Under the pieces are notes generated by a model. That model was not told where the DNA came from. It was given only the letters and a program-made list of their open reading frames with translations, and did no database searches. 64,000 nucleotides of DNA. Source: an uncultured Flavobacteriaceae bacterium. GTDB lineage: Bacteria > Bacteroidota > Bacteroidia > Flavobacteriales > Flavobacteriaceae. Position numbers and translations under genes: made by a program. This document shows positions 1 through 64,000 of the stretch, one piece after another (position 1 is the stretch's first letter; each line of letters opens with the position of its first letter). The DNA lies in contig CAJJDI010000009.1 in NCBI GenBank assembly GCA_905182835.1, positions 17,475 to 81,474 of the forward strand, read 5' to 3'.

Positions 1-2
1 CA

Positions 3-83
3 GTAATAATCTCAAATGGAAAAACATTTATAGGCAACAGTAAAAAAACTATACAAGAAGTGAAAAAACATCTAAGTGAATAA
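3..83 (+). CDS. 3' end of an upstream CDS truncated by the window edge (…VIISNGKTFIGNSKKTIQEVKKHLSE*)
   Basis: Open frame from the window start to TAA at 81-83, overlapping the GTG start of the next gene; too short to assign a family. Confidence 0.45.
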   Translation, partial: VIISNGKTFIGNSKKTIQEVKKHLSE

Positions 84-966
84 TAGACTACTTGCAATTA
101 TAGCTGCTTTATCCGCAACATCAATTTTTGGACTAAACCATACGATTACAAAAAGTTTAATGCCATTTTTCATAACGCCTTCTGCATTACTATTTGCTAG
201 GGTTTTAGGGGCATGCGCTCTATTTTGGGTTTTATCTATATTTAGTAAGCACGAAAAAATTGAAACAAAAGACTGGTCAAAATTTCTATTTTGTACTGTT
301 TTTGGTATGTCGGTAAATATGATTTCAGCAATTAAAGGTTTAGAACTATCTACTCCAATTAATAGTTCAATAATTTCAACAATTTCTCCTATTATAGTGT
401 TTATCATTTCTATAATAATAATAAAAGAAAAAGTAGTAAAGACAAGAATAATTGGTGTAGCTATCGGATTTGTAGGGGCAATATCAATAATACTAATTAA
501 TAGTAGAGCAGATATTAATACGGAAGATATAAGATCTGGGAATGTGTTATTGCTATTAAATAGCATTTCTTATGCCATATACTTAGTCTCTGTAAGATCA
601 TTAACAATAAAATATTCGGTTATAACAATTATGAAATGGCTATTTCTTTTTGGAGTAATTTTAAACGCTCCATTTTCTATTCAACAGTTTTTAGATGTAC
701 AGTGGCATATCTATGACAAAGTTGAATTTCTTAAGCTAAGTTTTGTAATAATAGGTGCAACATTTGCAGTTTATTTGCTAAATATATATGCATTAAAAAC
801 ACTAAAAGCATCTACCGTTGGAATGTTTATATACCTTCAACCAATAATTGGGATAATTTATGCTGTATATACTGGTAGCGATAGATTAAAATTAACTGAT
901 ATACTATCAATGACTCTTGTGTTTATAGGAATTTATTTAGTATCCTTAAAAAAAGAAGCTAATTGA
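76..966 (+). CDS. EamA/DMT-family transporter, 10-TM (GTG start)
   Basis: Hydrophobic 296-aa ORF with two EamA-like repeats. Confidence 0.85.
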   Translation: MNNRLLAIIAALSATSIFGLNHTITKSLMPFFITPSALLFARVLGACALFWVLSIFSKHEKIETKDWSKFLFCTVFGMSVNMISAIKGLELSTPINSSIISTISPIIVFIISIIIIKEKVVKTRIIGVAIGFVGAISIILINSRADINTEDIRSGNVLLLLNSISYAIYLVSVRSLTIKYSVITIMKWLFLFGVILNAPFSIQQFLDVQWHIYDKVEFLKLSFVIIGATFAVYLLNIYALKTLKASTVGMFIYLQPIIGIIYAVYTGSDRLKLTDILSMTLVFIGIYLVSLKKEAN

Positions 967-1002
967 GTTTTATATATCTTTGTGTAAAATAAAAAATACT
1001 AC

Positions 1003-1860
1003 ATGATTCAATCAATGACAGGTTACGGAAAATCTACTCTTCAATTAGAAAGTGGAAATATAACGATTGAGATAAAGTCACTCAACAGTAAAAGCATAGA
1101 CTTAAACACAAGAATAACAAGCTCCGTTAGACCAAAAGAACTATTTATAAGAAAGCACCTGTCTGATAAATTAAAAAGAGGTAAAATTGAATTTCTTTTA
1201 TATAAAGAATCTAGTACTAATAAAAAAAACTCCCTACTAAATTCCGACTTAATAAATAACTATATAGATCAATTGAGAGGGATTGTTGATGGATCGGCTG
1301 TTGAACTATTAAAAATTGCTGTAAAAATGCCAGATGCAATTATTACGGAACAAGTTGAAGAAAATGAATCTGAATGGCCCGTGATTTTTAACAAAATAGA
1401 AAATGCAATTAAAGAAATAATTAAGTATAGAAAAGATGAAGGCCTAGTTTTAGAAAAAGATTTTATTAAAAGAATTAATAAAATTAAAGAGCTATTGCTT
1501 ACCGTTGAAGAAATTGATTCAAGTAGGATTGAACATATTAGATCTAGAATTAAAAATGAAATAAATAAATTAAAAATTGATCACGACAGTAATAGGTTTG
1601 AGCAAGAAATGATCTATTATTTAGAGAAAATAGACATTACAGAAGAGCGTGTTAGACTTGAAAATCATTTAAGTTATTTTATTTCTTCACTAGAAAATGA
1701 AAATTCAAATGGTAAAAAATTAGGATTTATTAGCCAAGAAATTGGTAGAGAAGTCAATACTATAGGTTCAAAAGCTAATAATTCAGAGATGCAAAAAGCT
1801 GTAATTCAAATGAAAGATGAGTTAGAAAAAATAAAAGAGCAATTATTAAACGTTTTGTAA
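1003..1860 (+). CDS. yicC: YicC family protein (endoribonuclease-like)
   Basis: N-term MIQSMTGYGKS and C-term GKKLGFISQEIGREVNTIGSKANN typical of YicC; next to gmk. Confidence 0.95.
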   Translation: MIQSMTGYGKSTLQLESGNITIEIKSLNSKSIDLNTRITSSVRPKELFIRKHLSDKLKRGKIEFLLYKESSTNKKNSLLNSDLINNYIDQLRGIVDGSAVELLKIAVKMPDAIITEQVEENESEWPVIFNKIENAIKEIIKYRKDEGLVLEKDFIKRINKIKELLLTVEEIDSSRIEHIRSRIKNEINKLKIDHDSNRFEQEMIYYLEKIDITEERVRLENHLSYFISSLENENSNGKKLGFISQEIGREVNTIGSKANNSEMQKAVIQMKDELEKIKEQLLNVL

Positions 1861-2435
1861 TGAAAAAAGAGAAATTAATTATAATTGCTGCTCCATCTGG
1901 CACTGGTAAAACAACTATAGTGAAAAAACTATTGTCTTTAGAGTTATTAAATTTAGGGTTTTCAGTTTCATCGACCACAAGAACTAATAGAGATAATGAA
2001 ATAAACGGAAGAGATTATCATTTTCTGACTGTAGACGATTTTAAAGAAAAAATTCTGAATAACGAATTTATAGAATCTGAAGAGGTCTATGAAAACATTT
2101 ATTACGGAACAACAAAATCAGAAATACATAGATTAAATAATGAAGGTAAAAATATTATTTTCGATATTGATGTAGTTGGCGGATTGAATATTAAAAGACA
2201 ATACCCAGATACAAGTATTTCTATTTTTATAGCTCCTCCTAATTTAAATGAATTAAAAAATAGATTAATCAACAGAAAAACCGAGACCTCAGAAAGTATA
2301 GATTATCGACTTAATAAAGCTTCTAAAGAACTCACTTTTTCTAATAAATATGATTTCGTGATTATTAATGACAACTTAGAGGAAGCGACAGAGGAGGCAA
2401 AGGGAATAATATATCAGTTTATAACAAAGAAATGA
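1860..2435 (+). CDS. gmk: Guanylate kinase
   Basis: P-loop APSGTGKTT, SSTTRTNRDNEINGRDYHFL; start overlaps yicC stop. Confidence 0.96.
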   Translation: MKKEKLIIIAAPSGTGKTTIVKKLLSLELLNLGFSVSSTTRTNRDNEINGRDYHFLTVDDFKEKILNNEFIESEEVYENIYYGTTKSEIHRLNNEGKNIIFDIDVVGGLNIKRQYPDTSISIFIAPPNLNELKNRLINRKTETSESIDYRLNKASKELTFSNKYDFVIINDNLEEATEEAKGIIYQFITKK

Positions 2436-3004
2436 ATATAGGACTATACTTTGGCACTTTTAACCCTGTACATAATGGCCACATTAGTATTGCTAACTCT
2501 GTTTTAAATTATTCTAAAGTTGACAAATTATGGCTTGTACTAACTCCACAAAGTCCGCACAAAACTAAAAGTAGACTTATTGATTTTAAACACAGGTATG
2601 AGATGTTGAAAATTGCCTGCGAAAAGTGTGAAAATATTTTACCTATAGATATTGAAGAAAACCTGCCATCTCCTAATTATTCCATAGACACATTAAAATA
2701 CTTGAAAAAAGAATATAACAGCCATAACTTCAGCTTAGTAACAGGCAGCGATAATATGCAAAAATTTACAACCTGGAAAGATTATATTAAAATCGTAGAG
2801 AATCATAAAATCTATGTGTATCCTAGAGGGAATTGTTTAAGTAATTTTACTCACGAAAATATTAATTACTTAAAGGCACCTTATATTAATATTTCTGCTT
2901 CTAAAATAAGAAAAGACATAGTCAATAATCAAATTGATAATCTAAAAATTGATCCATGGGTTTTTAAATACATAGTGGATAATAATATTGAAATAAATAT
3001 TTAA
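2432..3004 (+). CDS. nadD: Nicotinate-nucleotide adenylyltransferase
   Basis: GLYFGTFNPVHNGHISIA nucleotidyltransferase motif; ISASKIRKD; ATGA overlap with gmk. Confidence 0.95.
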   Translation: MNIGLYFGTFNPVHNGHISIANSVLNYSKVDKLWLVLTPQSPHKTKSRLIDFKHRYEMLKIACEKCENILPIDIEENLPSPNYSIDTLKYLKKEYNSHNFSLVTGSDNMQKFTTWKDYIKIVENHKIYVYPRGNCLSNFTHENINYLKAPYINISASKIRKDIVNNQIDNLKIDPWVFKYIVDNNIEINI

Positions 3005-3019
3005 TAATAACTGAAAAGA

Positions 3020-4021
3020 ATGAAATCTAATTTAAAGTACGCAGTGATTGGTAGTGGTAGCTGGGCTACTGCAATTGTTAAAATTCTTTCAGATAACTTA
3101 GATACAGTTAGTTGGTATATTAGAAATGAGGATAATTTAAATTACATTTTAAAGAATAATCATAATCCAAATTATTTAAGCTCTGTTGAAATAAACCTTA
3201 CAAAGGTCCAAGTTAATAGTGATATAAATGAAGTTGTTAAAAATGCAGATGTAATTATATTGGTAGTCCCCTCTGAGTTCATAAATTCTGAGCTTAAGAA
3301 AATCAAAGTTGATATATCAAAAAAAGTAGTTATATCTGGCATAAAGGGAATAGTTCCTGAAACTGGGCTTTTATTAGGTGAACATATGATAAAAGAATTT
3401 CATATATTAAATGATAATTTTTTAGTGATTGCAGGTCCTTGTCATGCTGAAGAAGTTGCTTTAGAAAGACTTTCTTATTTAACTATTGCATGCTCTGAAA
3501 AACGTTTAGCTAAATCAATTTGTCGAGATTTTAATAATGATTATATAAAAACTAAAGTAAGTGATGATGTAATTGGAATTGAATACTCAAGCATGTTAAA
3601 GAATATATATGCTATAGCTGCAGGTATTGCGCATGGTCTTGGATATGGTGATAATTTTCAAAGTATCTTGATGAGTAATGCAATAAGAGAAATAAGTAGG
3701 TTTATAAAGAAGAGACATAAAATAAAAAGAAACATTAATAATTCTGCTTATTTGGGTGACTTATTAGTTACAGGCTATTCTGTATTTTCAAGAAATAGAA
3801 TGTTCGGAAATATGATTGGAAAAGGGTATACCGTAAAATCTGCTCAGATGGAAATGAAAATGATTGCTGAAGGGTATAGTTCAACTAAAAAAGCAATGCA
3901 TTTAAATTCTGAGAGTGTAAAAAAAGCTAAGATTCCAATTATAGAAGCTGTCTACGACATTCTGTATCATAGAAAAAGTCCAAAAAATACTTTTAAAATT
4001 TTAAACGAAAAATTAAATTAA
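3020..4021 (+). CDS. gpsA: NAD(P)H-dependent glycerol-3-phosphate dehydrogenase
   Basis: GSGSWATA Rossmann motif, [29 protein letters not shown]. Confidence 0.94.
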
Positions 4022-5037
4022 AGTGAAGATTTAAATTGCTTAATAAATCTTGTGTCATTTTCACTTAGAAGCCTAATGTCATTTATTTGATGAAGTAAAA
4101 GAGCTATTCTATCAATGCCCATTCCAAATGCAAATCCAGAGTACTTTTTAGAATCAATTCCGCAATTATCTAATACATTAGGATCAACCATTCCACAACC
4201 CATGATTTCTAACCAGCCTGTTCCTTTAGTCATTTTATAATCTGTTTCATTATTTAAACCCCAGTATACATCTACTTCTGCGCTTGGTTCAGTAAATGGA
4301 AAATACGATGGTCTTAGTCTTATTTTTGATTTTCCAAAGAGTTCTTTAGTGAAAAATTCCAAGGTTTGTTTTAGGTCTGCGAAACTAACATTTTCATCTA
4401 TATAAAGCCCCTCGACTTGATGGAAAAAACAATGCGATCTAGCAGATATAGCCTCGTTTCTGTAAACCCTACCTGGAGAAATTGTTCTAATAGGAGGTTT
4501 GTTATTTTCCATGTATCTAACCTGAACAGAACTTGTATGCGTTCTTAATAACAAGTCAGGGTTGGTTTGGATAAAAAAAGTATCCTGCATGTCTCTTGCG
4601 GGATGGTATTCTGGCAAATTTAAAGCAGTGAAATTATGCCAATCATCTTCAATTTCAGGGCCCTCACTAACATTATAACCTATACTAGAGAAAATATCTA
4701 TAATTCTATTTTTTACAATTGTAATAGGATGTTTAGATCCAATTTCAATAGAGCTGCCAGGTCTTGTTAAATCATTTAAAAGTTGTGAGTTAGTTGAACA
4801 GTTAGATAGCAAAGAATTTAAATCGTTTAATTTATTTTGAGCTGATATTTTAAGTTTATTTATACTTAGCCCGTATTCTTTTTTTCTGCTGTTTTCAACA
4901 TTCTTAAATTCAGAAAAATAATAATTAATTAGTCCTTTTTTAGCAAGAAACTTAATTCGAAATTTTTCTATTTCTTCCTTAGAAGTTGAATTAAAAGATT
5001 CAATTTCTTTAATGTTATGTAAAATTTGTTCAATCAT
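4018..5037 (-). CDS. pheS: Phenylalanyl-tRNA synthetase alpha subunit
   Basis: Class II aaRS motifs: [47 protein letters not shown]. Confidence 0.97.
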
Positions 5038-5068
5038 GTTTTTTAATCAAATTCAAATTTAATGATTC

Positions 5069-5422
5069 TTATTCAATATAATTAGATTTAATAAAATAGT
5101 TGACTATTGCATCTTTCATTAAAATAGATTGTTCACCAGCTTTTAGATTTGGGAGTTCCTTCAAACATTTATAATGTGGCCATCCTTGTTCATCTACATA
5201 ATCAAATTCATAATAACCATAGTCACTCAATAATTTGCATATTGCTATATGCATCAAATCAAGTTTTTGATTCTTGCTGAATTTAGAGTGTAATTGTTGT
5301 AGTTCTTGAACTCCTATCAAATAAATTATAGAGTCTAAATCTATCTTATCTCCATCTCGAAAATCAATTGATAACTTGTCAGTTAGCAAATTCCATCTTT
5401 CTTTAAGCTTTGAATTAATCAT
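5069..5422 (-). CDS. Conserved hypothetical protein (117 aa)
   Basis: Good coding ORF between pheS and a CvpA-family gene; no family recognised. Confidence 0.75.
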   Translation of the reverse strand: MINSKLKERWNLLTDKLSIDFRDGDKIDLDSIIYLIGVQELQQLHSKFSKNQKLDLMHIAICKLLSDYGYYEFDYVDEQGWPHYKCLKELPNLKAGEQSILMKDAIVNYFIKSNYIE

Positions 5423-5501
5423 TATTATATTTATTAAACGAAGTTAGTATTATCATTTATGTTATTCAATAAATAAAATTTCTTTTATTTGTAAAAATAT
5501 T

Positions 5502-5993
5502 ATGATGAGTTACATTGACATTTTTATTTCAGTTTTTCTTTTATTTGGATTTATTAAAGGTATATATAAAGGATTTATAGGTGAGGTTGCATCTGTAATT
5601 GGATTAATATTAGGGATTTATTTAGCTTCTAAGTTTAGTGGTAAATTATCTTATTATCTTGAGGGGTTTATTGACTGGCAAGCTAATTACCTTTCCTTTT
5701 TATCATTTGCTATCTTACTAATATTAACCATACTTATAGTTTCAGTAACCGGAAAAATGATTACTAAACTCGCAAAATTAATAGCCTTAGGAATATTCAA
5801 TAAGTTGTTAGGAGGGTTTTTTGGGCTTTTAAAAAACGTGTTGATTTTAAGTATCGTAGCCGTTATTTTCAACATGGCGAATGGTTCTTTAAAGTTAATA
5901 GAAGAGGATAAACTTGAATTATCAATATATTATAAGCCGTTTAACGAAGTAAGTGAGTTAATATTACCCTATGTAATACAAGAAATTAATTAG
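5502..5993 (+). CDS. CvpA family membrane protein
   Basis: N-term YIDIFISVFLLFGFIKGIYKGFIGEVASVIGLILGIYLA typical of CvpA. Confidence 0.9.
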   Translation: MMSYIDIFISVFLLFGFIKGIYKGFIGEVASVIGLILGIYLASKFSGKLSYYLEGFIDWQANYLSFLSFAILLILTILIVSVTGKMITKLAKLIALGIFNKLLGGFFGLLKNVLILSIVAVIFNMANGSLKLIEEDKLELSIYYKPFNEVSELILPYVIQEIN

Positions 5994-6571
5994 TTTAAAA
6001 TTCTAATTTCTCCAGTTATTAAACTATACATAGCTCCAACTAATATTAGTTCATTGTTCTTTTCAAGATTACTTAAAATAGGACTTTTAAATCTTATCCT
6101 ATCTAATGTTAGTAGAACGCTTAATTCAGAAACTTTTGTAATATATTGATTCCTGTCTTTGTCAAAATTAATTTTTTGTGAAATAGCTTTTATTGCCGGG
6201 GCTATATGCGGTTTTAAATTAACAAATAAAGTTTCGTGATTATCACAAACAGAAGTTACTGCTCCACAATCTTCATGACCTAAAACTATTAATACTTTAC
6301 AGCCCTTAAAATTACAAGCAAATTCAAAAGAATTAATTATATCCTTGTTTTCTATATTCCCAGCTATTCTAGAAACATATAAGTCTCCTATACCTTGATC
6401 AAAGATTACTTCTGGAATTACCCTAGAATCTATACATGATAGTATAATCGCTTTTGGCTCATTACTTAAAACCTCTTTGTTATTAATAATGGTGGTACTC
6501 TGGTTCTTTTGAAACCTTAAATTACCTTGAATTAATTCTTCAAAAATAAACTTAGCTGAATTTGTACTCAT
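5990..6571 (-). CDS. Beta-class carbonic anhydrase
   Basis: ILSCIDSRVIPE and VLGHEDCGAV zinc-binding motifs. Confidence 0.95.
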   Translation of the reverse strand: MSTNSAKFIFEELIQGNLRFQKNQSTTIINNKEVLSNEPKAIILSCIDSRVIPEVIFDQGIGDLYVSRIAGNIENKDIINSFEFACNFKGCKVLIVLGHEDCGAVTSVCDNHETLFVNLKPHIAPAIKAISQKINFDKDRNQYITKVSELSVLLTLDRIRFKSPILSNLEKNNELILVGAMYSLITGEIRILN

Positions 6572-7317
6572 TATATAACTTTAATTTGATTTTTAATTAC
6601 CCAACCAATTTGACCATCTGCTAATTTAATTTTTATCCAATCTTCATCAAAATCTTCTAATATTTCAATTTTTGTTCCTTCATGGAGTTCAAATAAAACT
6701 TCACTGTTATTGTTTGGTTCTAAATTAACCTCAACTGTTTCATCAAATACAATTGCATATTGAAAATTGTTTTGAATATTATATTTTTTGAAACTTATAA
6801 ATAACAAACAACTTGTTAATATGTAAGATAAAACAAATAATGTAAATGTTATTCTTTTAATCCTTGTGGAGTTTGATAAAGAATAAAAAAGAAAAAGAAA
6901 AGAAGAAGTTACCCCTAGAGCAATACATAGGAGTGACCAAGTGTGTAGTGAGAAATAGTTAAAAATATAATCAGTTTTTTTGCTTACGATATCAAAAGGA
7001 AGAGCTTCTATATCATCAATAGTAAGGTGGTTTAAGTATTCTAGGTTTTGAGATAAATTGAAATCATTAGGAAAATATTTTAATCCTATCTCATAATAAT
7101 AAATCCCTAATGCAAGGCTATCCAACTTATAATATGCATTTCCCAAATTAAAATATACTTCTGGGGAATGATCTCCATTAATTATAATTTCATTATACTT
7201 TTGAATTGCTGATACAAAATCTCCAGAATTATATTTTTCGTTTGCATTGACAAAAGTTTCTTTTTGCTGAGAAAAAATAAGATTAGTAAATAATATAAAT
7301 AGTAAAAAATTCTTCAT
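6571..7317 (-). CDS. batE: BatE-like protein: TPR, TM and C-terminal SH3-like domain
   Basis: Signal peptide, TPR (YFNLGNAYYKLDSLALGIYYYE), two TMs, C-term SH3b (WIKIKLADGQIGWVIKNQI); last gene of the Bat operon. Confidence 0.88.
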   Translation of the reverse strand: MKNFLLFILFTNLIFSQQKETFVNANEKYNSGDFVSAIQKYNEIIINGDHSPEVYFNLGNAYYKLDSLALGIYYYEIGLKYFPNDFNLSQNLEYLNHLTIDDIEALPFDIVSKKTDYIFNYFSLHTWSLLCIALGVTSSFLFLFYSLSNSTRIKRITFTLFVLSYILTSCLLFISFKKYNIQNNFQYAIVFDETVEVNLEPNNNSEVLFELHEGTKIEILEDFDEDWIKIKLADGQIGWVIKNQIKVI

Positions 7318-7319
7318 AG

Positions 7320-9077
7320 TTATTTAAGTTCTTTGTCAATTTTTGAAATAATTTCAACTGCTTTATTATAATCAGAATTCATTTCAACATCTGTTATTGG
7401 TGTATACCTGGCCATTTCGCAATTGCTAAATAATTTATTTAAAGATGTAATGATTTCTATATCAACTGCTCTTTTATTTAATTCAAATTCAATATTGCTT
7501 TTAGTGTAATTACTGTTTTCAAATAAAATAATAGATTTTAAGTAGTTGTGTAAAGCTCTATCTAAAGATTCATAAAATTTTTCTTTGCTACCTAGGTTAG
7601 ACATGGCTTCTGCCAAATATTTTTTTGCTAATTTTTTTGCTTGTATTGATGTATTAGAGTCTAAGAATTTGTTTCGATTAGTAAAATACTTTATTAAAAA
7701 TAATATTAGTAAAACAATGATGAGTGGAGATATAAGTAAAACCCAAAAAATAGATGAATTAAAAAAGGAGTTAGTTCTAATCTTCGTCAACTTAGTCTTA
7801 GTTTTAAAAGGAAGAAAATTAACTGCCTTTGCTTTGAGTCTAATTTTAGAATCATTGTTTCTTGCTACTTCAGTATTCCATTCCTCTCCATCAATATCAA
7901 TATTGATTTCATCTGAGCTTACAACTCTATATGTTTCAGAGTCTAAGTCAAAATAAGAAAATAATATTTTTGGGACTTTATATCTACCTGGGTTTGAAGG
8001 TACAATTGTGTATAAATCCTTAACACTACCTTTCATTCCATATATACTTGTGCTAATATTTTCTTCTCTTTCAGGCTCATAAACCTCTAAAGATATTGGT
8101 AAAGTAAACTCAGGAAGTTGAAATAATTTTAGATTTCCTTGACCTTTTATTTCTAATTTTAATTCTAAAGCTTCTGAGACAGATAGTTTACTTTTTGAAC
8201 TATTTATAAAAAACTTGAAAGATCCAACTGCGCCACTAAAGTTTTTCGGTTTATTATTCAGCGGTAAGGGCTTTACCTTAATTTTTTTACCCCCCGAAGT
8301 AACTATTTTTTGAGAAGATTTCATAATTCTCTGTCCAAAAAAATCTCGTCTATTTGTTGGTAACTGTAAGGTTAAATCTAAAGATAAAGGCTCTATTATA
8401 AGCTCACCTTCCTTTTGAGGGTAAAGCACTGTTTTTTTAAGAGTAACAAATCTATAAGACTCGCCATTATAAAATCCATCTTCTACTGTATAGTTATCAA
8501 TGTTTATGTTTTGACTCCAAAAATCAACATATCTAGGGGAAGACAATTCTCTCCAATTATTAATTCCAATATCAGAAGAAAAATAAAGCTTGTGAACCAC
8601 TGAAAAACCTTCATTTAAATAAGGTGATATTTTAGATATTTCAGACACCAAGTACACTTCTCCATCAGAAATATAATTTGGATCATTCTCTTTGTTTGGA
8701 GTTTTAACAGCGGCAATAACTTTAATTTCAACAGGCAGGGTTTTATAAAGTTTCCCATCTATTTCAATTTTAGCTTGACCAATTTTAAAAACACCCATTT
8801 TTATTGGCAACAAAAAATAAGTATACGTTTTACTATATGATCTAGTTCCATTTACCCATGAATTTTTTATTGATTGGGTCGGACCTCCTACTACTTTAAA
8901 ATTTTTAAAACTTGGAGGGTTGAAATTATCCCCATCTTCATTTAACGTAAACTCTACACTTAACCTTTCGTTGATGCCTAAAGAAGATTTATTAACCTTA
9001 GTTTCAAAATTTATTTGAGAAACAATACTTAGGTTAAAAAAAAGTAAAACAAGATTTAAAAATAATTTATAATTCAT
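7320..9077 (-). CDS. batD: BatD-like (oxygen tolerance) protein
   Basis: Signal peptide, BatD beta-rich region (SLGINERLSVEFTLNEDGDNFNPPSFKNFKVVGGPTQ), C-terminal TM; operon context. Confidence 0.9.
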   Translation of the reverse strand: MNYKLFLNLVLLFFNLSIVSQINFETKVNKSSLGINERLSVEFTLNEDGDNFNPPSFKNFKVVGGPTQSIKNSWVNGTRSYSKTYTYFLLPIKMGVFKIGQAKIEIDGKLYKTLPVEIKVIAAVKTPNKENDPNYISDGEVYLVSEISKISPYLNEGFSVVHKLYFSSDIGINNWRELSSPRYVDFWSQNINIDNYTVEDGFYNGESYRFVTLKKTVLYPQKEGELIIEPLSLDLTLQLPTNRRDFFGQRIMKSSQKIVTSGGKKIKVKPLPLNNKPKNFSGAVGSFKFFINSSKSKLSVSEALELKLEIKGQGNLKLFQLPEFTLPISLEVYEPEREENISTSIYGMKGSVKDLYTIVPSNPGRYKVPKILFSYFDLDSETYRVVSSDEINIDIDGEEWNTEVARNNDSKIRLKAKAVNFLPFKTKTKLTKIRTNSFFNSSIFWVLLISPLIIVLLILFLIKYFTNRNKFLDSNTSIQAKKLAKKYLAEAMSNLGSKEKFYESLDRALHNYLKSIILFENSNYTKSNIEFELNKRAVDIEIITSLNKLFSNCEMARYTPITDVEMNSDYNKAVEIISKIDKELK

Positions 9078-9868
9078 TACCAGTCTTTTTCATTTTTCAA
9101 TTTAACTCCTTTTAACTTTTTAGCATTAATCTTTTCCTGAACTTTATTTTCTTCTTGGTTCATTGCTTCTAACAAGTTTTTAATTTGTTGGGGAGATAAT
9201 TTGGTTTTTCTAGGGTTATTGTTTGTTTGTTTTTTGTCTTCATTATTGTCCTTTTCTTTTTGATCTTCGTTATTATTTTTGTTATCATTCTCCTCTTCAT
9301 CTCCCTTTTGATCCTTATCATCTTTCTGATCTTCATCATCATCCTTGTCTTTATCTTTCTCTTTATTTTCATCCTCGTCTTCTCCTTCACTCTCTTTCTC
9401 ATTGTCTTGATCTTTAGCGCACTCTATAGCTAAAGCTAAATTATACCTTGATTCATCATCAGTAGGTTCGTTTTTTAAAGCATTTTTATATGCTTCAACG
9501 GCCTCTTTACACATTTTTTTCTTCATTAAAATATTACCAATATTATGAAATATTTGATGTTTATCAAAAGTAGATTTTGCATTTTTTGAAGCTTCTAGTT
9601 GATTAAGCAAGGCTTCATCATAATACTCATTTTCGTATAAATTATTGCTAAAATTATACTGTCCCTTAATAGAATCTGGGCTGATTGAAATTGCTTTTCT
9701 ATAATTTTTTTCAGATAAAGTAGGGTTATTTTGATATAGTGTATTTCCACTTTCGATTAAAGATTCATATTTATTCTCTTGAGATAGCAACACCCCCATT
9801 GTAATGAATATCAATATTAAATAGTTAATTAGTATTTTATTAATGTTTCTCTGTTGTATTGTTTTCAT
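9077..9868 (-). CDS. batC: BatC-like TPR protein with acidic low-complexity linker
   Basis: TPR repeats, then a D/E/K/N-rich tract, then a conserved C-terminal segment; operon context. Confidence 0.85.
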   Translation of the reverse strand: MKTIQQRNINKILINYLILIFITMGVLLSQENKYESLIESGNTLYQNNPTLSEKNYRKAISISPDSIKGQYNFSNNLYENEYYDEALLNQLEASKNAKSTFDKHQIFHNIGNILMKKKMCKEAVEAYKNALKNEPTDDESRYNLALAIECAKDQDNEKESEGEDEDENKEKDKDKDDDEDQKDDKDQKGDEEENDNKNNNEDQKEKDNNEDKKQTNNNPRKTKLSPQQIKNLLEAMNQEENKVQEKINAKKLKGVKLKNEKDW

Positions 9869-10892
9869 TAAATAGGTTTAGTTTTTTAATCCATCTAGTT
9901 TTAGAATCAAATAAAAATATTTCAAAAAGCAGAAAGATAAGTGCTAAAAAGGTGAATAGTTGAAATTGGTCCTTGAATTCAGAAAATTGTTTGCTTTCAA
10001 ATTCACTTTTTTCTGTATCAAGTAAAATTTTATCAATTTCTTTTAATACATAAGGTGTGTTTTCTCCATCAATGAAAAAACCATTTGTAATCTCTGCAAT
10101 TTCTGTTAATACTTTTTTGTTAAGTTTAGTTATTACAATTTCTTCTTTATTATCTCTTTTATAATTTTGAATAATTCCATTCTTTTTAATAGGAATTGGA
10201 GACCCTTTCTCTTTCCCTACACCAACAGTGTATATTTTAATTCCCTTGGAAGCTGCCATTTTAGCAATATCAAGTGAGGAGTTGTTATGGTCTTCGCCAT
10301 CTGAAATTATAATTAATAACTTAGATGTGTTAATTTCCTCATCGAAATAGGTAGTAGATAATTGAATAGCCTCATCAATTGCAGTGCCTTGAGATGAGAT
10401 CATGTCAGTATTCATGTTTTGTAAAAACATTTTTGCTGATGAGTAGTCGGTAGTGATTGGTAATTGAGGAAAAGCTTTTCCTGCATAAGCTACAATACCA
10501 ACTCTATCACTAGTGAGTTTGTTGATGATTTGATTTACAATTTGTTTAGATTTTTCTAGTCTATTTGGAGCTATATCTTCAGCCAGCATACTTTTAGAAA
10601 CGTCAATTGCAAAGACTATATCAATACCAAACCTTTTATATGTTTCTGTTTTACTACCAATTTGTGGATTAACTAAAGCTAAAATTAAAAGTATTAATGA
10701 AATTGAGCTAATAGATATTTTTAAATAAGGCTTAAATTTTGAGAGATTAGGGCTTAACCTTATTAATAATGAGCTTGTAATAAACTTTTTTTGTGTCCTG
10801 CTTTTCCAGAATTCATTTATGAAAAATAATGCAAGTGTCAGTGCTGGAATAACTAATAACCAAAACCATATTTTATCTTCAAATTGATACAT
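9840..10892 (-). CDS. batB: BatB-like vWA domain membrane protein
   Basis: MIDAS DVSKSMLAEDIAPNRL; IIISDGEDHNN; terminal TMs. Confidence 0.93.
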   Translation of the reverse strand: MYQFEDKIWFWLLVIPALTLALFFINEFWKSRTQKKFITSSLLIRLSPNLSKFKPYLKISISSISLILLILALVNPQIGSKTETYKRFGIDIVFAIDVSKSMLAEDIAPNRLEKSKQIVNQIINKLTSDRVGIVAYAGKAFPQLPITTDYSSAKMFLQNMNTDMISSQGTAIDEAIQLSTTYFDEEINTSKLLIIISDGEDHNNSSLDIAKMAASKGIKIYTVGVGKEKGSPIPIKKNGIIQNYKRDNKEEIVITKLNKKVLTEIAEITNGFFIDGENTPYVLKEIDKILLDTEKSEFESKQFSEFKDQFQLFTFLALIFLLFEIFLFDSKTRWIKKLNLFNENNTTEKH

Positions 10893-11896
10893 TATATAAA
10901 GCTTCTAAAGAGTGTGTATTTTAAAATTAATTCTGTGGTCAAAAAGAAAACTGCTAGTAAAATATAAAGCCTATATTTTTCTTGATGATTATAATATTTT
11001 ATTTCTTCAATATCAGATTTTTCTAATTTATTTATTTCATTATAAATTTCTTCAAGTTTTTCATTATTAGTTGCTCTAAAATATTTCCCTCCAGTCATAT
11101 CTGCTATTTCCATAAGCAAATTTTCATCAATTTCAACTTGGATATTTGCATAACTAAATTTTCCCTTGCTATCGACTCCTACGGGTGAAAGTGCCATGCC
11201 GTTAGTTCCAATACCTATTGTGTAAATTTTTATTCCATATTCAATTGCTAATTCAGCAGCTGTATTTGGGTCAATAAACCCAGAGTTATTAACTCCGTCA
11301 GTTAATAAAATTATAATTTTACTTTTAGCCTTACTGTCCTTAATTCTGTTGACAGATGTTGCTAATCCCATCCCTATTGCAGTGCCTCCTTCAATTATAG
11401 TATTGTATTTGATTTCATTTAGGGATTTAATTATAATGTTTTTGTCACTAGTAATTGGAGTTTTAGTATAGCTCTCTCCAGCATACTCTACAAGACCTAT
11501 TCGGTCATTTAAACGATCTAAAATAAAATTAGATGCAACGTTCTTTAAAGCTTCCAGCCTATTAGGTTTTAAATCTTTTGCTAACATACTAGCCGATACA
11601 TCAATGGCCATAACAATATCAATACCTTGATTGTTTTTAACTTTGGTTGACACATCAATTATTTGAGGTCTTGCTAGGGCAATTATAATAAAAATTAAAG
11701 ATAAAATTCTTAAAACATATAAAATAGGTTTTAATTTTGGAACTATTGAAGAGTAAGATAGAAAAGCAATGGTGTTAGGTAAAGAGATGCTATTATTTAA
11801 TTTATTTTTTTTAATTATATACCACAAGCATATGATTGGAATAAGAAAAAGCATCCAGAAAAACTCAGGGTTTAAAAACTGTATTTTTAAAATCAT
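10892..11896 (-). CDS. batA: BatA-like vWA domain membrane protein
   Basis: MIDAS DVSASMLAKDLKPNRL; ILLTDGVNNSG; TMs. Confidence 0.94.
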   Translation of the reverse strand: MILKIQFLNPEFFWMLFLIPIICLWYIIKKNKLNNSISLPNTIAFLSYSSIVPKLKPILYVLRILSLIFIIIALARPQIIDVSTKVKNNQGIDIVMAIDVSASMLAKDLKPNRLEALKNVASNFILDRLNDRIGLVEYAGESYTKTPITSDKNIIIKSLNEIKYNTIIEGGTAIGMGLATSVNRIKDSKAKSKIIILLTDGVNNSGFIDPNTAAELAIEYGIKIYTIGIGTNGMALSPVGVDSKGKFSYANIQVEIDENLLMEIADMTGGKYFRATNNEKLEEIYNEINKLEKSDIEEIKYYNHQEKYRLYILLAVFFLTTELILKYTLFRSFI

Positions 11897-13539
11897 AGCT
11901 GGTTTTTACTTTTCATTAGTTCAATTGAGCTGACTATTCTACTAATAATCTTTTCAATGTAATTATCGTTTTCTTGCCAAGACAAAAAGACTTGTTTGTA
12001 GTCTTCATTATTAGCAAATCCAAATATTTTATATTTAGATTTATTATATTCATTAGGTTTTACAGATGGAAAATCAGCAGATCCATAAATTAATAACCCT
12101 TCTGCCTCATTCGGCGTTTGAAATGTCTCATATTTAGTGATGATATTTTTTACTCCTAATTTTTCAATTGTTTCAATGTTAAGATTCATCAATTCCTGTA
12201 ATTTAGCACTGGAGCTGTTTTCGGGTAATTTAATATTAGTGATTGTAATATTTAGAGGGGATTTAAGATTCTGATAAATGAATTCTGAAATAGTAGTGCC
12301 ATTATCAATACTAAATAAATAATTATCACTATTTCTCTGTAAGACTATTGGAGTACTAATGGTTACAGCTGGTGCTCCGTAACTAGAGTTAACCCATTCT
12401 TTAGATTCAAGAAATAGTAAATTTTTGTTTCTAAAAATTGTATCATTTACATATCCAAATCCGTAAATAGTTATAGATATTAAATAAGTAGAAAGCAGTA
12501 AAAGTAAAATAAATACAAGTGTTTTTTTATTTCTTTTTTTAAACTTTAATCTCCTTAATTCTTCCTGTATTTTTAAGTTTTTCAATAGCTCTTCTTGACT
12601 TGGCTTTGGTAAAATTAATTTAATATTATCAATTTCCTTTTTTAAAGATTCAAGATCACTTAAAGCTGTCTGATAGTCTGGTTCATGCTTTGCAAATTTA
12701 ACAAGATCAGCTCTAGAAAATATACCATCAATATTTTTAAGAGTCTTATTAGAGAATTTGTATTTTTTAGCAGTTTTCAACAAATCAAGTTTTTCAATTA
12801 ACTCTTTAGTTGTGCACTCTAAAGCATTTTTAATTATTTTCTCTTCTATAAAGTTTCTAACTATGAATGTTAAATTGGAATAGTAATTTTTAACATCATC
12901 ATTTGATTCATATTTGAGTTTATCAATTTTTTTAAGTTCATTAACAGCTTTTTCATAAGGCGTAAAATACTTTACTTCTATTTTTTGAATTGTAAATAAA
13001 CTGAGTATTTTTTTTCTGTAGTAAATAGCAAAAGCAATAATAGAAAGGGTACCAAAAACATAAAACCAATATAAATAATCAATTTGTGTGTTAGATTTCA
13101 TAATGGGTTTAATCCCGTACATTCCTTGTTTGGTTGTATCTGTAACAACAGAACTAACTTTTATTTTGATTGAATCTAGTTGAAATTCTTTGTTTAAAAA
13201 TTGAATTTTTTGAGTTGGAATATAAAAATCACCTGATTCAAAATGAGTCAACGCAAATTGTTTGCTTATAATGTATTTTTCATCTAAATAACTAGTGTCC
13301 TGTTTATATTCATTAATAAGTTCAAATGGTGAAAAATCTTTATTCTCTGGAAAACTTATAATATTCAATGAATCTGTTATTACATTTATTTTATAAATAA
13401 TTTGCTCTCCAATTTTAATGCTTGTCGTATCTACAGCGCTTGAAAAATCTTGGGCGTTAAGTTTTACAGAGAAAACAAATAACGTTACCATTAAAGTTCT
13501 TAATGAGATAAAATTATATGTTAAAAGATTAATTTTCAT
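11893..13539 (-). CDS. Bat-operon membrane protein: N-terminal BatD/DUF4381-like region, TMs, C-terminal periplasmic domain
   Basis: Signal peptide and beta-rich N-terminus; TM; cytosolic helical segment; second TM; 548 aa; between the DUF58 and batA genes. Confidence 0.78.
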   Translation of the reverse strand: MKINLLTYNFISLRTLMVTLFVFSVKLNAQDFSSAVDTTSIKIGEQIIYKINVITDSLNIISFPENKDFSPFELINEYKQDTSYLDEKYIISKQFALTHFESGDFYIPTQKIQFLNKEFQLDSIKIKVSSVVTDTTKQGMYGIKPIMKSNTQIDYLYWFYVFGTLSIIAFAIYYRKKILSLFTIQKIEVKYFTPYEKAVNELKKIDKLKYESNDDVKNYYSNLTFIVRNFIEEKIIKNALECTTKELIEKLDLLKTAKKYKFSNKTLKNIDGIFSRADLVKFAKHEPDYQTALSDLESLKKEIDNIKLILPKPSQEELLKNLKIQEELRRLKFKKRNKKTLVFILLLLLSTYLISITIYGFGYVNDTIFRNKNLLFLESKEWVNSSYGAPAVTISTPIVLQRNSDNYLFSIDNGTTISEFIYQNLKSPLNITITNIKLPENSSSAKLQELMNLNIETIEKLGVKNIITKYETFQTPNEAEGLLIYGSADFPSVKPNEYNKSKYKIFGFANNEDYKQVFLSWQENDNYIEKIISRIVSSIELMKSKNQL

Positions 13540-13542
13540 TTA

Positions 13543-14409
13543 CTATCTGTTTTTAAAATATCCCAATAACTTTTTAACATAGCTATCGTCAGTTCCACAG
13601 TTTATTACCCCTGCTCCTGAGCGTTTAAAATTACTTTCAAATGTTTTTACATTTAATAAATACTGATTTTGGTACGAGGATCTAACTTTAGATGAGCTGG
13701 TATTGATAGTCGAACGAATTCCTGTTTCATTATCTAAAACTTCTATAACCCCTAAATTAGGTATTGATTCTTCACTTTTATCGAAAATTCTAATTCCTGT
13801 AATATCATGTTTAGAAGAACTGATTTTTAAACTTTTAAAATAATCTTCAGAGATGAAGTCAGAAATAATAAACACAATTGACTTGTTTTTTTGGATGTTG
13901 GATAAAAATTTAAGTGCACTGTGAATATCTGTTTTTTTATTTAGAGGTTTAAACTCTAATAACTCTCTAATTATTCTGAGAATATGTATTTTCCCTTTTT
14001 TAGGAGGAATGTACAATTCAATAATATCCGTAAACAGAATTAAACCAATCTTATCATTATTCTTATTGGCAGAGAAAGATAATGTGGCTGCTATTTCAGT
14101 AACATATTCATTTTTAAAGACGTTATTAGTGCCAAAAAACTTTGATCCTGACACGTCTACCATTAACATTAAAGTTTGTTCTCTTTCCTCTTCAAAAACC
14201 TTAATAAATGGTTCATTATACCTAGCTGTCACGTTCCAATCAATTGCTCTTACGTCATCTCCAATTTGATACTGTCTAACTTCACTAAAAGTCATGCCTT
14301 TCCCTTTAAAAGTAGAGTGATATTCCCCGCCAAAAATATGGTCAGATAATCTTCTAGTTTTAATTTCAATTTTTCTAACTTTTTTTAAAAGATCTTTCGT
14401 ATCCATCAA
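13543..14409 (-). CDS. DUF58 domain-containing protein
   Basis: GMTFSEVRQYQIGDDVRAIDWNVTARYNEPFIKVFEEEREQT is the DUF58 signature. Confidence 0.95.
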   Translation of the reverse strand: MMDTKDLLKKVRKIEIKTRRLSDHIFGGEYHSTFKGKGMTFSEVRQYQIGDDVRAIDWNVTARYNEPFIKVFEEEREQTLMLMVDVSGSKFFGTNNVFKNEYVTEIAATLSFSANKNNDKIGLILFTDIIELYIPPKKGKIHILRIIRELLEFKPLNKKTDIHSALKFLSNIQKNKSIVFIISDFISEDYFKSLKISSSKHDITGIRIFDKSEESIPNLGVIEVLDNETGIRSTINTSSSKVRSSYQNQYLLNVKTFESNFKRSGAGVINCGTDDSYVKKLLGYFKNR

Positions 14410-14428
14410 TCTAAATTATTTTAATAAA

Positions 14429-15424
14429 TTATGGGACCTCAATTTTATTTACAATCTTATTTATAATGTCTATAGAAGTTAAGTTTTCTGCCTCAGCCTC
14501 ATAAGTAATTCCTATTCTATGTCTTAACACGTCATGTACAACTGCTCTAACATCCTCTGGAATTACGTATCCTCTTCTTTTAATAAAAGCATAACATTTT
14601 GATGCTAACGCTAAATTAATACTACCTCTTGGCGACGCTCCAAAAGAAATTAAAGGCTCAAGTTCAGAAAGGTTATATCTAGAAGGCTCTCTGGTTGCAA
14701 AAATTATATCTAATATATAAGATTCAATCTTTTCGTCCATATAAACCTCATTAATTGTGTCTTGAGCTTTTATAATTTCTTTAATTGTAACTACAGGATT
14801 TATTTTTTCAAAACTCCCAGATAAATTAGCCCTAATAATCAACTTTTCTTCCTCCATTTTGGGGTAATCGACAACTGTTTTTAACATAAACCTATCCACT
14901 TGTGCTTCAGGGAGAGTGTAAGTCCCTTCTTGTTCTACAGGATTCTGAGTTGCCATAACTAAAAAAGGTTTATCTAGTTTAAAAGTTTCATCACCAATTG
15001 TAACTTGTTTTTCTTGCATTGCTTCAAGTAATGCAGATTGCACTTTTGCAGGTGCTCTATTTATTTCATCAGCTAAAACAAAGTTTGCAAAAATAGGTCC
15101 CTTTTTAACAGAAAATTTAGTTTCCTTTATATTGTAAATTTGTGTACCTACAACATCTGCAGGTAATAAATCTGGTGTAAATTGGATTCTACTAAAAGAT
15201 CCTTTAATCGCTTGAGACAATGAATTAATGACTAAAGTTTTCGCTAAACCAGGAACACCCTCCAATAGGATATGACCTTTACCAAGAAGTCCAATTAATA
15301 ATCTTTCTATCATGGATTTTTGACCTACAATGACCTTATTAAGTTCAAATAAAAGCAAATCAATAAAAGCACTTTCCTTTTCAATTTTCTCGTTAATTTC
15401 CTTGATATTTATTTTATTTTCCAT
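14429..15424 (-). CDS. MoxR family AAA+ ATPase
   Basis: Walker A GHILLEGVPGLAKT, ADEINRAPAKVQSALLEAMQE, ATQNPVEQEGTYTLPEAQVDRFM. Confidence 0.96.
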   Translation of the reverse strand: MENKINIKEINEKIEKESAFIDLLLFELNKVIVGQKSMIERLLIGLLGKGHILLEGVPGLAKTLVINSLSQAIKGSFSRIQFTPDLLPADVVGTQIYNIKETKFSVKKGPIFANFVLADEINRAPAKVQSALLEAMQEKQVTIGDETFKLDKPFLVMATQNPVEQEGTYTLPEAQVDRFMLKTVVDYPKMEEEKLIIRANLSGSFEKINPVVTIKEIIKAQDTINEVYMDEKIESYILDIIFATREPSRYNLSELEPLISFGASPRGSINLALASKCYAFIKRRGYVIPEDVRAVVHDVLRHRIGITYEAEAENLTSIDIINKIVNKIEVP

Positions 15425-15580
15425 TCTTTTAGTTTTAATTTTATAAAGCTACATTAATAACTCCTGCAATTTGTTAAATAATTTATTTTTTCCCTGTTAA
15501 TAATTGGTTAAAAAAACAAAATTTAACAATAATTTTAACATATTTTTAAATAATCTTTAATAGATGTATATATTTATAGA

Positions 15581-16345
15581 ATGAATAAAATAGCATTAAT
15601 TACTGGAGCAACTAGTGGGATTGGTAAAGCTACCGCATATGAATTAGCTAAAATTGGGTTTAAACTTATTCTTTGTGGGCGAAGAAAAACAGTTCTAGAA
15701 GAAATTGAAAAGGATCTAGCTAATGTTACCTCAGCAATATCTTTATGCTTTGATGTATCTGTTAATTCTGAAGTTAATATGGCTATTAATAATTTACCAA
15801 AAGACTGGATTAATATAGATGTATTAATTAATAATGCAGGTAATGCTCATGGTATGAATCTTTTTCAAGAAGGGAGTATTGATGATTGGGACAAAATGAT
15901 GGACATCAACGTTAAAGGCCTAATGTATGTTACAAAGTCAATTATTAATACTATGGTTACAAACTCAACTGGTCATATTATTAATATTGGATCACTAGCA
16001 GGCAGAGAGGTTTACCCTATGGGTAATGTATATTGCGCAAGTAAATATGCCGTAAAGGCCCTTAGTCAAAGTCTAAGAATGGACTTAAACAAGCATAATA
16101 TTAAGGTTTCGGAAATTAACCCTGGTCTAGTAGAAACATCATTCTCTGATGTAAGGTTTAAAGGCGATCTTAAAAAAGCAAATTCTGTTTACAAAGGATA
16201 TAAAGCACTACAGGCAGAAGATATAGCAGAGATAATCTCTTTTGTTATAACTAGACCCTACCATGTAAACGTTGCCGATTTACTTGTCTTACCTTCAGCT
16301 CAAGCTAGTAGTACGGTTATTAATAAAAATGAGAAAAAATCATAA
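15581..16345 (+). CDS. SDR-family NAD(P)-dependent oxidoreductase (YdfG-like)
   Basis: TGATSGIGKATA, NNAG, YCASKYAVKALSQ motifs. Confidence 0.93.
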   Translation: MNKIALITGATSGIGKATAYELAKIGFKLILCGRRKTVLEEIEKDLANVTSAISLCFDVSVNSEVNMAINNLPKDWINIDVLINNAGNAHGMNLFQEGSIDDWDKMMDINVKGLMYVTKSIINTMVTNSTGHIINIGSLAGREVYPMGNVYCASKYAVKALSQSLRMDLNKHNIKVSEINPGLVETSFSDVRFKGDLKKANSVYKGYKALQAEDIAEIISFVITRPYHVNVADLLVLPSAQASSTVINKNEKKS

Positions 16346-16366
16346 AAAGGTAGAAATCACAATTTC

Positions 16367-17914
16367 TTATAAATCAAACTTTATGCCCTGGGCTAGTGGA
16401 AGATCTGTTGTGTAATTTATAGTATTAGTTTGTCTTCTCATGTATACTTTCCAAGCATCAGAACCAGATTCTCTTCCTCCACCAGTATCTTTTTCACCAC
16501 CAAATGCTCCACCGATTTCAGCTCCCGAGGTACCAATATTTACATTGGCAATACCACAGTCAGATCCATTAACAGAAAGGAATAATTCCGCTTCTCTAAG
16601 ATTATTTGTCATAATAGATGACGATAACCCTTGTTTTACGTCGTTTTGAATGTTTATAGCATTTTCAACTGAACCAGTGTATTTTAAAAGATATAAAACT
16701 GGAGCAAATGTTTCATGCTGAACAATATTAAAATTAGCTTCAGCTTCTGCAATGGCTGGTTTTACATAACAACCACTCTCATAACCATCTCCAGATAAAA
16801 CACCTCCTTCAACAATGATTTTTCCACCCTCTTTAACAACTTCAGTTAATGCTTTGTTATAAGAAACAACAGCTTGAGTGTCAATCAGTGGTCCAACATG
16901 ATTAGATTCATCTAAAGGATTTCCAATTTTTAATTGTTTATATGCCTCAACCAATGCGCTCTTAACTTCATTATATATGGTCTCATGAATAATTAATCTT
17001 CTTGTGCTGGTACATCTTTGTCCTGCAGTTCCTACAGCTCCAAAAACAGAGCCCATTACAGTCATTTTAATATCTGAGTCAGGGGATACAATTATTGCAT
17101 TATTTCCACCAAGTTCTAAAAGAGATTTTCCTAATCTACCAGCAACCTCACTGGCAACAATTTTCCCCATTCTAGTAGATCCTGTAGCTGAAATTAAAGG
17201 GACTCTTGTGTCTTTACTCATAAATTCACCTACTTTAAAATCTCCATTTACCAAACAAGAAACTCCCTCTGGAATGTTATTTTCCTTCAACACTGATGCT
17301 ATAATATTTTGACAGGCAATTCCACACAATGGAGTTTTTTCACTGGGTTTCCAGACACAAACATCTCCACAAACCCATGCCAATGCAGTGTTCCATGCCC
17401 AAACTGCTACCGGAAAATTAAAGGCAGAAATAATGCCTACTATTCCCAATGAGTGATACTGTTCATACATTCTATGCCCAGGTCTTTCACTATGCATTGT
17501 TAAACCATGAAGCTGTCGTGATAAACCAACTGCAAAATCACATATATCAATCATTTCCTGAACTTCACCAAGACCTTCTTGGTAGCTCTTTCCCATTTCA
17601 TAAGAAACTAACTTCCCTAAAGGTTCTTTAAATTCTCTAAGTTTATTCCCAAACTGTCGAACTAACTCTCCTCTTTCTGGTGCCGTCCTGCTTCTCCATT
17701 GGATAAACGCACCTGATGCTGTTTTAATAATTTTTTCATAATCCTCATTGGTAGTTGAAGAAACACTAGCTATTAATTTTCCGTCAACAGGTGAAAAACT
17801 ATCTATGTTTTTGCCAGAAGAGAAAAAGGTTGATCCAGTTGAAGAACCTAAGTTGTTTTTCTTAACTCCAAGAATTTCTAATGCTTTATTAATTCCAAAT
17901 TCAGAAATATTCAT
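16367..17914 (-). CDS. Aldehyde dehydrogenase (ALDH7 / alpha-aminoadipic-semialdehyde dehydrogenase-like)
   Basis: LELGGNNAIIV, GTAGQRCTSTRRL catalytic Cys motif, GAFGGEKDTGGGRESGSDAWKVYMRRQT. Confidence 0.94.
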   Translation of the reverse strand: MNISEFGINKALEILGVKKNNLGSSTGSTFFSSGKNIDSFSPVDGKLIASVSSTTNEDYEKIIKTASGAFIQWRSRTAPERGELVRQFGNKLREFKEPLGKLVSYEMGKSYQEGLGEVQEMIDICDFAVGLSRQLHGLTMHSERPGHRMYEQYHSLGIVGIISAFNFPVAVWAWNTALAWVCGDVCVWKPSEKTPLCGIACQNIIASVLKENNIPEGVSCLVNGDFKVGEFMSKDTRVPLISATGSTRMGKIVASEVAGRLGKSLLELGGNNAIIVSPDSDIKMTVMGSVFGAVGTAGQRCTSTRRLIIHETIYNEVKSALVEAYKQLKIGNPLDESNHVGPLIDTQAVVSYNKALTEVVKEGGKIIVEGGVLSGDGYESGCYVKPAIAEAEANFNIVQHETFAPVLYLLKYTGSVENAINIQNDVKQGLSSSIMTNNLREAELFLSVNGSDCGIANVNIGTSGAEIGGAFGGEKDTGGGRESGSDAWKVYMRRQTNTINYTTDLPLAQGIKFDL

Positions 17915-17966
17915 ATTTGATGTTTTTGTTTGTGAGTGCGAAGATAATCATTTAGCAAAAATAAAT

Positions 17967-18434
17967 CTACCAACTTTTAAATGGATTGCTAATTAAATTT
18001 AAGTTATAATATTTATTATCTCCAGTTATTTCTTTGCCAATCCAAGTTGGTAATACTAATTTTTGTTCAATAGTTTTTAATTCCACTTCAGCAACTACCA
18101 GCCCTAGATTGTTGTTAAGAAATTCATCTACCTCAATAATTACTTCGTTGTATTTGACAAAATATCTGTTTTTTAAAATCACTTCCCCTTCGCAAAGATT
18201 CATTAATGCCAAAGCCTCATCAATAGGGATTTTTTTTTCCCATTCAAATCTACTTCTTCCGCTGTTTTTAGAAATTCCTTTAATTGTAATAAACCCTTCA
18301 TTTTCAACAATTCTTATTCTTACAGATTTTGCTGGGTTTTTATTAAAATAAGCCTGAGTGAATAATTTCACTTTAAAGGCTAGAGCTTTATATTTTTCTG
18401 TATTAACTAAAAATTTTCTTTCTATTTCTATCAA
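17967..18434 (-). CDS. CYTH domain protein (adenylate cyclase/thiamine-triphosphatase fold)
   Basis: N-term MIEIERKFLV (ExExK) signature; SVRIRIVENEGFITIKG. Confidence 0.93.
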   Translation of the reverse strand: MIEIERKFLVNTEKYKALAFKVKLFTQAYFNKNPAKSVRIRIVENEGFITIKGISKNSGRSRFEWEKKIPIDEALALMNLCEGEVILKNRYFVKYNEVIIEVDEFLNNNLGLVVAEVELKTIEQKLVLPTWIGKEITGDNKYYNLNLISNPFKSW

Positions 18435-18441
18435 AATAATT

Positions 18442-19872
18442 TCAACTTACATGATTTACCCTTAAGGTGTTCACCATACCTTTTTCTTTTATTGGCATAG
18501 CCGCTAAACTAATAGTAAAATCTCCCTTTGAGAAGTACCCTTTAGACTCCGCTATATCACTAATTTCCTGAATGGTTGTATCTGTACTACTATATTTATC
18601 GTAGAAAAAAGCCTTAACTCCCCATAATAAGCTTAATCTATTTAAAATTCTTCTGTTAGAAGTAAATACTAAAATATTTGAGTGAGGCCTCCATGCAGAT
18701 ATTTGAAAGGCTGTATAACCGCTATTAGTAAGAGTCATAATAGCTTTTGCGTTAATTTCATCAGCCATATGAGATGCGTGAAAACAAACAGATTTTGTTA
18801 TGTATCTATTTGTTTTTATTTCGGGAGGTGATACAGGTACTTTTATTAAATTAGAATACTCAACAGATTCTATTATTTTAGATATCTGTTTTATTACTTC
18901 AACGGGGAACTTACCTACTGATGTTTCTCCGCTCAACATAACAGCATCTGCGCCATCAATAATAGAGTTTGCAACATCGTTTACTTCTGCTCTAGATGGA
19001 GTTAGACTTTCCATCATGCTCTCCATCATTTGAGTAGCAATAATTACAGGGATTCTACCCTCTTTCGCTTTAAGAACTAAGGTTTTTTGTATTAATGGGA
19101 CTTGCTCACAAGGAACTTCAACCCCTAAGTCACCTCTTGCAACCATAAGGCCGTCACAATTTTGAATTATTTCATCAATTGCCTTAACCGCCTCGGGTTT
19201 TTCAATTTTAGCTATTACAGGGATCTTTACATCCGAGTATTTCATAATTAATTTGTTTAAATCAATTAAATCTTGGGCGTGTCTAACAAAAGATAGGGCA
19301 AACCAATCAACTTCTTGTGAAATAGCAAAAATAGCATCTGCTTTATCTTTAACAGTTAACGCAGGTAAAGAAACCTTAGTGTTTGGTAGGTTAACTCCCT
19401 TATTAGATCTTATAACACCATCCAATATAGCTCTTGCTTCAACAATATTTTTTTTATTAGTGCTCGTTATTTCAAAAATTAGCTTTCCATCATCAACTAA
19501 TATGGTTTCTCCAACCTTCACATCCTGGGCAAAATTCACATAGCTCATGTAAAACACATTCTTAGTGGCAGTAAATTTATCTCCGGTTTTAAAAGTTATT
19601 AATTCTCCTTTTTTAACTTTATATTCATTCTCTACTTCTCCAATTCTAATTTTCGGGCCCTGTAGGTCTGCTAAAATAGCTGCATTGTAGCTGTACTTCT
19701 TGTTTAATTCTCTAATTACACCAATTGTTTTTTCAACATCGGTATGTACTGCATGTGAGAAGTTAATTCTAAACACGTTAACACCTTCTTCTAGTAATTG
19801 CTTCAGAACCTTTTTTGAATTAACTGCTGGCCCTAGAGTTGCTACTATTTTAGTTTTTTTATTATGATTCAT
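18442..19872 (-). CDS. pyk: Pyruvate kinase
   Basis: KTKIVATLGPAVNS, ILADLQGPKIRIGE, VARGDLGVEVP, TQMMESM. Confidence 0.97.
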   Translation of the reverse strand: MNHNKKTKIVATLGPAVNSKKVLKQLLEEGVNVFRINFSHAVHTDVEKTIGVIRELNKKYSYNAAILADLQGPKIRIGEVENEYKVKKGELITFKTGDKFTATKNVFYMSYVNFAQDVKVGETILVDDGKLIFEITSTNKKNIVEARAILDGVIRSNKGVNLPNTKVSLPALTVKDKADAIFAISQEVDWFALSFVRHAQDLIDLNKLIMKYSDVKIPVIAKIEKPEAVKAIDEIIQNCDGLMVARGDLGVEVPCEQVPLIQKTLVLKAKEGRIPVIIATQMMESMMESLTPSRAEVNDVANSIIDGADAVMLSGETSVGKFPVEVIKQISKIIESVEYSNLIKVPVSPPEIKTNRYITKSVCFHASHMADEINAKAIMTLTNSGYTAFQISAWRPHSNILVFTSNRRILNRLSLLWGVKAFFYDKYSSTDTTIQEISDIAESKGYFSKGDFTISLAAMPIKEKGMVNTLRVNHVS

Positions 19873-20363
19873 TATGAAAAATTTAAATTCTCTTTATTTT
19901 TAATTTTTTTTAAATTCAAATTGTAAACTGAAATTATATTTGGAATTTTATTAATTGAGTTTATAATTTCAGTTGTATTTAGTGAATTAATATTATACTC
20001 TATTTTTAGAAAAAAATCTACTTGATTTAATTCACTTATTAGTTTGTTTTTTTTTAAATCAATCTCCGTGTCTTTAAAAAGTAGAGATCCTTTAATTTCA
20101 TTCTTAGTGTTTAAAAAAGAACTGTTTGAAATTAAATTCCAATTTAACAAATTATCTTCATCTTCATATTCAAAAATTGAGTAAAATCCGTTTTGACCAG
20201 AAATATCTAAATCTTTTGACATTCTTTTGAGGTCTATATTTAAAAATTTGTTCAGAAAAAAAGCAAGTCTATGATCTATTAAAACCGTGTGTATAGCTAA
20301 TAAATAATATTGAAGAAATTCTTGCTCTGGAAAAATAAATTTTCTAATAGCCATAATCAACAT
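19872..20363 (-). CDS. IPExxxVDY-type family protein
   Basis: 163-aa ORF between pyk and rnc, the usual position of this Flavobacteriia family; N-term YYLLAIHTVLIDHRLAFFLN. Confidence 0.65.
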   Translation of the reverse strand: MLIMAIRKFIFPEQEFLQYYLLAIHTVLIDHRLAFFLNKFLNIDLKRMSKDLDISGQNGFYSIFEYEDEDNLLNWNLISNSSFLNTKNEIKGSLLFKDTEIDLKKNKLISELNQVDFFLKIEYNINSLNTTEIINSINKIPNIISVYNLNLKKIKNKENLNFS

Positions 20364-20414
20364 ATATAATTAGCAAATATAATTCTAATTATATTTCTAA
20401 CAGAAAATTAATTG

Positions 20415-21179
20415 TTATTTATCAATTTGTTTTTGATTAATATAAAATGCTCTTTGAGATACTTTTTCCTCTGCCTTTTTTTTAGAAGTTGATCTGGCTC
20501 GAACAGATTGAAAATTTGAAATATTTAAACTAGAGGTAAATTGCTTAATGCTATCATTGCCTGAATCTTCATAAGTTTCATATGAGTATTTTAATTTTTT
20601 TTTCTGACACCACTCAATAATTAAAGTTTTGTAGCTTAATATTTTCCCGTCCAATTTTTCTATGTCAACGTGGGGGGTGATTACTCTGTCAAAAATAAAA
20701 TTTTTCGCATATTTATATCCTTTATCTAAGAAAATTGCTCCAATTAAAGACTCAAATAGATTGCCATCTATGTTTTCTCCAAAGTTGTCAATATTTGAAT
20801 TAGAGGTTAGGTAATTAGTTAAATTTAATTCTTGACCTAATTCATTTAAATGTTTTCGACTAACAATTTTAGATCTCATTTTTGTTAAGTAACCTTCTGA
20901 CGCTTCTGGAATCTGATTAAATAAATATGTTGAGATTATTGTACTTAGTATAGAATCACCTAAAAATTCTAACCTTTCATAATTTACAGCAATACCATTT
21001 ATATCTTTCTCATTTAAAGATCTGTGAGTAAAGGCTCGTTTATAATAATCAATAGAATTAGGGGTGAAGTTTATGAGTTTTTTGATCTGAAAATAGAAAT
21101 CGTCTTTTTTATTAAATAAGTTAAGATTATTTAATATAGAGTTTTGCATCAATTTAGAAATTTTTTGAAAATAACGCAT
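20415..21179 (-). CDS. rnc: Ribonuclease III (internal ATG at 21149 is an alternative start giving an ATGA overlap with fabF)
   Basis: NYERLEFLGDSILS signature; C-terminal dsRBD with KKKAEEKVSQRA. Confidence 0.95.
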   Translation of the reverse strand: MRYFQKISKLMQNSILNNLNLFNKKDDFYFQIKKLINFTPNSIDYYKRAFTHRSLNEKDINGIAVNYERLEFLGDSILSTIISTYLFNQIPEASEGYLTKMRSKIVSRKHLNELGQELNLTNYLTSNSNIDNFGENIDGNLFESLIGAIFLDKGYKYAKNFIFDRVITPHVDIEKLDGKILSYKTLIIEWCQKKKLKYSYETYEDSGNDSIKQFTSSLNISNFQSVRARSTSKKKAEEKVSQRAFYINQKQIDK

Positions 21180-22402
21180 GCATTATGACCTCCAAAGCCA
21201 AAAGTATTGCTCATCGCTATATTTATATCTCTTTTTTGTGCTTTGTTTAAAGTTAAATTTAAAGATGAATTAATATTCTCATCTGCATTTTTGTGATTTA
21301 TAGTTGGAGGAACAATACTGTTTTTTATTGATAGGATAACAGAGATAGCTTCTATTGCTCCAGCTGCTCCTAGCAAGTGCCCTGTCATAGATTTTGTTGA
21401 ATTTATATTTATGTTTTTTGCATGGTCTCCAAAAACTTCTGATATTGCTTTTAATTCAGCCACATCTCCTAAAGGGGTTGATGTTCCATGAGTGTTTATA
21501 GCATCAACTTCTTCAAGCGAAACTCCAGCATTACTTAAACAGTTTTTAATGACTGCTTTTACACCAAGTCCATCTGGATGTGGTGAAGTAATATGATAAG
21601 CATCTGAAGAAAGTCCTCCACCAATGAGTTCCGCATATATTTTTGCACCTCTTGATTTTGCATGCTCATATTCTTCTAGAATAATTGCACCTGCACCTTC
21701 CCCCAAAACAAAACCGTCTCTAGTTGAATCAAATGGTCTAGATGCAGTAGTTGGGTCATCATTTCTAGTTGACAATGCATGCATTGCGTTGAAACCTCCC
21801 ATTCCAGCTTTGTTAACCCCTGCTTCACTACCTCCTGTCATTATTATATCACAATGACCTAGTCTAATATAGTTTAAGGCGTCTACCATTGCATTTGCCG
21901 AAGAGGCACATGCAGAAACTGTTGTATAACTAGGACCCATAAAACGATATTTCATCGATATGTGTCCTGGCGCTATATCACCTATCATTTTAGGAATAAA
22001 AAACGGGTTAAATCTAGGGGTTCCATCTCCTAAAGCAAAATCAATAACTTCATTTTGAAATGTTTCAATACCACCAATTCCGCTTCCCCAAATTACCCCA
22101 GCTCTATAATTATCTATAGATTCTAAATCAATTTTTGAATCCTCAATAGCCTGTTGAGCAACAACCATAGCATATTGCGTAAATCTATCCATTTTACGGG
22201 CTTCTTTTCTGTCAAGAAAATCTAACACGTTAAACCCTTTTAACTCGCAAGCAAATTTTGTTTTAAATTTTTCTGTATCAAAATAGGTTATTGGTGCAGC
22301 TCCGCTCTTGCCACTAATTAAATTATCCCAATACTCATTTACATTATTCCCAATTGGTGTAAGAGCTCCAAGACCTGTAACAACAACCCTTTTTAATTCC
22401 AT
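21149..22402 (-). CDS. fabF: Beta-ketoacyl-ACP synthase II
   Basis: VVTGLGALTPIGN, catalytic TVSACASSANA, NTHGTSTPLGD, SMTGHLLGAAGAIE. Confidence 0.97.
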   Translation of the reverse strand: MELKRVVVTGLGALTPIGNNVNEYWDNLISGKSGAAPITYFDTEKFKTKFACELKGFNVLDFLDRKEARKMDRFTQYAMVVAQQAIEDSKIDLESIDNYRAGVIWGSGIGGIETFQNEVIDFALGDGTPRFNPFFIPKMIGDIAPGHISMKYRFMGPSYTTVSACASSANAMVDALNYIRLGHCDIIMTGGSEAGVNKAGMGGFNAMHALSTRNDDPTTASRPFDSTRDGFVLGEGAGAIILEEYEHAKSRGAKIYAELIGGGLSSDAYHITSPHPDGLGVKAVIKNCLSNAGVSLEEVDAINTHGTSTPLGDVAELKAISEVFGDHAKNININSTKSMTGHLLGAAGAIEAISVILSIKNSIVPPTINHKNADENINSSLNLTLNKAQKRDINIAMSNTFGFGGHNACVIFKKFLN

Positions 22403-22412
22403 AAAGATTTAT

Positions 22413-22643
22413 TTATACATTTTCAATATAAGAAACTGCTTGACCTACAGTAGAAATGTTTTCTGCTTGGTCGTCTGGTATTTGAATGTCAAATTCTTTT
22501 TCGAATTCCATAATTAATTCTACAGTATCTAAAGAGTCTGCCCCAAGGTCATTGGTGAAGCTTGCTTCTGTTACAACTTCGTTTTCATCTACTCCTAATT
22601 TATCTACAATAATAGCTTTAACTCTTGATGCAATGTCTGACAT
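22413..22643 (-). CDS. acpP: Acyl carrier protein
   Basis: [20 protein letters not shown] phosphopantetheine site. Confidence 0.97.
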
Positions 22644-22793
22644 AATTTTAAGTTTTAGTTAATTTAGTATTTAGTTATAATTGGCAAAAATAAAAAACTT
22701 TATTTTATTTTAACTATTTAGAATAGAAATGTGCAATTAATTTAATTTATTTAGTTAATATTAAAAGGAATTTCACAAGATTTGCAGATCTAA

Positions 22794-23354
22794 ATGAAAA
22801 AAATAATAATTTTCGCTTCAGGTTCAGGTTCAAATGCCGAAAATTTAATTTTAAAATTATCAAATGACAATTTTAAAATTAATTGGCATGTTTTTACAAA
22901 TAATCCAAAGGCAGGTGTATTAAAACGCTGTAAAAATCTAAATATTAAATGTAATACCTTTAACAAACAGACGTTTTCAAATACATTAATTATTCATAAT
23001 GAAATTCTAAAAATCAAACCTGATGTAATTATTTTAGCAGGTTTTTTACTTAAAATTCCAGCTAACTTTATTGATTTGAAATTTCCAATAATTAATATTC
23101 ACCCATCATTACTACCAAAATATGGAGGCAAAGGAATGTATGGCGAAAATGTTCATAATGCAGTAATTGAGAATAATGAGAAAATCAGTGGGATTACAGT
23201 GCATCTGGTTAATAACAATTATGATGAAGGAGAAATAATTTTTCAAAAATCAATTAATCTCGGAAAATATGAAAATGCAACCACTTTGGGTGTGAAAATT
23301 CACAATTTAGAAATGAAATATTTTCCAGAAGTTATCACTAGATTTATAAGTTAA
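22794..23354 (+). CDS. purN: Phosphoribosylglycinamide formyltransferase
   Basis: ASGSGSNAENL; VIILAGFLLKIP; INIHPSLLPKYGGKGMYG. Confidence 0.96.
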   Translation: MKKIIIFASGSGSNAENLILKLSNDNFKINWHVFTNNPKAGVLKRCKNLNIKCNTFNKQTFSNTLIIHNEILKIKPDVIILAGFLLKIPANFIDLKFPIINIHPSLLPKYGGKGMYGENVHNAVIENNEKISGITVHLVNNNYDEGEIIFQKSINLGKYENATTLGVKIHNLEMKYFPEVITRFIS

Positions 23355-23355
23355 T

Positions 23356-23967
23356 ATGCAAAAAAAAGCAAAATATTATGTAGTATGGCAAGGTAATAAA
23401 TCTGGAATTTACAGTTCTTGGGAAGAATGTAAAAAGCAAATTAAAAATTATAAGGGTGCTAAATACAAGTCATTTGCAAATAATGAAGAGGCTAAAGTTG
23501 CATTTAGTAAGAACTACAAAGATTACTTTGTGAAATCTAATATAATAACAAGCAAAGAGCTCCCAGACTATAATTCTATTTCAGTTGATGCTGCTTCCAG
23601 TGGGAACCCAGGGATAATGGAATACCAAGGGGTTGACACTAAAACTAAAAAATTATTGTTCCATCTTGGTCCTTTTAAACAAGGAACAAACAATATCGGA
23701 GAGTTTTTAGCATTAGTTCATGGTTTAGCAGAATTAAAAAAAAACAATAGCGATAAGCCCATATATACCGACTCTATTACCGCTATAAGTTGGGTTAAGA
23801 AAAAAAAGTGCAATACCAAGTTAGAGAAAACGAAAGAAAATGAGAGGTTGTTTTCTTTAGTGGATAGAGCTCTAATATGGCTAAATACCAATTCTTATAG
23901 TACAAATATTTTGAAGTGGAAAACCAAAATTTGGGGAGAAATTCCTGCAGATTTCGGTAGAAAATAA
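23356..23967 (+). CDS. Ribonuclease H family protein with N-terminal viroplasmin-like domain
   Basis: YYVVWQGNKSGIYSSWEECKKQIKNYKGAKYKSF (viroplasmin), then SVDAASSGNPG / GEFLAL / YTDSITAISW RNase H motifs. Confidence 0.93.
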   Translation: MQKKAKYYVVWQGNKSGIYSSWEECKKQIKNYKGAKYKSFANNEEAKVAFSKNYKDYFVKSNIITSKELPDYNSISVDAASSGNPGIMEYQGVDTKTKKLLFHLGPFKQGTNNIGEFLALVHGLAELKKNNSDKPIYTDSITAISWVKKKKCNTKLEKTKENERLFSLVDRALIWLNTNSYSTNILKWKTKIWGEIPADFGRK

Positions 23968-23969
23968 TT

Positions 23970-23977
23970 TATATTTG
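23970..23977 (+). promoter_or_regulatory. Bacteroidota-type -7 element (TATATTTG) upstream of the pfkB-family gene
   Basis: Exact match to TAnnTTTG, 23 nt before the ATG at 24000; no clean -33 TTG. Confidence 0.4.
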
Positions 23978-23998
23978 TCATCTAAATAAATAATCAGA

Positions 23999-24904
23999 AT
24001 GAACAAATTATTGATTGTTGGAACTGTAGCTTTTGATTCCATAAAAACTCCTTTTGGTCAAGTAAATAAAATATTAGGAGGTTCTGGTATGTATATTGGT
24101 CTCTCGTCTTCTGTTTTTAATATAGACAACTCAATTGTCTCCGTTGTTGGAGAGGATTTTCCAAAAAAATATTTATCTATTTTAAAAGATAAAAACATTA
24201 ATATTTCTGGAATTGAAATAATTAGAGGTGGAAAAACATTTTTTTGGGAAGGTGTTTATCATAATGATATGAACCATAGAGACACCATTACTACCGAACT
24301 TAATGTGTTGGCAAATTTCAGCCCAATAGTTCCTGAAAATTATAAAAATGCGGAAATCGTTCTATTAGGTAATTTACACCCCGCTATTCAATTAAGTGTT
24401 TTAGAGCAAATGAGCTCTAAACCTAAGCTGGTTATATTAGATACTATGAACTATTGGATGGACAATACGCTTGATGAATTAATTAAAGTTATTTCTAAAG
24501 TTGATTTATTATGCATTAACGATCAAGAAGCTGAGCAATTAACTGGTGAAAATGATTTAAAGTTAGCAGCAGAAAAAATATCTAAACTTGGCCCTAAATT
24601 TTTGATAATTAAAAAAGGAGAGTTTGGCTCAGTTTTATATTCAGAAGATGATTATTACAGTTGCCCTGTCTACCCTACCAAAGAAGTTAAGGATCCTACT
24701 GGGGCAGGAGATACTTTCGCAGGAGGTTTAGCTGGATATTTAGCAAGTTGTGAAAAGATTTCATTTGAAGAAGTTAAAAAAGGGGTTTTATATGGTACAT
24801 CCTTAGCTTCGTATTGTATTGAAGATTTTGGGCCAAACAATATTATGAATTTGGACATTAATTTAATTGAAGAAAGAATTTCAGAAATTAAAAAAATAAA
24901 TTAA
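23999..24904 (+). CDS. PfkB-family sugar/nucleoside kinase
   Basis: GGSGMYIGLSSS; C-term DPTGAGDTFAGGLAGYLA PfkB signature. Confidence 0.93.
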   Translation: MNKLLIVGTVAFDSIKTPFGQVNKILGGSGMYIGLSSSVFNIDNSIVSVVGEDFPKKYLSILKDKNINISGIEIIRGGKTFFWEGVYHNDMNHRDTITTELNVLANFSPIVPENYKNAEIVLLGNLHPAIQLSVLEQMSSKPKLVILDTMNYWMDNTLDELIKVISKVDLLCINDQEAEQLTGENDLKLAAEKISKLGPKFLIIKKGEFGSVLYSEDDYYSCPVYPTKEVKDPTGAGDTFAGGLAGYLASCEKISFEEVKKGVLYGTSLASYCIEDFGPNNIMNLDINLIEERISEIKKIN

Positions 24905-24974
24905 CTCTATTTTTTTAGATTTTTGTCAAAATTGATTCTATTTTTGTTTTTTAACAAGATCATACAATATCTTA

Positions 24975-26870
24975 ATGAGTGATGCTTTAAAACACGAATG
25001 TGGGATTGCCCACATTAGACTTCTTAAACCTTTAGAATATTACAAAAAAAAGTACGGAACAGCATTTTATGGAATAAATAAAATGTACCTGCTAATGGAA
25101 AAACAACACAATAGGGGTCAAGATGGTGCTGGTTTTGCAAGTATTAAGTTTGATGTTGAGCCAGGGGAAAGATACATAAGTAGAGTTAGATCGATTGAAC
25201 AACAGCCTATTCAAGATGTTTTTTCACAAATAAATAACCGAATAAATGAAGCTTTAGAAAACAATCCTTCTTTAAAAGAAGATGTTTCTCTTCAAAAAAA
25301 ACACATTCCATATGTTGGAGAAGTTATGCTTGGGCATGTCAGATACGGAACTTTTGGGAAAAATAGTGTTGAAAGTGTACATCCTTTTTTAAGACAAAAC
25401 AACTGGAAGCATAGAAATTTAATTTTGGCTGGAAATTTTAACATGACCAATGTTAAAGATTTATTTAATAACCTTATAAAACTAGGTCAGCACCCAAAAG
25501 AATATACGGATACGATTACGATAATGGAAAAAATTGGTCATTTTTTAGATGCTCAAGTAAGAAAAATATATAAAGATTTAAAAAAAGAAGGTTATACAAA
25601 AGCAGAGTGTTCTCCATTAATTACCGAAAGACTTAAAGTTGGTAAAATATTAAAGAAATCTTCAAAAGATTGGGATGGTGGATATGTAATTGGCGGAATG
25701 ATAGGTCATGGGGATTCTTTTGTTCTTAGAGATCCTGCAGGGATAAGACCTGCCTTTTACTATAAAGATGAAGAGGTAATTGTGGTAGCATCTGAGAGGC
25801 CTGCTATTCAAACCGCATTTAAATTAAAGTTAGAAGACATAAAAGAAGTACCTCCTGGTAACGCTCTAATAATAAATAAAGCAGGTGAACTGAATATAAA
25901 AGAAATTATTAAGCCAACAGAAAGAAAATCATGTTCATTTGAAAGAATTTATTTTTCTAGAGGGAGTGATGCTGATATTTACAAGGAGCGTAAAGAGTTA
26001 GGAAAATTAATTATGCCCACAATTCTTAAAGAAATTAATTATGATATAAATAACTCTGTGTTTTCTTATATCCCTAATACTGCCGAAACTTCATTTTATG
26101 GGATGGTTGAAAGCGTTGATAATTATTTAATTAATAAAAAAACTAAAGAAATATTAAACAATAAAAATATTTCTAAAGAAAAAATAATAGAGGTTCTAAG
26201 TGAAAGAGCTAGAATTGAAAAAATTGCCATAAAAGATGTTAAGCTAAGGACTTTTATCACTGAAGAGAGTAGTAGAGATGATCTTGTTGAACATGTTTAT
26301 GACATCACCTATGGTGTAATAAAGAAAACAGATACATTGATTATTATAGACGATAGCATTGTGAGGGGCACTACTCTTAAAAAGAGTATTTTAAAAATGC
26401 TAGATCGACTAGGTCCAAAAAAAATAATAGTAGTTTCTTCCGCTCCACAAATTCGATATCCAGATTGTTACGGTATTGATATGGCGAATCTAGAAGGTTT
26501 AATAGCTTTTAAGGCTCTTTTATCTTTACTTAAAGATACAAACCAAGATTCTCTAATTGAGAAAACTTACAAGAGGTGTAAAAGTCAAGAAGGGCTCCTA
26601 GATTCAAAATTGACAAATTATGTTAAGGAGTTGTATTCTTTGTTTTCTGCAGATGAAATCTCAAATAAAATTACAAAATTATTGAGTTCTGATGTGGTTA
26701 ATTCTGAAGTTAAGATTATTTTTCAATCCATTGAAAATCTTCATTTAGCATGTCCAGAACATTTAGGTGATTGGTATTTCACAGGAAACTATCCAACAAA
26801 TGGCGGGAACAGAGTGGTAAACAATGCATTTATTAACTTTTACGAAGGAAATAATAGAAGAGCTTATTAA
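24975..26870 (+). CDS. purF: Amidophosphoribosyltransferase family protein
   Basis: HECGIAHIRLLKP N-terminal GATase II, NRGQDGAGFAS, IIDDSIVRGTTLKKS PRTase motif. Confidence 0.93.
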   Translation: MSDALKHECGIAHIRLLKPLEYYKKKYGTAFYGINKMYLLMEKQHNRGQDGAGFASIKFDVEPGERYISRVRSIEQQPIQDVFSQINNRINEALENNPSLKEDVSLQKKHIPYVGEVMLGHVRYGTFGKNSVESVHPFLRQNNWKHRNLILAGNFNMTNVKDLFNNLIKLGQHPKEYTDTITIMEKIGHFLDAQVRKIYKDLKKEGYTKAECSPLITERLKVGKILKKSSKDWDGGYVIGGMIGHGDSFVLRDPAGIRPAFYYKDEEVIVVASERPAIQTAFKLKLEDIKEVPPGNALIINKAGELNIKEIIKPTERKSCSFERIYFSRGSDADIYKERKELGKLIMPTILKEINYDINNSVFSYIPNTAETSFYGMVESVDNYLINKKTKEILNNKNISKEKIIEVLSERARIEKIAIKDVKLRTFITEESSRDDLVEHVYDITYGVIKKTDTLIIIDDSIVRGTTLKKSILKMLDRLGPKKIIVVSSAPQIRYPDCYGIDMANLEGLIAFKALLSLLKDTNQDSLIEKTYKRCKSQEGLLDSKLTNYVKELYSLFSADEISNKITKLLSSDVVNSEVKIIFQSIENLHLACPEHLGDWYFTGNYPTNGGNRVVNNAFINFYEGNNRRAY

Positions 26871-26971
26871 GTAAAAGTAGTCGGTTTATTAATAATTAAA
26901 CATTTTTCTCTAATAATTAAACAAGTTATATGTAAAATATAAGAGCTTTTTTCAAGCTGTATATATATTTA

Positions 26972-27045
26972 TACTTTCGCTTTATAATTTTCTTATTAAG
27001 TGATTTGATTTGGGGGAAAAAGGCGGACTGTGTCCGCCTTTTTTA
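26972..27045 (+). ncRNA. Candidate short non-coding RNA ending in a strong intrinsic terminator
   Basis: Near-consensus -7 element TACTTTCG at 26972-26979, then about 60 nt without an ORF, ending in a perfect GC-rich hairpin and T-run. Confidence 0.35.
27017..27044 (+). terminator. Rho-independent terminator between purF and sodB, could serve both strands
   Basis: aaaaa-ggcggac-tgt-gtccgcc-tttttt; perfect 7-bp GC-rich stem extended by A:T pairs. Confidence 0.88.
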
Positions 27046-27046
27046 T

Positions 27047-27652
27047 TTATATAGCTAAATAATTATCTTCTACTACCTTCCAATTTATCAAATCAATAAA
27101 AGCAGAAATATAGTCAACTCTTCTGTTTTGATAATTTAAGTAATACGCGTGTTCCCACACATCAACTCCTAAAATCGGTGTTCCCACACATCCAATAGAT
27201 GGCATAAGCGGATTGTCTTGATTTGCTGTAGCACAAACATCTAACTTTCCGTTAGGCATAACACAAAGCCAAGCCCATCCTGATCCAAATTGAGTAGCTG
27301 CTGCTTTAGAAAACTGTTCTTTAAAAGTGTCAAATGAACCAAAAGAATCATTAATTGCATCCAGTAAACTCCCAGAAAGCTCTTTACTATCTACAGGTGA
27401 CATTACATTCCAAAATAACTTGTGATTATAATAACCCCCAGCGTTATTTCTTAATGCTTTATTATTCATGTCGAGATCAACTAAAATAGTTTCAATTGAA
27501 GCTGAATCAAGATCAGTGCCTTGAATTGCATTGTTTAAATTGTTTGTATATCCATTATGATGTTTAGAGTGATGAATCTCCATTGTTCTTGCGTCTATCG
27601 CAGGCTCTAAAGCATCGTATGAAAAGTTAAGTTCTGGTAATTTAAATCCCAT
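27047..27652 (-). CDS. sodB: Superoxide dismutase (Fe/Mn)
   Basis: [36 protein letters not shown]. Confidence 0.96.
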
Positions 27653-27756
27653 TATATTATTTTTTAAGATTAATAACTATTTAATTAACGAATTTACAAA
27701 AAGGATAATTAATAAGTTATATAGATTACTTAATTTGCTTAGATAACATATTTTAA

Positions 27757-30700
27757 TTGAAACATTTTTATAACATATATAATGCATCTGCTGGAAGTGG
27801 TAAAACTTTTAACCTGGTTAAAGAGTATTTAAAAATATTACTTACTAGCGACAGCTTAGATTCATATAAAAAAATTCTTTCGATCACATTTACAAATAAA
27901 GCTGTAAATGAAATGAAGGGAAGGATCATTGAGGGTTTGCATGACCTTACTAAATTAGATTCTGCAACGGGAATAAACCCAATGTTAGAGCTGATTAAAA
28001 AAGAGACAGCCTTAACTGATGAACAAATACAACTAAAGTCCGTATCAATATTAAAATCAATATTAATAAATTACGCATCATTTGAGGTTTCTACAATAGA
28101 TAAGTTTACACAAAAAATTATTAGGAATTTTGCTTATGAAATAAAATTACCTGTAAATTATGAAGTGGAAATTAAAGCTCAAGATTTACTTGAAGAAGCT
28201 ACTGCTAAATTGATTTCTCAAGCTGGAAAAGATAAAGAACTAACGAGGGTGTTGATTAATTTTTCGTTTGAAAAATCTGCTAATGATAAAAGCTGGGACA
28301 TTGAATATGATTTAAATAATATCTCTAAGCTGTTATTAAATGAAAATCACTTCGAACAAATAAACGAATTACATGAAAAAAGTTTAGTTGATTTTGAAAA
28401 TCTAAAAAAAGGAATTGATGATTCAAAAGTCAAAATTGAATCTGAAATTATAAATGCAGCGGAAACTTGTTTACAGTTAATCTATTCAAAAACCTTAGAG
28501 GATACTGATTTTTTAAGTCAGGCGTTACCAAAACACTTAAAAAAAATAAAAAATAAAAATTTTAATTCATTATATTCTAGTCAACTGGAAGTAAATATAA
28601 AAAATGGTTATCTGTATAAAAAAAGCTTAGATGAGGATAAAAAAAACATAATAGATTCAATAAAAAATGAACTACTAACCTCTTTTATTGAGATAAAGAA
28701 AAATGTATATAAATTAAAATTTTATCAAAATATTGAAGCTAACAATAGGCCTTTATCAATTATTAAATATATTAATTCTGAATTAGACATTATAAAAAAA
28801 GAAAGAAATGTTATTCTCATTTCTGAATTCAATAAAATAGTAAACAATCAAATAAAAAATCAGCCAGCTCTTTTTATTTATGAAAAAATAGGTGTGAAAT
28901 ACAAACATTTTTTTATAGATGAATTTCAAGATACATCAATGTTGCAATGGGACAATTTGATTCCACTAATTGAAAATTCTCTTTCATCAGAGGAGTCTTC
29001 TTTAACAATTTCTGGAGATATTAAACAAGCAATATATAGGTGGAGAGGTGGAGAGCCCGAACAATTATTGAAGCTTTGTAATAATAATACTGCATTTTTT
29101 ATTGAAAGTAATGTAATCCCTTTAAAGACTAATTATCGAAGTAAGAATGAAATAATAAAATTCAATAATTCTTTTTTTAATCATATTGGTGAGCGTGTAC
29201 TTACATCAGATAATCATAAAAGTATTTACACAAATTGCATGCAGGAAACTAACAATAATATTGGTGGGTATGTTGGATTAAATATACTAAACCCCACAGA
29301 TTTATTATCTAAAGAAGAATCCTATAATTTAAAAATTAAACAAATTATTGAGGATGGTTTAAAGAGTGGTTACAGTTTAAAAGACATCTGTATTCTTGTC
29401 AGGACCAATAGTCAAGGGATTGAAATTTCAGATTATTTAAATAGTGAAGACATAGAAATTATTTCTTCAGAAACATTATTATTGAATAGGTCTGCAGAGG
29501 TTAAATTTATAATTGAGGTATTAAAATTTTGCTCTAACTCAAATCTTAAAAATTCAAAATTAGATATCATAAATTTTCTTTACGAACAACATAATATAGA
29601 TATCTCGAAGCATGGTTTTATAAAAAGTTTAATCTTAAAAAGTAAAATTGATTTTTTCAAAGAGCTTAATAATTATAAAATATATTTTGATTATACTCTT
29701 TTGACAAAATCATCTTTATATGAGGCTATTGAATATATTATCTTTTCTTTTAGTTTATGTAATAAGTCAAACAGTTATATTCAATATTTTTTAGATTTCG
29801 CATATGATTACTCAAATAAAAACTTTGCTAGTATTTTGGATTTTATAAATTATTACGATTCTAAAAAAGATAGTTTAAGCATAGTTGCTCCTGTTGGAAG
29901 TAACGCTGTTAATGTAATGACAATTCATAAAGCAAAGGGATTAGAGTTTCCGATTGTAATTTATGCATATGCAGATATAGATATTTATAAAGAAAAAGAT
30001 GCTAAAGAGTGGTATCCTGTAGCAAGTGATGAGTTTAATGAATTTAATAGTCTTCTATTAAATTTTAATAAAGATTTTGAATATTTTGGAAGTATAGGTA
30101 AATCTATTTATGACAAGCATTTAAATGATCAAGAGTTAGACAATATTAATTTACTTTATGTTGCGTTAACAAGAGCTCAAAATGAACTTCATGTTATTTG
30201 CACTAATTCAAGTAACCCTAAAGGAGAAGAGAATATTAACAAATACTCAGGAATACTTATTAATTATTTAAAAAAGAATAATTATTGGGAATTCAATAAA
30301 GAGCTTTTTGAATTTGGATTAAAAGCAAAAAATAATGTTATAAATAATAAATCAAGCACATTATTAATTGAAGATTTTATTATTAATCCAAAAGAAATTC
30401 ATCAAATTAATATTGATGCAAAATCAGCAATGGTTTGGGGTACAAATGTAGAGAAAGCTACAAGCGACGGAAATTTATTACATGAAATCATGTCACATAT
30501 AAACTCTAAGCTAGACTTGGACGTGGTTTTACAAAACCTTTGTGAAAATGGAACTTTAGATTTAAAATTAAAAGAAAAATACAACAACTTAATCGATGAT
30601 ATTTTAGAGCATAAAGAATTAAAGCAATATTATTCTTCAGAATTGCTCTCCTTTAATGAAAAGGAGATCCTTATAAGAAATGGAAATTCAATTAGAGTTG

Positions 30701-30882
30701 ACCGAATAGTCTTTACTTCAGACAGTGATGTATGCATAATTGATTACAAAACAGGTAGGGTAAAAAAAGAGGATTATAATCAACTTAATAATTATGAAAA
30801 AATTCTGTCAGAAATGGGCTATCGGGTTAAAAACAAAATTATAATAAATACTGTCAATGAATTAGAGGTAATTGCATTTTAA
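27757..30882 (+). CDS. AddA/RecB-like UvrD-family helicase-nuclease (TTG start)
   Basis: Walker A ASAGSGKTFNL; FIDEFQDTSMLQW; ISGDIKQAIYRWRGG; TIHKAKGLEFPIV; VALTRAQNELHV; C-terminal nuclease RVDRIVF…IDYKTG. Confidence 0.94.
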   Translation: MKHFYNIYNASAGSGKTFNLVKEYLKILLTSDSLDSYKKILSITFTNKAVNEMKGRIIEGLHDLTKLDSATGINPMLELIKKETALTDEQIQLKSVSILKSILINYASFEVSTIDKFTQKIIRNFAYEIKLPVNYEVEIKAQDLLEEATAKLISQAGKDKELTRVLINFSFEKSANDKSWDIEYDLNNISKLLLNENHFEQINELHEKSLVDFENLKKGIDDSKVKIESEIINAAETCLQLIYSKTLEDTDFLSQALPKHLKKIKNKNFNSLYSSQLEVNIKNGYLYKKSLDEDKKNIIDSIKNELLTSFIEIKKNVYKLKFYQNIEANNRPLSIIKYINSELDIIKKERNVILISEFNKIVNNQIKNQPALFIYEKIGVKYKHFFIDEFQDTSMLQWDNLIPLIENSLSSEESSLTISGDIKQAIYRWRGGEPEQLLKLCNNNTAFFIESNVIPLKTNYRSKNEIIKFNNSFFNHIGERVLTSDNHKSIYTNCMQETNNNIGGYVGLNILNPTDLLSKEESYNLKIKQIIEDGLKSGYSLKDICILVRTNSQGIEISDYLNSEDIEIISSETLLLNRSAEVKFIIEVLKFCSNSNLKNSKLDIINFLYEQHNIDISKHGFIKSLILKSKIDFFKELNNYKIYFDYTLLTKSSLYEAIEYIIFSFSLCNKSNSYIQYFLDFAYDYSNKNFASILDFINYYDSKKDSLSIVAPVGSNAVNVMTIHKAKGLEFPIVIYAYADIDIYKEKDAKEWYPVASDEFNEFNSLLLNFNKDFEYFGSIGKSIYDKHLNDQELDNINLLYVALTRAQNELHVICTNSSNPKGEENINKYSGILINYLKKNNYWEFNKELFEFGLKAKNNVINNKSSTLLIEDFIINPKEIHQINIDAKSAMVWGTNVEKATSDGNLLHEIMSHINSKLDLDVVLQNLCENGTLDLKLKEKYNNLIDDILEHKELKQYYSSELLSFNEKEILIRNGNSIRVDRIVFTSDSDVCIIDYKTGRVKKEDYNQLNNYEKILSEMGYRVKNKIIINTVNELEVIAF

Positions 30883-31005
30883 CTATTATTGCTTCAAGAA
30901 TATACATTATTACGTACATTCTAAATAATGCTAGTAATAGTAATTCCTATAATAAAACTTTATTAAGTTCTATTTAATTAATATATTTAAGAAAAGAAAG
31001 AAATT

Positions 31006-31617
31006 ATGAAAACTACAATTAAAATATTATTAATGCTTTTGGTGACTATCGGTTACACAAACATGTATTCTCAAGATAGCAACAACCCTTGGCAGTTCTC
31101 ATTCGGGGTTAGTGCAGTTGATTTAAATGCGGATAGTGAAACTGAATTTGCAGACTTTTTTAATGTTGATGAAGACTGGAATGTTTCTTCAGGGTTATCA
31201 ATGTTTACACTATCTAAATATTTAGGAGATAATTTATCTCTTGGACTTAGTGGCTCTGTAAACTCGATATCAAATTTTGCAGATGATCATCAATTTCTAA
31301 ATGAAGTTAGCTACTTCGCTGGGGATCTAATGCTTAAATACAGTTTAAGTGAAGCTTTGAATTGTGAAGTTATGGAGCCTTATGTTGGTGTTGGACTTGG
31401 TAATACGTGGATGGATTCTCAATCATGGATGACTGCGAATGGAAGTTTAGGAATGAACTACTGGTTCTCCGATGTATGGGGTTTGACAGCGCAAGTTGAT
31501 TACAAAATGAATATGTCAGAAAACGGAAGAGGAACTACAGTAATGTTGGATGAAGGTGGATCTATGAGATACTCACTTGGGTTTTCTGTGAAATTTGGCA
31601 GCACTGATAAAGAGTAA
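31006..31617 (+). CDS. Outer-membrane beta-barrel protein, paralog of the next gene without the OmpA C-terminal domain
   Basis: Signal peptide; close similarity to the N-terminal barrel of 31835..33217 ([37 protein letters not shown]). Confidence 0.9.
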   Translation: MKTTIKILLMLLVTIGYTNMYSQDSNNPWQFSFGVSAVDLNADSETEFADFFNVDEDWNVSSGLSMFTLSKYLGDNLSLGLSGSVNSISNFADDHQFLNEVSYFAGDLMLKYSLSEALNCEVMEPYVGVGLGNTWMDSQSWMTANGSLGMNYWFSDVWGLTAQVDYKMNMSENGRGTTVMLDEGGSMRYSLGFSVKFGSTDKE

Positions 31618-31796
31618 CTTATCTAAATTTTTCGTTTATATAATTTACTGATTACCTGTGTTTTATAAAATAAACAGTTTTATATTACATTCCAATTTAC
31701 TCTGTAAAACAAAATATTGCGTATAATATTTTAATTAAAAATTAAAAAAAGCGCGTTTTTTTGTTTTTACATGCTAATAAATATGAGGAAAAACCA

Positions 31797-31804
31797 TATT
31801 TTTG
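31797..31804 (+). promoter_or_regulatory. Bacteroidota-type -7 element (TATTTTTG) upstream of the OmpA gene
   Basis: Match to TAnnTTTG about 30 nt upstream of the ATG; no clear -33 TTG at 19-21 nt. Confidence 0.4.
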
Positions 31805-31834
31805 CAATAAATAAGAAAACTTAATTAAAATATT

Positions 31835-33217
31835 ATGAAAAATTTTAGCAAACTATTGTTAATACTTTTAGTAACTATTGGTTACGTAAACATGTATTCT
31901 CAAGATGAAAACAATCCTTGGCAGTTTACTTTTGGTATTAATGCAGTTGATTTAGCGTCTGATACCGACACTCAATTTGGAGAGTTTTTTGATGTTGATC
32001 CAAACTGGAACGTTTCTTCAGGTTTATCAACCTTTACACTTTCTAAGTATTTAGGAGATAATTTATCTCTTGGGTTTAATGGCTCTTTAAACAAGATTTC
32101 AAAATATGCAGCTAGCTTTTCATCTATAAATGATGTTACCTACTTTGCTTTTGATGGAATGCTTAAGTATAGCTTAAACGATGTGTTAAACTGGGGAAAA
32201 TTAGAGCCTTATGTAGGTGTTGGTTTAGGTAACACATGGATGGACTCTGAATCATGGATGACTACTAATGGTAGTTTAGGTATGAACTATTGGTTCTCTG
32301 ATGTGTGGGGTTTAACAGCGCAAGTTGATTACAAACAAAACATGGGTGTTAGCGGAAGAGGAAATTCAGTTATGTTAGATGATGGAGGATCAATGAGATA
32401 CTCAGTTGGGTTTTCTGTAAAATTCGGCGGTAAAGATACTGATGGTGATGGTGTTTATGACAAACATGATGCTTGTCCAGACGTTGCAGGATTAGAAGAA
32501 TTTAATGGTTGTCCTGATTCTGACGGAGATGGAATTACAGATAGTGAAGATACTTGTCCTTTATTAGCAGGTTCTTTAGAATTTGAAGGATGTCCTGATT
32601 CTGATGGAGATGGAATATCTGACAACAAAGATGCTTGTCCTAACAAAGCTGGCTTAGCTTCTTTTGATGGTTGTCCTGACTCTGACGGTGATAAAATTAC
32701 TGACTCTAGAGATAGATGTCCAAATGTTGCTGGTCCTAAAGAAAATGGTGGATGTCCATGGCCTGATAGTGATGGAGATAGTGTTTTAGATAAAGATGAT
32801 GACTGTCCTTCTGAAGCAGGAACAGTTGCAAACAATGGTTGTCCTGAGATTTATCCAAGTGATGAAGCTCTTGCTCAACTAGTAGAGTATTCAAGAACAA
32901 TAAACTTTGCATTTGATTCTGCAAAATTTACTGATGGAACTCCTCCTGTATTAGATGCAATTGTTGAAATATTAGTAGCTTATCCTAAAGCAAACTTTTC
33001 TGTAGAAGGGCATTGCGATAGCAAAGGGTCTACTAAGGTAAACCAAAAGATATCTGATAAAAGAGCTGCTGCTGTAGTGGATTACTTAATTAAAAGCAGC
33101 ATAGCTGCTTCTAGATTAACAGCAACAGGATTTGGTGAATCTAAGCCAATCGATACAAACAATACAATGGCTGGAAGAGCTAACAATAGAAGAGTAGAAA
33201 TTCTTCTAGTTAAATAA
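31835..33217 (+). CDS. OmpA family protein: beta-barrel, TSP type-3 repeats, OmpA peptidoglycan-binding domain
   Basis: [15 protein letters not shown]-type repeats; C-term [14 protein letters not shown]…[29 protein letters not shown]…RANNRRVEI. Confidence 0.95.
32435..32848 (+). repeat. Tandem TSP type-3 calcium-binding repeats in the OmpA protein
   Basis: Recurring D(S/T)DGDG…D..D.CP…G…GCP units. Confidence 0.88.
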
Positions 33218-33254
33218 AGACTATTGTTTTAAAATTCTTTTAAAATTATATATT

Positions 33255-33287
33255 AAAAAAACGCTTCTTATATAAGAAGCGTTTTTT
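33255..33287 (+). terminator. Intrinsic terminator after the OmpA gene
   Basis: A-run, perfect inverted repeat cgcttcttatataagaagcg, T-run. Confidence 0.9.
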
Positions 33288-33298
33288 ATTTTTATGAA

Positions 33299-36058
33299 AT
33301 GGAGGGTTTTATAAAAAAGGTTTTATTAGATTTAAAAAATAAAAATACAGATTTCTCTAAGTGTGTATTTATTCTTCCAAATAAAAGATCAGGCTATCAT
33401 TTAAAAAAGAACCTTTCGCAAATAATTTCGCAAACAATTTTTTCTCCTAAAATTGTAAGCATAGAGGACTTTATAGAAAGTTTGTCTAAGTTAAAACTTC
33501 TCACTAACACAGAATTGATATTTGAATTCTATAGTGTGTATTTAAAAAACACTCCTGAAAATAAACAGGAAGGTTTTGAAGACTTTATAAAATGGAGCAG
33601 AACATTAATTCAAGATTTTAATATAATTGACAAAGAAATAACGGATACAAATCAAGTCTTCGATTACCTAAAGGCAGTTAAAGAAATGGATCACTGGTCC
33701 TTAGATCCAAACCCTAGTGAACTTGTAAAAAGACATTTATACTTTTGGAGTAATATTAAAATATACTATAATGAATTCTATGAACATCTGTTAAACATCA
33801 ATTCAGGGTACCAAGGAATTTTGGAAAAAAGGGCTCTAAATAACACTTCTTGTTATATTCAAAACAATAGTGAAAAGAGCTTTGTTTTTATTGGATTTAA
33901 TGCGCTAAATAGAATTGAATCCTTAATTATTCAAGAATTTTTAAAAAATACAGTAAGTGAAATTTACTGGGACATAGATAAAATTTCTATTAACTCTTCT
34001 TTTAATAATTCTGCATTTTTTATAAATAAATATAGAAATAAATGGTCTTATTATAAGAATAGAGAAATAAATTGGATTAATGATAACTACTCTTCTAAAA
34101 AAAATATTCACGCAGTAGGAGTATCGAAAAATATCGGTCAAGCAAAATATATCGGCGAGATAATTAAAGAGAATATTAAAACATTAAAAAATACAGCAAT
34201 TGTATTAGGTGATGAGTCTTTATTAATTCCAATGCTTAACTCATTACCTAAAGGAGTAGAAGATGTGAATATAACTATGGGGTTTCCGCTTTTCTCTAGC
34301 CCTGTAAGCTCCTTGATTTATAAAATATTTAAGCTACATATAAATAGCCATGCCACTTTTTATTATAAAGAAGTAGTGTCAATATTATCTCATGAATTAA
34401 TTAAACCCTTATTCGACCAGAATGGGGTTAATTATTCAGATAAAATTATTGATAAAATAAATAATGGAAATGTTATAAATGTTAGCTTAGAATTTATAAT
34501 TAATAATGTAAAGATCAATAGAGATTTGATTTTATTAATTTTTAAAGACTGGTCTAATAGTAGTGAAAGGGCTATAATTAATTGTAAAGAGTTAATTATA
34601 ATAATTAGAGACAATCTTTTAGTTGAAGACAAAGATGAAATACTAACTGTAGAACATTTATATAGGTTTAACGAAATATTTAACGAACTACATATTCTTA
34701 AAAATAGATTTAAGTTTATTAATTCAATTAAACTGTTATTTGATCTATTTCAGGACATTGTAAAAAATGAAAGGTTAAAATTTAATAGTGAGTCCTTTTC
34801 AAAAATACAAATAATGGGACTCTTAGAATCTAGGGTTTTAGATTTTGAAACTGTTATAATTAGCTCAGTAAATGAAGGAATAATGCCTTCTGGAAATATT
34901 GAAAATTCGTTTATTCCTTTTGATGTTAAAGTAGATAACAACATCCCTACTTTTAAAGAACAAGACGCTATTTATTCCTATCACTTTTACAGGCTAATTC
35001 AACGAGCAAAGAACGTATACTTACTTTACAATACAGAGCCTGATTCTCTAAATGGCGGAGAGAAAAGTAGATTTATAAGACAGATAGAATTTGAGGGAAT
35101 TCATGAAATTAATAATAAAATAGTAAGTTCGCATACACCGAAAAATGAAGAAAAATTAATTGAGATAACTAAAACAGAGGATGTTATTAATGAATTAATC
35201 CTTCTATCAAAGGATGGGTTTTCGGTGTCCTCAGTTTTATCATACATTAGAGACCCTTTAACCTTTTATTATAAAAAAATATTAAAAATAAAAGATGAAA
35301 AGAAGGTAGAAGAAACTATTGAATCCAATACTCTTGGAACAGTGATACATGAATCCTTGAAATACATATACACGCCATTAATAAATAAAATGCTATCAAT
35401 TGATTATTTAGAAGATCAATTGACAAAACTTAAGAAGACCGTTAAATTACAGTTGGAATTAAATTATAAAAACGGGCAGTTCAAAACAGGTAAAAATTTA
35501 ATAATTCTTGAAGTAGCTATAAAATATGTTTCAGAATTTATTAAAAGTGAGATTAAATCTATTAAGCAAGGAGATAGTATCCAAATTATTGGGGTGGAAG
35601 AAGATTTTAATATAAAATTTGAAAGTGAAAAGTTGGAAAATGAAATAAATTTAAAGGGCCAAATTGACAGAATTGACATATTAAATGGAACTTTACGAAT
35701 AATTGACTATAAGACTGGTAAAAAAACAGAAAAAAGAGAATTAAACTTATCTAGCTGGGATGATATAGAAATGGATTACGATAAAATGAAAAATTGGTTT
35801 CAATTACTCTTTTATGTATATGCATTTAATAAAACAAATAATCTAAGTATACCAATTGAAACAGGTATTATATCATTTAAAAACTTAAAGTCTGGATTAT
35901 TGAAATTTAACTATGGCACAAGGTTTGATAATGATTCAGCTATAAGTGAAGATGTGTTAAATAACTATAAATTAGTCCTAGAAAATATTTTAATGGAAAT
36001 CTTTAACCCGAATATGAGTTTTGTTGAAAAAAAATTACCCAAAAAAAATTATGTATAA
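33299..36058 (+). CDS. AddB-like inactivated helicase with PD-(D/E)XK nuclease domain
   Basis: CVFILPNKRSGYHLKKNL N-terminus without a Walker A; SVLSYIRDPLTFYYKKIL; C-term GQIDRIDILNGTLRIIDYKTGKKTEKREL. Confidence 0.88.
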   Translation: MEGFIKKVLLDLKNKNTDFSKCVFILPNKRSGYHLKKNLSQIISQTIFSPKIVSIEDFIESLSKLKLLTNTELIFEFYSVYLKNTPENKQEGFEDFIKWSRTLIQDFNIIDKEITDTNQVFDYLKAVKEMDHWSLDPNPSELVKRHLYFWSNIKIYYNEFYEHLLNINSGYQGILEKRALNNTSCYIQNNSEKSFVFIGFNALNRIESLIIQEFLKNTVSEIYWDIDKISINSSFNNSAFFINKYRNKWSYYKNREINWINDNYSSKKNIHAVGVSKNIGQAKYIGEIIKENIKTLKNTAIVLGDESLLIPMLNSLPKGVEDVNITMGFPLFSSPVSSLIYKIFKLHINSHATFYYKEVVSILSHELIKPLFDQNGVNYSDKIIDKINNGNVINVSLEFIINNVKINRDLILLIFKDWSNSSERAIINCKELIIIIRDNLLVEDKDEILTVEHLYRFNEIFNELHILKNRFKFINSIKLLFDLFQDIVKNERLKFNSESFSKIQIMGLLESRVLDFETVIISSVNEGIMPSGNIENSFIPFDVKVDNNIPTFKEQDAIYSYHFYRLIQRAKNVYLLYNTEPDSLNGGEKSRFIRQIEFEGIHEINNKIVSSHTPKNEEKLIEITKTEDVINELILLSKDGFSVSSVLSYIRDPLTFYYKKILKIKDEKKVEETIESNTLGTVIHESLKYIYTPLINKMLSIDYLEDQLTKLKKTVKLQLELNYKNGQFKTGKNLIILEVAIKYVSEFIKSEIKSIKQGDSIQIIGVEEDFNIKFESEKLENEINLKGQIDRIDILNGTLRIIDYKTGKKTEKRELNLSSWDDIEMDYDKMKNWFQLLFYVYAFNKTNNLSIPIETGIISFKNLKSGLLKFNYGTRFDNDSAISEDVLNNYKLVLENILMEIFNPNMSFVEKKLPKKNYV

Positions 36059-38108
36059 AATTATATTATTGTTTTGTTGTAGCATAACTGTCTCTTATGG
36101 ACAAATAAACCCTCAAGATATTGAGATAGTTAGAGATTCATATGGGGTTCCTCATATATACGGGAAAACTGATGCAGATACCGCTTATGGGCTAGCATGG
36201 GTTCATAGTGAAGATGATTTTATGACTATTCAAAAAGCGTATTTAGCTGGAAATCAATTACTAAGTAGTTATCTGCGTAATGACGGAATAATAGTTGATT
36301 TTTTATCTCAATTCATAGAGTCTGAAAAAACAGTAAATGAGTTATTTGACACTCTGTCTATAGATTTTATAAAAATACTTGAAGCATATAGTCAGGGTAT
36401 TAATCGATATGCAGAATTAAATCCTGAAAAGGTGCTAGTTAAAGATCTGTTTCCGGTTACTCCTAGAAAGATGTTGAATTACTCATTTCTACAATTATTT
36501 ATATCTAATGGTGCAGATAAATTAGTTAGTAGTATAATTTCAAATAATACAATTGACTTATCAAACCTTGTAATAAATGAAGATATTCAAGGCTCTAATA
36601 CTTTTGCTTTTAATAACAATAAGACAAAAAATGGAGAAACATATCTTGCTATAAATACACATCAACCACTAGATGGTCCAAACTCTTGGTATGAAGTTCA
36701 TTTAAACAGCGAAGAAGGTACAAATATCCTCGGGGCTACATTTGCAGGAGCTCCTTGTGTTTTAACTGGAGTTAACAAACATTTAGCATGGACACACACA
36801 GTAAATTATCCAGATAAGGCAGATCTGTTTAAGTTAAAAATGCATGACTCAAAAAAGAATATATATTTAGTAGACAACAAAGAGTATAAACTAGAAAAAC
36901 ACAAAGCAAAATTAAAATATAGAGTACTCGGAATTAATATTGGTATTTATAAAACTTATTACAAAAGTATTTTTGGTCCGACTTTAAAAAACAAATCTGG
37001 ATACTATTCGGTTAGAACACCAAGCTTATACAACATTAAGGCGCTAGAACAATGGTGGAGAATGAATAAGGCTACGTCTTTTAATGAGTTTTATGGTATT
37101 TTAAACATGAAGTCTATTCCTGGCTACAATATTGGTTATGCAGATAAAAAAGATACTATTTTTTATATTTCAAATGGAATAATTCCTATTCGTAATGAAA
37201 AAAATGATTGGACAAAAATTGTAGATGGAAGTAAAAGTGAAAACTTATGGGAAGAATACTATGACATAAAGGATCTTCCTCAAGTTATTAATCCAAAATC
37301 TGGATTTATATATAATGCAAACCACTCTCCATTTAAATCTACTGGGTGGTCTGAAAATCCAAAACAAGAAGATTATTCTAAGACAATGAATTATGAGACC
37401 TATGATAATAACAGAAGTACTAGAATTATAGATTTAATAAACTCAAACGAATCAATCAATTATGAGAAGTTTAAAGAAATAAAATACGATAACAAACTGC
37501 CTCGACCATTAAATTATAATTTTTTAGATATTAACTCAATCTGGGAAATAAATGCCGATAAATACCCCGAAATATCGGACGTAATATTAAATATCCAAAA
37601 ATGGGATATGGCAACAAACTCAAACTCCGTAGGAGCAGCTAATTATGCAGTTTTATATTATCTGCTAATAAATAAATTTAAAAATATAAAGTATAAAAAA
37701 GTATTTGACGAAATTGAAATGGTAGAGCTAATCAGAAGCACTAAAAAGTATTTACTAAAATATTTTGACTCAACAAATACAGAGTTAGGAGATTTTCAAA
37801 AACTTGTTAGAGGGGATAAAGAAATTGGAATCTTTGGATTGCCTGATGTCATAACTGCCATGAAGGGGATTGATTATGAAGATGGTAAAATTAAAATTAC
37901 ACATGGTGAATCCTATATTTCACTAGTTAAATTTAAAGATGAAAAGGTAGAAATAGAGACTATTATGTCATATGGCTCTAGTGATAACCCAAATTCAAAG
38001 CACTATAACGATCAAATGGATTTATATTCTAAATTTAAAACTAAAAAAATGACTTTAGATAAAGTTGAAGTTTATAAAAAAGGAGTGAAAGTATATAACC
38101 CTAAATAG
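36051..38108 (+). CDS. Penicillin acylase family (Ntn-hydrolase) protein, secreted
   Basis: Signal peptide MYKIILLFCCSITVSYGQ; VRDSYGVPHIYGKTDADTAYGLAWVHSEDDF; putative cleavage/nucleophile GSNTFAF. The ATG at 36051 fits better than the listed TTG at 36021. Confidence 0.9.
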   Translation: MYKIILLFCCSITVSYGQINPQDIEIVRDSYGVPHIYGKTDADTAYGLAWVHSEDDFMTIQKAYLAGNQLLSSYLRNDGIIVDFLSQFIESEKTVNELFDTLSIDFIKILEAYSQGINRYAELNPEKVLVKDLFPVTPRKMLNYSFLQLFISNGADKLVSSIISNNTIDLSNLVINEDIQGSNTFAFNNNKTKNGETYLAINTHQPLDGPNSWYEVHLNSEEGTNILGATFAGAPCVLTGVNKHLAWTHTVNYPDKADLFKLKMHDSKKNIYLVDNKEYKLEKHKAKLKYRVLGINIGIYKTYYKSIFGPTLKNKSGYYSVRTPSLYNIKALEQWWRMNKATSFNEFYGILNMKSIPGYNIGYADKKDTIFYISNGIIPIRNEKNDWTKIVDGSKSENLWEEYYDIKDLPQVINPKSGFIYNANHSPFKSTGWSENPKQEDYSKTMNYETYDNNRSTRIIDLINSNESINYEKFKEIKYDNKLPRPLNYNFLDINSIWEINADKYPEISDVILNIQKWDMATNSNSVGAANYAVLYYLLINKFKNIKYKKVFDEIEMVELIRSTKKYLLKYFDSTNTELGDFQKLVRGDKEIGIFGLPDVITAMKGIDYEDGKIKITHGESYISLVKFKDEKVEIETIMSYGSSDNPNSKHYNDQMDLYSKFKTKKMTLDKVEVYKKGVKVYNPK

Positions 38109-38130
38109 GCTGCAGTATTAACACAAATAA

Positions 38131-38163
38131 AAAAAGTCCAAATATATTGTTTGGACTTTTTTA
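38131..38163. terminator. Bidirectional intrinsic terminator between convergent genes
   Basis: aaaaagtccaaa-tatattg-tttggactttttt inverted repeat. Confidence 0.88.
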
Positions 38164-38182
38164 TTTAATTAATTTTTTATGA

Positions 38183-38677
38183 CTAGTCTTCTAATGAAGC
38201 TAAAGAGCCAGTCCAGTCACAATACCATTGCACATAGTTGACTTTTCCCTCTTCGTTAAAATCAAATGATTCATAAATAGATACAACCACAGACTTTGCT
38301 TCTGTTGAATCCGTAGCGCTAAGAGTTACTTCCTGGTCATAGTACAATCTAACAGATCCATCAGTCACACCCGTGTCTGCATTAACTCCTGTTAAATGAT
38401 TTAAAGGAGTTACGTACTTAGCATCATAATTGGCAAAAAATTCTTTATGTGATAATTTGATGTCTTCTAAACGTAATGAATCTACAGAACCAACAAGGGT
38501 TCCTTTGAAAACTACGTCGTCTGAAAAGTGAGAGTAATCAACGGATTCGTTTGCAAAACCAGCAAAAAGTGCATCAATAGTTTTAGAGTTTTTTTCAAAA
38601 GTTTTCATCGCTTCTGCATTTGGATTACAAGAATAAAAAGCAAAAGATAAAAAAGTAAAGTAAATAAGGTTTTTCAT
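38183..38677 (-). CDS. Putative lipoprotein with NTF2/SnoaL-like domain
   Basis: Lipobox FAFYSC; helix then beta-rich C-term ATDSTEAKSVVVSIYESFDFNEEGKVNYVQWYCDW. Confidence 0.65.
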   Translation of the reverse strand: MKNLIYFTFLSFAFYSCNPNAEAMKTFEKNSKTIDALFAGFANESVDYSHFSDDVVFKGTLVGSVDSLRLEDIKLSHKEFFANYDAKYVTPLNHLTGVNADTGVTDGSVRLYYDQEVTLSATDSTEAKSVVVSIYESFDFNEEGKVNYVQWYCDWTGSLASLED

Positions 38678-38782
38678 AATAAGTTTTTTAGTAATTATAA
38701 TTCAATTTAGTTAAATTTTTAACAAAATTTTTTAAATATCAGCAAATTAATTGGTGATATTTGCTTATTGTTATAATTATCA

Positions 38783-41215
38783 ATGAAAAACTATTTCCCC
38801 TCAAAACTTATACTAATTCTGTTAGTTAATTTTTCCCTGTATTCTCAAGATAGAAAAACTGCATTAGCTAAAAGAGTGTCATCGCCTCCTGTAATAGATG
38901 GGGTTCTTGATGATAGCATATGGAATGGAGTAGAAATAAATTCAGATTTCACTATGTACAGGCCATCCAATACTGGACCAGCTAGAGATACACATGCAAC
39001 ACAGGTGAAAATTATCTACGATGATGAAGCTGTCTATTTTGGTGCTAAAATGCTTGATCCAGATTACAATAATATAGCTAAGGAGGTTAGTCAACGAGAC
39101 GAGTTTTATATGAACAAAACTGATTTTATAATGGTAAGTATCAGCCCATACGATGACGGCCTCAATTATATAAGCTTTGTAATCACCAGCGCAGGAACTA
39201 TATCAGATATGAAAACCGTTGGAGATTTTGATGACAATGACGGAGATTACGATGTAGTCTTTGATGCAAAAATTTCATTTGACAAATTTGGTTGGAATGC
39301 GGAATTCAAAATTCCATATAGTGCCTTAAGGTTTCCAAAAAAAGATATTCAAAACTGGGGTGTAAATTTTTTCAGAAGAGTATTTAATTTAAATGAAACA
39401 TATGCTTGGAACTTTATTGACAGGTCTGTTGGTACTGCAAGTGAGTATATGGGGGTTTTAGAAGGGATACAAAAAATAGACCCACCTACTAGGTTATTCT
39501 TTTATCCATACAGTCAATTTAATTCCGAGATTTACGAAGGAAATACAGGTACAGGTATATCTGCTGGTATGGACATTAAATATGGTATAAACGAAGCATT
39601 TACAATCGACGCAACATTAATCCCAGATTTTGGACAAGTTAAATTTGATGAAGTAGAATTAAATTTAAGTCCCTTTGAACAACAATTTGACGAAAAGAGA
39701 GCTTTTTTCACAGAAGGAACAGAGCTATTTAACAGAGGTGGAATCTTCTATAGTAGACGTATTGGTGGTGATTTAAGTAGCAGCGGTGAGGATTTTATAC
39801 AAGAAAACGAAAAAGTATCAGCTTCGGATAACTCAATAGATTTAATCAATGCAATTAAGATTTCTGGAAGAACAGATAATAAGCTGGGAATTGGATTTTT
39901 CAATGCGATAACCAAAAAATCAACAGCTACTTTGCAAGACACGTTAAATCAAAGTACTAGAGAAGTTATACTAGAGCCCTTAACAAACTACAATGTTCTA
40001 GTCTTGGATCAACAAATAAAAAATAATTCCTCCATTACATTTCTAAATACAAATGTTAAAAGAGCAAAAGAGTATAGAAATGCAAATGTTTCTGCCCTGT
40101 TATTAGATTTAAAGACCAAGCAAAACAACTACAGATTCGAAGGTTCTATTTTAAGAAGTGAGATATTAGAAAATGGAGCAAAAGATGACGGTTATAAAAC
40201 TTCATTTAAAATAAATAAGACCAAAGGTAATTTTAGATGGATGACCGGAGTATGGACGACAGATGACACATATAATCAAGACGATTTGGGAATTTCAAGA
40301 TGGTATAATAACCAAAGTTTGTTTGCTAACATATCTTATGAAATCTTTAACCCTATTAATTATTTTAATCAACTAAAAATAAAACTAGGGTTAAGGCATG
40401 GAAGAAGGTATAGACCTAGTGTAAAAAGAAATAACAATTATGAGTTAGAAGTATTTTTTGAGACTAAAAAACTTTATAAACATAGATTTGAAATTGAGTA
40501 CACTACTTTAAACAAAGATTATTTTGAACCTAGAGTAGAAGGATTGTTTGTTTTAAAACCAGAATTAGTAGGTCTTAGATACGATTTTGACACAAATAAT
40601 ACTAAAAATTTAGTCTTTAGCACCGAAATAGATGCCCAAAAAAATATGGATGAGTTTTATGATGAAAAGAACCATAAAATAAGTTCTAGCGTGGGAGTGG
40701 ATTACAAAGTTTCAGATAGGTTAAACTTAAGTACTGGATTAGGAATTTCATTTGAAAAAGATGATTTAGGATATGCAGGAAGTGAAGGCCAAGAGGTGAT
40801 CGTAGGTCTAAGGGATGTAAAAGTCAATCAGGCAATGTTTGAGATGAATTATAATTTAGACTCATATAAAGGGTTTGCACTTGAAATCAGAAATTACTGG
40901 AGTACTGTAGACTATAAAAGTTATTATTCATTACAAGAAAATGGCATGGGAGCACTTGTAAATGATTATCCACTTGAAGACAATCCAAACACTAATTTTA
41001 ACATATGGAATCTAGATTTATCCTATAATTGGAGATTCGCACCTGGAAGTGCAGCGACTTTTCAATACAGAAATCAAATATTTAATAATGATGATAATTC
41101 CATTATATCCTATGCCGAAAGCTTAGATAATTTATTTAGAAATAATATAGGTCATCAATTGTCGATTAGAATAAATTATTTCATAGATTACAATAGGTTA
41201 AAAAGAAAAAATTAA
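38783..41215 (+). CDS. DUF5916 domain / carbohydrate-binding family 9-like outer-membrane protein
   Basis: Signal peptide; PPVIDGVLDDSIWNGVE; ISFDKFGWNAEFKIPYSALRFP; FFTEGTELFNRGGIFYSRRIG. Confidence 0.9.
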   Translation: MKNYFPSKLILILLVNFSLYSQDRKTALAKRVSSPPVIDGVLDDSIWNGVEINSDFTMYRPSNTGPARDTHATQVKIIYDDEAVYFGAKMLDPDYNNIAKEVSQRDEFYMNKTDFIMVSISPYDDGLNYISFVITSAGTISDMKTVGDFDDNDGDYDVVFDAKISFDKFGWNAEFKIPYSALRFPKKDIQNWGVNFFRRVFNLNETYAWNFIDRSVGTASEYMGVLEGIQKIDPPTRLFFYPYSQFNSEIYEGNTGTGISAGMDIKYGINEAFTIDATLIPDFGQVKFDEVELNLSPFEQQFDEKRAFFTEGTELFNRGGIFYSRRIGGDLSSSGEDFIQENEKVSASDNSIDLINAIKISGRTDNKLGIGFFNAITKKSTATLQDTLNQSTREVILEPLTNYNVLVLDQQIKNNSSITFLNTNVKRAKEYRNANVSALLLDLKTKQNNYRFEGSILRSEILENGAKDDGYKTSFKINKTKGNFRWMTGVWTTDDTYNQDDLGISRWYNNQSLFANISYEIFNPINYFNQLKIKLGLRHGRRYRPSVKRNNNYELEVFFETKKLYKHRFEIEYTTLNKDYFEPRVEGLFVLKPELVGLRYDFDTNNTKNLVFSTEIDAQKNMDEFYDEKNHKISSSVGVDYKVSDRLNLSTGLGISFEKDDLGYAGSEGQEVIVGLRDVKVNQAMFEMNYNLDSYKGFALEIRNYWSTVDYKSYYSLQENGMGALVNDYPLEDNPNTNFNIWNLDLSYNWRFAPGSAATFQYRNQIFNNDDNSIISYAESLDNLFRNNIGHQLSIRINYFIDYNRLKRKN

Positions 41216-41234
41216 ACTATTAAATAATAAAATT

Positions 41235-41426
41235 ATGGAAACTTATAAATGTGAAAGTTGTGGAATGGCGGTTAACGCTAGTTGTGCTAAATGCAATGAG
41301 CCATTAATAAATGGTCACATCTCCTTAGATAACGGAGATAAAGTACAGGTTTCAAGCTGTCCTAAGTGCGAAGGAAAAATAAAATCACCACAATGTTGTG
41401 GAAGTGATATGAATTGTAGCCTATAA
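41235..41426 (+). CDS. 63-aa Cys-rich (zinc-ribbon-like) protein
   Basis: CxxC pairs KCESC, SCAKC, SCPKC, then QCCGSDMNC; 9 Cys in 63 aa; own terminator. Confidence 0.75.
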   Translation: METYKCESCGMAVNASCAKCNEPLINGHISLDNGDKVQVSSCPKCEGKIKSPQCCGSDMNCSL

Positions 41427-41435
41427 AACTTAATT

Positions 41436-41468
41436 ATAACGCACAATTTTAACTGTGCGTTATTTTTT
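41436..41468 (+). terminator. Intrinsic terminator after the Cys-rich gene
   Basis: ataacgcaca-attttaac-tgtgcgttat-tttttt. Confidence 0.88.
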
Positions 41469-41577
41469 ACGCTATTAAATCACTTTACTTTTATTAATGT
41501 TTGTCTAAATTTTATTTATATATTACATCTAATACTAATTTTTATAAATATTTAAATCAAATTAATTAGTGTATTAA

Positions 41578-42900
41578 ATGAATATAAAATTACAAATATC
41601 TAGCTATCAAGACAAAAAAATGATGTCTAATGTTTATTTTGATTTAATGGACACTAATTATAGGAAAAAAATAAAATCTGATCTATACGTAAACAGATTA
41701 AACTTTACGTTAAACAAAGTAGGACAAGGGGATTCAAATTATATTTCTAAAAACATACTACTAGAAAAGCTTAAAAAACAAAGACTACTTACAATAGATA
41801 ATTTCAAAATAGGCGTATGGAAATTATCAGATTGCGAAAATTACTTAAGAAAAGGAGTTGAAATAAAGTCAGTAAAAGAGTTTATAAAGGAAAACTTTAA
41901 GCATATTTCAATATTTACTAAAAACGATTATTTAAATACGGTTGGAGTTTATAAAAAACATCTTAAAATCGAAAGAACTATATATCTAAGAGATTTAAAT
42001 ACCGAAAACTTACTACTATTTAAAACCAATACCCTTTTTAACGGGTTAAAAATATCTTCAATAAACTCGTATTTAAAAAAACTAAAAGTCATTGTTAATA
42101 AAGCACATGCAAAAAATTTAATTATAAATAAAAACATATTCTCAAAAAATTTAATTGAAAAGGAAGAGGATAGAAAAGTAAAGAGGGACAGGGAAAAATT
42201 TGTAAATATAGAACAGGGAATATCTAATGCAGAAAGTATTTATGACTTACAGGCTATAACATTATTTGTTATAATGATAATTTTTAAAGGAATGAAACCT
42301 ATCGAAATGGTTAAATACAAAGAGCTTGATCACGCTATAATGATAAATAACAAGGATAAATATATCTATTATATCTCTAGGGGGATTAAACGTTTTGTTC
42401 GATTTGAAGAAAATATATTTAAGCTAATAAACATTCTTAAAACATCATTGTATTACACACATTTTGAAAAGAATCCTGAGGTGTTAGCGCCTTACAATAA
42501 CCCATATGAGGTTTTTAATCTTGATGTAAGTAAAGAAATTAAAAAACATAAAAACTTATGGAATATTTATCAAAAGAAAATTAAAAAATTGCTTGGATGC
42601 AATTACAAAATGGCAAATACATTGTATGTTAATTATATAGATGATTTGGAGATTTCACAAAATGTTAGAAATATCCTAGTAGGAAAAAATGATGGACAAG
42701 AAGTCGTCTTTGATATAGAAAATCCATTAAGAAATCAAATTAATGAAGTAGAAAATAGATTGATTGAAGATTTCAAAATAGGGAATTTAATTGCATTGGT
42801 TGAAAACAGAATGAACTTATTAGATGTTTTAGAAAGCGAAAGTAAAAATACAAATTGGCAAAGACCAATAGATTTTATTAAAACGATTTCCAGTATTTAA
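41578..42900 (+). CDS. Degenerate tyrosine-recombinase/phage-integrase-like protein (SAM-like core-binding domain recognisable, catalytic residues not)
   Basis: SSINSYLKKLKVIVNKAHAKNLIINKNIF resembles the integrase SAM-like domain; LFVIMIIFKGMKPIEMVKYK sits where (G)MR is expected; no HxxR or LGH…Y seen. Confidence 0.6.
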   Translation: MNIKLQISSYQDKKMMSNVYFDLMDTNYRKKIKSDLYVNRLNFTLNKVGQGDSNYISKNILLEKLKKQRLLTIDNFKIGVWKLSDCENYLRKGVEIKSVKEFIKENFKHISIFTKNDYLNTVGVYKKHLKIERTIYLRDLNTENLLLFKTNTLFNGLKISSINSYLKKLKVIVNKAHAKNLIINKNIFSKNLIEKEEDRKVKRDREKFVNIEQGISNAESIYDLQAITLFVIMIIFKGMKPIEMVKYKELDHAIMINNKDKYIYYISRGIKRFVRFEENIFKLINILKTSLYYTHFEKNPEVLAPYNNPYEVFNLDVSKEIKKHKNLWNIYQKKIKKLLGCNYKMANTLYVNYIDDLEISQNVRNILVGKNDGQEVVFDIENPLRNQINEVENRLIEDFKIGNLIALVENRMNLLDVLESESKNTNWQRPIDFIKTISSI

Positions 42901-45470
42901 TATGTGTCGTACAGACTAAGGAGTTTTATTTTACTCTTTAATTCACTGATGCTACTGTTCAGGTCTTTTTTTATTGATATTTTATACTCTTTTCCAGGCA
43001 TCATATCAAAATAATTATCAGAAAAATTATGCTTTGAACCAATGTCTACAAAAACATTCTTCACTAGATTTTCAGATTTTAAACTTATTTCAAATTTATC
43101 AACTAATTCTCTAATTTGATATTCTATACGTGGCTTACTTAATTTTAAATCCTTGAATTCTGACAAATAATATATATTACTAGATATTTCTTTTTCCTTA
43201 TCTGATAAAGTAGCTATTACTAAGCTATTATTAGAATCAAAATTACTTTTTATCCAGTCGATAGACAGGCTGTCTATTTTAAATGTTGAATCTGCCTGTA
43301 GCAGATGATTTTTATTCCTTTGATGTAGTATTTCCCCATTAAAACTTAGAACTTTAAGATTTATATCAACTTTTTTAGACTCTAATAAATCTGAAATTAA
43401 ATGCACCTCAATTTCCTTGTCTGACTTGAAAAAACTAATCAAAACTGGCTGAAATGCTTTTTTTGTAGAATAATGAAGAGCTTTCCATTTTCCGTAATAA
43501 TCAATACTCGACCAAGATGCTACTGGCCAACAATCATTTAATTGCCAGTATAGACTCCCCATGGAATAACCTTTATTTCTTCTGTGAGATTCCATCCCCA
43601 TTGAAACACCATAGGCTTGCAAGATTTGACTAACATATAAATATCCTGCAAAACTATTTGGTTTATTATAATACCTAAACATATAGTCTTCAATTGTACT
43701 ATTTCCAATGCTTGATCTTTGATGAGATTTCATTACTTCGGAATATATACTATAATCGTTTTCATTTGTATATTTATCCACACTTGAAAACTCTGGGAAA
43801 GACTGAAATCCAAATTCGGACATGAATCTAGGGACCTTTTGGTTATAAGATTCAAAATCTTCTTTCCCCCACCAAACTCCCCAATAATGTGCATCTCCAC
43901 TAGTGTACGATTCTGTTCCCCCAGAAAGAGAGCTTCCAGGTGAGGAAGGCCAATAATTCGTACTACTATCTAATTTTTTAACAACTTTAGGCAAGATTTT
44001 ATGAAACACATCGTCATAAGCTTTGCTGATTTCACTCGCTACTTCAATAGATTGATTTTTAATTACATCTTTTTCCCAACCCCAATTTTTCCAAGCAGAT
44101 CTAACTTCGTTATTTCCACACCATAATGCAATTGATGGGTGCCCTCTAAGTCTTTTTATGTTATACTCTGCTTCTTGTTCAACAGACTTTAAAAAATCTT
44201 CATCCCCTGGATACATAGCGCACGCAAACATAAAGTCTTGCCAAACCAGTAGCCCTTTTTCATCGCAAATATTATAAAATATTTCTTTCTCATAAATACC
44301 TCCGCCCCAAACTCTTATCATATTCATATTAGCATCCACTGCAGCCTCCAATAATTCTTCATACTTATCATCAGTAACTCTATTTAAAAAAATATCTTGT
44401 GGGATGTAATTTACCCCTTTCATAAATACAGGTTTGTTATTTACTTCAAAGTAAAAATTATTACCAATACTATCTTTAGACGTAACTAAGTCTATTTCTC
44501 TAAGTCCAATCTTCTTGGAAGTTGTTGTGAAGTTGTTATTTGATTTTAGCTTAACTTTAATATCATACATTGTTTGATTGCCCATACCGTTGGGCCACCA
44601 TAGTTCATGGTTTTTTATTATAAACGGTATTTTTATCTTGTTTATACCTTTATTTACATAAATAAGATCTGTAGATATTTTTTGATTATTTACATATATT
44701 TCTGAAATCATTTCATCTATTTCTAAAGAAGATTCTAATTCAATTTCAGCAACTAAATTTGCGTTTTCACTCAGACTCAGTTGTCTAACATACAAATCTT
44801 GAATATTAAAATAATTCCATGTTTTTAAATTAATTGGCTTCCAAATACCACTGGTAACTAATCTCGGACCCCAATCCCAGCCATAATGATAAGGGGCTTT
44901 TCTGGTAAAAACACTAACCCTCTTGTTCTCTTCTACCTTTCCTATTTCTGCTAAATCATTGGCATTAAAAGAAGAAATATCATAACCAAGACTGTCATGA
45001 AGTATAACTCCTTGGCTAATAGGAGAGAATAACTTAACATAAAGATTATTCTTGCCAACTTTAGAATATTTTTTAATATCTACAGTTTTCCCAACAAACA
45101 TATTGTCTGTAGTTGCAATTAATGAATCATTTAAATAAATTGACGAATAAGTATCAATACCTTGCAATTCTAATCCGATAAAATGACTATTGACATCCTT
45201 TTTTGATAGATCAAATTCGGTCTTGTACTCCCAATCAGTCTTGTCTATCCATTGAAGTTCATGCTCATTAAGTCTATAAAATGGATCTTCGATTAGTTCA
45301 TTACTTAGTAAGTCAGTATGAACATTGCCTGGAACGGAGGCTTCTAACCAATGAGAATCTATATTGTTTTTAAATTCCCAATTTTCACTTATTTCTACAA
45401 TATTATCATTTTGATTACTACAATTATAAAAAAGAAAAAGAAAGAAAGAAAATTTAAAAAAAAACTTCAT
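42897..45470 (-). CDS. Beta-mannosidase, glycoside hydrolase family 2, lipoprotein
   Basis: Lipobox FLFYNC; ENWEFKNNIDSHWLEASVPGNVHTDLL; acid/base WCGNNEVRSAW; nucleophile region PRFMSEFGFQSFPEF. Confidence 0.94.
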   Translation of the reverse strand: MKFFFKFSFFLFLFYNCSNQNDNIVEISENWEFKNNIDSHWLEASVPGNVHTDLLSNELIEDPFYRLNEHELQWIDKTDWEYKTEFDLSKKDVNSHFIGLELQGIDTYSSIYLNDSLIATTDNMFVGKTVDIKKYSKVGKNNLYVKLFSPISQGVILHDSLGYDISSFNANDLAEIGKVEENKRVSVFTRKAPYHYGWDWGPRLVTSGIWKPINLKTWNYFNIQDLYVRQLSLSENANLVAEIELESSLEIDEMISEIYVNNQKISTDLIYVNKGINKIKIPFIIKNHELWWPNGMGNQTMYDIKVKLKSNNNFTTTSKKIGLREIDLVTSKDSIGNNFYFEVNNKPVFMKGVNYIPQDIFLNRVTDDKYEELLEAAVDANMNMIRVWGGGIYEKEIFYNICDEKGLLVWQDFMFACAMYPGDEDFLKSVEQEAEYNIKRLRGHPSIALWCGNNEVRSAWKNWGWEKDVIKNQSIEVASEISKAYDDVFHKILPKVVKKLDSSTNYWPSSPGSSLSGGTESYTSGDAHYWGVWWGKEDFESYNQKVPRFMSEFGFQSFPEFSSVDKYTNENDYSIYSEVMKSHQRSSIGNSTIEDYMFRYYNKPNSFAGYLYVSQILQAYGVSMGMESHRRNKGYSMGSLYWQLNDCWPVASWSSIDYYGKWKALHYSTKKAFQPVLISFFKSDKEIEVHLISDLLESKKVDINLKVLSFNGEILHQRNKNHLLQADSTFKIDSLSIDWIKSNFDSNNSLVIATLSDKEKEISSNIYYLSEFKDLKLSKPRIEYQIRELVDKFEISLKSENLVKNVFVDIGSKHNFSDNYFDMMPGKEYKISIKKDLNSSISELKSKIKLLSLYDTY

Positions 45471-45514
45471 ATTAATTGTTTATAAGCTAGTAACCAAATT
45501 AGATTTATCGTTAG

Positions 45515-46000
45515 CTATTTGCTTTGTATTTCAATAACCTCTCTTGAAATATCATCTGATTGTAAAAAACTCAACTTCAACTTTTCTTCTTCATATTTCA
45601 TATACACGCTTTCCATCCATAGAATATTTTCCTCTTTCTTGACACCGTTTTCAATGAAAACAAACTTGCCTTTATTTAAATAACTTATATGTGCTGTATT
45701 GTTGTCAATACTTACTTTAAAATCATATAAACTCCAATCGGTTGAAACATAGCCTTTTTTAAAATGTGTTTTTATAACATTTAAGAATGAACCTAGATCA
45801 TACTTTTCTCCCATCTCATAAATAACAAAATCTTTGGTTACATGGTCGTATACTAACTTATTACCAAGGTTGTCTATATCAATTGCATTAAAAAATTCTT
45901 TTAGAACTGAAATTGCTTGATCTTCCGTTATATTATTATTAATATTTGAGCTACAGCTCATTAAGCACAAGAGTGAGAAAGAAATTATTAATTTATTCAT
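45515..46000 (-). CDS. Putative lipoprotein, NTF2/SnoaL-like
   Basis: Lipobox LLCLMSC; small alpha+beta protein. Confidence 0.6.
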   Translation of the reverse strand: MNKLIISFSLLCLMSCSSNINNNITEDQAISVLKEFFNAIDIDNLGNKLVYDHVTKDFVIYEMGEKYDLGSFLNVIKTHFKKGYVSTDWSLYDFKVSIDNNTAHISYLNKGKFVFIENGVKKEENILWMESVYMKYEEEKLKLSFLQSDDISREVIEIQSK

Positions 46001-46066
46001 GGTTTAAAATTTTAATATTATTAAATTTACAAAATGTATTAGACCTGTAATATTAAAAAAAAAGAA

Positions 46067-46981
46067 ATGAATAAAATATTATTATTATTAAATATATTAA
46101 TAACAATTAATTCATTTTCGCAGACAGTACTTATAGATTCCCTTAAACAAGAAGGATGGAACAAGTCAGGTAAGGTTACTTTTTTAGTAAATCAAACCGC
46201 ATTTAGCAATTGGACATCTGGAGGAGAAAACAGTATTGCAGGGGCACTAGCTCTTGATTATAATTTAAACTATAACAGAAATGGTTGGTCATGGGATACT
46301 AAAATGATAGGAGCCTTTGGAATTAATAAAAATAGTGATAGTAAATTTGCAAAAAAAACAGATGACAGAATAGAGATTAATTCATTGGTTGGGAAAAATT
46401 TCACTAAAGAATTAAGTTACTCGAGTTTTGTGAATTTTAAAACTCAATTTTCTAAAGGGCATAAATATTCAACAAGTAGTAGTGGGTTAGAGGATAGGGT
46501 TGAAACAACTAGATTCTTTTCTCCAGCTTATCTTCAATTAGGTGTTGGTGTTTATTGGAAAAAAAATAATGACTTTTGGGTAAATATGGCTCCAGTTACA
46601 GGTCGATTGATTATTGCAAATAGAAAATTCACAACAAATCTTGAAGAAGGAGAGGAGTATTTCGGTATATCAAAAGGCAATAATTTTAGATTTGAACTAG
46701 GTGCGTCGTTAACTGGATTTTACAAATTTGAATTAATAGAGAATGTGATTCTTGAGCAAAGATTAAGTTTGTACTCAGATTATCTTCAAAATGCTGAAAA
46801 TATTGATATCGATTATACTATATCAGCATTTATGAAAGTGAATGATTATTTATCCACGAGTTTAATTATACAGTGTATGTACGATGATAATGCAATAAAA
46901 AGAGTACAGCTAAGAGAAGTGTTCGGACTGGCAGTTACTTTAGATTTACTTGAAATCCCTAATCTTATTTCAAAAATATAA
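46067..46981 (+). CDS. DUF3078 domain-containing outer-membrane protein
   Basis: Signal peptide; GWNKSGKVTFLVNQTAFSNWTSGGENSIAGALALDYNLNYNRNGWSWDTKMIGAFG. Confidence 0.9.
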   Translation: MNKILLLLNILITINSFSQTVLIDSLKQEGWNKSGKVTFLVNQTAFSNWTSGGENSIAGALALDYNLNYNRNGWSWDTKMIGAFGINKNSDSKFAKKTDDRIEINSLVGKNFTKELSYSSFVNFKTQFSKGHKYSTSSSGLEDRVETTRFFSPAYLQLGVGVYWKKNNDFWVNMAPVTGRLIIANRKFTTNLEEGEEYFGISKGNNFRFELGASLTGFYKFELIENVILEQRLSLYSDYLQNAENIDIDYTISAFMKVNDYLSTSLIIQCMYDDNAIKRVQLREVFGLAVTLDLLEIPNLISKI

Positions 46982-46983
46982 AA

Positions 46984-47730
46984 CTACCTACTTCGAAGTT
47001 TAGACAATAGTTTAAGTATTTCTAAATATAACCATACCAAAGTTACTAAAAGTCCAAAAGCACCATACCACTCCATGTATTTAGGTGCTCCTTTTTCAGC
47101 ACCCTCTTCGATAAAATCAAAATCAATTACCAGATTTAGAGAAGCTATAACAACAATAAATAAACTAATACCTATACTCATAAGCGAGCTGTTTGATGGA
47201 TCCAAAACTGAAATTCCAGAACCAAAAAAACTCATTATAAAGCTTACAAAATAAAGTAAAAATATTCCTCCTGTTGCAGCAAAAACTCCTAATTTGAAGT
47301 TTTCAGTAGCTTTTATTATCCCTGATCTATAAGCTAATAATAAAGAAGTTAAGATTCCTAAAGTTAACCCAATTGCTTGTACAACAATTCCTTCATAAGA
47401 TTCGTTAAACATATAAGAAATTGATCCAAGAGCTAAGCCTTCTAAAATAGCATATAAGGGTACTGTATATGGTGACCATTCTTTTTTAAAAATTGTAATA
47501 ATAGCCACAATTAATCCTCCAAATACTCCTACAGGTATAAGGTAGGTCATCTCAGGGTTGAAGCTATAATAGCCTGAAAAAATCAATAAGAATAGTCCCA
47601 TTGCTGTTTTATCTACAGTCCCTTTAATAGTCATTACGTCATTTAGTTCTGCTCCTCGACGATTGGGGACACTTGTAAATGCTTTTGAGTTTAAAGCTGG
47701 GTTCCCACTTCTGTAACTAAGGTGTTTCAT
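46984..47730 (-). CDS. Bax inhibitor-1/YccA family membrane protein
   Basis: Seven-TM ORF with N-term SGNPALNSKAF; YAILEGLALGSISYMF. Confidence 0.93.
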   Translation of the reverse strand: MKHLSYRSGNPALNSKAFTSVPNRRGAELNDVMTIKGTVDKTAMGLFLLIFSGYYSFNPEMTYLIPVGVFGGLIVAIITIFKKEWSPYTVPLYAILEGLALGSISYMFNESYEGIVVQAIGLTLGILTSLLLAYRSGIIKATENFKLGVFAATGGIFLLYFVSFIMSFFGSGISVLDPSNSSLMSIGISLFIVVIASLNLVIDFDFIEEGAEKGAPKYMEWYGAFGLLVTLVWLYLEILKLLSKLRSR

Positions 47731-47734
47731 CTTC

Positions 47735-47947
47735 TTAAGTTTTTTTTACGAATTCTGTTTTTAAAACTAATCCTTTGATTTTTTTAAATCTGCAATCTAT
47801 TTCTCCAGGCGCATTAGTTAAACTAATGTTTTTAATTGAAGTTCCTCTTTTAATGGTGATTGATGTTCCTTTAACTTTTAAATCTTTTATTAAAATAACG
47901 GTGTCTCCATCGTTAAGAAAATTTCCATTAGCATCTTTACTTTCCAT
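47735..47947 (-). CDS. PhnA-domain protein (alkylphosphonate-utilization family, C-terminal domain only)
   Basis: VKDANG-like start, GDTVILIKDLKVKGTSITIKRGTSIKNISLT…EIDCRFKKIKGLVLKTEFVKK. Confidence 0.85.
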   Translation of the reverse strand: MESKDANGNFLNDGDTVILIKDLKVKGTSITIKRGTSIKNISLTNAPGEIDCRFKKIKGLVLKTEFVKKT

Positions 47948-47985
47948 TTTATTTTGCTATAATTATGGGGTAAAAGTAATAAAAT

Positions 47986-50319
47986 TTATTCATTTTCAGA
48001 CATAGAATATGGCACAGAGCTTTTATCTGATCCCCAGTTAAAATTAGGAGTACTTGACATCTCAAAGTCTATAACCCCTCCCTTTCTCAAATCAGCATGG
48101 TCTAACCAATTCTTATTAGATTCTAATTCATTAAGTTTAAAGTCGTTAATAAAGATGTTTTTGGCACTATTATTTTTTGCATTAATTTTTAATTCTTTAC
48201 CGTTACTTAGTTCTATAGTAACTTTTTCAAAAAGTGGACTTCCTATAACATATTGGCCAGTAACAGGAGCTACTGGATAAAATCCGAGTGATGAAAATAC
48301 AAACCATGCTGATGTTTGCCCATTATCCTCATCTCCGCAATAGCCGTCAGCACCTGAACCGTACAAGTTATCCATTACATACCTAACCTTTTCTTGTGTT
48401 TTCCAAGGCTCTTGAGCATAATTATAGAGATATATTGCGTGTTGGGCTGGTTGATTTCCGTGTGCATACTGACCCATTCCTCCTATCTCCATTTCCAATA
48501 TTTCATGAATTTTAAATCCATAATAACTATAATCTGAGCTAGGATCAGATGTAAATATTTGATCCATTTTTCTAACGTAATTCTCTCTACCTCCCATTAA
48601 ATTGATTAAGCCTTGAGGGTCATGCAAAACAGACCATGTATAATGCCATGCGCTTCCTTCTGTGAACACCCCACCCCATTTATCTGGCCTAAAAGGAGAT
48701 TCAAAATTTCCATTAGAAGACTTTCCTCTCATAAAATTTGTAGATGAGTCAAACACGTTTTTATAATTAAAAGATCTGTTTTTAAAACGAGTAATTTCTT
48801 CTTCTGGTCTTTCTAATTTTTCCGCTAATCTCCAAATACAATAATCATTGTAGGAATACTCTAAAGTCCTAGCAACACTTTCATTAACAGATGTGTCAAA
48901 TGGAATATAACCCAATGAATTATATTCTTTAACACCTTTTCTCCCAACAGAACTTAAAGGTCCTTCATTATTAGAACTATTTATTATTCCCTTGTAGGCA
49001 GTTTCTATATCAAAATTATTAATCCCTTTCAAATAAGCTTCTGCTATAATAGATGCAGAATTAGATCCAATCATGCAATCTCGATGACCTGGGCTAGACC
49101 ATTCGGGTAACCAACCGCTTTCTTTGTATGGATTAACCATAATACCTTGTAATATTTCTCCAAGTTTTTCTGGATACATAAGCGTGTAAAATGGGAAAAC
49201 AGCTCTAAAAGTATCCCAAAAACCATTATCCGTATATAATGGGCCCTTTTCTATTTTTCCATTATATGGGCTATAGTGTACTTGCTCTCCTTCAGCATTA
49301 TATTCATGGAACTCTCTTGGGAATAGAAGTGTTCTATAAAAACTAGAGTAAAACTTTATAACATTTGATTTCGCTATTTCATGAGCTTTGAAATACTCCT
49401 TTTTATTATTGAAATTGTCTTCAATAGCAGGCTTAATTTTTATTCTCGATAATTCATTATTCCAAGATTCCTTTGCTAGTTCTTTTGTTTTTTCAAAAGA
49501 TTGCAGATTTGGAATTTCTCTATTTAAATTAATTTGAGCTTGCTCGTGACTAATAAATGAAGACGATATTCTGGCTTCTACAATATTATTGTCTTTATTT
49601 AAAAAACTAACATAACTTCCAACATGCTCACCCGTGAGTTCCTTTTCAGAAAATATTTTTCCTTTTCCGTCCCATGTTCCAAACTCATCAAAAGGGGTGT
49701 TAAACTCAATAATAAAATAATTTGAAAAATTATCTGGCACACCTCCTGAATTATTCTTTGATACCCCAATAATTTTGTTTTCCTCTGGTATGACTTTTAC
49801 TGTTGAGTTTTTAAAAAATGCATCAATTATTATGTGAGATTTAGAATTTTTTGAAAACTCGAATTTAAAATGTGCAGACCTTTTAGTTGGGGATAACTCT
49901 ACAATTGTTTTAGAGTCTATTAATTCAACTTTGTAGTAATGTGGTAATACTATAATATTATTAAACTGAGATTTTCGATCGTTTTCCAACACTCTTAATT
50001 CTCCTGAAATTGGCATAATGGAAAAAGCACCATAATCATTTATCCAAGGACTTGGTTGGTGGGTCTGACGTATTCCTACTAAACCAGAATTTTTATCAGT
50101 ATAAATCCAGCCATCCCCCATCTCACCTGTTTGAGGGGTCCAAAAGTTCATCCCCCATGGAAGTGCTATTGCTGGGTAAGTATTTCCGTTAGATAACTCA
50201 GGAGCGGAATCAGAACCTATAAGTGGATTAACATATTGTGTGAAATCATCTTGCGAAAACACAAAAAAATTACAGAAAGTAATAACCAAAATGGTTAATA
50301 AAAAGTTTTTGTTTTGCAT
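47986..50319 (-). CDS. GH92 family glycoside hydrolase (HGNQPAQH variant)
   Basis: YVNPLIGSDSAPE…; GQYAHGNQPAQHAIYLYNYAQEPWKTQEKVRYVMDNLY…GYCGDEDNGQTSAWFVFSSLGFYPVAP. Confidence 0.95.
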   Translation of the reverse strand: MQNKNFLLTILVITFCNFFVFSQDDFTQYVNPLIGSDSAPELSNGNTYPAIALPWGMNFWTPQTGEMGDGWIYTDKNSGLVGIRQTHQPSPWINDYGAFSIMPISGELRVLENDRKSQFNNIIVLPHYYKVELIDSKTIVELSPTKRSAHFKFEFSKNSKSHIIIDAFFKNSTVKVIPEENKIIGVSKNNSGGVPDNFSNYFIIEFNTPFDEFGTWDGKGKIFSEKELTGEHVGSYVSFLNKDNNIVEARISSSFISHEQAQINLNREIPNLQSFEKTKELAKESWNNELSRIKIKPAIEDNFNNKKEYFKAHEIAKSNVIKFYSSFYRTLLFPREFHEYNAEGEQVHYSPYNGKIEKGPLYTDNGFWDTFRAVFPFYTLMYPEKLGEILQGIMVNPYKESGWLPEWSSPGHRDCMIGSNSASIIAEAYLKGINNFDIETAYKGIINSSNNEGPLSSVGRKGVKEYNSLGYIPFDTSVNESVARTLEYSYNDYCIWRLAEKLERPEEEITRFKNRSFNYKNVFDSSTNFMRGKSSNGNFESPFRPDKWGGVFTEGSAWHYTWSVLHDPQGLINLMGGRENYVRKMDQIFTSDPSSDYSYYGFKIHEILEMEIGGMGQYAHGNQPAQHAIYLYNYAQEPWKTQEKVRYVMDNLYGSGADGYCGDEDNGQTSAWFVFSSLGFYPVAPVTGQYVIGSPLFEKVTIELSNGKELKINAKNNSAKNIFINDFKLNELESNKNWLDHADLRKGGVIDFEMSSTPNFNWGSDKSSVPYSMSENE

Positions 50320-50328
50320 GTTTTGTTA

Positions 50329-52602
50329 TTAGTATACAATTGATTGTGGTCTATATTTTTTTTCTTTTCCAAAATTTAAATTTGGATTAGGTCCCATATT
50401 AAAAACTAACTCTCCTCCTTGCATAATATCCTTATGAGTTATGTATGAGTATTTATACTCTTTACCATTTAGCTCTACAGATTGAATATAAATATTGTCA
50501 TCACTGTTTTCATTTGCAATTATTGTAAATTTTTTATTTTCGGGTAACCCAATTGTGGCCTCATCAAATAAAGGAGAGCCAAAAACATAAGCTCCATTAG
50601 AAGGATTAACTGGGTAAAAACCTAATGAAGAAAATATATGCCATGCAGACATTTGCCCACAATCTTCATTTCCAGATAAACCATCTGGCTTGTCAGTGTA
50701 GAGTTCGTTATTTATATACCTTACTTTATCTGCAATTTTATATGGCTCTCCTGAATAAGCATACATATAGGTTGTATGATGACTCGGCTCATTTCCATGT
50801 GCATATTGTCCAATTAATCCTGTTATATCCATGGAAGCCTCTTCACCTAATTCTGATGACATACTAAATAGTTCATCTAGCTTTTCTGTGTATTTTTTAT
50901 CTCCGCCAAGTAATTCTATAAGCCCTTCTGGGTCTTGTGGTACAAGCCATAAATATTGCCATGCATTTCCTTCACAATAATCATTTACACGATGCTGTGC
51001 AGAAATTGGATTAAATGGAGTTCTCCAGCTCCCATCGGAAAGTTTACCTCTCATAAATCTAGTTTCAGGGTCAAAATATTCTCTATAAGCCTTGGATCTA
51101 TTTAAAAAATATTCATAATCTTCTTGTTTATTTAATTTTTTTGCAAGTTGTGCAATTGCCCAATCTGCAATAGCATATTCCATAGAACTAGCTACAGATT
51201 CAACCATATAATCTCCGGGTATGTATCCTATTTCCATTAATTTTTTTACACCTGGTTCGAAATCTCCAGTTGCGCTTGCTTTAACAGCGCGAAAAACTTC
51301 CTCCAGGTCAATTCCCTCAAATCCTTTTAAAGAAGCGTCAATTACAACTGGAATACCACTGTATCCAGGCATAGTATTTGTTTCATTTCCTCTCAAGTGC
51401 CATATAGGTAATTTACCTTGATGGTCAAAGATTTTCAACATCGACTTAACCATATCGCTAACTCTTTCTGGATGAGTAATTGTGTATAATGGATGTGCCG
51501 CTCTATAAGTATCCCACAATGAGAACAAAGTATAATTAGTAAAAGAGGTATCTTTGTATACGACCTTATCTGTCCCTCTATATTCACCATTTACATCTTG
51601 ATATAAATTAGGGGCAATCATTGTGTGATACATGGCGGTATAAAAAACTCTTTTCTTTTTCAAATCATCGGTTGTTATTGCAATTTTTGAAAGTTCTTGA
51701 TTCCATTTGTTTTCAGCTTCCTTTTTTACTTTTTCAAAGTTCCAATGAGGAATCTCAAAAATTAGATTTTCAAGAGCATTTTCAGAACTAACTGTGGAAA
51801 CTCCCATTTTTACGTATATTTCTTCATTTTTTTCAGTTTCAAACTCTAAAAACCCTTTAACATACATTCCTTTTAATTCGGTAGAGTTATGTTTTTTGTC
51901 TCCATCATAGATAATAAAATCTTTAACTGGCTTAGATAATATTAAAGTAAAATACTCTCTTTGGTCAGAAGCCCATCCAGAGGAGAATCTATGTCCTTGA
52001 AAAGTTGTGTCATTTACTTTTGTTAGATATGTTTCAGTAGGCCTATCTGCACTCCCTTCACCTAAATCAATTATTACTCTTGAATTATCAGAGGATGGAT
52101 ATGTATACCTATGAAACCCTACTCTTTCTGATGCTGTTAATTCAACGTCAATATCATATCTTTCTAGCTCTACCTTATAATAACCCACTGTATTAATCTC
52201 TTTATTTTTTCTGTATAGGGACGAGTATCCAGACATATGATTGTCTTGATTTCCAGCATTATATTTCAACTTACCTGTTGCTGGCATTATTGTTAATTCA
52301 CCTAAATCTGACATTCCTGTACCACTTAAATTTAAATGACAAAAACCCTTAACTATGCTATCTGTGTGGTGATATGAAGAAGACCAATCCCATCCTTTAT
52401 TAAAGTTAGTTGGTCCAACTTGAACTCCTCCAAAAGGAACGGTTGCTCCAACGAATACATGACCGTGCCCACCTGAGCCAATAAATGGATCAACATATTT
52501 TATTAAATTATTATCGTTATTTGTATTAGCATAGAAATTAAGTCCAAAAATAATAGCAAAGAAAATAATAATATAGATTGGTTTTTTAATTGTTGTTTTC
52601 AT
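50329..52602 (-). CDS. GH92 family glycoside hydrolase, alpha-mannosidase (HGNEPSHH variant)
   Basis: YVDPFIGSGGHGHVFVGATVPFGGVQVGP; IGQYAHGNEPSHHTTYMY; GLSGNEDCGQMSAWHIFSSLGFYPVNP. Confidence 0.97.
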   Translation of the reverse strand: MKTTIKKPIYIIIFFAIIFGLNFYANTNNDNNLIKYVDPFIGSGGHGHVFVGATVPFGGVQVGPTNFNKGWDWSSSYHHTDSIVKGFCHLNLSGTGMSDLGELTIMPATGKLKYNAGNQDNHMSGYSSLYRKNKEINTVGYYKVELERYDIDVELTASERVGFHRYTYPSSDNSRVIIDLGEGSADRPTETYLTKVNDTTFQGHRFSSGWASDQREYFTLILSKPVKDFIIYDGDKKHNSTELKGMYVKGFLEFETEKNEEIYVKMGVSTVSSENALENLIFEIPHWNFEKVKKEAENKWNQELSKIAITTDDLKKKRVFYTAMYHTMIAPNLYQDVNGEYRGTDKVVYKDTSFTNYTLFSLWDTYRAAHPLYTITHPERVSDMVKSMLKIFDHQGKLPIWHLRGNETNTMPGYSGIPVVIDASLKGFEGIDLEEVFRAVKASATGDFEPGVKKLMEIGYIPGDYMVESVASSMEYAIADWAIAQLAKKLNKQEDYEYFLNRSKAYREYFDPETRFMRGKLSDGSWRTPFNPISAQHRVNDYCEGNAWQYLWLVPQDPEGLIELLGGDKKYTEKLDELFSMSSELGEEASMDITGLIGQYAHGNEPSHHTTYMYAYSGEPYKIADKVRYINNELYTDKPDGLSGNEDCGQMSAWHIFSSLGFYPVNPSNGAYVFGSPLFDEATIGLPENKKFTIIANENSDDNIYIQSVELNGKEYKYSYITHKDIMQGGELVFNMGPNPNLNFGKEKKYRPQSIVY

Positions 52603-54757
52603 AGTTATAGTTTAAATTAAAGCTTGGCGGAGTTTCTAATTCTCCCCAATTCGACTGTTTATTTTTAGTGGTTTCAAAAGTTAATATTCCACCTTTTTTG
52701 ATTTTATCCCATGTTATCCATGTAGAGTTATGGGGTTTATTATTAAAAAGTAAAGATTTTGTATAAAAATTATCTGTATTCGATGTGATAATTTTAAGTG
52801 TTTTTTTATGAGGAAAATTAATTAAAACTTCATCAAATGAAGGTATATTTATGGATAAGCCTCCAACACCTGGTATCATTGGATACAAGCCTATTGATGC
52901 AAAAACATACCAAGCTCCCATCGTTCCTAAATCGTCATTTCCAGGTAGGCCTTTGCTCGAACTATTGTATTGTTCATCCAATATTCTTTTAATAGTTTCT
53001 GTTGTTTTGTGAGGTTTCTTTATCCAATTATAAATCCATGGTACTTGAAAGTCCGGCTCATTCCCTGCGGCAAACCAATCTTCTTCATATTTAGCATCGA
53101 GTCTGCTAAAAAGAGAATCTAATCTGTTTTCAGCAAATTCATTACCACCAATTTTATCTATTAACCCTTTAAGATTATATGGGACCATCCAGAAATAATT
53201 CTTATAAGTTCCTTCCCTCCAATCATGGGTAATATCTTTCCAAACATTATTAGGATACTTTGAATTTAGCCATTTTAGTTTTGGGTTATAAATATTATTC
53301 CAAGATTGAGATCTATTTATAAAAAAATTAGAGTCCTCGATTTTATTCAAAGCATTTATAGCGAATTGCCCTATGGCAAAATCTGATGAGGTATACTCTA
53401 ACATCATAGATGAAAACGTATGACCATTATTTATATATTCTTTTAGATAAGGTCTAATTTCTTGATTTTGGGAATATAATCGTGGAGTCATAGCGCCATT
53501 GTACATGTGCTTATATGCCTTTTCAAGATTAAAATCTTTAGCTCCAAAAGCAAATGAATTTGAAATCAATATTGGGGTTGGATCTCCTTGCATAATCCCT
53601 GTTTCAATATTAGCTAAAATCCATCTACCATATCCTCCAGCTTGTTCTGCAAAATTAACTAGGGATTCATTCATATCGCTACTCTCTTTTGGGAAAAGCA
53701 TTGCCAATAATTGCACCTGAGTTCTATATGTGTCCCAAACACTAAAAGAACTGTAGTGATCACGATTACTATTATTATATACTTTAAAATCCGCCCCAAT
53801 GTAATCGCCATTTACATCACTGACTATATTTGGATGAATTAAGCTATGGTATAAGTTTGTATAAAACTGTACTTTTTTATCTAAGTCATTAGATGAGACT
53901 TGAATTTTATTCAATGTAGAGTCCCACACCTTTTGAGTGTTTGATAAGTAGGTGTTAAACTTTGAGTTAAGATTTTCAGCTTTTAAATTTTCCTTAGCAT
54001 TTTCAATAGAAACGAAAGAAATAGCAATTCTATAGTTAATCTTATTCTCAAGGGAAGTGTCAAAAGTAAAAAATGCACCTGAATTTTTTCCTGTATTTGT
54101 CTTTTCAGAAGATAAATCTTTTCCTTTCCAAGTTCCTGTAGATGTTGCAGGTCTATCAAATTCTGCAGCAAAATAAATTTTATACGGAGTTTCGGTACCG
54201 CAAAAATCCCCACCTTCAGTGAAGCCTTCACATGAAGCGTTTGAAGTAACTTCAATGTGAGCATTTTGAATGTATTTTTCATCCGAAGAATTAACTCCAG
54301 AACCAATCACTATTGTTCCTTTATTAGACTTTTTGAATTTAAATTGAGCTACTGCAGATCTTTTAGTTACAGTTAATTGGCTGTTAATATCATCATTTGT
54401 ATCAACAGATAAGTATCCTGCATTCGCTTGATTTATTTTTGTAAATGGTTCTAGAGAATTCATATCGAATGGTGATTTTTCTAAACCTCCAGAAATTGGA
54501 ACTATAGGGAAATTGCCCATATTTGAGCAGCCTGCACCACTAAGTTGGGTAACTACAAAGCCTTTTTGGGGGGAGAAAAAACTAGGGGTAAACTGAACCA
54601 TGCCAAATGGGTATGTAGCACCAACAAAGGAGTATCCACAAGCTAATGACTCTCCTTTAGACCCAATACGTGTGTCCACAATCTCAGATAATTGCTGGGA
54701 ATAGGCAACAGTAAAAAATAAATATAAAATATAAAATATAGTTCTATTGTAATTCAA
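52586..54757 (-). CDS. GH92 family glycoside hydrolase, divergent (AGNEPDFQ variant)
   Basis: VDTRIGSKGESLACGYSFVGATYPFGMVQFTP; FAAGNEPDFQVPWIYNW; GLPGNDDLGTMGAWYVFASIGLYPMIPG. Confidence 0.94.
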   Translation of the reverse strand: MNYNRTIFYILYLFFTVAYSQQLSEIVDTRIGSKGESLACGYSFVGATYPFGMVQFTPSFFSPQKGFVVTQLSGAGCSNMGNFPIVPISGGLEKSPFDMNSLEPFTKINQANAGYLSVDTNDDINSQLTVTKRSAVAQFKFKKSNKGTIVIGSGVNSSDEKYIQNAHIEVTSNASCEGFTEGGDFCGTETPYKIYFAAEFDRPATSTGTWKGKDLSSEKTNTGKNSGAFFTFDTSLENKINYRIAISFVSIENAKENLKAENLNSKFNTYLSNTQKVWDSTLNKIQVSSNDLDKKVQFYTNLYHSLIHPNIVSDVNGDYIGADFKVYNNSNRDHYSSFSVWDTYRTQVQLLAMLFPKESSDMNESLVNFAEQAGGYGRWILANIETGIMQGDPTPILISNSFAFGAKDFNLEKAYKHMYNGAMTPRLYSQNQEIRPYLKEYINNGHTFSSMMLEYTSSDFAIGQFAINALNKIEDSNFFINRSQSWNNIYNPKLKWLNSKYPNNVWKDITHDWREGTYKNYFWMVPYNLKGLIDKIGGNEFAENRLDSLFSRLDAKYEEDWFAAGNEPDFQVPWIYNWIKKPHKTTETIKRILDEQYNSSSKGLPGNDDLGTMGAWYVFASIGLYPMIPGVGGLSINIPSFDEVLINFPHKKTLKIITSNTDNFYTKSLLFNNKPHNSTWITWDKIKKGGILTFETTKNKQSNWGELETPPSFNLNYNYENNN

Positions 54758-54772
54758 TTTTACTTATTTAAA

Positions 54773-56542
54773 TTAATTAGACGGAATTGCTCCCATTCCG
54801 TTAAATGCCATTTCAATAAACTGACAGGAATTACCTTCAACTGTAGAGGTAAACCTAATTCTAATATATCTACTCATTGGACCTTCGGGGATGTCAAATT
54901 CAGCAAAATCCGAATTTACTCCATCAATTTGCTGAGTTGTAATTAATTGCCAACCAGCATCTTCAAATGCACCTGTAGCAACTGGAACTGATGTAACATT
55001 ATTGCCAGAACTTTCAAATTCAGGTAACGTTTCTGCTCCTTCAATAGTTTGTCTTCCCCATATTTCAATTTCTGTTGGATTATTTCCTGAAAAACTCCAT
55101 GTTGGTCTGTAATGGATTTTTGCTTTTGCTAATTGTGTTATAACACCGAGATCTATAGTGAAGTGACCAGGAACAGAATTCTCTCCAGAGTGAAAACTAT
55201 TAGTATCGCCAGACCAGAAACTATTATTATCCCATAAATATTGTGAAGGGTTAGCTTCATAGAAAGTCCCTGGATTATCACTAGACATATTGGCCATAGT
55301 AAATTGGGTTCTGTCTAATTCTATTGGTTCTGTGTTTTCACCATAAAAAGATAATTCTGTAAATTGTGCACTATCATTACCTACCGATTCAGTAACTCTG
55401 ACTCTTATATATCTCATAAGACTAGATGCTTGCGGAATTATAAAGCTACTAGTTTGTTCGTTTAAACCATCAACATTCCCTTCGTACAATAATTGCCAAC
55501 TAGCATTTATAAATTCTATCTCATCACTTGATGAGGTTTCTGCAAAATTTAAATTATCTCTTCCCCAAATTTGCACCTCTGTTATGTTATTAGATGAATT
55601 TATCGATGGGTCTAACATATTTAATTTTACTTTTCTAAGATCTGTTTTTACTCCTAAATCAACAGTAAAGTGATGAGGCATACTGCTTGGTCCTGAATGA
55701 AAACTATATAAGTCAACGCCATTAAAAGACCCGTCCCCGTCAAATAAGTACTGATCAGGGTTTGCTCCATTAAATGTTCCTGGATTATCGCTCGGCATGT
55801 GTACTAATCTTATGAAATCTTTATTAAGCTCCGTGTATGGTAGATCAGGAAGTGTGTATTCTTGAGGCTCTAATGCAATAGAATCTATGCCATTTAACCC
55901 GGATTGTATAACTGAGGTAGTTTGCATACTTCCCAGTGGCTTTAAATTAATAAGCTTTACTCTGTTGTCTTCAAAAAACAGAGTATCTCTTACTATTTCA
56001 TCTTCTTCATTTTCATAATCAAGTAGAGTATAAATTACGAACTCAGATTCTGCATTTCCATAAAAGTTAACATAGTTTCCTTCAGGTTCAAAAGAATAAT
56101 CTAATACCTCTCTAGGGTTTTGGTCTAAAATAAATTCATCTCCAATTACATTACCTGAAACTGTTTGGGAAATAGATAAATTACCATTAGGATCTTGAGT
56201 ATATACATCAAACTCATAACTACCCTCGTCTAATTCTTCAATTATTACGGAGTATATATCGGATAAGTTTTCTGCAATTGGAAAGCTTAACATTTCATCG
56301 TCAAACTCTATAATAATTTGATTTGAAGTTCCTAAAAATTGAGTATACCCTTCTAATTGTGCTCGATAGTATCCAGGCCTAATTTTTAAAGTATCCAGTT
56401 TACCTGCATAAATAATCTCTCCATTTAAATATTCTTCATGTATTGAATCCATATCACTACAGGATATATAAATTAACGAACTAGCTAAAACTAGTTTAAT
56501 AAATTTAAATTTTTGTAAGATGTGTTCTAACTTCTTCAACAT
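54773..56542 (-). CDS. PUL surface lipoprotein with DUF4998-like N-terminus and two discoidin (F5/8 type C)-like modules
   Basis: Lipobox IYISC; two repeats of M(P/S)SDNPGTF…ANP.QYL.D…SFHSG…P.HFT.DLGV. Confidence 0.85.
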   Translation of the reverse strand: MLKKLEHILQKFKFIKLVLASSLIYISCSDMDSIHEEYLNGEIIYAGKLDTLKIRPGYYRAQLEGYTQFLGTSNQIIIEFDDEMLSFPIAENLSDIYSVIIEELDEGSYEFDVYTQDPNGNLSISQTVSGNVIGDEFILDQNPREVLDYSFEPEGNYVNFYGNAESEFVIYTLLDYENEEDEIVRDTLFFEDNRVKLINLKPLGSMQTTSVIQSGLNGIDSIALEPQEYTLPDLPYTELNKDFIRLVHMPSDNPGTFNGANPDQYLFDGDGSFNGVDLYSFHSGPSSMPHHFTVDLGVKTDLRKVKLNMLDPSINSSNNITEVQIWGRDNLNFAETSSSDEIEFINASWQLLYEGNVDGLNEQTSSFIIPQASSLMRYIRVRVTESVGNDSAQFTELSFYGENTEPIELDRTQFTMANMSSDNPGTFYEANPSQYLWDNNSFWSGDTNSFHSGENSVPGHFTIDLGVITQLAKAKIHYRPTWSFSGNNPTEIEIWGRQTIEGAETLPEFESSGNNVTSVPVATGAFEDAGWQLITTQQIDGVNSDFAEFDIPEGPMSRYIRIRFTSTVEGNSCQFIEMAFNGMGAIPSN

Positions 56543-56552
56543 GTTTTAAATA

Positions 56553-57782
56553 TTAATTAATTACTGTCCCCCAAAACGATAGTTCTCCAATTACAGAAAC
56601 CATCTGGTTATTCCAAGATTCAAGATTGACAAACCTGATATAACGAATGTCGTATTGTCGAGCGTCAAAATTAAAAACAAAATCCTCTCCATTATCTTGA
56701 TATTCATAGTCCTCTGCTGTATTTGATCCGGGAGGTAATCCAGAAGGTTTAAAGGACTCAAAATAACCCAGGTCTATCCATCCATCACCAGGGCTGTCAG
56801 GGTCATAAATTGGGAGGCTGTTTAAATTTTCTCTACCATAAATTTTAAATCTCTTAGGATTTCCGTGTTTATATAACTCGCTTCCTCCTCTTTGGTAAAG
56901 CTTAAATCTATTTAATTTTGCTGTTTGTCCTAAGTCAAGCGTAAATTGGTGAGGCAGAGCTAAAAAACTAGTGTGACCACAATTCCATTGACTACTCCAG
57001 GAGCCATCCCATATCTGATTGGCTGAGAAACCATATTCACTAAAGCTCTCGTCTCCAGGCATTGACTCTACGGCCCAGTAAGCTTTTTCTAAAAATATAT
57101 CTTCCAAGGGAGTTACTTCAAAAGAGCGTCTTGTCGTTTGGTTGCCCCATCTATCTTCTACATATATTACAAAAATTGTTGATTCTGGATCGTAACCTCT
57201 AAAGCTATAAGCGCTATTTGCTTGGCTTGTATAAAAAGACTCTTTAAATTCTAATTCACCTTCAGAGTTTTGAACTGACATATTCAAGGAAACTTCTGCT
57301 CTTGTTGGGTTTAAATAAGAAATGTTTATTCCACCAAAGTCCTCTATGCCATCAATGGATTCTAATATTGCATGAATTGGTGATTCTAATGGAGATATTT
57401 CAACTATTACAGGTTCTGATTCATTGTCACCAATATCAACGGCACGAATTTCAACTGGGTATTGACCAACTTGACCGAACCCTGTAATCCCTAATGTGTC
57501 AATAAATGAAGAGACTATAACCTGTTTCTCTATTCCATTCTCATCGTCATACGAACCTTTAATATATAGCAAGTCTTCATCGGTTGGTGGAGTAAATTGT
57601 ATAACTGCTCCTCCTGCAATATTTACTATTGAATTAACAGTAACTTTTCCTGGCGGAATACCATCAGAACCGTTTGCGCTGTGAATTGGGTCTTCTGAGC
57701 AATTAATTAACATTATTGCACAACAAAAAATGCAAAAAGTCAGCACAGATCTCATGTTGTTATTATTCTCTTTATTTATCAT
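56553..57782 (-). CDS. PUL surface lipoprotein, DUF4959/DUF5000-like with one C-terminal discoidin-like module
   Basis: Lipobox MLINC; ANQIWDGSWSSQWNCGHTSFLALPHQFTLDLGQTAKLNRFKLYQRGG; downstream of susD. Confidence 0.86.
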   Translation of the reverse strand: MINKENNNNMRSVLTFCIFCCAIMLINCSEDPIHSANGSDGIPPGKVTVNSIVNIAGGAVIQFTPPTDEDLLYIKGSYDDENGIEKQVIVSSFIDTLGITGFGQVGQYPVEIRAVDIGDNESEPVIVEISPLESPIHAILESIDGIEDFGGINISYLNPTRAEVSLNMSVQNSEGELEFKESFYTSQANSAYSFRGYDPESTIFVIYVEDRWGNQTTRRSFEVTPLEDIFLEKAYWAVESMPGDESFSEYGFSANQIWDGSWSSQWNCGHTSFLALPHQFTLDLGQTAKLNRFKLYQRGGSELYKHGNPKRFKIYGRENLNSLPIYDPDSPGDGWIDLGYFESFKPSGLPPGSNTAEDYEYQDNGEDFVFNFDARQYDIRYIRFVNLESWNNQMVSVIGELSFWGTVIN

Positions 57783-57794
57783 AATATAATTTAA

Positions 57795-59744
57795 TTACCA
57801 TCCTGGGTTTTGAACCAAATTAGGGTTTCTCAATAATTCATTTTGACTAATTGGCCACAAATAATCTTTGATTAAATAGTTTCTATAATATATATTCTCT
57901 ACTTCGTAAAAACCCTCTACATCAGGTCTAAAAATATTCCATCCTCTAATTGGTTGACTAAAATATTCACCTGCTAACTTCCACCTTCTTAAGTCCCAAT
58001 ATCTATGCCCTTCTAGGGCTAATTCAATCATTCTTTCCTGATGTATAATATCTCTCATTCCCTCTTTCGAACTTGGTTTAGAAGGACTATTTGAATATAA
58101 TTGCCAAGTATTAACCAGGTCTCCTCCACTATCTAGTCCTGCTTTATATCTAACCCTTTGTATATATTCATAAACTTCAGAATCTGGAGATTCCTTAACT
58201 TCATTTAAAGCCTCAGAATACATAAGGTATAAATCTGTAAGTCTAATAATTGGGAATGAATACCCTTTAATTGTTGAGCCTTGTTGAGAGATTACATTTT
58301 CATAATGAACTAATTTTTTAGCAAAGTAACCAGTTATAGAATATATTTCAAACCCTTGTTTGCCAGAAAGAGCTCCGGCTTTAGCGTCTAAATAAGGAAT
58401 GTTATTAATATTTGTTGTTTCTAAAGAAAACCATTTACCACCATCAAATCCAATTGTAGAATAAAATCTAGGCTCTCTGTACGTATGTAACTTTGATGTA
58501 CTATAGTTGTCTTCTATATAAAATTCATGATAATTTTCATTATTATCATCTAATAAAGGGGTGGATACTACATCGTATCTACTTCCATAATTCCATGTTA
58601 TATCTTCATCAATTGGAACACCATTGTTTGTGTAAAAAGTCTCTACCATATTAAGTGTTGGTGCGTGAGATTTTTTAGTGAATCCAAATAATGCTGAATG
58701 GTCTGCAGACCATCTAGGTTGGCACCACATTTGTAAATCACCACTCCATTCTGGCCCATAAGCCCATATAATTTCTGAGTTATAGGGCTCCGTAATAGCA
58801 GCTCTCTGGCTTAACTCTTGAATTACTTGCTCACTTAACTCACCATTAATTGGGATTTGTTGAGAAAACTCATAGAGTTGATGTCCGTTAGATTCAGCAC
58901 TTTCTATAGCATCATATAAAGCGTCTTTTGCAAGAACCCATTTTTGAGAATCATACGTTTGATTAACTAAGCTGTTTCCTTGACTATCTACTAGACTACT
59001 AAAATCTGTATTACCATTAAATATTGGACTCGCATTTAATACTAAAATCTTTGCTTTAAGAGCCTTTGCAACTGGCATTGTAACTCTGCCTTGTTCAGTG
59101 TATATATAATTAATTACACCTGGCAAATTATCACCCTCAATTACTTCGTCTAATAATTGGACTAAGTAATTTACTACATCATCTACAGGGTCTCTAAAAA
59201 CATTAGTTTCTTCTGCACTTGCACCTACACTTATATTGTTTTCAACTATTGGTATAGGGCCATACATTTGCATTAACCAAAAATGGTAAAAGGCTTTTAA
59301 TACTTTAACTTCATCTAGCCATCTAAGCCTCTCGTCCTCTTCCAAACCAGGTACAGCAACTAAATTTTCTAAAAAAATATTACAATCTCTAAGTGCATTA
59401 AATAAACTATGTGGAGCGCCTCTGCCTCCCTCCCAATAGTTTAAATAAGGATTAGAAACATTTTGCATCCCTTTTGCTAATCGAAAACTAGTTTCATTAT
59501 TCATATAAAAATCGTTCTCTGCATAGTACCAAATTTCATCTCCAGCAAGCATCGAAAAATTCTGAACTACATTAGCATGCTCAGGAATATAAGTATAACA
59601 TGTTGCTAAAAAATTTAAAGCAGTTGCTCTGTTGTTAAAAGCGAGACCAATTGTAGGAATATTATCTGGAACAACATCTAAATAATCCTGCTCACAAGAA
59701 GAGAAAATTATAATTAATATTAAGCAATATTTTTTCATTTTCAA
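57795..59744 (-). CDS. susD: RagB/SusD family nutrient-uptake lipoprotein
   Basis: Lipobox IIIFSSC; C-term RDIIHQERMIELALEGHRYWDLRRWKLAGEYF. Confidence 0.96.
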   Translation of the reverse strand: MKMKKYCLILIIIFSSCEQDYLDVVPDNIPTIGLAFNNRATALNFLATCYTYIPEHANVVQNFSMLAGDEIWYYAENDFYMNNETSFRLAKGMQNVSNPYLNYWEGGRGAPHSLFNALRDCNIFLENLVAVPGLEEDERLRWLDEVKVLKAFYHFWLMQMYGPIPIVENNISVGASAEETNVFRDPVDDVVNYLVQLLDEVIEGDNLPGVINYIYTEQGRVTMPVAKALKAKILVLNASPIFNGNTDFSSLVDSQGNSLVNQTYDSQKWVLAKDALYDAIESAESNGHQLYEFSQQIPINGELSEQVIQELSQRAAITEPYNSEIIWAYGPEWSGDLQMWCQPRWSADHSALFGFTKKSHAPTLNMVETFYTNNGVPIDEDITWNYGSRYDVVSTPLLDDNNENYHEFYIEDNYSTSKLHTYREPRFYSTIGFDGGKWFSLETTNINNIPYLDAKAGALSGKQGFEIYSITGYFAKKLVHYENVISQQGSTIKGYSFPIIRLTDLYLMYSEALNEVKESPDSEVYEYIQRVRYKAGLDSGGDLVNTWQLYSNSPSKPSSKEGMRDIIHQERMIELALEGHRYWDLRRWKLAGEYFSQPIRGWNIFRPDVEGFYEVENIYYRNYLIKDYLWPISQNELLRNPNLVQNPGW

Positions 59745-59748
59745 ACTG

Positions 59749-62700
59749 TTAAAAATTTATATTTAAGCCTAAGTTTGCTCCCTTTTGAATAGGATATCCT
59801 AAACCATTTCCTCCCATTTCAATATCCCACAATTTAAACTTACTGAAAGTTATTAAATTCGTCCCACTAACATATACTCTACCAGCTGAAACACCAAGCT
59901 TTTCAGCTAACTTATCGTTAAAAGAATAGCCAATCTCAACTGATTTTAGTCTAAGAAAAGAACCGTCTCTAAGCCACCAAGTACTATTTCGGTTATTATT
60001 ATCGATCAACTGATCAGATAATCTTGGCCAAGCGGCATACAGATTTCTGTCATTTTCAGACCAGTGATCGTTGGCCCAAGCAGAAAGTAATGCATTATTT
60101 CCAATTGCGCTGCCACTAGTATCAATAAATGGAGAAGTGTTAAATGCGTCTATAAAAAAGGATGATCTTGCTGATCCTTGAAAGAAAAATGACAGATCAA
60201 GTTTCCTGTAACTTGTAGAAGCTCCAAAACCATATATAATTTCAGGTGTTGTAGGGAAACCAATTGGCACTTCATCATTTATATCAATTATTCCATCATT
60301 ATTAATGTCTTTATATTTAATGTCTCCAGCCATATAATCACCAAATGTTTGAATAGGTGAATTTGCAATATCTGCCTCATCGATAAATAGCCTTTCAGCT
60401 ATATATCCAAATGGCTGAGAGAGATTAAGTCCAATTCTTGATCTCCATGGAAGTCCTGCATTAACATAGTCGAGTTCTTCAAAAACTTCATATTTACTAG
60501 TTGCGAAAGAAAAATTAGCCCTGACAGCCACAAATAAATCATTAGTTACATTGTCTTTATAATCTAACGATACTTCAAACCCTTTGGACGAAGCCTCCCC
60601 AACATTAGCTCTAATTGGAGACTGGAGACCCATAGAAGCTGGCACCTGTGCTCTGTCCATTAAGATATTGGATCTATACTCGGTAAAATAATCAGCTTGA
60701 ATATCAATTTTTCCAAATAAACCTAATTCCAAACCTAAATTTAGCATTTTTGCTTTTTCCCAAGTTATTTGATCATTGGCATACCTATCTATACTTACTC
60801 CATTAATGTAGTTGCTAAATTCATTTCCAAAAGGGGCCCCCATTGATCCGTCGTTAAGGTTAACCTGGGAGATATAAAAGAATCGATCTTCTGCACTACC
60901 AATTTGATCATTTCCAACTAACCCATAGGTGCTTTTTAATTTTAATTTTGTTACCACATCACTAATAGAGCTCATAAAATCTTCATTAGAAACATACCAG
61001 CCGAAACCAAATGATGGAAAAAATCCAAACCTTTCAGATTTTGCAAATCTTTCAGATCCGTTATATCCGAAGTTAAATTCAGAAAAATATTTTTCATCGT
61101 AAGCATACGTGAATCTCCCTGAAACCCCTAAGTTTCTGTATGGTAAAGATCTTTGCAAATTCCCTGCATTTGCATATTTTAATTCTCTTGAAATCCCTAT
61201 TATCATCCCCGAAACCTCGTGAACATCATCAATTGTTGTATTATAATTTAAAGAAGCTTCAAAATATGTAGCGTTAGTTATCACTTTATTCCCTTCATTG
61301 TATTGTAGATATTCTGTACCTTGATTTGGATTTAAAGCAATTAAAGTATATTGATCACTTTGAAAATCATAGTTTCCAAGTGTGTAGTAAAAAGGGTTAT
61401 ACTTTCTCTCTAGATTATAAAATGAATACCTTGAAGTGTTTCCCATGATTCTAGCATTTAGTCCTTCGGTTATAAACCCTAAATCTTGTTTAACCTCTAC
61501 TGTAGCTAAGAAATTATTATAACTCTCGTCCTTATAGCCTCTTATCATATCAGCATAAGGGTTTAAATAATCTCCGAACTGACCATAATTACCAAATAAA
61601 ATATGTGTTGAGTTTTGAAATTGTTGATCGGGCTCATAAAACCTTGGATATAAGACTGGGTTAGTTTGCATGGCCTTTTGATATACAGCTGCTCCTCCAT
61701 CAAGCGGTCCTATATAGTCATCAAAATTTCCATTAAACTTAAGTGCAACTTCAGTTGTAGGGGTCAAATTCACATTAACGTTTGACCTAAGTGAGATGCG
61801 TTTAAAATTAATGTTATTATTAAAATTATTTTGAGGATCAATTTTCAGGTTTCCATTATCTGAATTAACCGTTGCTGCTAAGTAATATTTCGCAACTTTT
61901 CCACCACCACTAACATTAAAATTAAACCTACTATTTAAAGTGTAGTCTTCTAATAATTCATCAAACCAATTTACTGTAGGGTAGGCCATAATATTCCTAT
62001 TAGGATCTTGAGAAATAAGTATCTTTTCAAGAGAATAAATTCTTCCTCCTAATGGGTTTCTTGTGGCCAAGGCCTCGTTATGTAAAATCATGTAAGTAAT
62101 TGGATCTGCAATTTCAAGAGATTTTGTAGGGGCAGAATATGATTTTTCATATCTGACATTTATTTTAACCACACCTTCTTTACCTTCCTTTGTTGTGACT
62201 AAAATAACTCCGTTTGCTCCTCTTGCCCCATATAGTGCCGTTGCTGTAGCGTCTTTCATAATTGAAAAACTTGCAATATCATCTGGCTGTAGTCTTGCAA
62301 GGTCTGTTGATGTCGTTTCTATACCATCAATAAGTATTAATGGGGACCTAGCATAACCAAATGTACTAACGCCACGAATAAAAAATTCTGCATTATCACG
62401 TCCCGGCTCACCACTTCTTTGGTAGGAAATTACCCCTGCAACTCTTCCAGCAATTGAAGAGGTTAGGTTACTTGTAGGAACGCGTAAATCTTCAGGATTT
62501 ATTGAAGTTACTGCGGCTATTACACTTGCTTTTTTTTGAGTACCATAAGCAACTACAGTAACTGCATCAAGCCCCATTAAGTCTTCCTCTAGAGTAACGT
62601 CTAATTTATCTTGCCCGAAAGTGTCTATTTTTTTAGTTGTATAGCCTACATAGCTAAATATAAGTTTTGAATCTTCATTAATTGATATTGTAAAGTTTCC

Positions 62701-62874
62701 GTCAAAATCAGTGACAGCTCCATTATTTTTTTGAGTTTCTTCTATAATATTAACTCCAGGTATTGGGTTTCCTGTAGCATCAACAACCAACCCAGAAACA
62801 ATTTTATTTTGACTAAATATACTTACAGAAAGTAGAAAAAACAAAGAATAAAGTAATGTTTTAAAGTAGTTCAT
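59749..62874 (-). CDS. susC: SusC/RagA family TonB-linked outer-membrane protein
   Basis: VSGLVVDATGNPIPGVNI carboxypeptidase-like domain; plug RGVSTFGYARSPLILIDGIE; MKDATATALYGARGANGVILVTTK. Confidence 0.97.
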   Translation of the reverse strand: MNYFKTLLYSLFFLLSVSIFSQNKIVSGLVVDATGNPIPGVNIIEETQKNNGAVTDFDGNFTISINEDSKLIFSYVGYTTKKIDTFGQDKLDVTLEEDLMGLDAVTVVAYGTQKKASVIAAVTSINPEDLRVPTSNLTSSIAGRVAGVISYQRSGEPGRDNAEFFIRGVSTFGYARSPLILIDGIETTSTDLARLQPDDIASFSIMKDATATALYGARGANGVILVTTKEGKEGVVKINVRYEKSYSAPTKSLEIADPITYMILHNEALATRNPLGGRIYSLEKILISQDPNRNIMAYPTVNWFDELLEDYTLNSRFNFNVSGGGKVAKYYLAATVNSDNGNLKIDPQNNFNNNINFKRISLRSNVNVNLTPTTEVALKFNGNFDDYIGPLDGGAAVYQKAMQTNPVLYPRFYEPDQQFQNSTHILFGNYGQFGDYLNPYADMIRGYKDESYNNFLATVEVKQDLGFITEGLNARIMGNTSRYSFYNLERKYNPFYYTLGNYDFQSDQYTLIALNPNQGTEYLQYNEGNKVITNATYFEASLNYNTTIDDVHEVSGMIIGISRELKYANAGNLQRSLPYRNLGVSGRFTYAYDEKYFSEFNFGYNGSERFAKSERFGFFPSFGFGWYVSNEDFMSSISDVVTKLKLKSTYGLVGNDQIGSAEDRFFYISQVNLNDGSMGAPFGNEFSNYINGVSIDRYANDQITWEKAKMLNLGLELGLFGKIDIQADYFTEYRSNILMDRAQVPASMGLQSPIRANVGEASSKGFEVSLDYKDNVTNDLFVAVRANFSFATSKYEVFEELDYVNAGLPWRSRIGLNLSQPFGYIAERLFIDEADIANSPIQTFGDYMAGDIKYKDINNDGIIDINDEVPIGFPTTPEIIYGFGASTSYRKLDLSFFFQGSARSSFFIDAFNTSPFIDTSGSAIGNNALLSAWANDHWSENDRNLYAAWPRLSDQLIDNNNRNSTWWLRDGSFLRLKSVEIGYSFNDKLAEKLGVSAGRVYVSGTNLITFSKFKLWDIEMGGNGLGYPIQKGANLGLNINF

Positions 62875-62980
62875 TAACAGTTTTTAAATTGAATAACACA
62901 ACCTAATGGTTATATTAAAAGAATAAAAATATAAAAATACAATTAACAGCTATAACGATATAGTTTTTATGTCAATTAAG

Positions 62981-63010
62981 TTGCAAATATAGAAAATTTA
63001 TATATATTTG
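62981..63010 (+). promoter_or_regulatory. Bacteroidota-type promoter TTG-N19-TATATTTG
   Basis: TTG at 62981-62983 and TATATTTG at 63003-63010, 19-nt spacer, upstream of the T9SS gene. Confidence 0.6.
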
Positions 63011-63096
63011 ATAAAAATCAGGTCATTAAATTACCAATTAATCAAAGTAATGACTATAACATTAACAGATTAACACTTAAACGGCTAAAAATCAAT

Positions 63097-63789
63097 ATGA
63101 TGAAAAAATTACTAATCTTATCTATAATTGTTTTTACTTCAACTTTAAGCGCTCAGGTAGTGAGTATTGCGGAAGGAAATAACATAAACATTGCAAATGG
63201 GGCCACCTTAGACATTGCTGGTTTGGAAATAACTCCAAATGCAGACTATTCTATTGTTGGGGAAAATTCAGTAACTAAAGAATCTGAAGTTATTACAGTT
63301 AACGGAAATGAGTCCATGTCCAAAAGCTATGCTGCTGGAGTTAGCCTTGAAGGCTACACTGGATCAGTTTTGTTTAACTATACAGAGGATGAAATGAATG
63401 GGGTTACCCACACTGCGTCTTTATATGTAATGAATTCTGAATCTGAGTGGATTCAGTATGAAGATGAAGATTCTGACGATTTCACCATCACTTATAATTT
63501 TGAAGAACCTTTAGAAATGAAAGCTGTAACGGCAGGTGTCCAAGCTGGTTTGTCTACTATTGAAACAGAGATGCCTGGAATTAGAATTTACCCTAATCCT
63601 TCCTCTTCTATAGTAAATATCGATTACTCTGAAGATTTGGAAATAACCTTATTTAATATTTTAGGACAACAAATTCTAAAATCTAATTCTAAAACTATTA
63701 ATATTTCAAATTTAGAAAATGGAACATACTTTCTAATTACTAAAGATGAAAATAACTCAATTACTAACTTTAAATTAATTAAAAAATGA
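63097..63789 (+). CDS. T9SS type A sorting domain-containing secreted protein
   Basis: Signal peptide; C-term IRIYPNPSSSIVNIDYSE…LFNILGQQILKS…ISNLENGTYFLI. Confidence 0.93.
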   Translation: MMKKLLILSIIVFTSTLSAQVVSIAEGNNINIANGATLDIAGLEITPNADYSIVGENSVTKESEVITVNGNESMSKSYAAGVSLEGYTGSVLFNYTEDEMNGVTHTASLYVMNSESEWIQYEDEDSDDFTITYNFEEPLEMKAVTAGVQAGLSTIETEMPGIRIYPNPSSSIVNIDYSEDLEITLFNILGQQILKSNSKTINISNLENGTYFLITKDENNSITNFKLIKK

Positions 63790-64000
63790 AAAAAATTACA
63801 ATATTATTCTTAGCGACTTTCGCTTTAGTTGCTAATGAGGCCGTTTCACAACAAGCCGATCAAGACAAAAAATCAGGCGTTGTATTTGTAGAAAATGGGG
63901 ATAATCAACCTCAATCAGGAAGATTATACAGATCTTCTGCTCAAGGTGGAGCTTCTAGAGACGGAAATGGAAACTCTAATGGAGCTTTTGCAAATATCGG
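63786..64000 (+). CDS. 5' part of a secreted protein truncated by the window end
   Basis: ATGA overlap with the preceding gene; MKKITILFLATFALVANEAVSQQADQDKKSGVVFVENGDNQPQSGRLYRSSAQGGASRDGNGNSNGAFANI…; absent from the ORF track because it is open-ended. Confidence 0.75.
   Translation, partial: MKKITILFLATFALVANEAVSQQADQDKKSGVVFVENGDNQPQSGRLYRSSAQGGASRDGNGNSNGAFANI

Follow-up and report, generated by a model that had tools for sequence, protein, structure and literature searches.

Tyrosine recombinases of the IntCTnDOT type in Bacteroidota share a layout of arm-binding, core-binding (Phage_int_SAM_5) and catalytic domains. Arg I of these enzymes may occupy either of two places, and a downstream arginine can functionally replace the first one (PMC8138268). 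Inactive recombinases acting as host proteins are known in eukaryotes; in bacteria, they are known on a transposon, in the form of TnsF. This protein of the Tn6022-family Tn7-like transposons is an inactive tyrosine-recombinase derivative that serves DNA recognition and has an active, ancestor-like homologue in Tsy (PMC10293859). In eukaryotes, the Crypton-derived DUF3504 proteins of animals and the yeast proteins Gcr1/Cbf2 were domesticated, lost their catalytic residues and are conserved, many of them as transcriptional regulators (PMC3212892). It is also documented that an integrase can repress its own promoter from an att site that overlaps it (PMC2951348). Parts of a review of mobile-element recruitment in prokaryotes mention tyrosine recombinases in a catalytic role only (PMC8987985), and a limited literature search returned no account of a dead integrase that is inherited vertically on a bacterial chromosome.

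Here we describe a gene in a 64,000-nucleotide stretch of a contig from an uncultured Flavobacteriaceae bacterium (the window). Its product appears to have the IntCTnDOT-type layout, and intact relatives occur within Flavobacteriaceae. We consider it fairly probable that an integrase was domesticated here into a DNA-binding protein which does not cut and probably regulates its own gene.

The gene, its surroundings and its domains

The reading frame extends from an ATG start to a TAA stop at 42898-42900 (Table 1), so that the sequence-only reading was right to call it full length. The TAA shares two bases with the stop codon of the convergent GH2 gene; this interlock had been pointed out before and is also found in other species of the window's genus. 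As previously described, the gene stands apart from mobile genes: neither a mobile gene nor a tRNA was found near it, transposition genes (a TnsF-type linkage to tniQ or Tn7-like genes) are absent from the window, and the remainder of the window consists of housekeeping and glycan-use genes. Four genes now separate it from addB. On the other side, positions 42897-62874 hold the GH2 β-mannosidase-type gene, several GH92-like genes and SusC/SusD-like genes; this suggests a mannan-use locus, in which GH92 was assigned by eye and not by Pfam. A 63-aa Cys-rich (zinc-ribbon-like) protein is encoded at 41235-41463, with a strong intrinsic terminator (z -4.7).

Table 1 Features of the recombinase-like gene and its neighbourhood, in window coordinates.
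Feature	Position	Strand	Remarks
Catalytically dead tyrosine-recombinase-like protein	41578..42900	+	440 aa; homologues in 26 genomes of three genera; dN/dS 0.10-0.26
N-terminal arm-DNA-binding-like region, residues 1-95	41578..41862	+	invariant Y28-R29-K30; aligned with intact relatives
Core-binding SAM-like domain, residues 100-185	41875..42132	+	PF13102; best conserved part of the dead clade
Catalytic-type domain without catalytic residues, residues about 205-380	42190..42717	+	hhalign to intact relatives 99.7%, E 5e-27
Catalytic Arg I position, K237	42286..42288	+	R in 6/6 intact relatives; K/G/H/Q in 24 readable dead members
Catalytic Lys region of the β-hairpin, R268-G269	42379..42384	+	K in 6/6 intact relatives; dead members K 12, N 9, G 4
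Catalytic Arg II position, N347	42616..42618	+	R in 6/6 intact relatives; dead members K 15, R 6, N 4
His of LGH position, K370	42685..42687	+	H in 4/6 intact relatives; 0/25 dead members
Nucleophilic Tyr position, F378	42709..42711	+	Y in 5/5 readable intact relatives; 4/25 dead members
Conserved block CACTTTACTTTTATTAATGTTTG (ACTTTA-N7-TAAwGT; CACTTTACTTTTATTAAwGTTT), candidate operator/promoter	41481..41503	+	98 bp before the start codon
AddB-type PD-(D/E)XK nuclease gene, ancestral upstream neighbour	33299..36058	+	PF12705 E 1.8e-21; directly upstream of the recombinase-like gene in g57 and g138
Convergent GH2 (β-mannosidase-type) gene, syntenic neighbour	42897..45470	-	stop codons overlap
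DUF3078 gene, syntenic downstream neighbour	46067..46981	+	PF11276; adjoins the recombinase-like gene in g138 and some g57

Profile comparison detects homology to active-site-intact relatives along the entire protein, which bears out the suspected recombinase kinship. The dead-clade profile of residues 205-440 aligns with these relatives over 213 columns (hhalign, 99.7% probability, E 5e-27). The core-binding domain read by eye is real: Phage_int_SAM_5 (PF13102), the sole Pfam match of the window protein, is weak there (E 0.0019, below cut-off) and exceeds the curated cut-off in orthologues (E 2.3e-8, 2.6e-6 and 1.5e-9), which thus carry the SAM-like domain typical of the tyrosine recombinase superfamily. 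PF00589 matches one intact relative at E 0.0024, below cut-off. PF17293 is found above cut-off in most intact relatives at residues ~8-75; in the dead clade it falls below cut-off, with a weak match in one orthologue (L003). NCBIfam holds no meaningful model for the window protein. The arm and core-binding parts retain invariant basic positions (Y28 R29 K30, K158, K167 and K168), and the pI is 9.5.

Structure prediction relied on a shallow alignment of the window and related-locus sequences. A full-length AlphaFold model from four sequences reaches a pLDDT of 39.4 and was set aside; the catalytic-type domain alone gives a pLDDT of 68.5 and a pTM of 0.68. The 12 best PDB matches of this domain model are all tyrosine recombinases (Flp, XerA), at E 0.05-0.5 and TM-scores of about 0.35-0.44, none of them significant; they support a recombinase fold for the predicted domain without proving it. 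A PDB sequence search with the dead family returned no real match, and a profile of five intact relatives returned XerA (4a8e) and lambda Int weakly. In the XerA alignment, ARKTF falls on the second Arg box, the two LLGH motifs coincide and Y meets the nucleophile; at E 0.15, this is supportive only.

Active-site positions

The comparison is based on six intact-looking relatives (L014, L015, L030, L031, L034 and L049) from other Flavobacteriaceae and beyond, which share R-GM/GF(Y), an S-K hairpin, ARKTF, the Tyr and, in most cases, LGH. The catalytic columns were read in 25 dead members, one of which is not covered at Arg I. All peptides quoted in the sequence-only reading are present in the window protein: KGMKPIEM (K237-G238-M239, DNA 42286-42294), CNYKMANTLYVNYI and LVGKNDGQEVVFD.

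Alignment traces the loss of catalytic residues through the entire dead clade. Arg I is absent in 24/24 readable members. The earlier reading had noted this loss correctly, but against the wrong motif: the intact form is RGM, with the Arg before GM in all six intact relatives, and not GMR. Its HxxR box is degraded at the Arg II position, which retains Arg in genus g138 only; the His, in contrast, is not part of the loss, because the intact relatives already have K or N in its place. In the window protein, the residues described as missing from the LGH...Y region are indeed replaced, and the Tyr column of the 25 dead members reads F 8, I 6, Y 4, M 3, S 2, H 1 and L 1. The four members with an aligned Tyr all belong to g57, and their Arg I and Arg II positions are occupied by G and K, respectively. 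At the β-hairpin, where the Lys column is ambiguous by one residue, most sister sequences have K or N compared to R268-G269 in the window; a basic residue is therefore often kept there. No dead member unites Arg I, Arg II, His and Tyr. Catalytic residues at shifted positions were looked for, and none is present in any conserved way; the alignment likewise reveals no conserved substitute or downstream Arg of the IntCTnDOT manner across the dead clade.

Inheritance, selection and upstream elements

Copies of the gene occur in 26 genomes from three related genera, namely 4/5 in the window's genus (g1), 6/6 in g138 and 16/21 in g57, always at one locus. Orthologues exist, as had been asked, with conserved synteny; they share 74, 58 and 56% identity with the window protein within its genus and 31-35% in g138 and g57. 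Beyond these genera the family is rare. A profile that includes intact relatives matched 13/400 genomes of the family, and in an order sample of 398 genomes it gave one match besides the window's own. The genomes are incomplete MAGs of about 56-86% completeness. In the three no-match genomes that could be checked (G301, G056, G280 of genus g64), the contig stops at addB or a short way past it, and four further g57 genomes without the gene have no addB match either; the gene is therefore present wherever the stretch is assembled in the three genera.

The syntenic order is addA, ompA-like, addB, recombinase, (GH2), DUF3078, Bax1, and each dead-clade locus has addB or another of the syntenic neighbours (GH2, DUF3078, Bax1) beside the gene. 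In g57 and g138, the gene lies directly 3' of addB. The dead members form a single clade (100/100) with a long stem branch, and the order of its tree, g1,(g138,g57), equals that of the AddB tree. Most genomes with AddB lack a recombinase-like gene, and an integrase beside addB was not seen as a family-wide arrangement in the other genera sampled. The linkage could be mere vertical inertia. No relatives from phages, plasmids or viral contigs were found in the collections searched, and the loci scanned contain no tRNA that would point to a tRNA-linked att site.

Genome G063 of genus g64, from the sister clade in the AddB tree, likewise carries a relative close to addB; this relative (L014) is apparently intact and may mark the ancestral state. 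Against this, a different gene occupies that place in the congener G760, the relative itself is cut off by the end of the G063 contig, and its placement as sister in the recombinase tree is supported at just 86/79. Two further intact relatives were noted in passing. Genome G766, which also holds a dead copy, encodes a second, intact-looking relative on contig C24 (L049/L099; RGF, ARKTF and Tyr, with R replacing the LGH His). In G309, an intact integrase-like gene (L030, 8277-9845) lies just 3' of a stretch that translates like tRNA-flanking sequence (SWARTKDPLINSQ); it is perhaps located on a tRNA-linked island, and ARAGORN detects no tRNA in that stretch.

Purifying selection is evident from dN/dS values of 0.10-0.26 in 14 close pairs (Nei-Gojobori), well away from the neutral values that were to refute functional retention. 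The values are 0.05-0.22 for residues 1-204 and 0.10-0.26 for the remainder, so the dead domain itself is constrained. Within the locus, the recombinase-like gene evolves fastest (74% identity vs 80-97% for neighbours). The reading frame is intact in all genomes but G766, where the copy (L098, contig C4) was considered as a pseudogene; addB is frame-shifted there too, which makes sequencing errors probable. Nucleotide identity between the window and its closest relative, L008, is mostly 90-98% over about 35773-42165, a stretch that begins at the end of addB and reaches midway into the recombinase gene; further into the gene it falls to about 70%, and past the gene the values are 80-88%. A homologous-recombination breakpoint near 42165 is likely and explains why this pair has a low dS in the N-terminal half. 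Vertical inheritance, a fixed locus and purifying selection, as expected of a domesticated mobile-element protein, are thus all found here; together with the clade-wide residue loss, they lend good support to the earlier description of the protein as retained, non-catalytic and domesticated.

The proteins of g57 and g138 are about 40% identical, yet in 16/16 loci a common palindrome, AAATGCTTGAA-N5-TTCAARAT, precedes the ATG by 108-109 and 120-122 bp. Column conservation is 0.90 inside the palindrome and 0.65 outside. Exact copies are confined to this locus, with one in each of 10/11 g57/g138 genomes; in the eleventh, G762, the site departs by one mismatch. When 14 genomes were scanned with up to two mismatches, the remaining matches stayed at control level, and those looser matches that were inspected fall in coding sequence, so a regulon motif was discarded. 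An intrinsic terminator was discarded as well: the RNA folds no better than shuffles, and the following T run is not consistent. Since the palindrome, unlike the terminator of the 63-aa gene, forms no stable RNA hairpin, it is more likely a site in double-stranded DNA. We infer that the conserved arms around a variable centre would suit a pair of recombinase-like protomers.

This palindrome is absent from the window's genus, which instead has the block listed in Table 1. In 4 species of the genus, the block lies 98-101 bp from the start and hardly varies, with diverging flanks; it is no rarer than chance within the window, and its palindromic character is weak and imperfect. It could equally be a promoter, and another regulator could own either upstream element. 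Separately, a 73-aa ORF without a Pfam match (L032, 10514-10735, genome G329) is divergent from the recombinase-like gene and starts about 20 bp from the palindrome. It is also found in the upstream alignments of G780 and G781, and is absent in G137 and G782.

Alternative explanations and comparison with known systems

That the gene is a functionless relic integrase drifting slowly towards loss would agree with its rate, the fastest of the locus, and with the long stem branch. Yet the frames are intact apart from the G766 copy, where the frame-shifted addB points to sequencing error, dN/dS is low, and the gene is kept across three genera in very small genomes of 1.0-1.6 Mb; we regard such decay as scarcely credible. 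Very improbable, too, is a still-active recombinase with a rearranged active site. The replaceable first Arg of the IntCTnDOT subgroup (PMC8138268) offers a precedent, Arg II persists in one genus and four g57 members keep the Tyr, but no conserved substitute Arg exists, the four residues never occur together, the Tyr-bearing members have G and K at the two Arg positions, and the window has F at the Tyr.

The protein could help the neighbouring AddAB helicase-nuclease in DNA repair, as its place directly after addB in g57 and g138 would suggest; several genes intervene in the window's genus, however, the gene has its own conserved upstream element, and most AddB genomes do without it, which leaves this role quite unlikely. 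It could instead act through protein interaction or in a dominant-negative manner, pairing with active recombinases or occupying a former att site beside addB and so blocking related elements. The apparently intact relative beside addB in G063, the single dedicated palindrome kept in each sister-genera genome and a separate canonical Xer-type gene in the window's genome all fit. No related element, phage or plasmid appeared in the collections, though, and with a G063 contig ending inside the gene and a congener without it, the link may be coincidence; we deem this explanation unlikely.

Under the preferred reading, domestication into a non-cutting DNA-binding protein, an arm-binding-type Bacteroidota tyrosine recombinase would have settled 3' of addB in the ancestor of three small-genome marine Flavobacteriaceae genera. 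Its cleavage chemistry (the first Arg, the LGH His and the conserved Tyr) would have been lost on one long stem branch, as would the second Arg in two of the three genera. The gene would since have been passed on vertically, with purifying selection maintaining its product as a host protein. Judged from its sequence, the window-family protein likely binds DNA, and the conserved arm and core-binding domains, the pI and the sister-genera palindrome make a DNA-binding protein or regulator plausible. We postulate that a pair of protomers may grip a palindromic site without cutting it, via the core-binding and former catalytic domains. The most likely target would be the palindrome about 100 bp upstream of the gene itself, possibly alongside further targets; autoregulation through this upstream element is a reasonable guess. 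More tentatively, and with considerable doubt, the family might be a counterpart, on bacterial chromosomes, of the Crypton-derived regulators of animals: a near-single-site binder that uses a former core-type att site as its operator and possibly shields this site from related elements.

If true, such a chromosomal, vertical case in free-living bacteria would make the path from integrase to DNA-binding protein traceable residue by residue, with help from a candidate binding site, from relatives that are still intact and from intermediates in which degradation is partial (one genus keeps Arg II). Keeping the gene in very reduced genomes suggests a real benefit.

Compared to IntCTnDOT-type enzymes, the window family lacks Arg I, the His and a conserved Tyr, is found without a recognisable mobile element and is vertically inherited. 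XerC/XerD are likewise chromosomal and vertically inherited, but catalytic. The autoregulated prophage integrase IntS of KplE1 has a binding site at its own promoter (PMC2951348) and resembles the window family in the candidate upstream site; IntS is active, in contrast to the window family, and is att-linked. The DUF3504 proteins and Gcr1/Cbf2 are eukaryotic, derive from Cryptons and are fused to other domains, and we claim no direct relationship to them. TnsF is transposon-borne and has zinc fingers, tandem core-binding domains and a truncated catalytic domain (PMC10293859), whereas the window family is chromosomal, with an arm-binding-like domain and a full-length catalytic-type domain.
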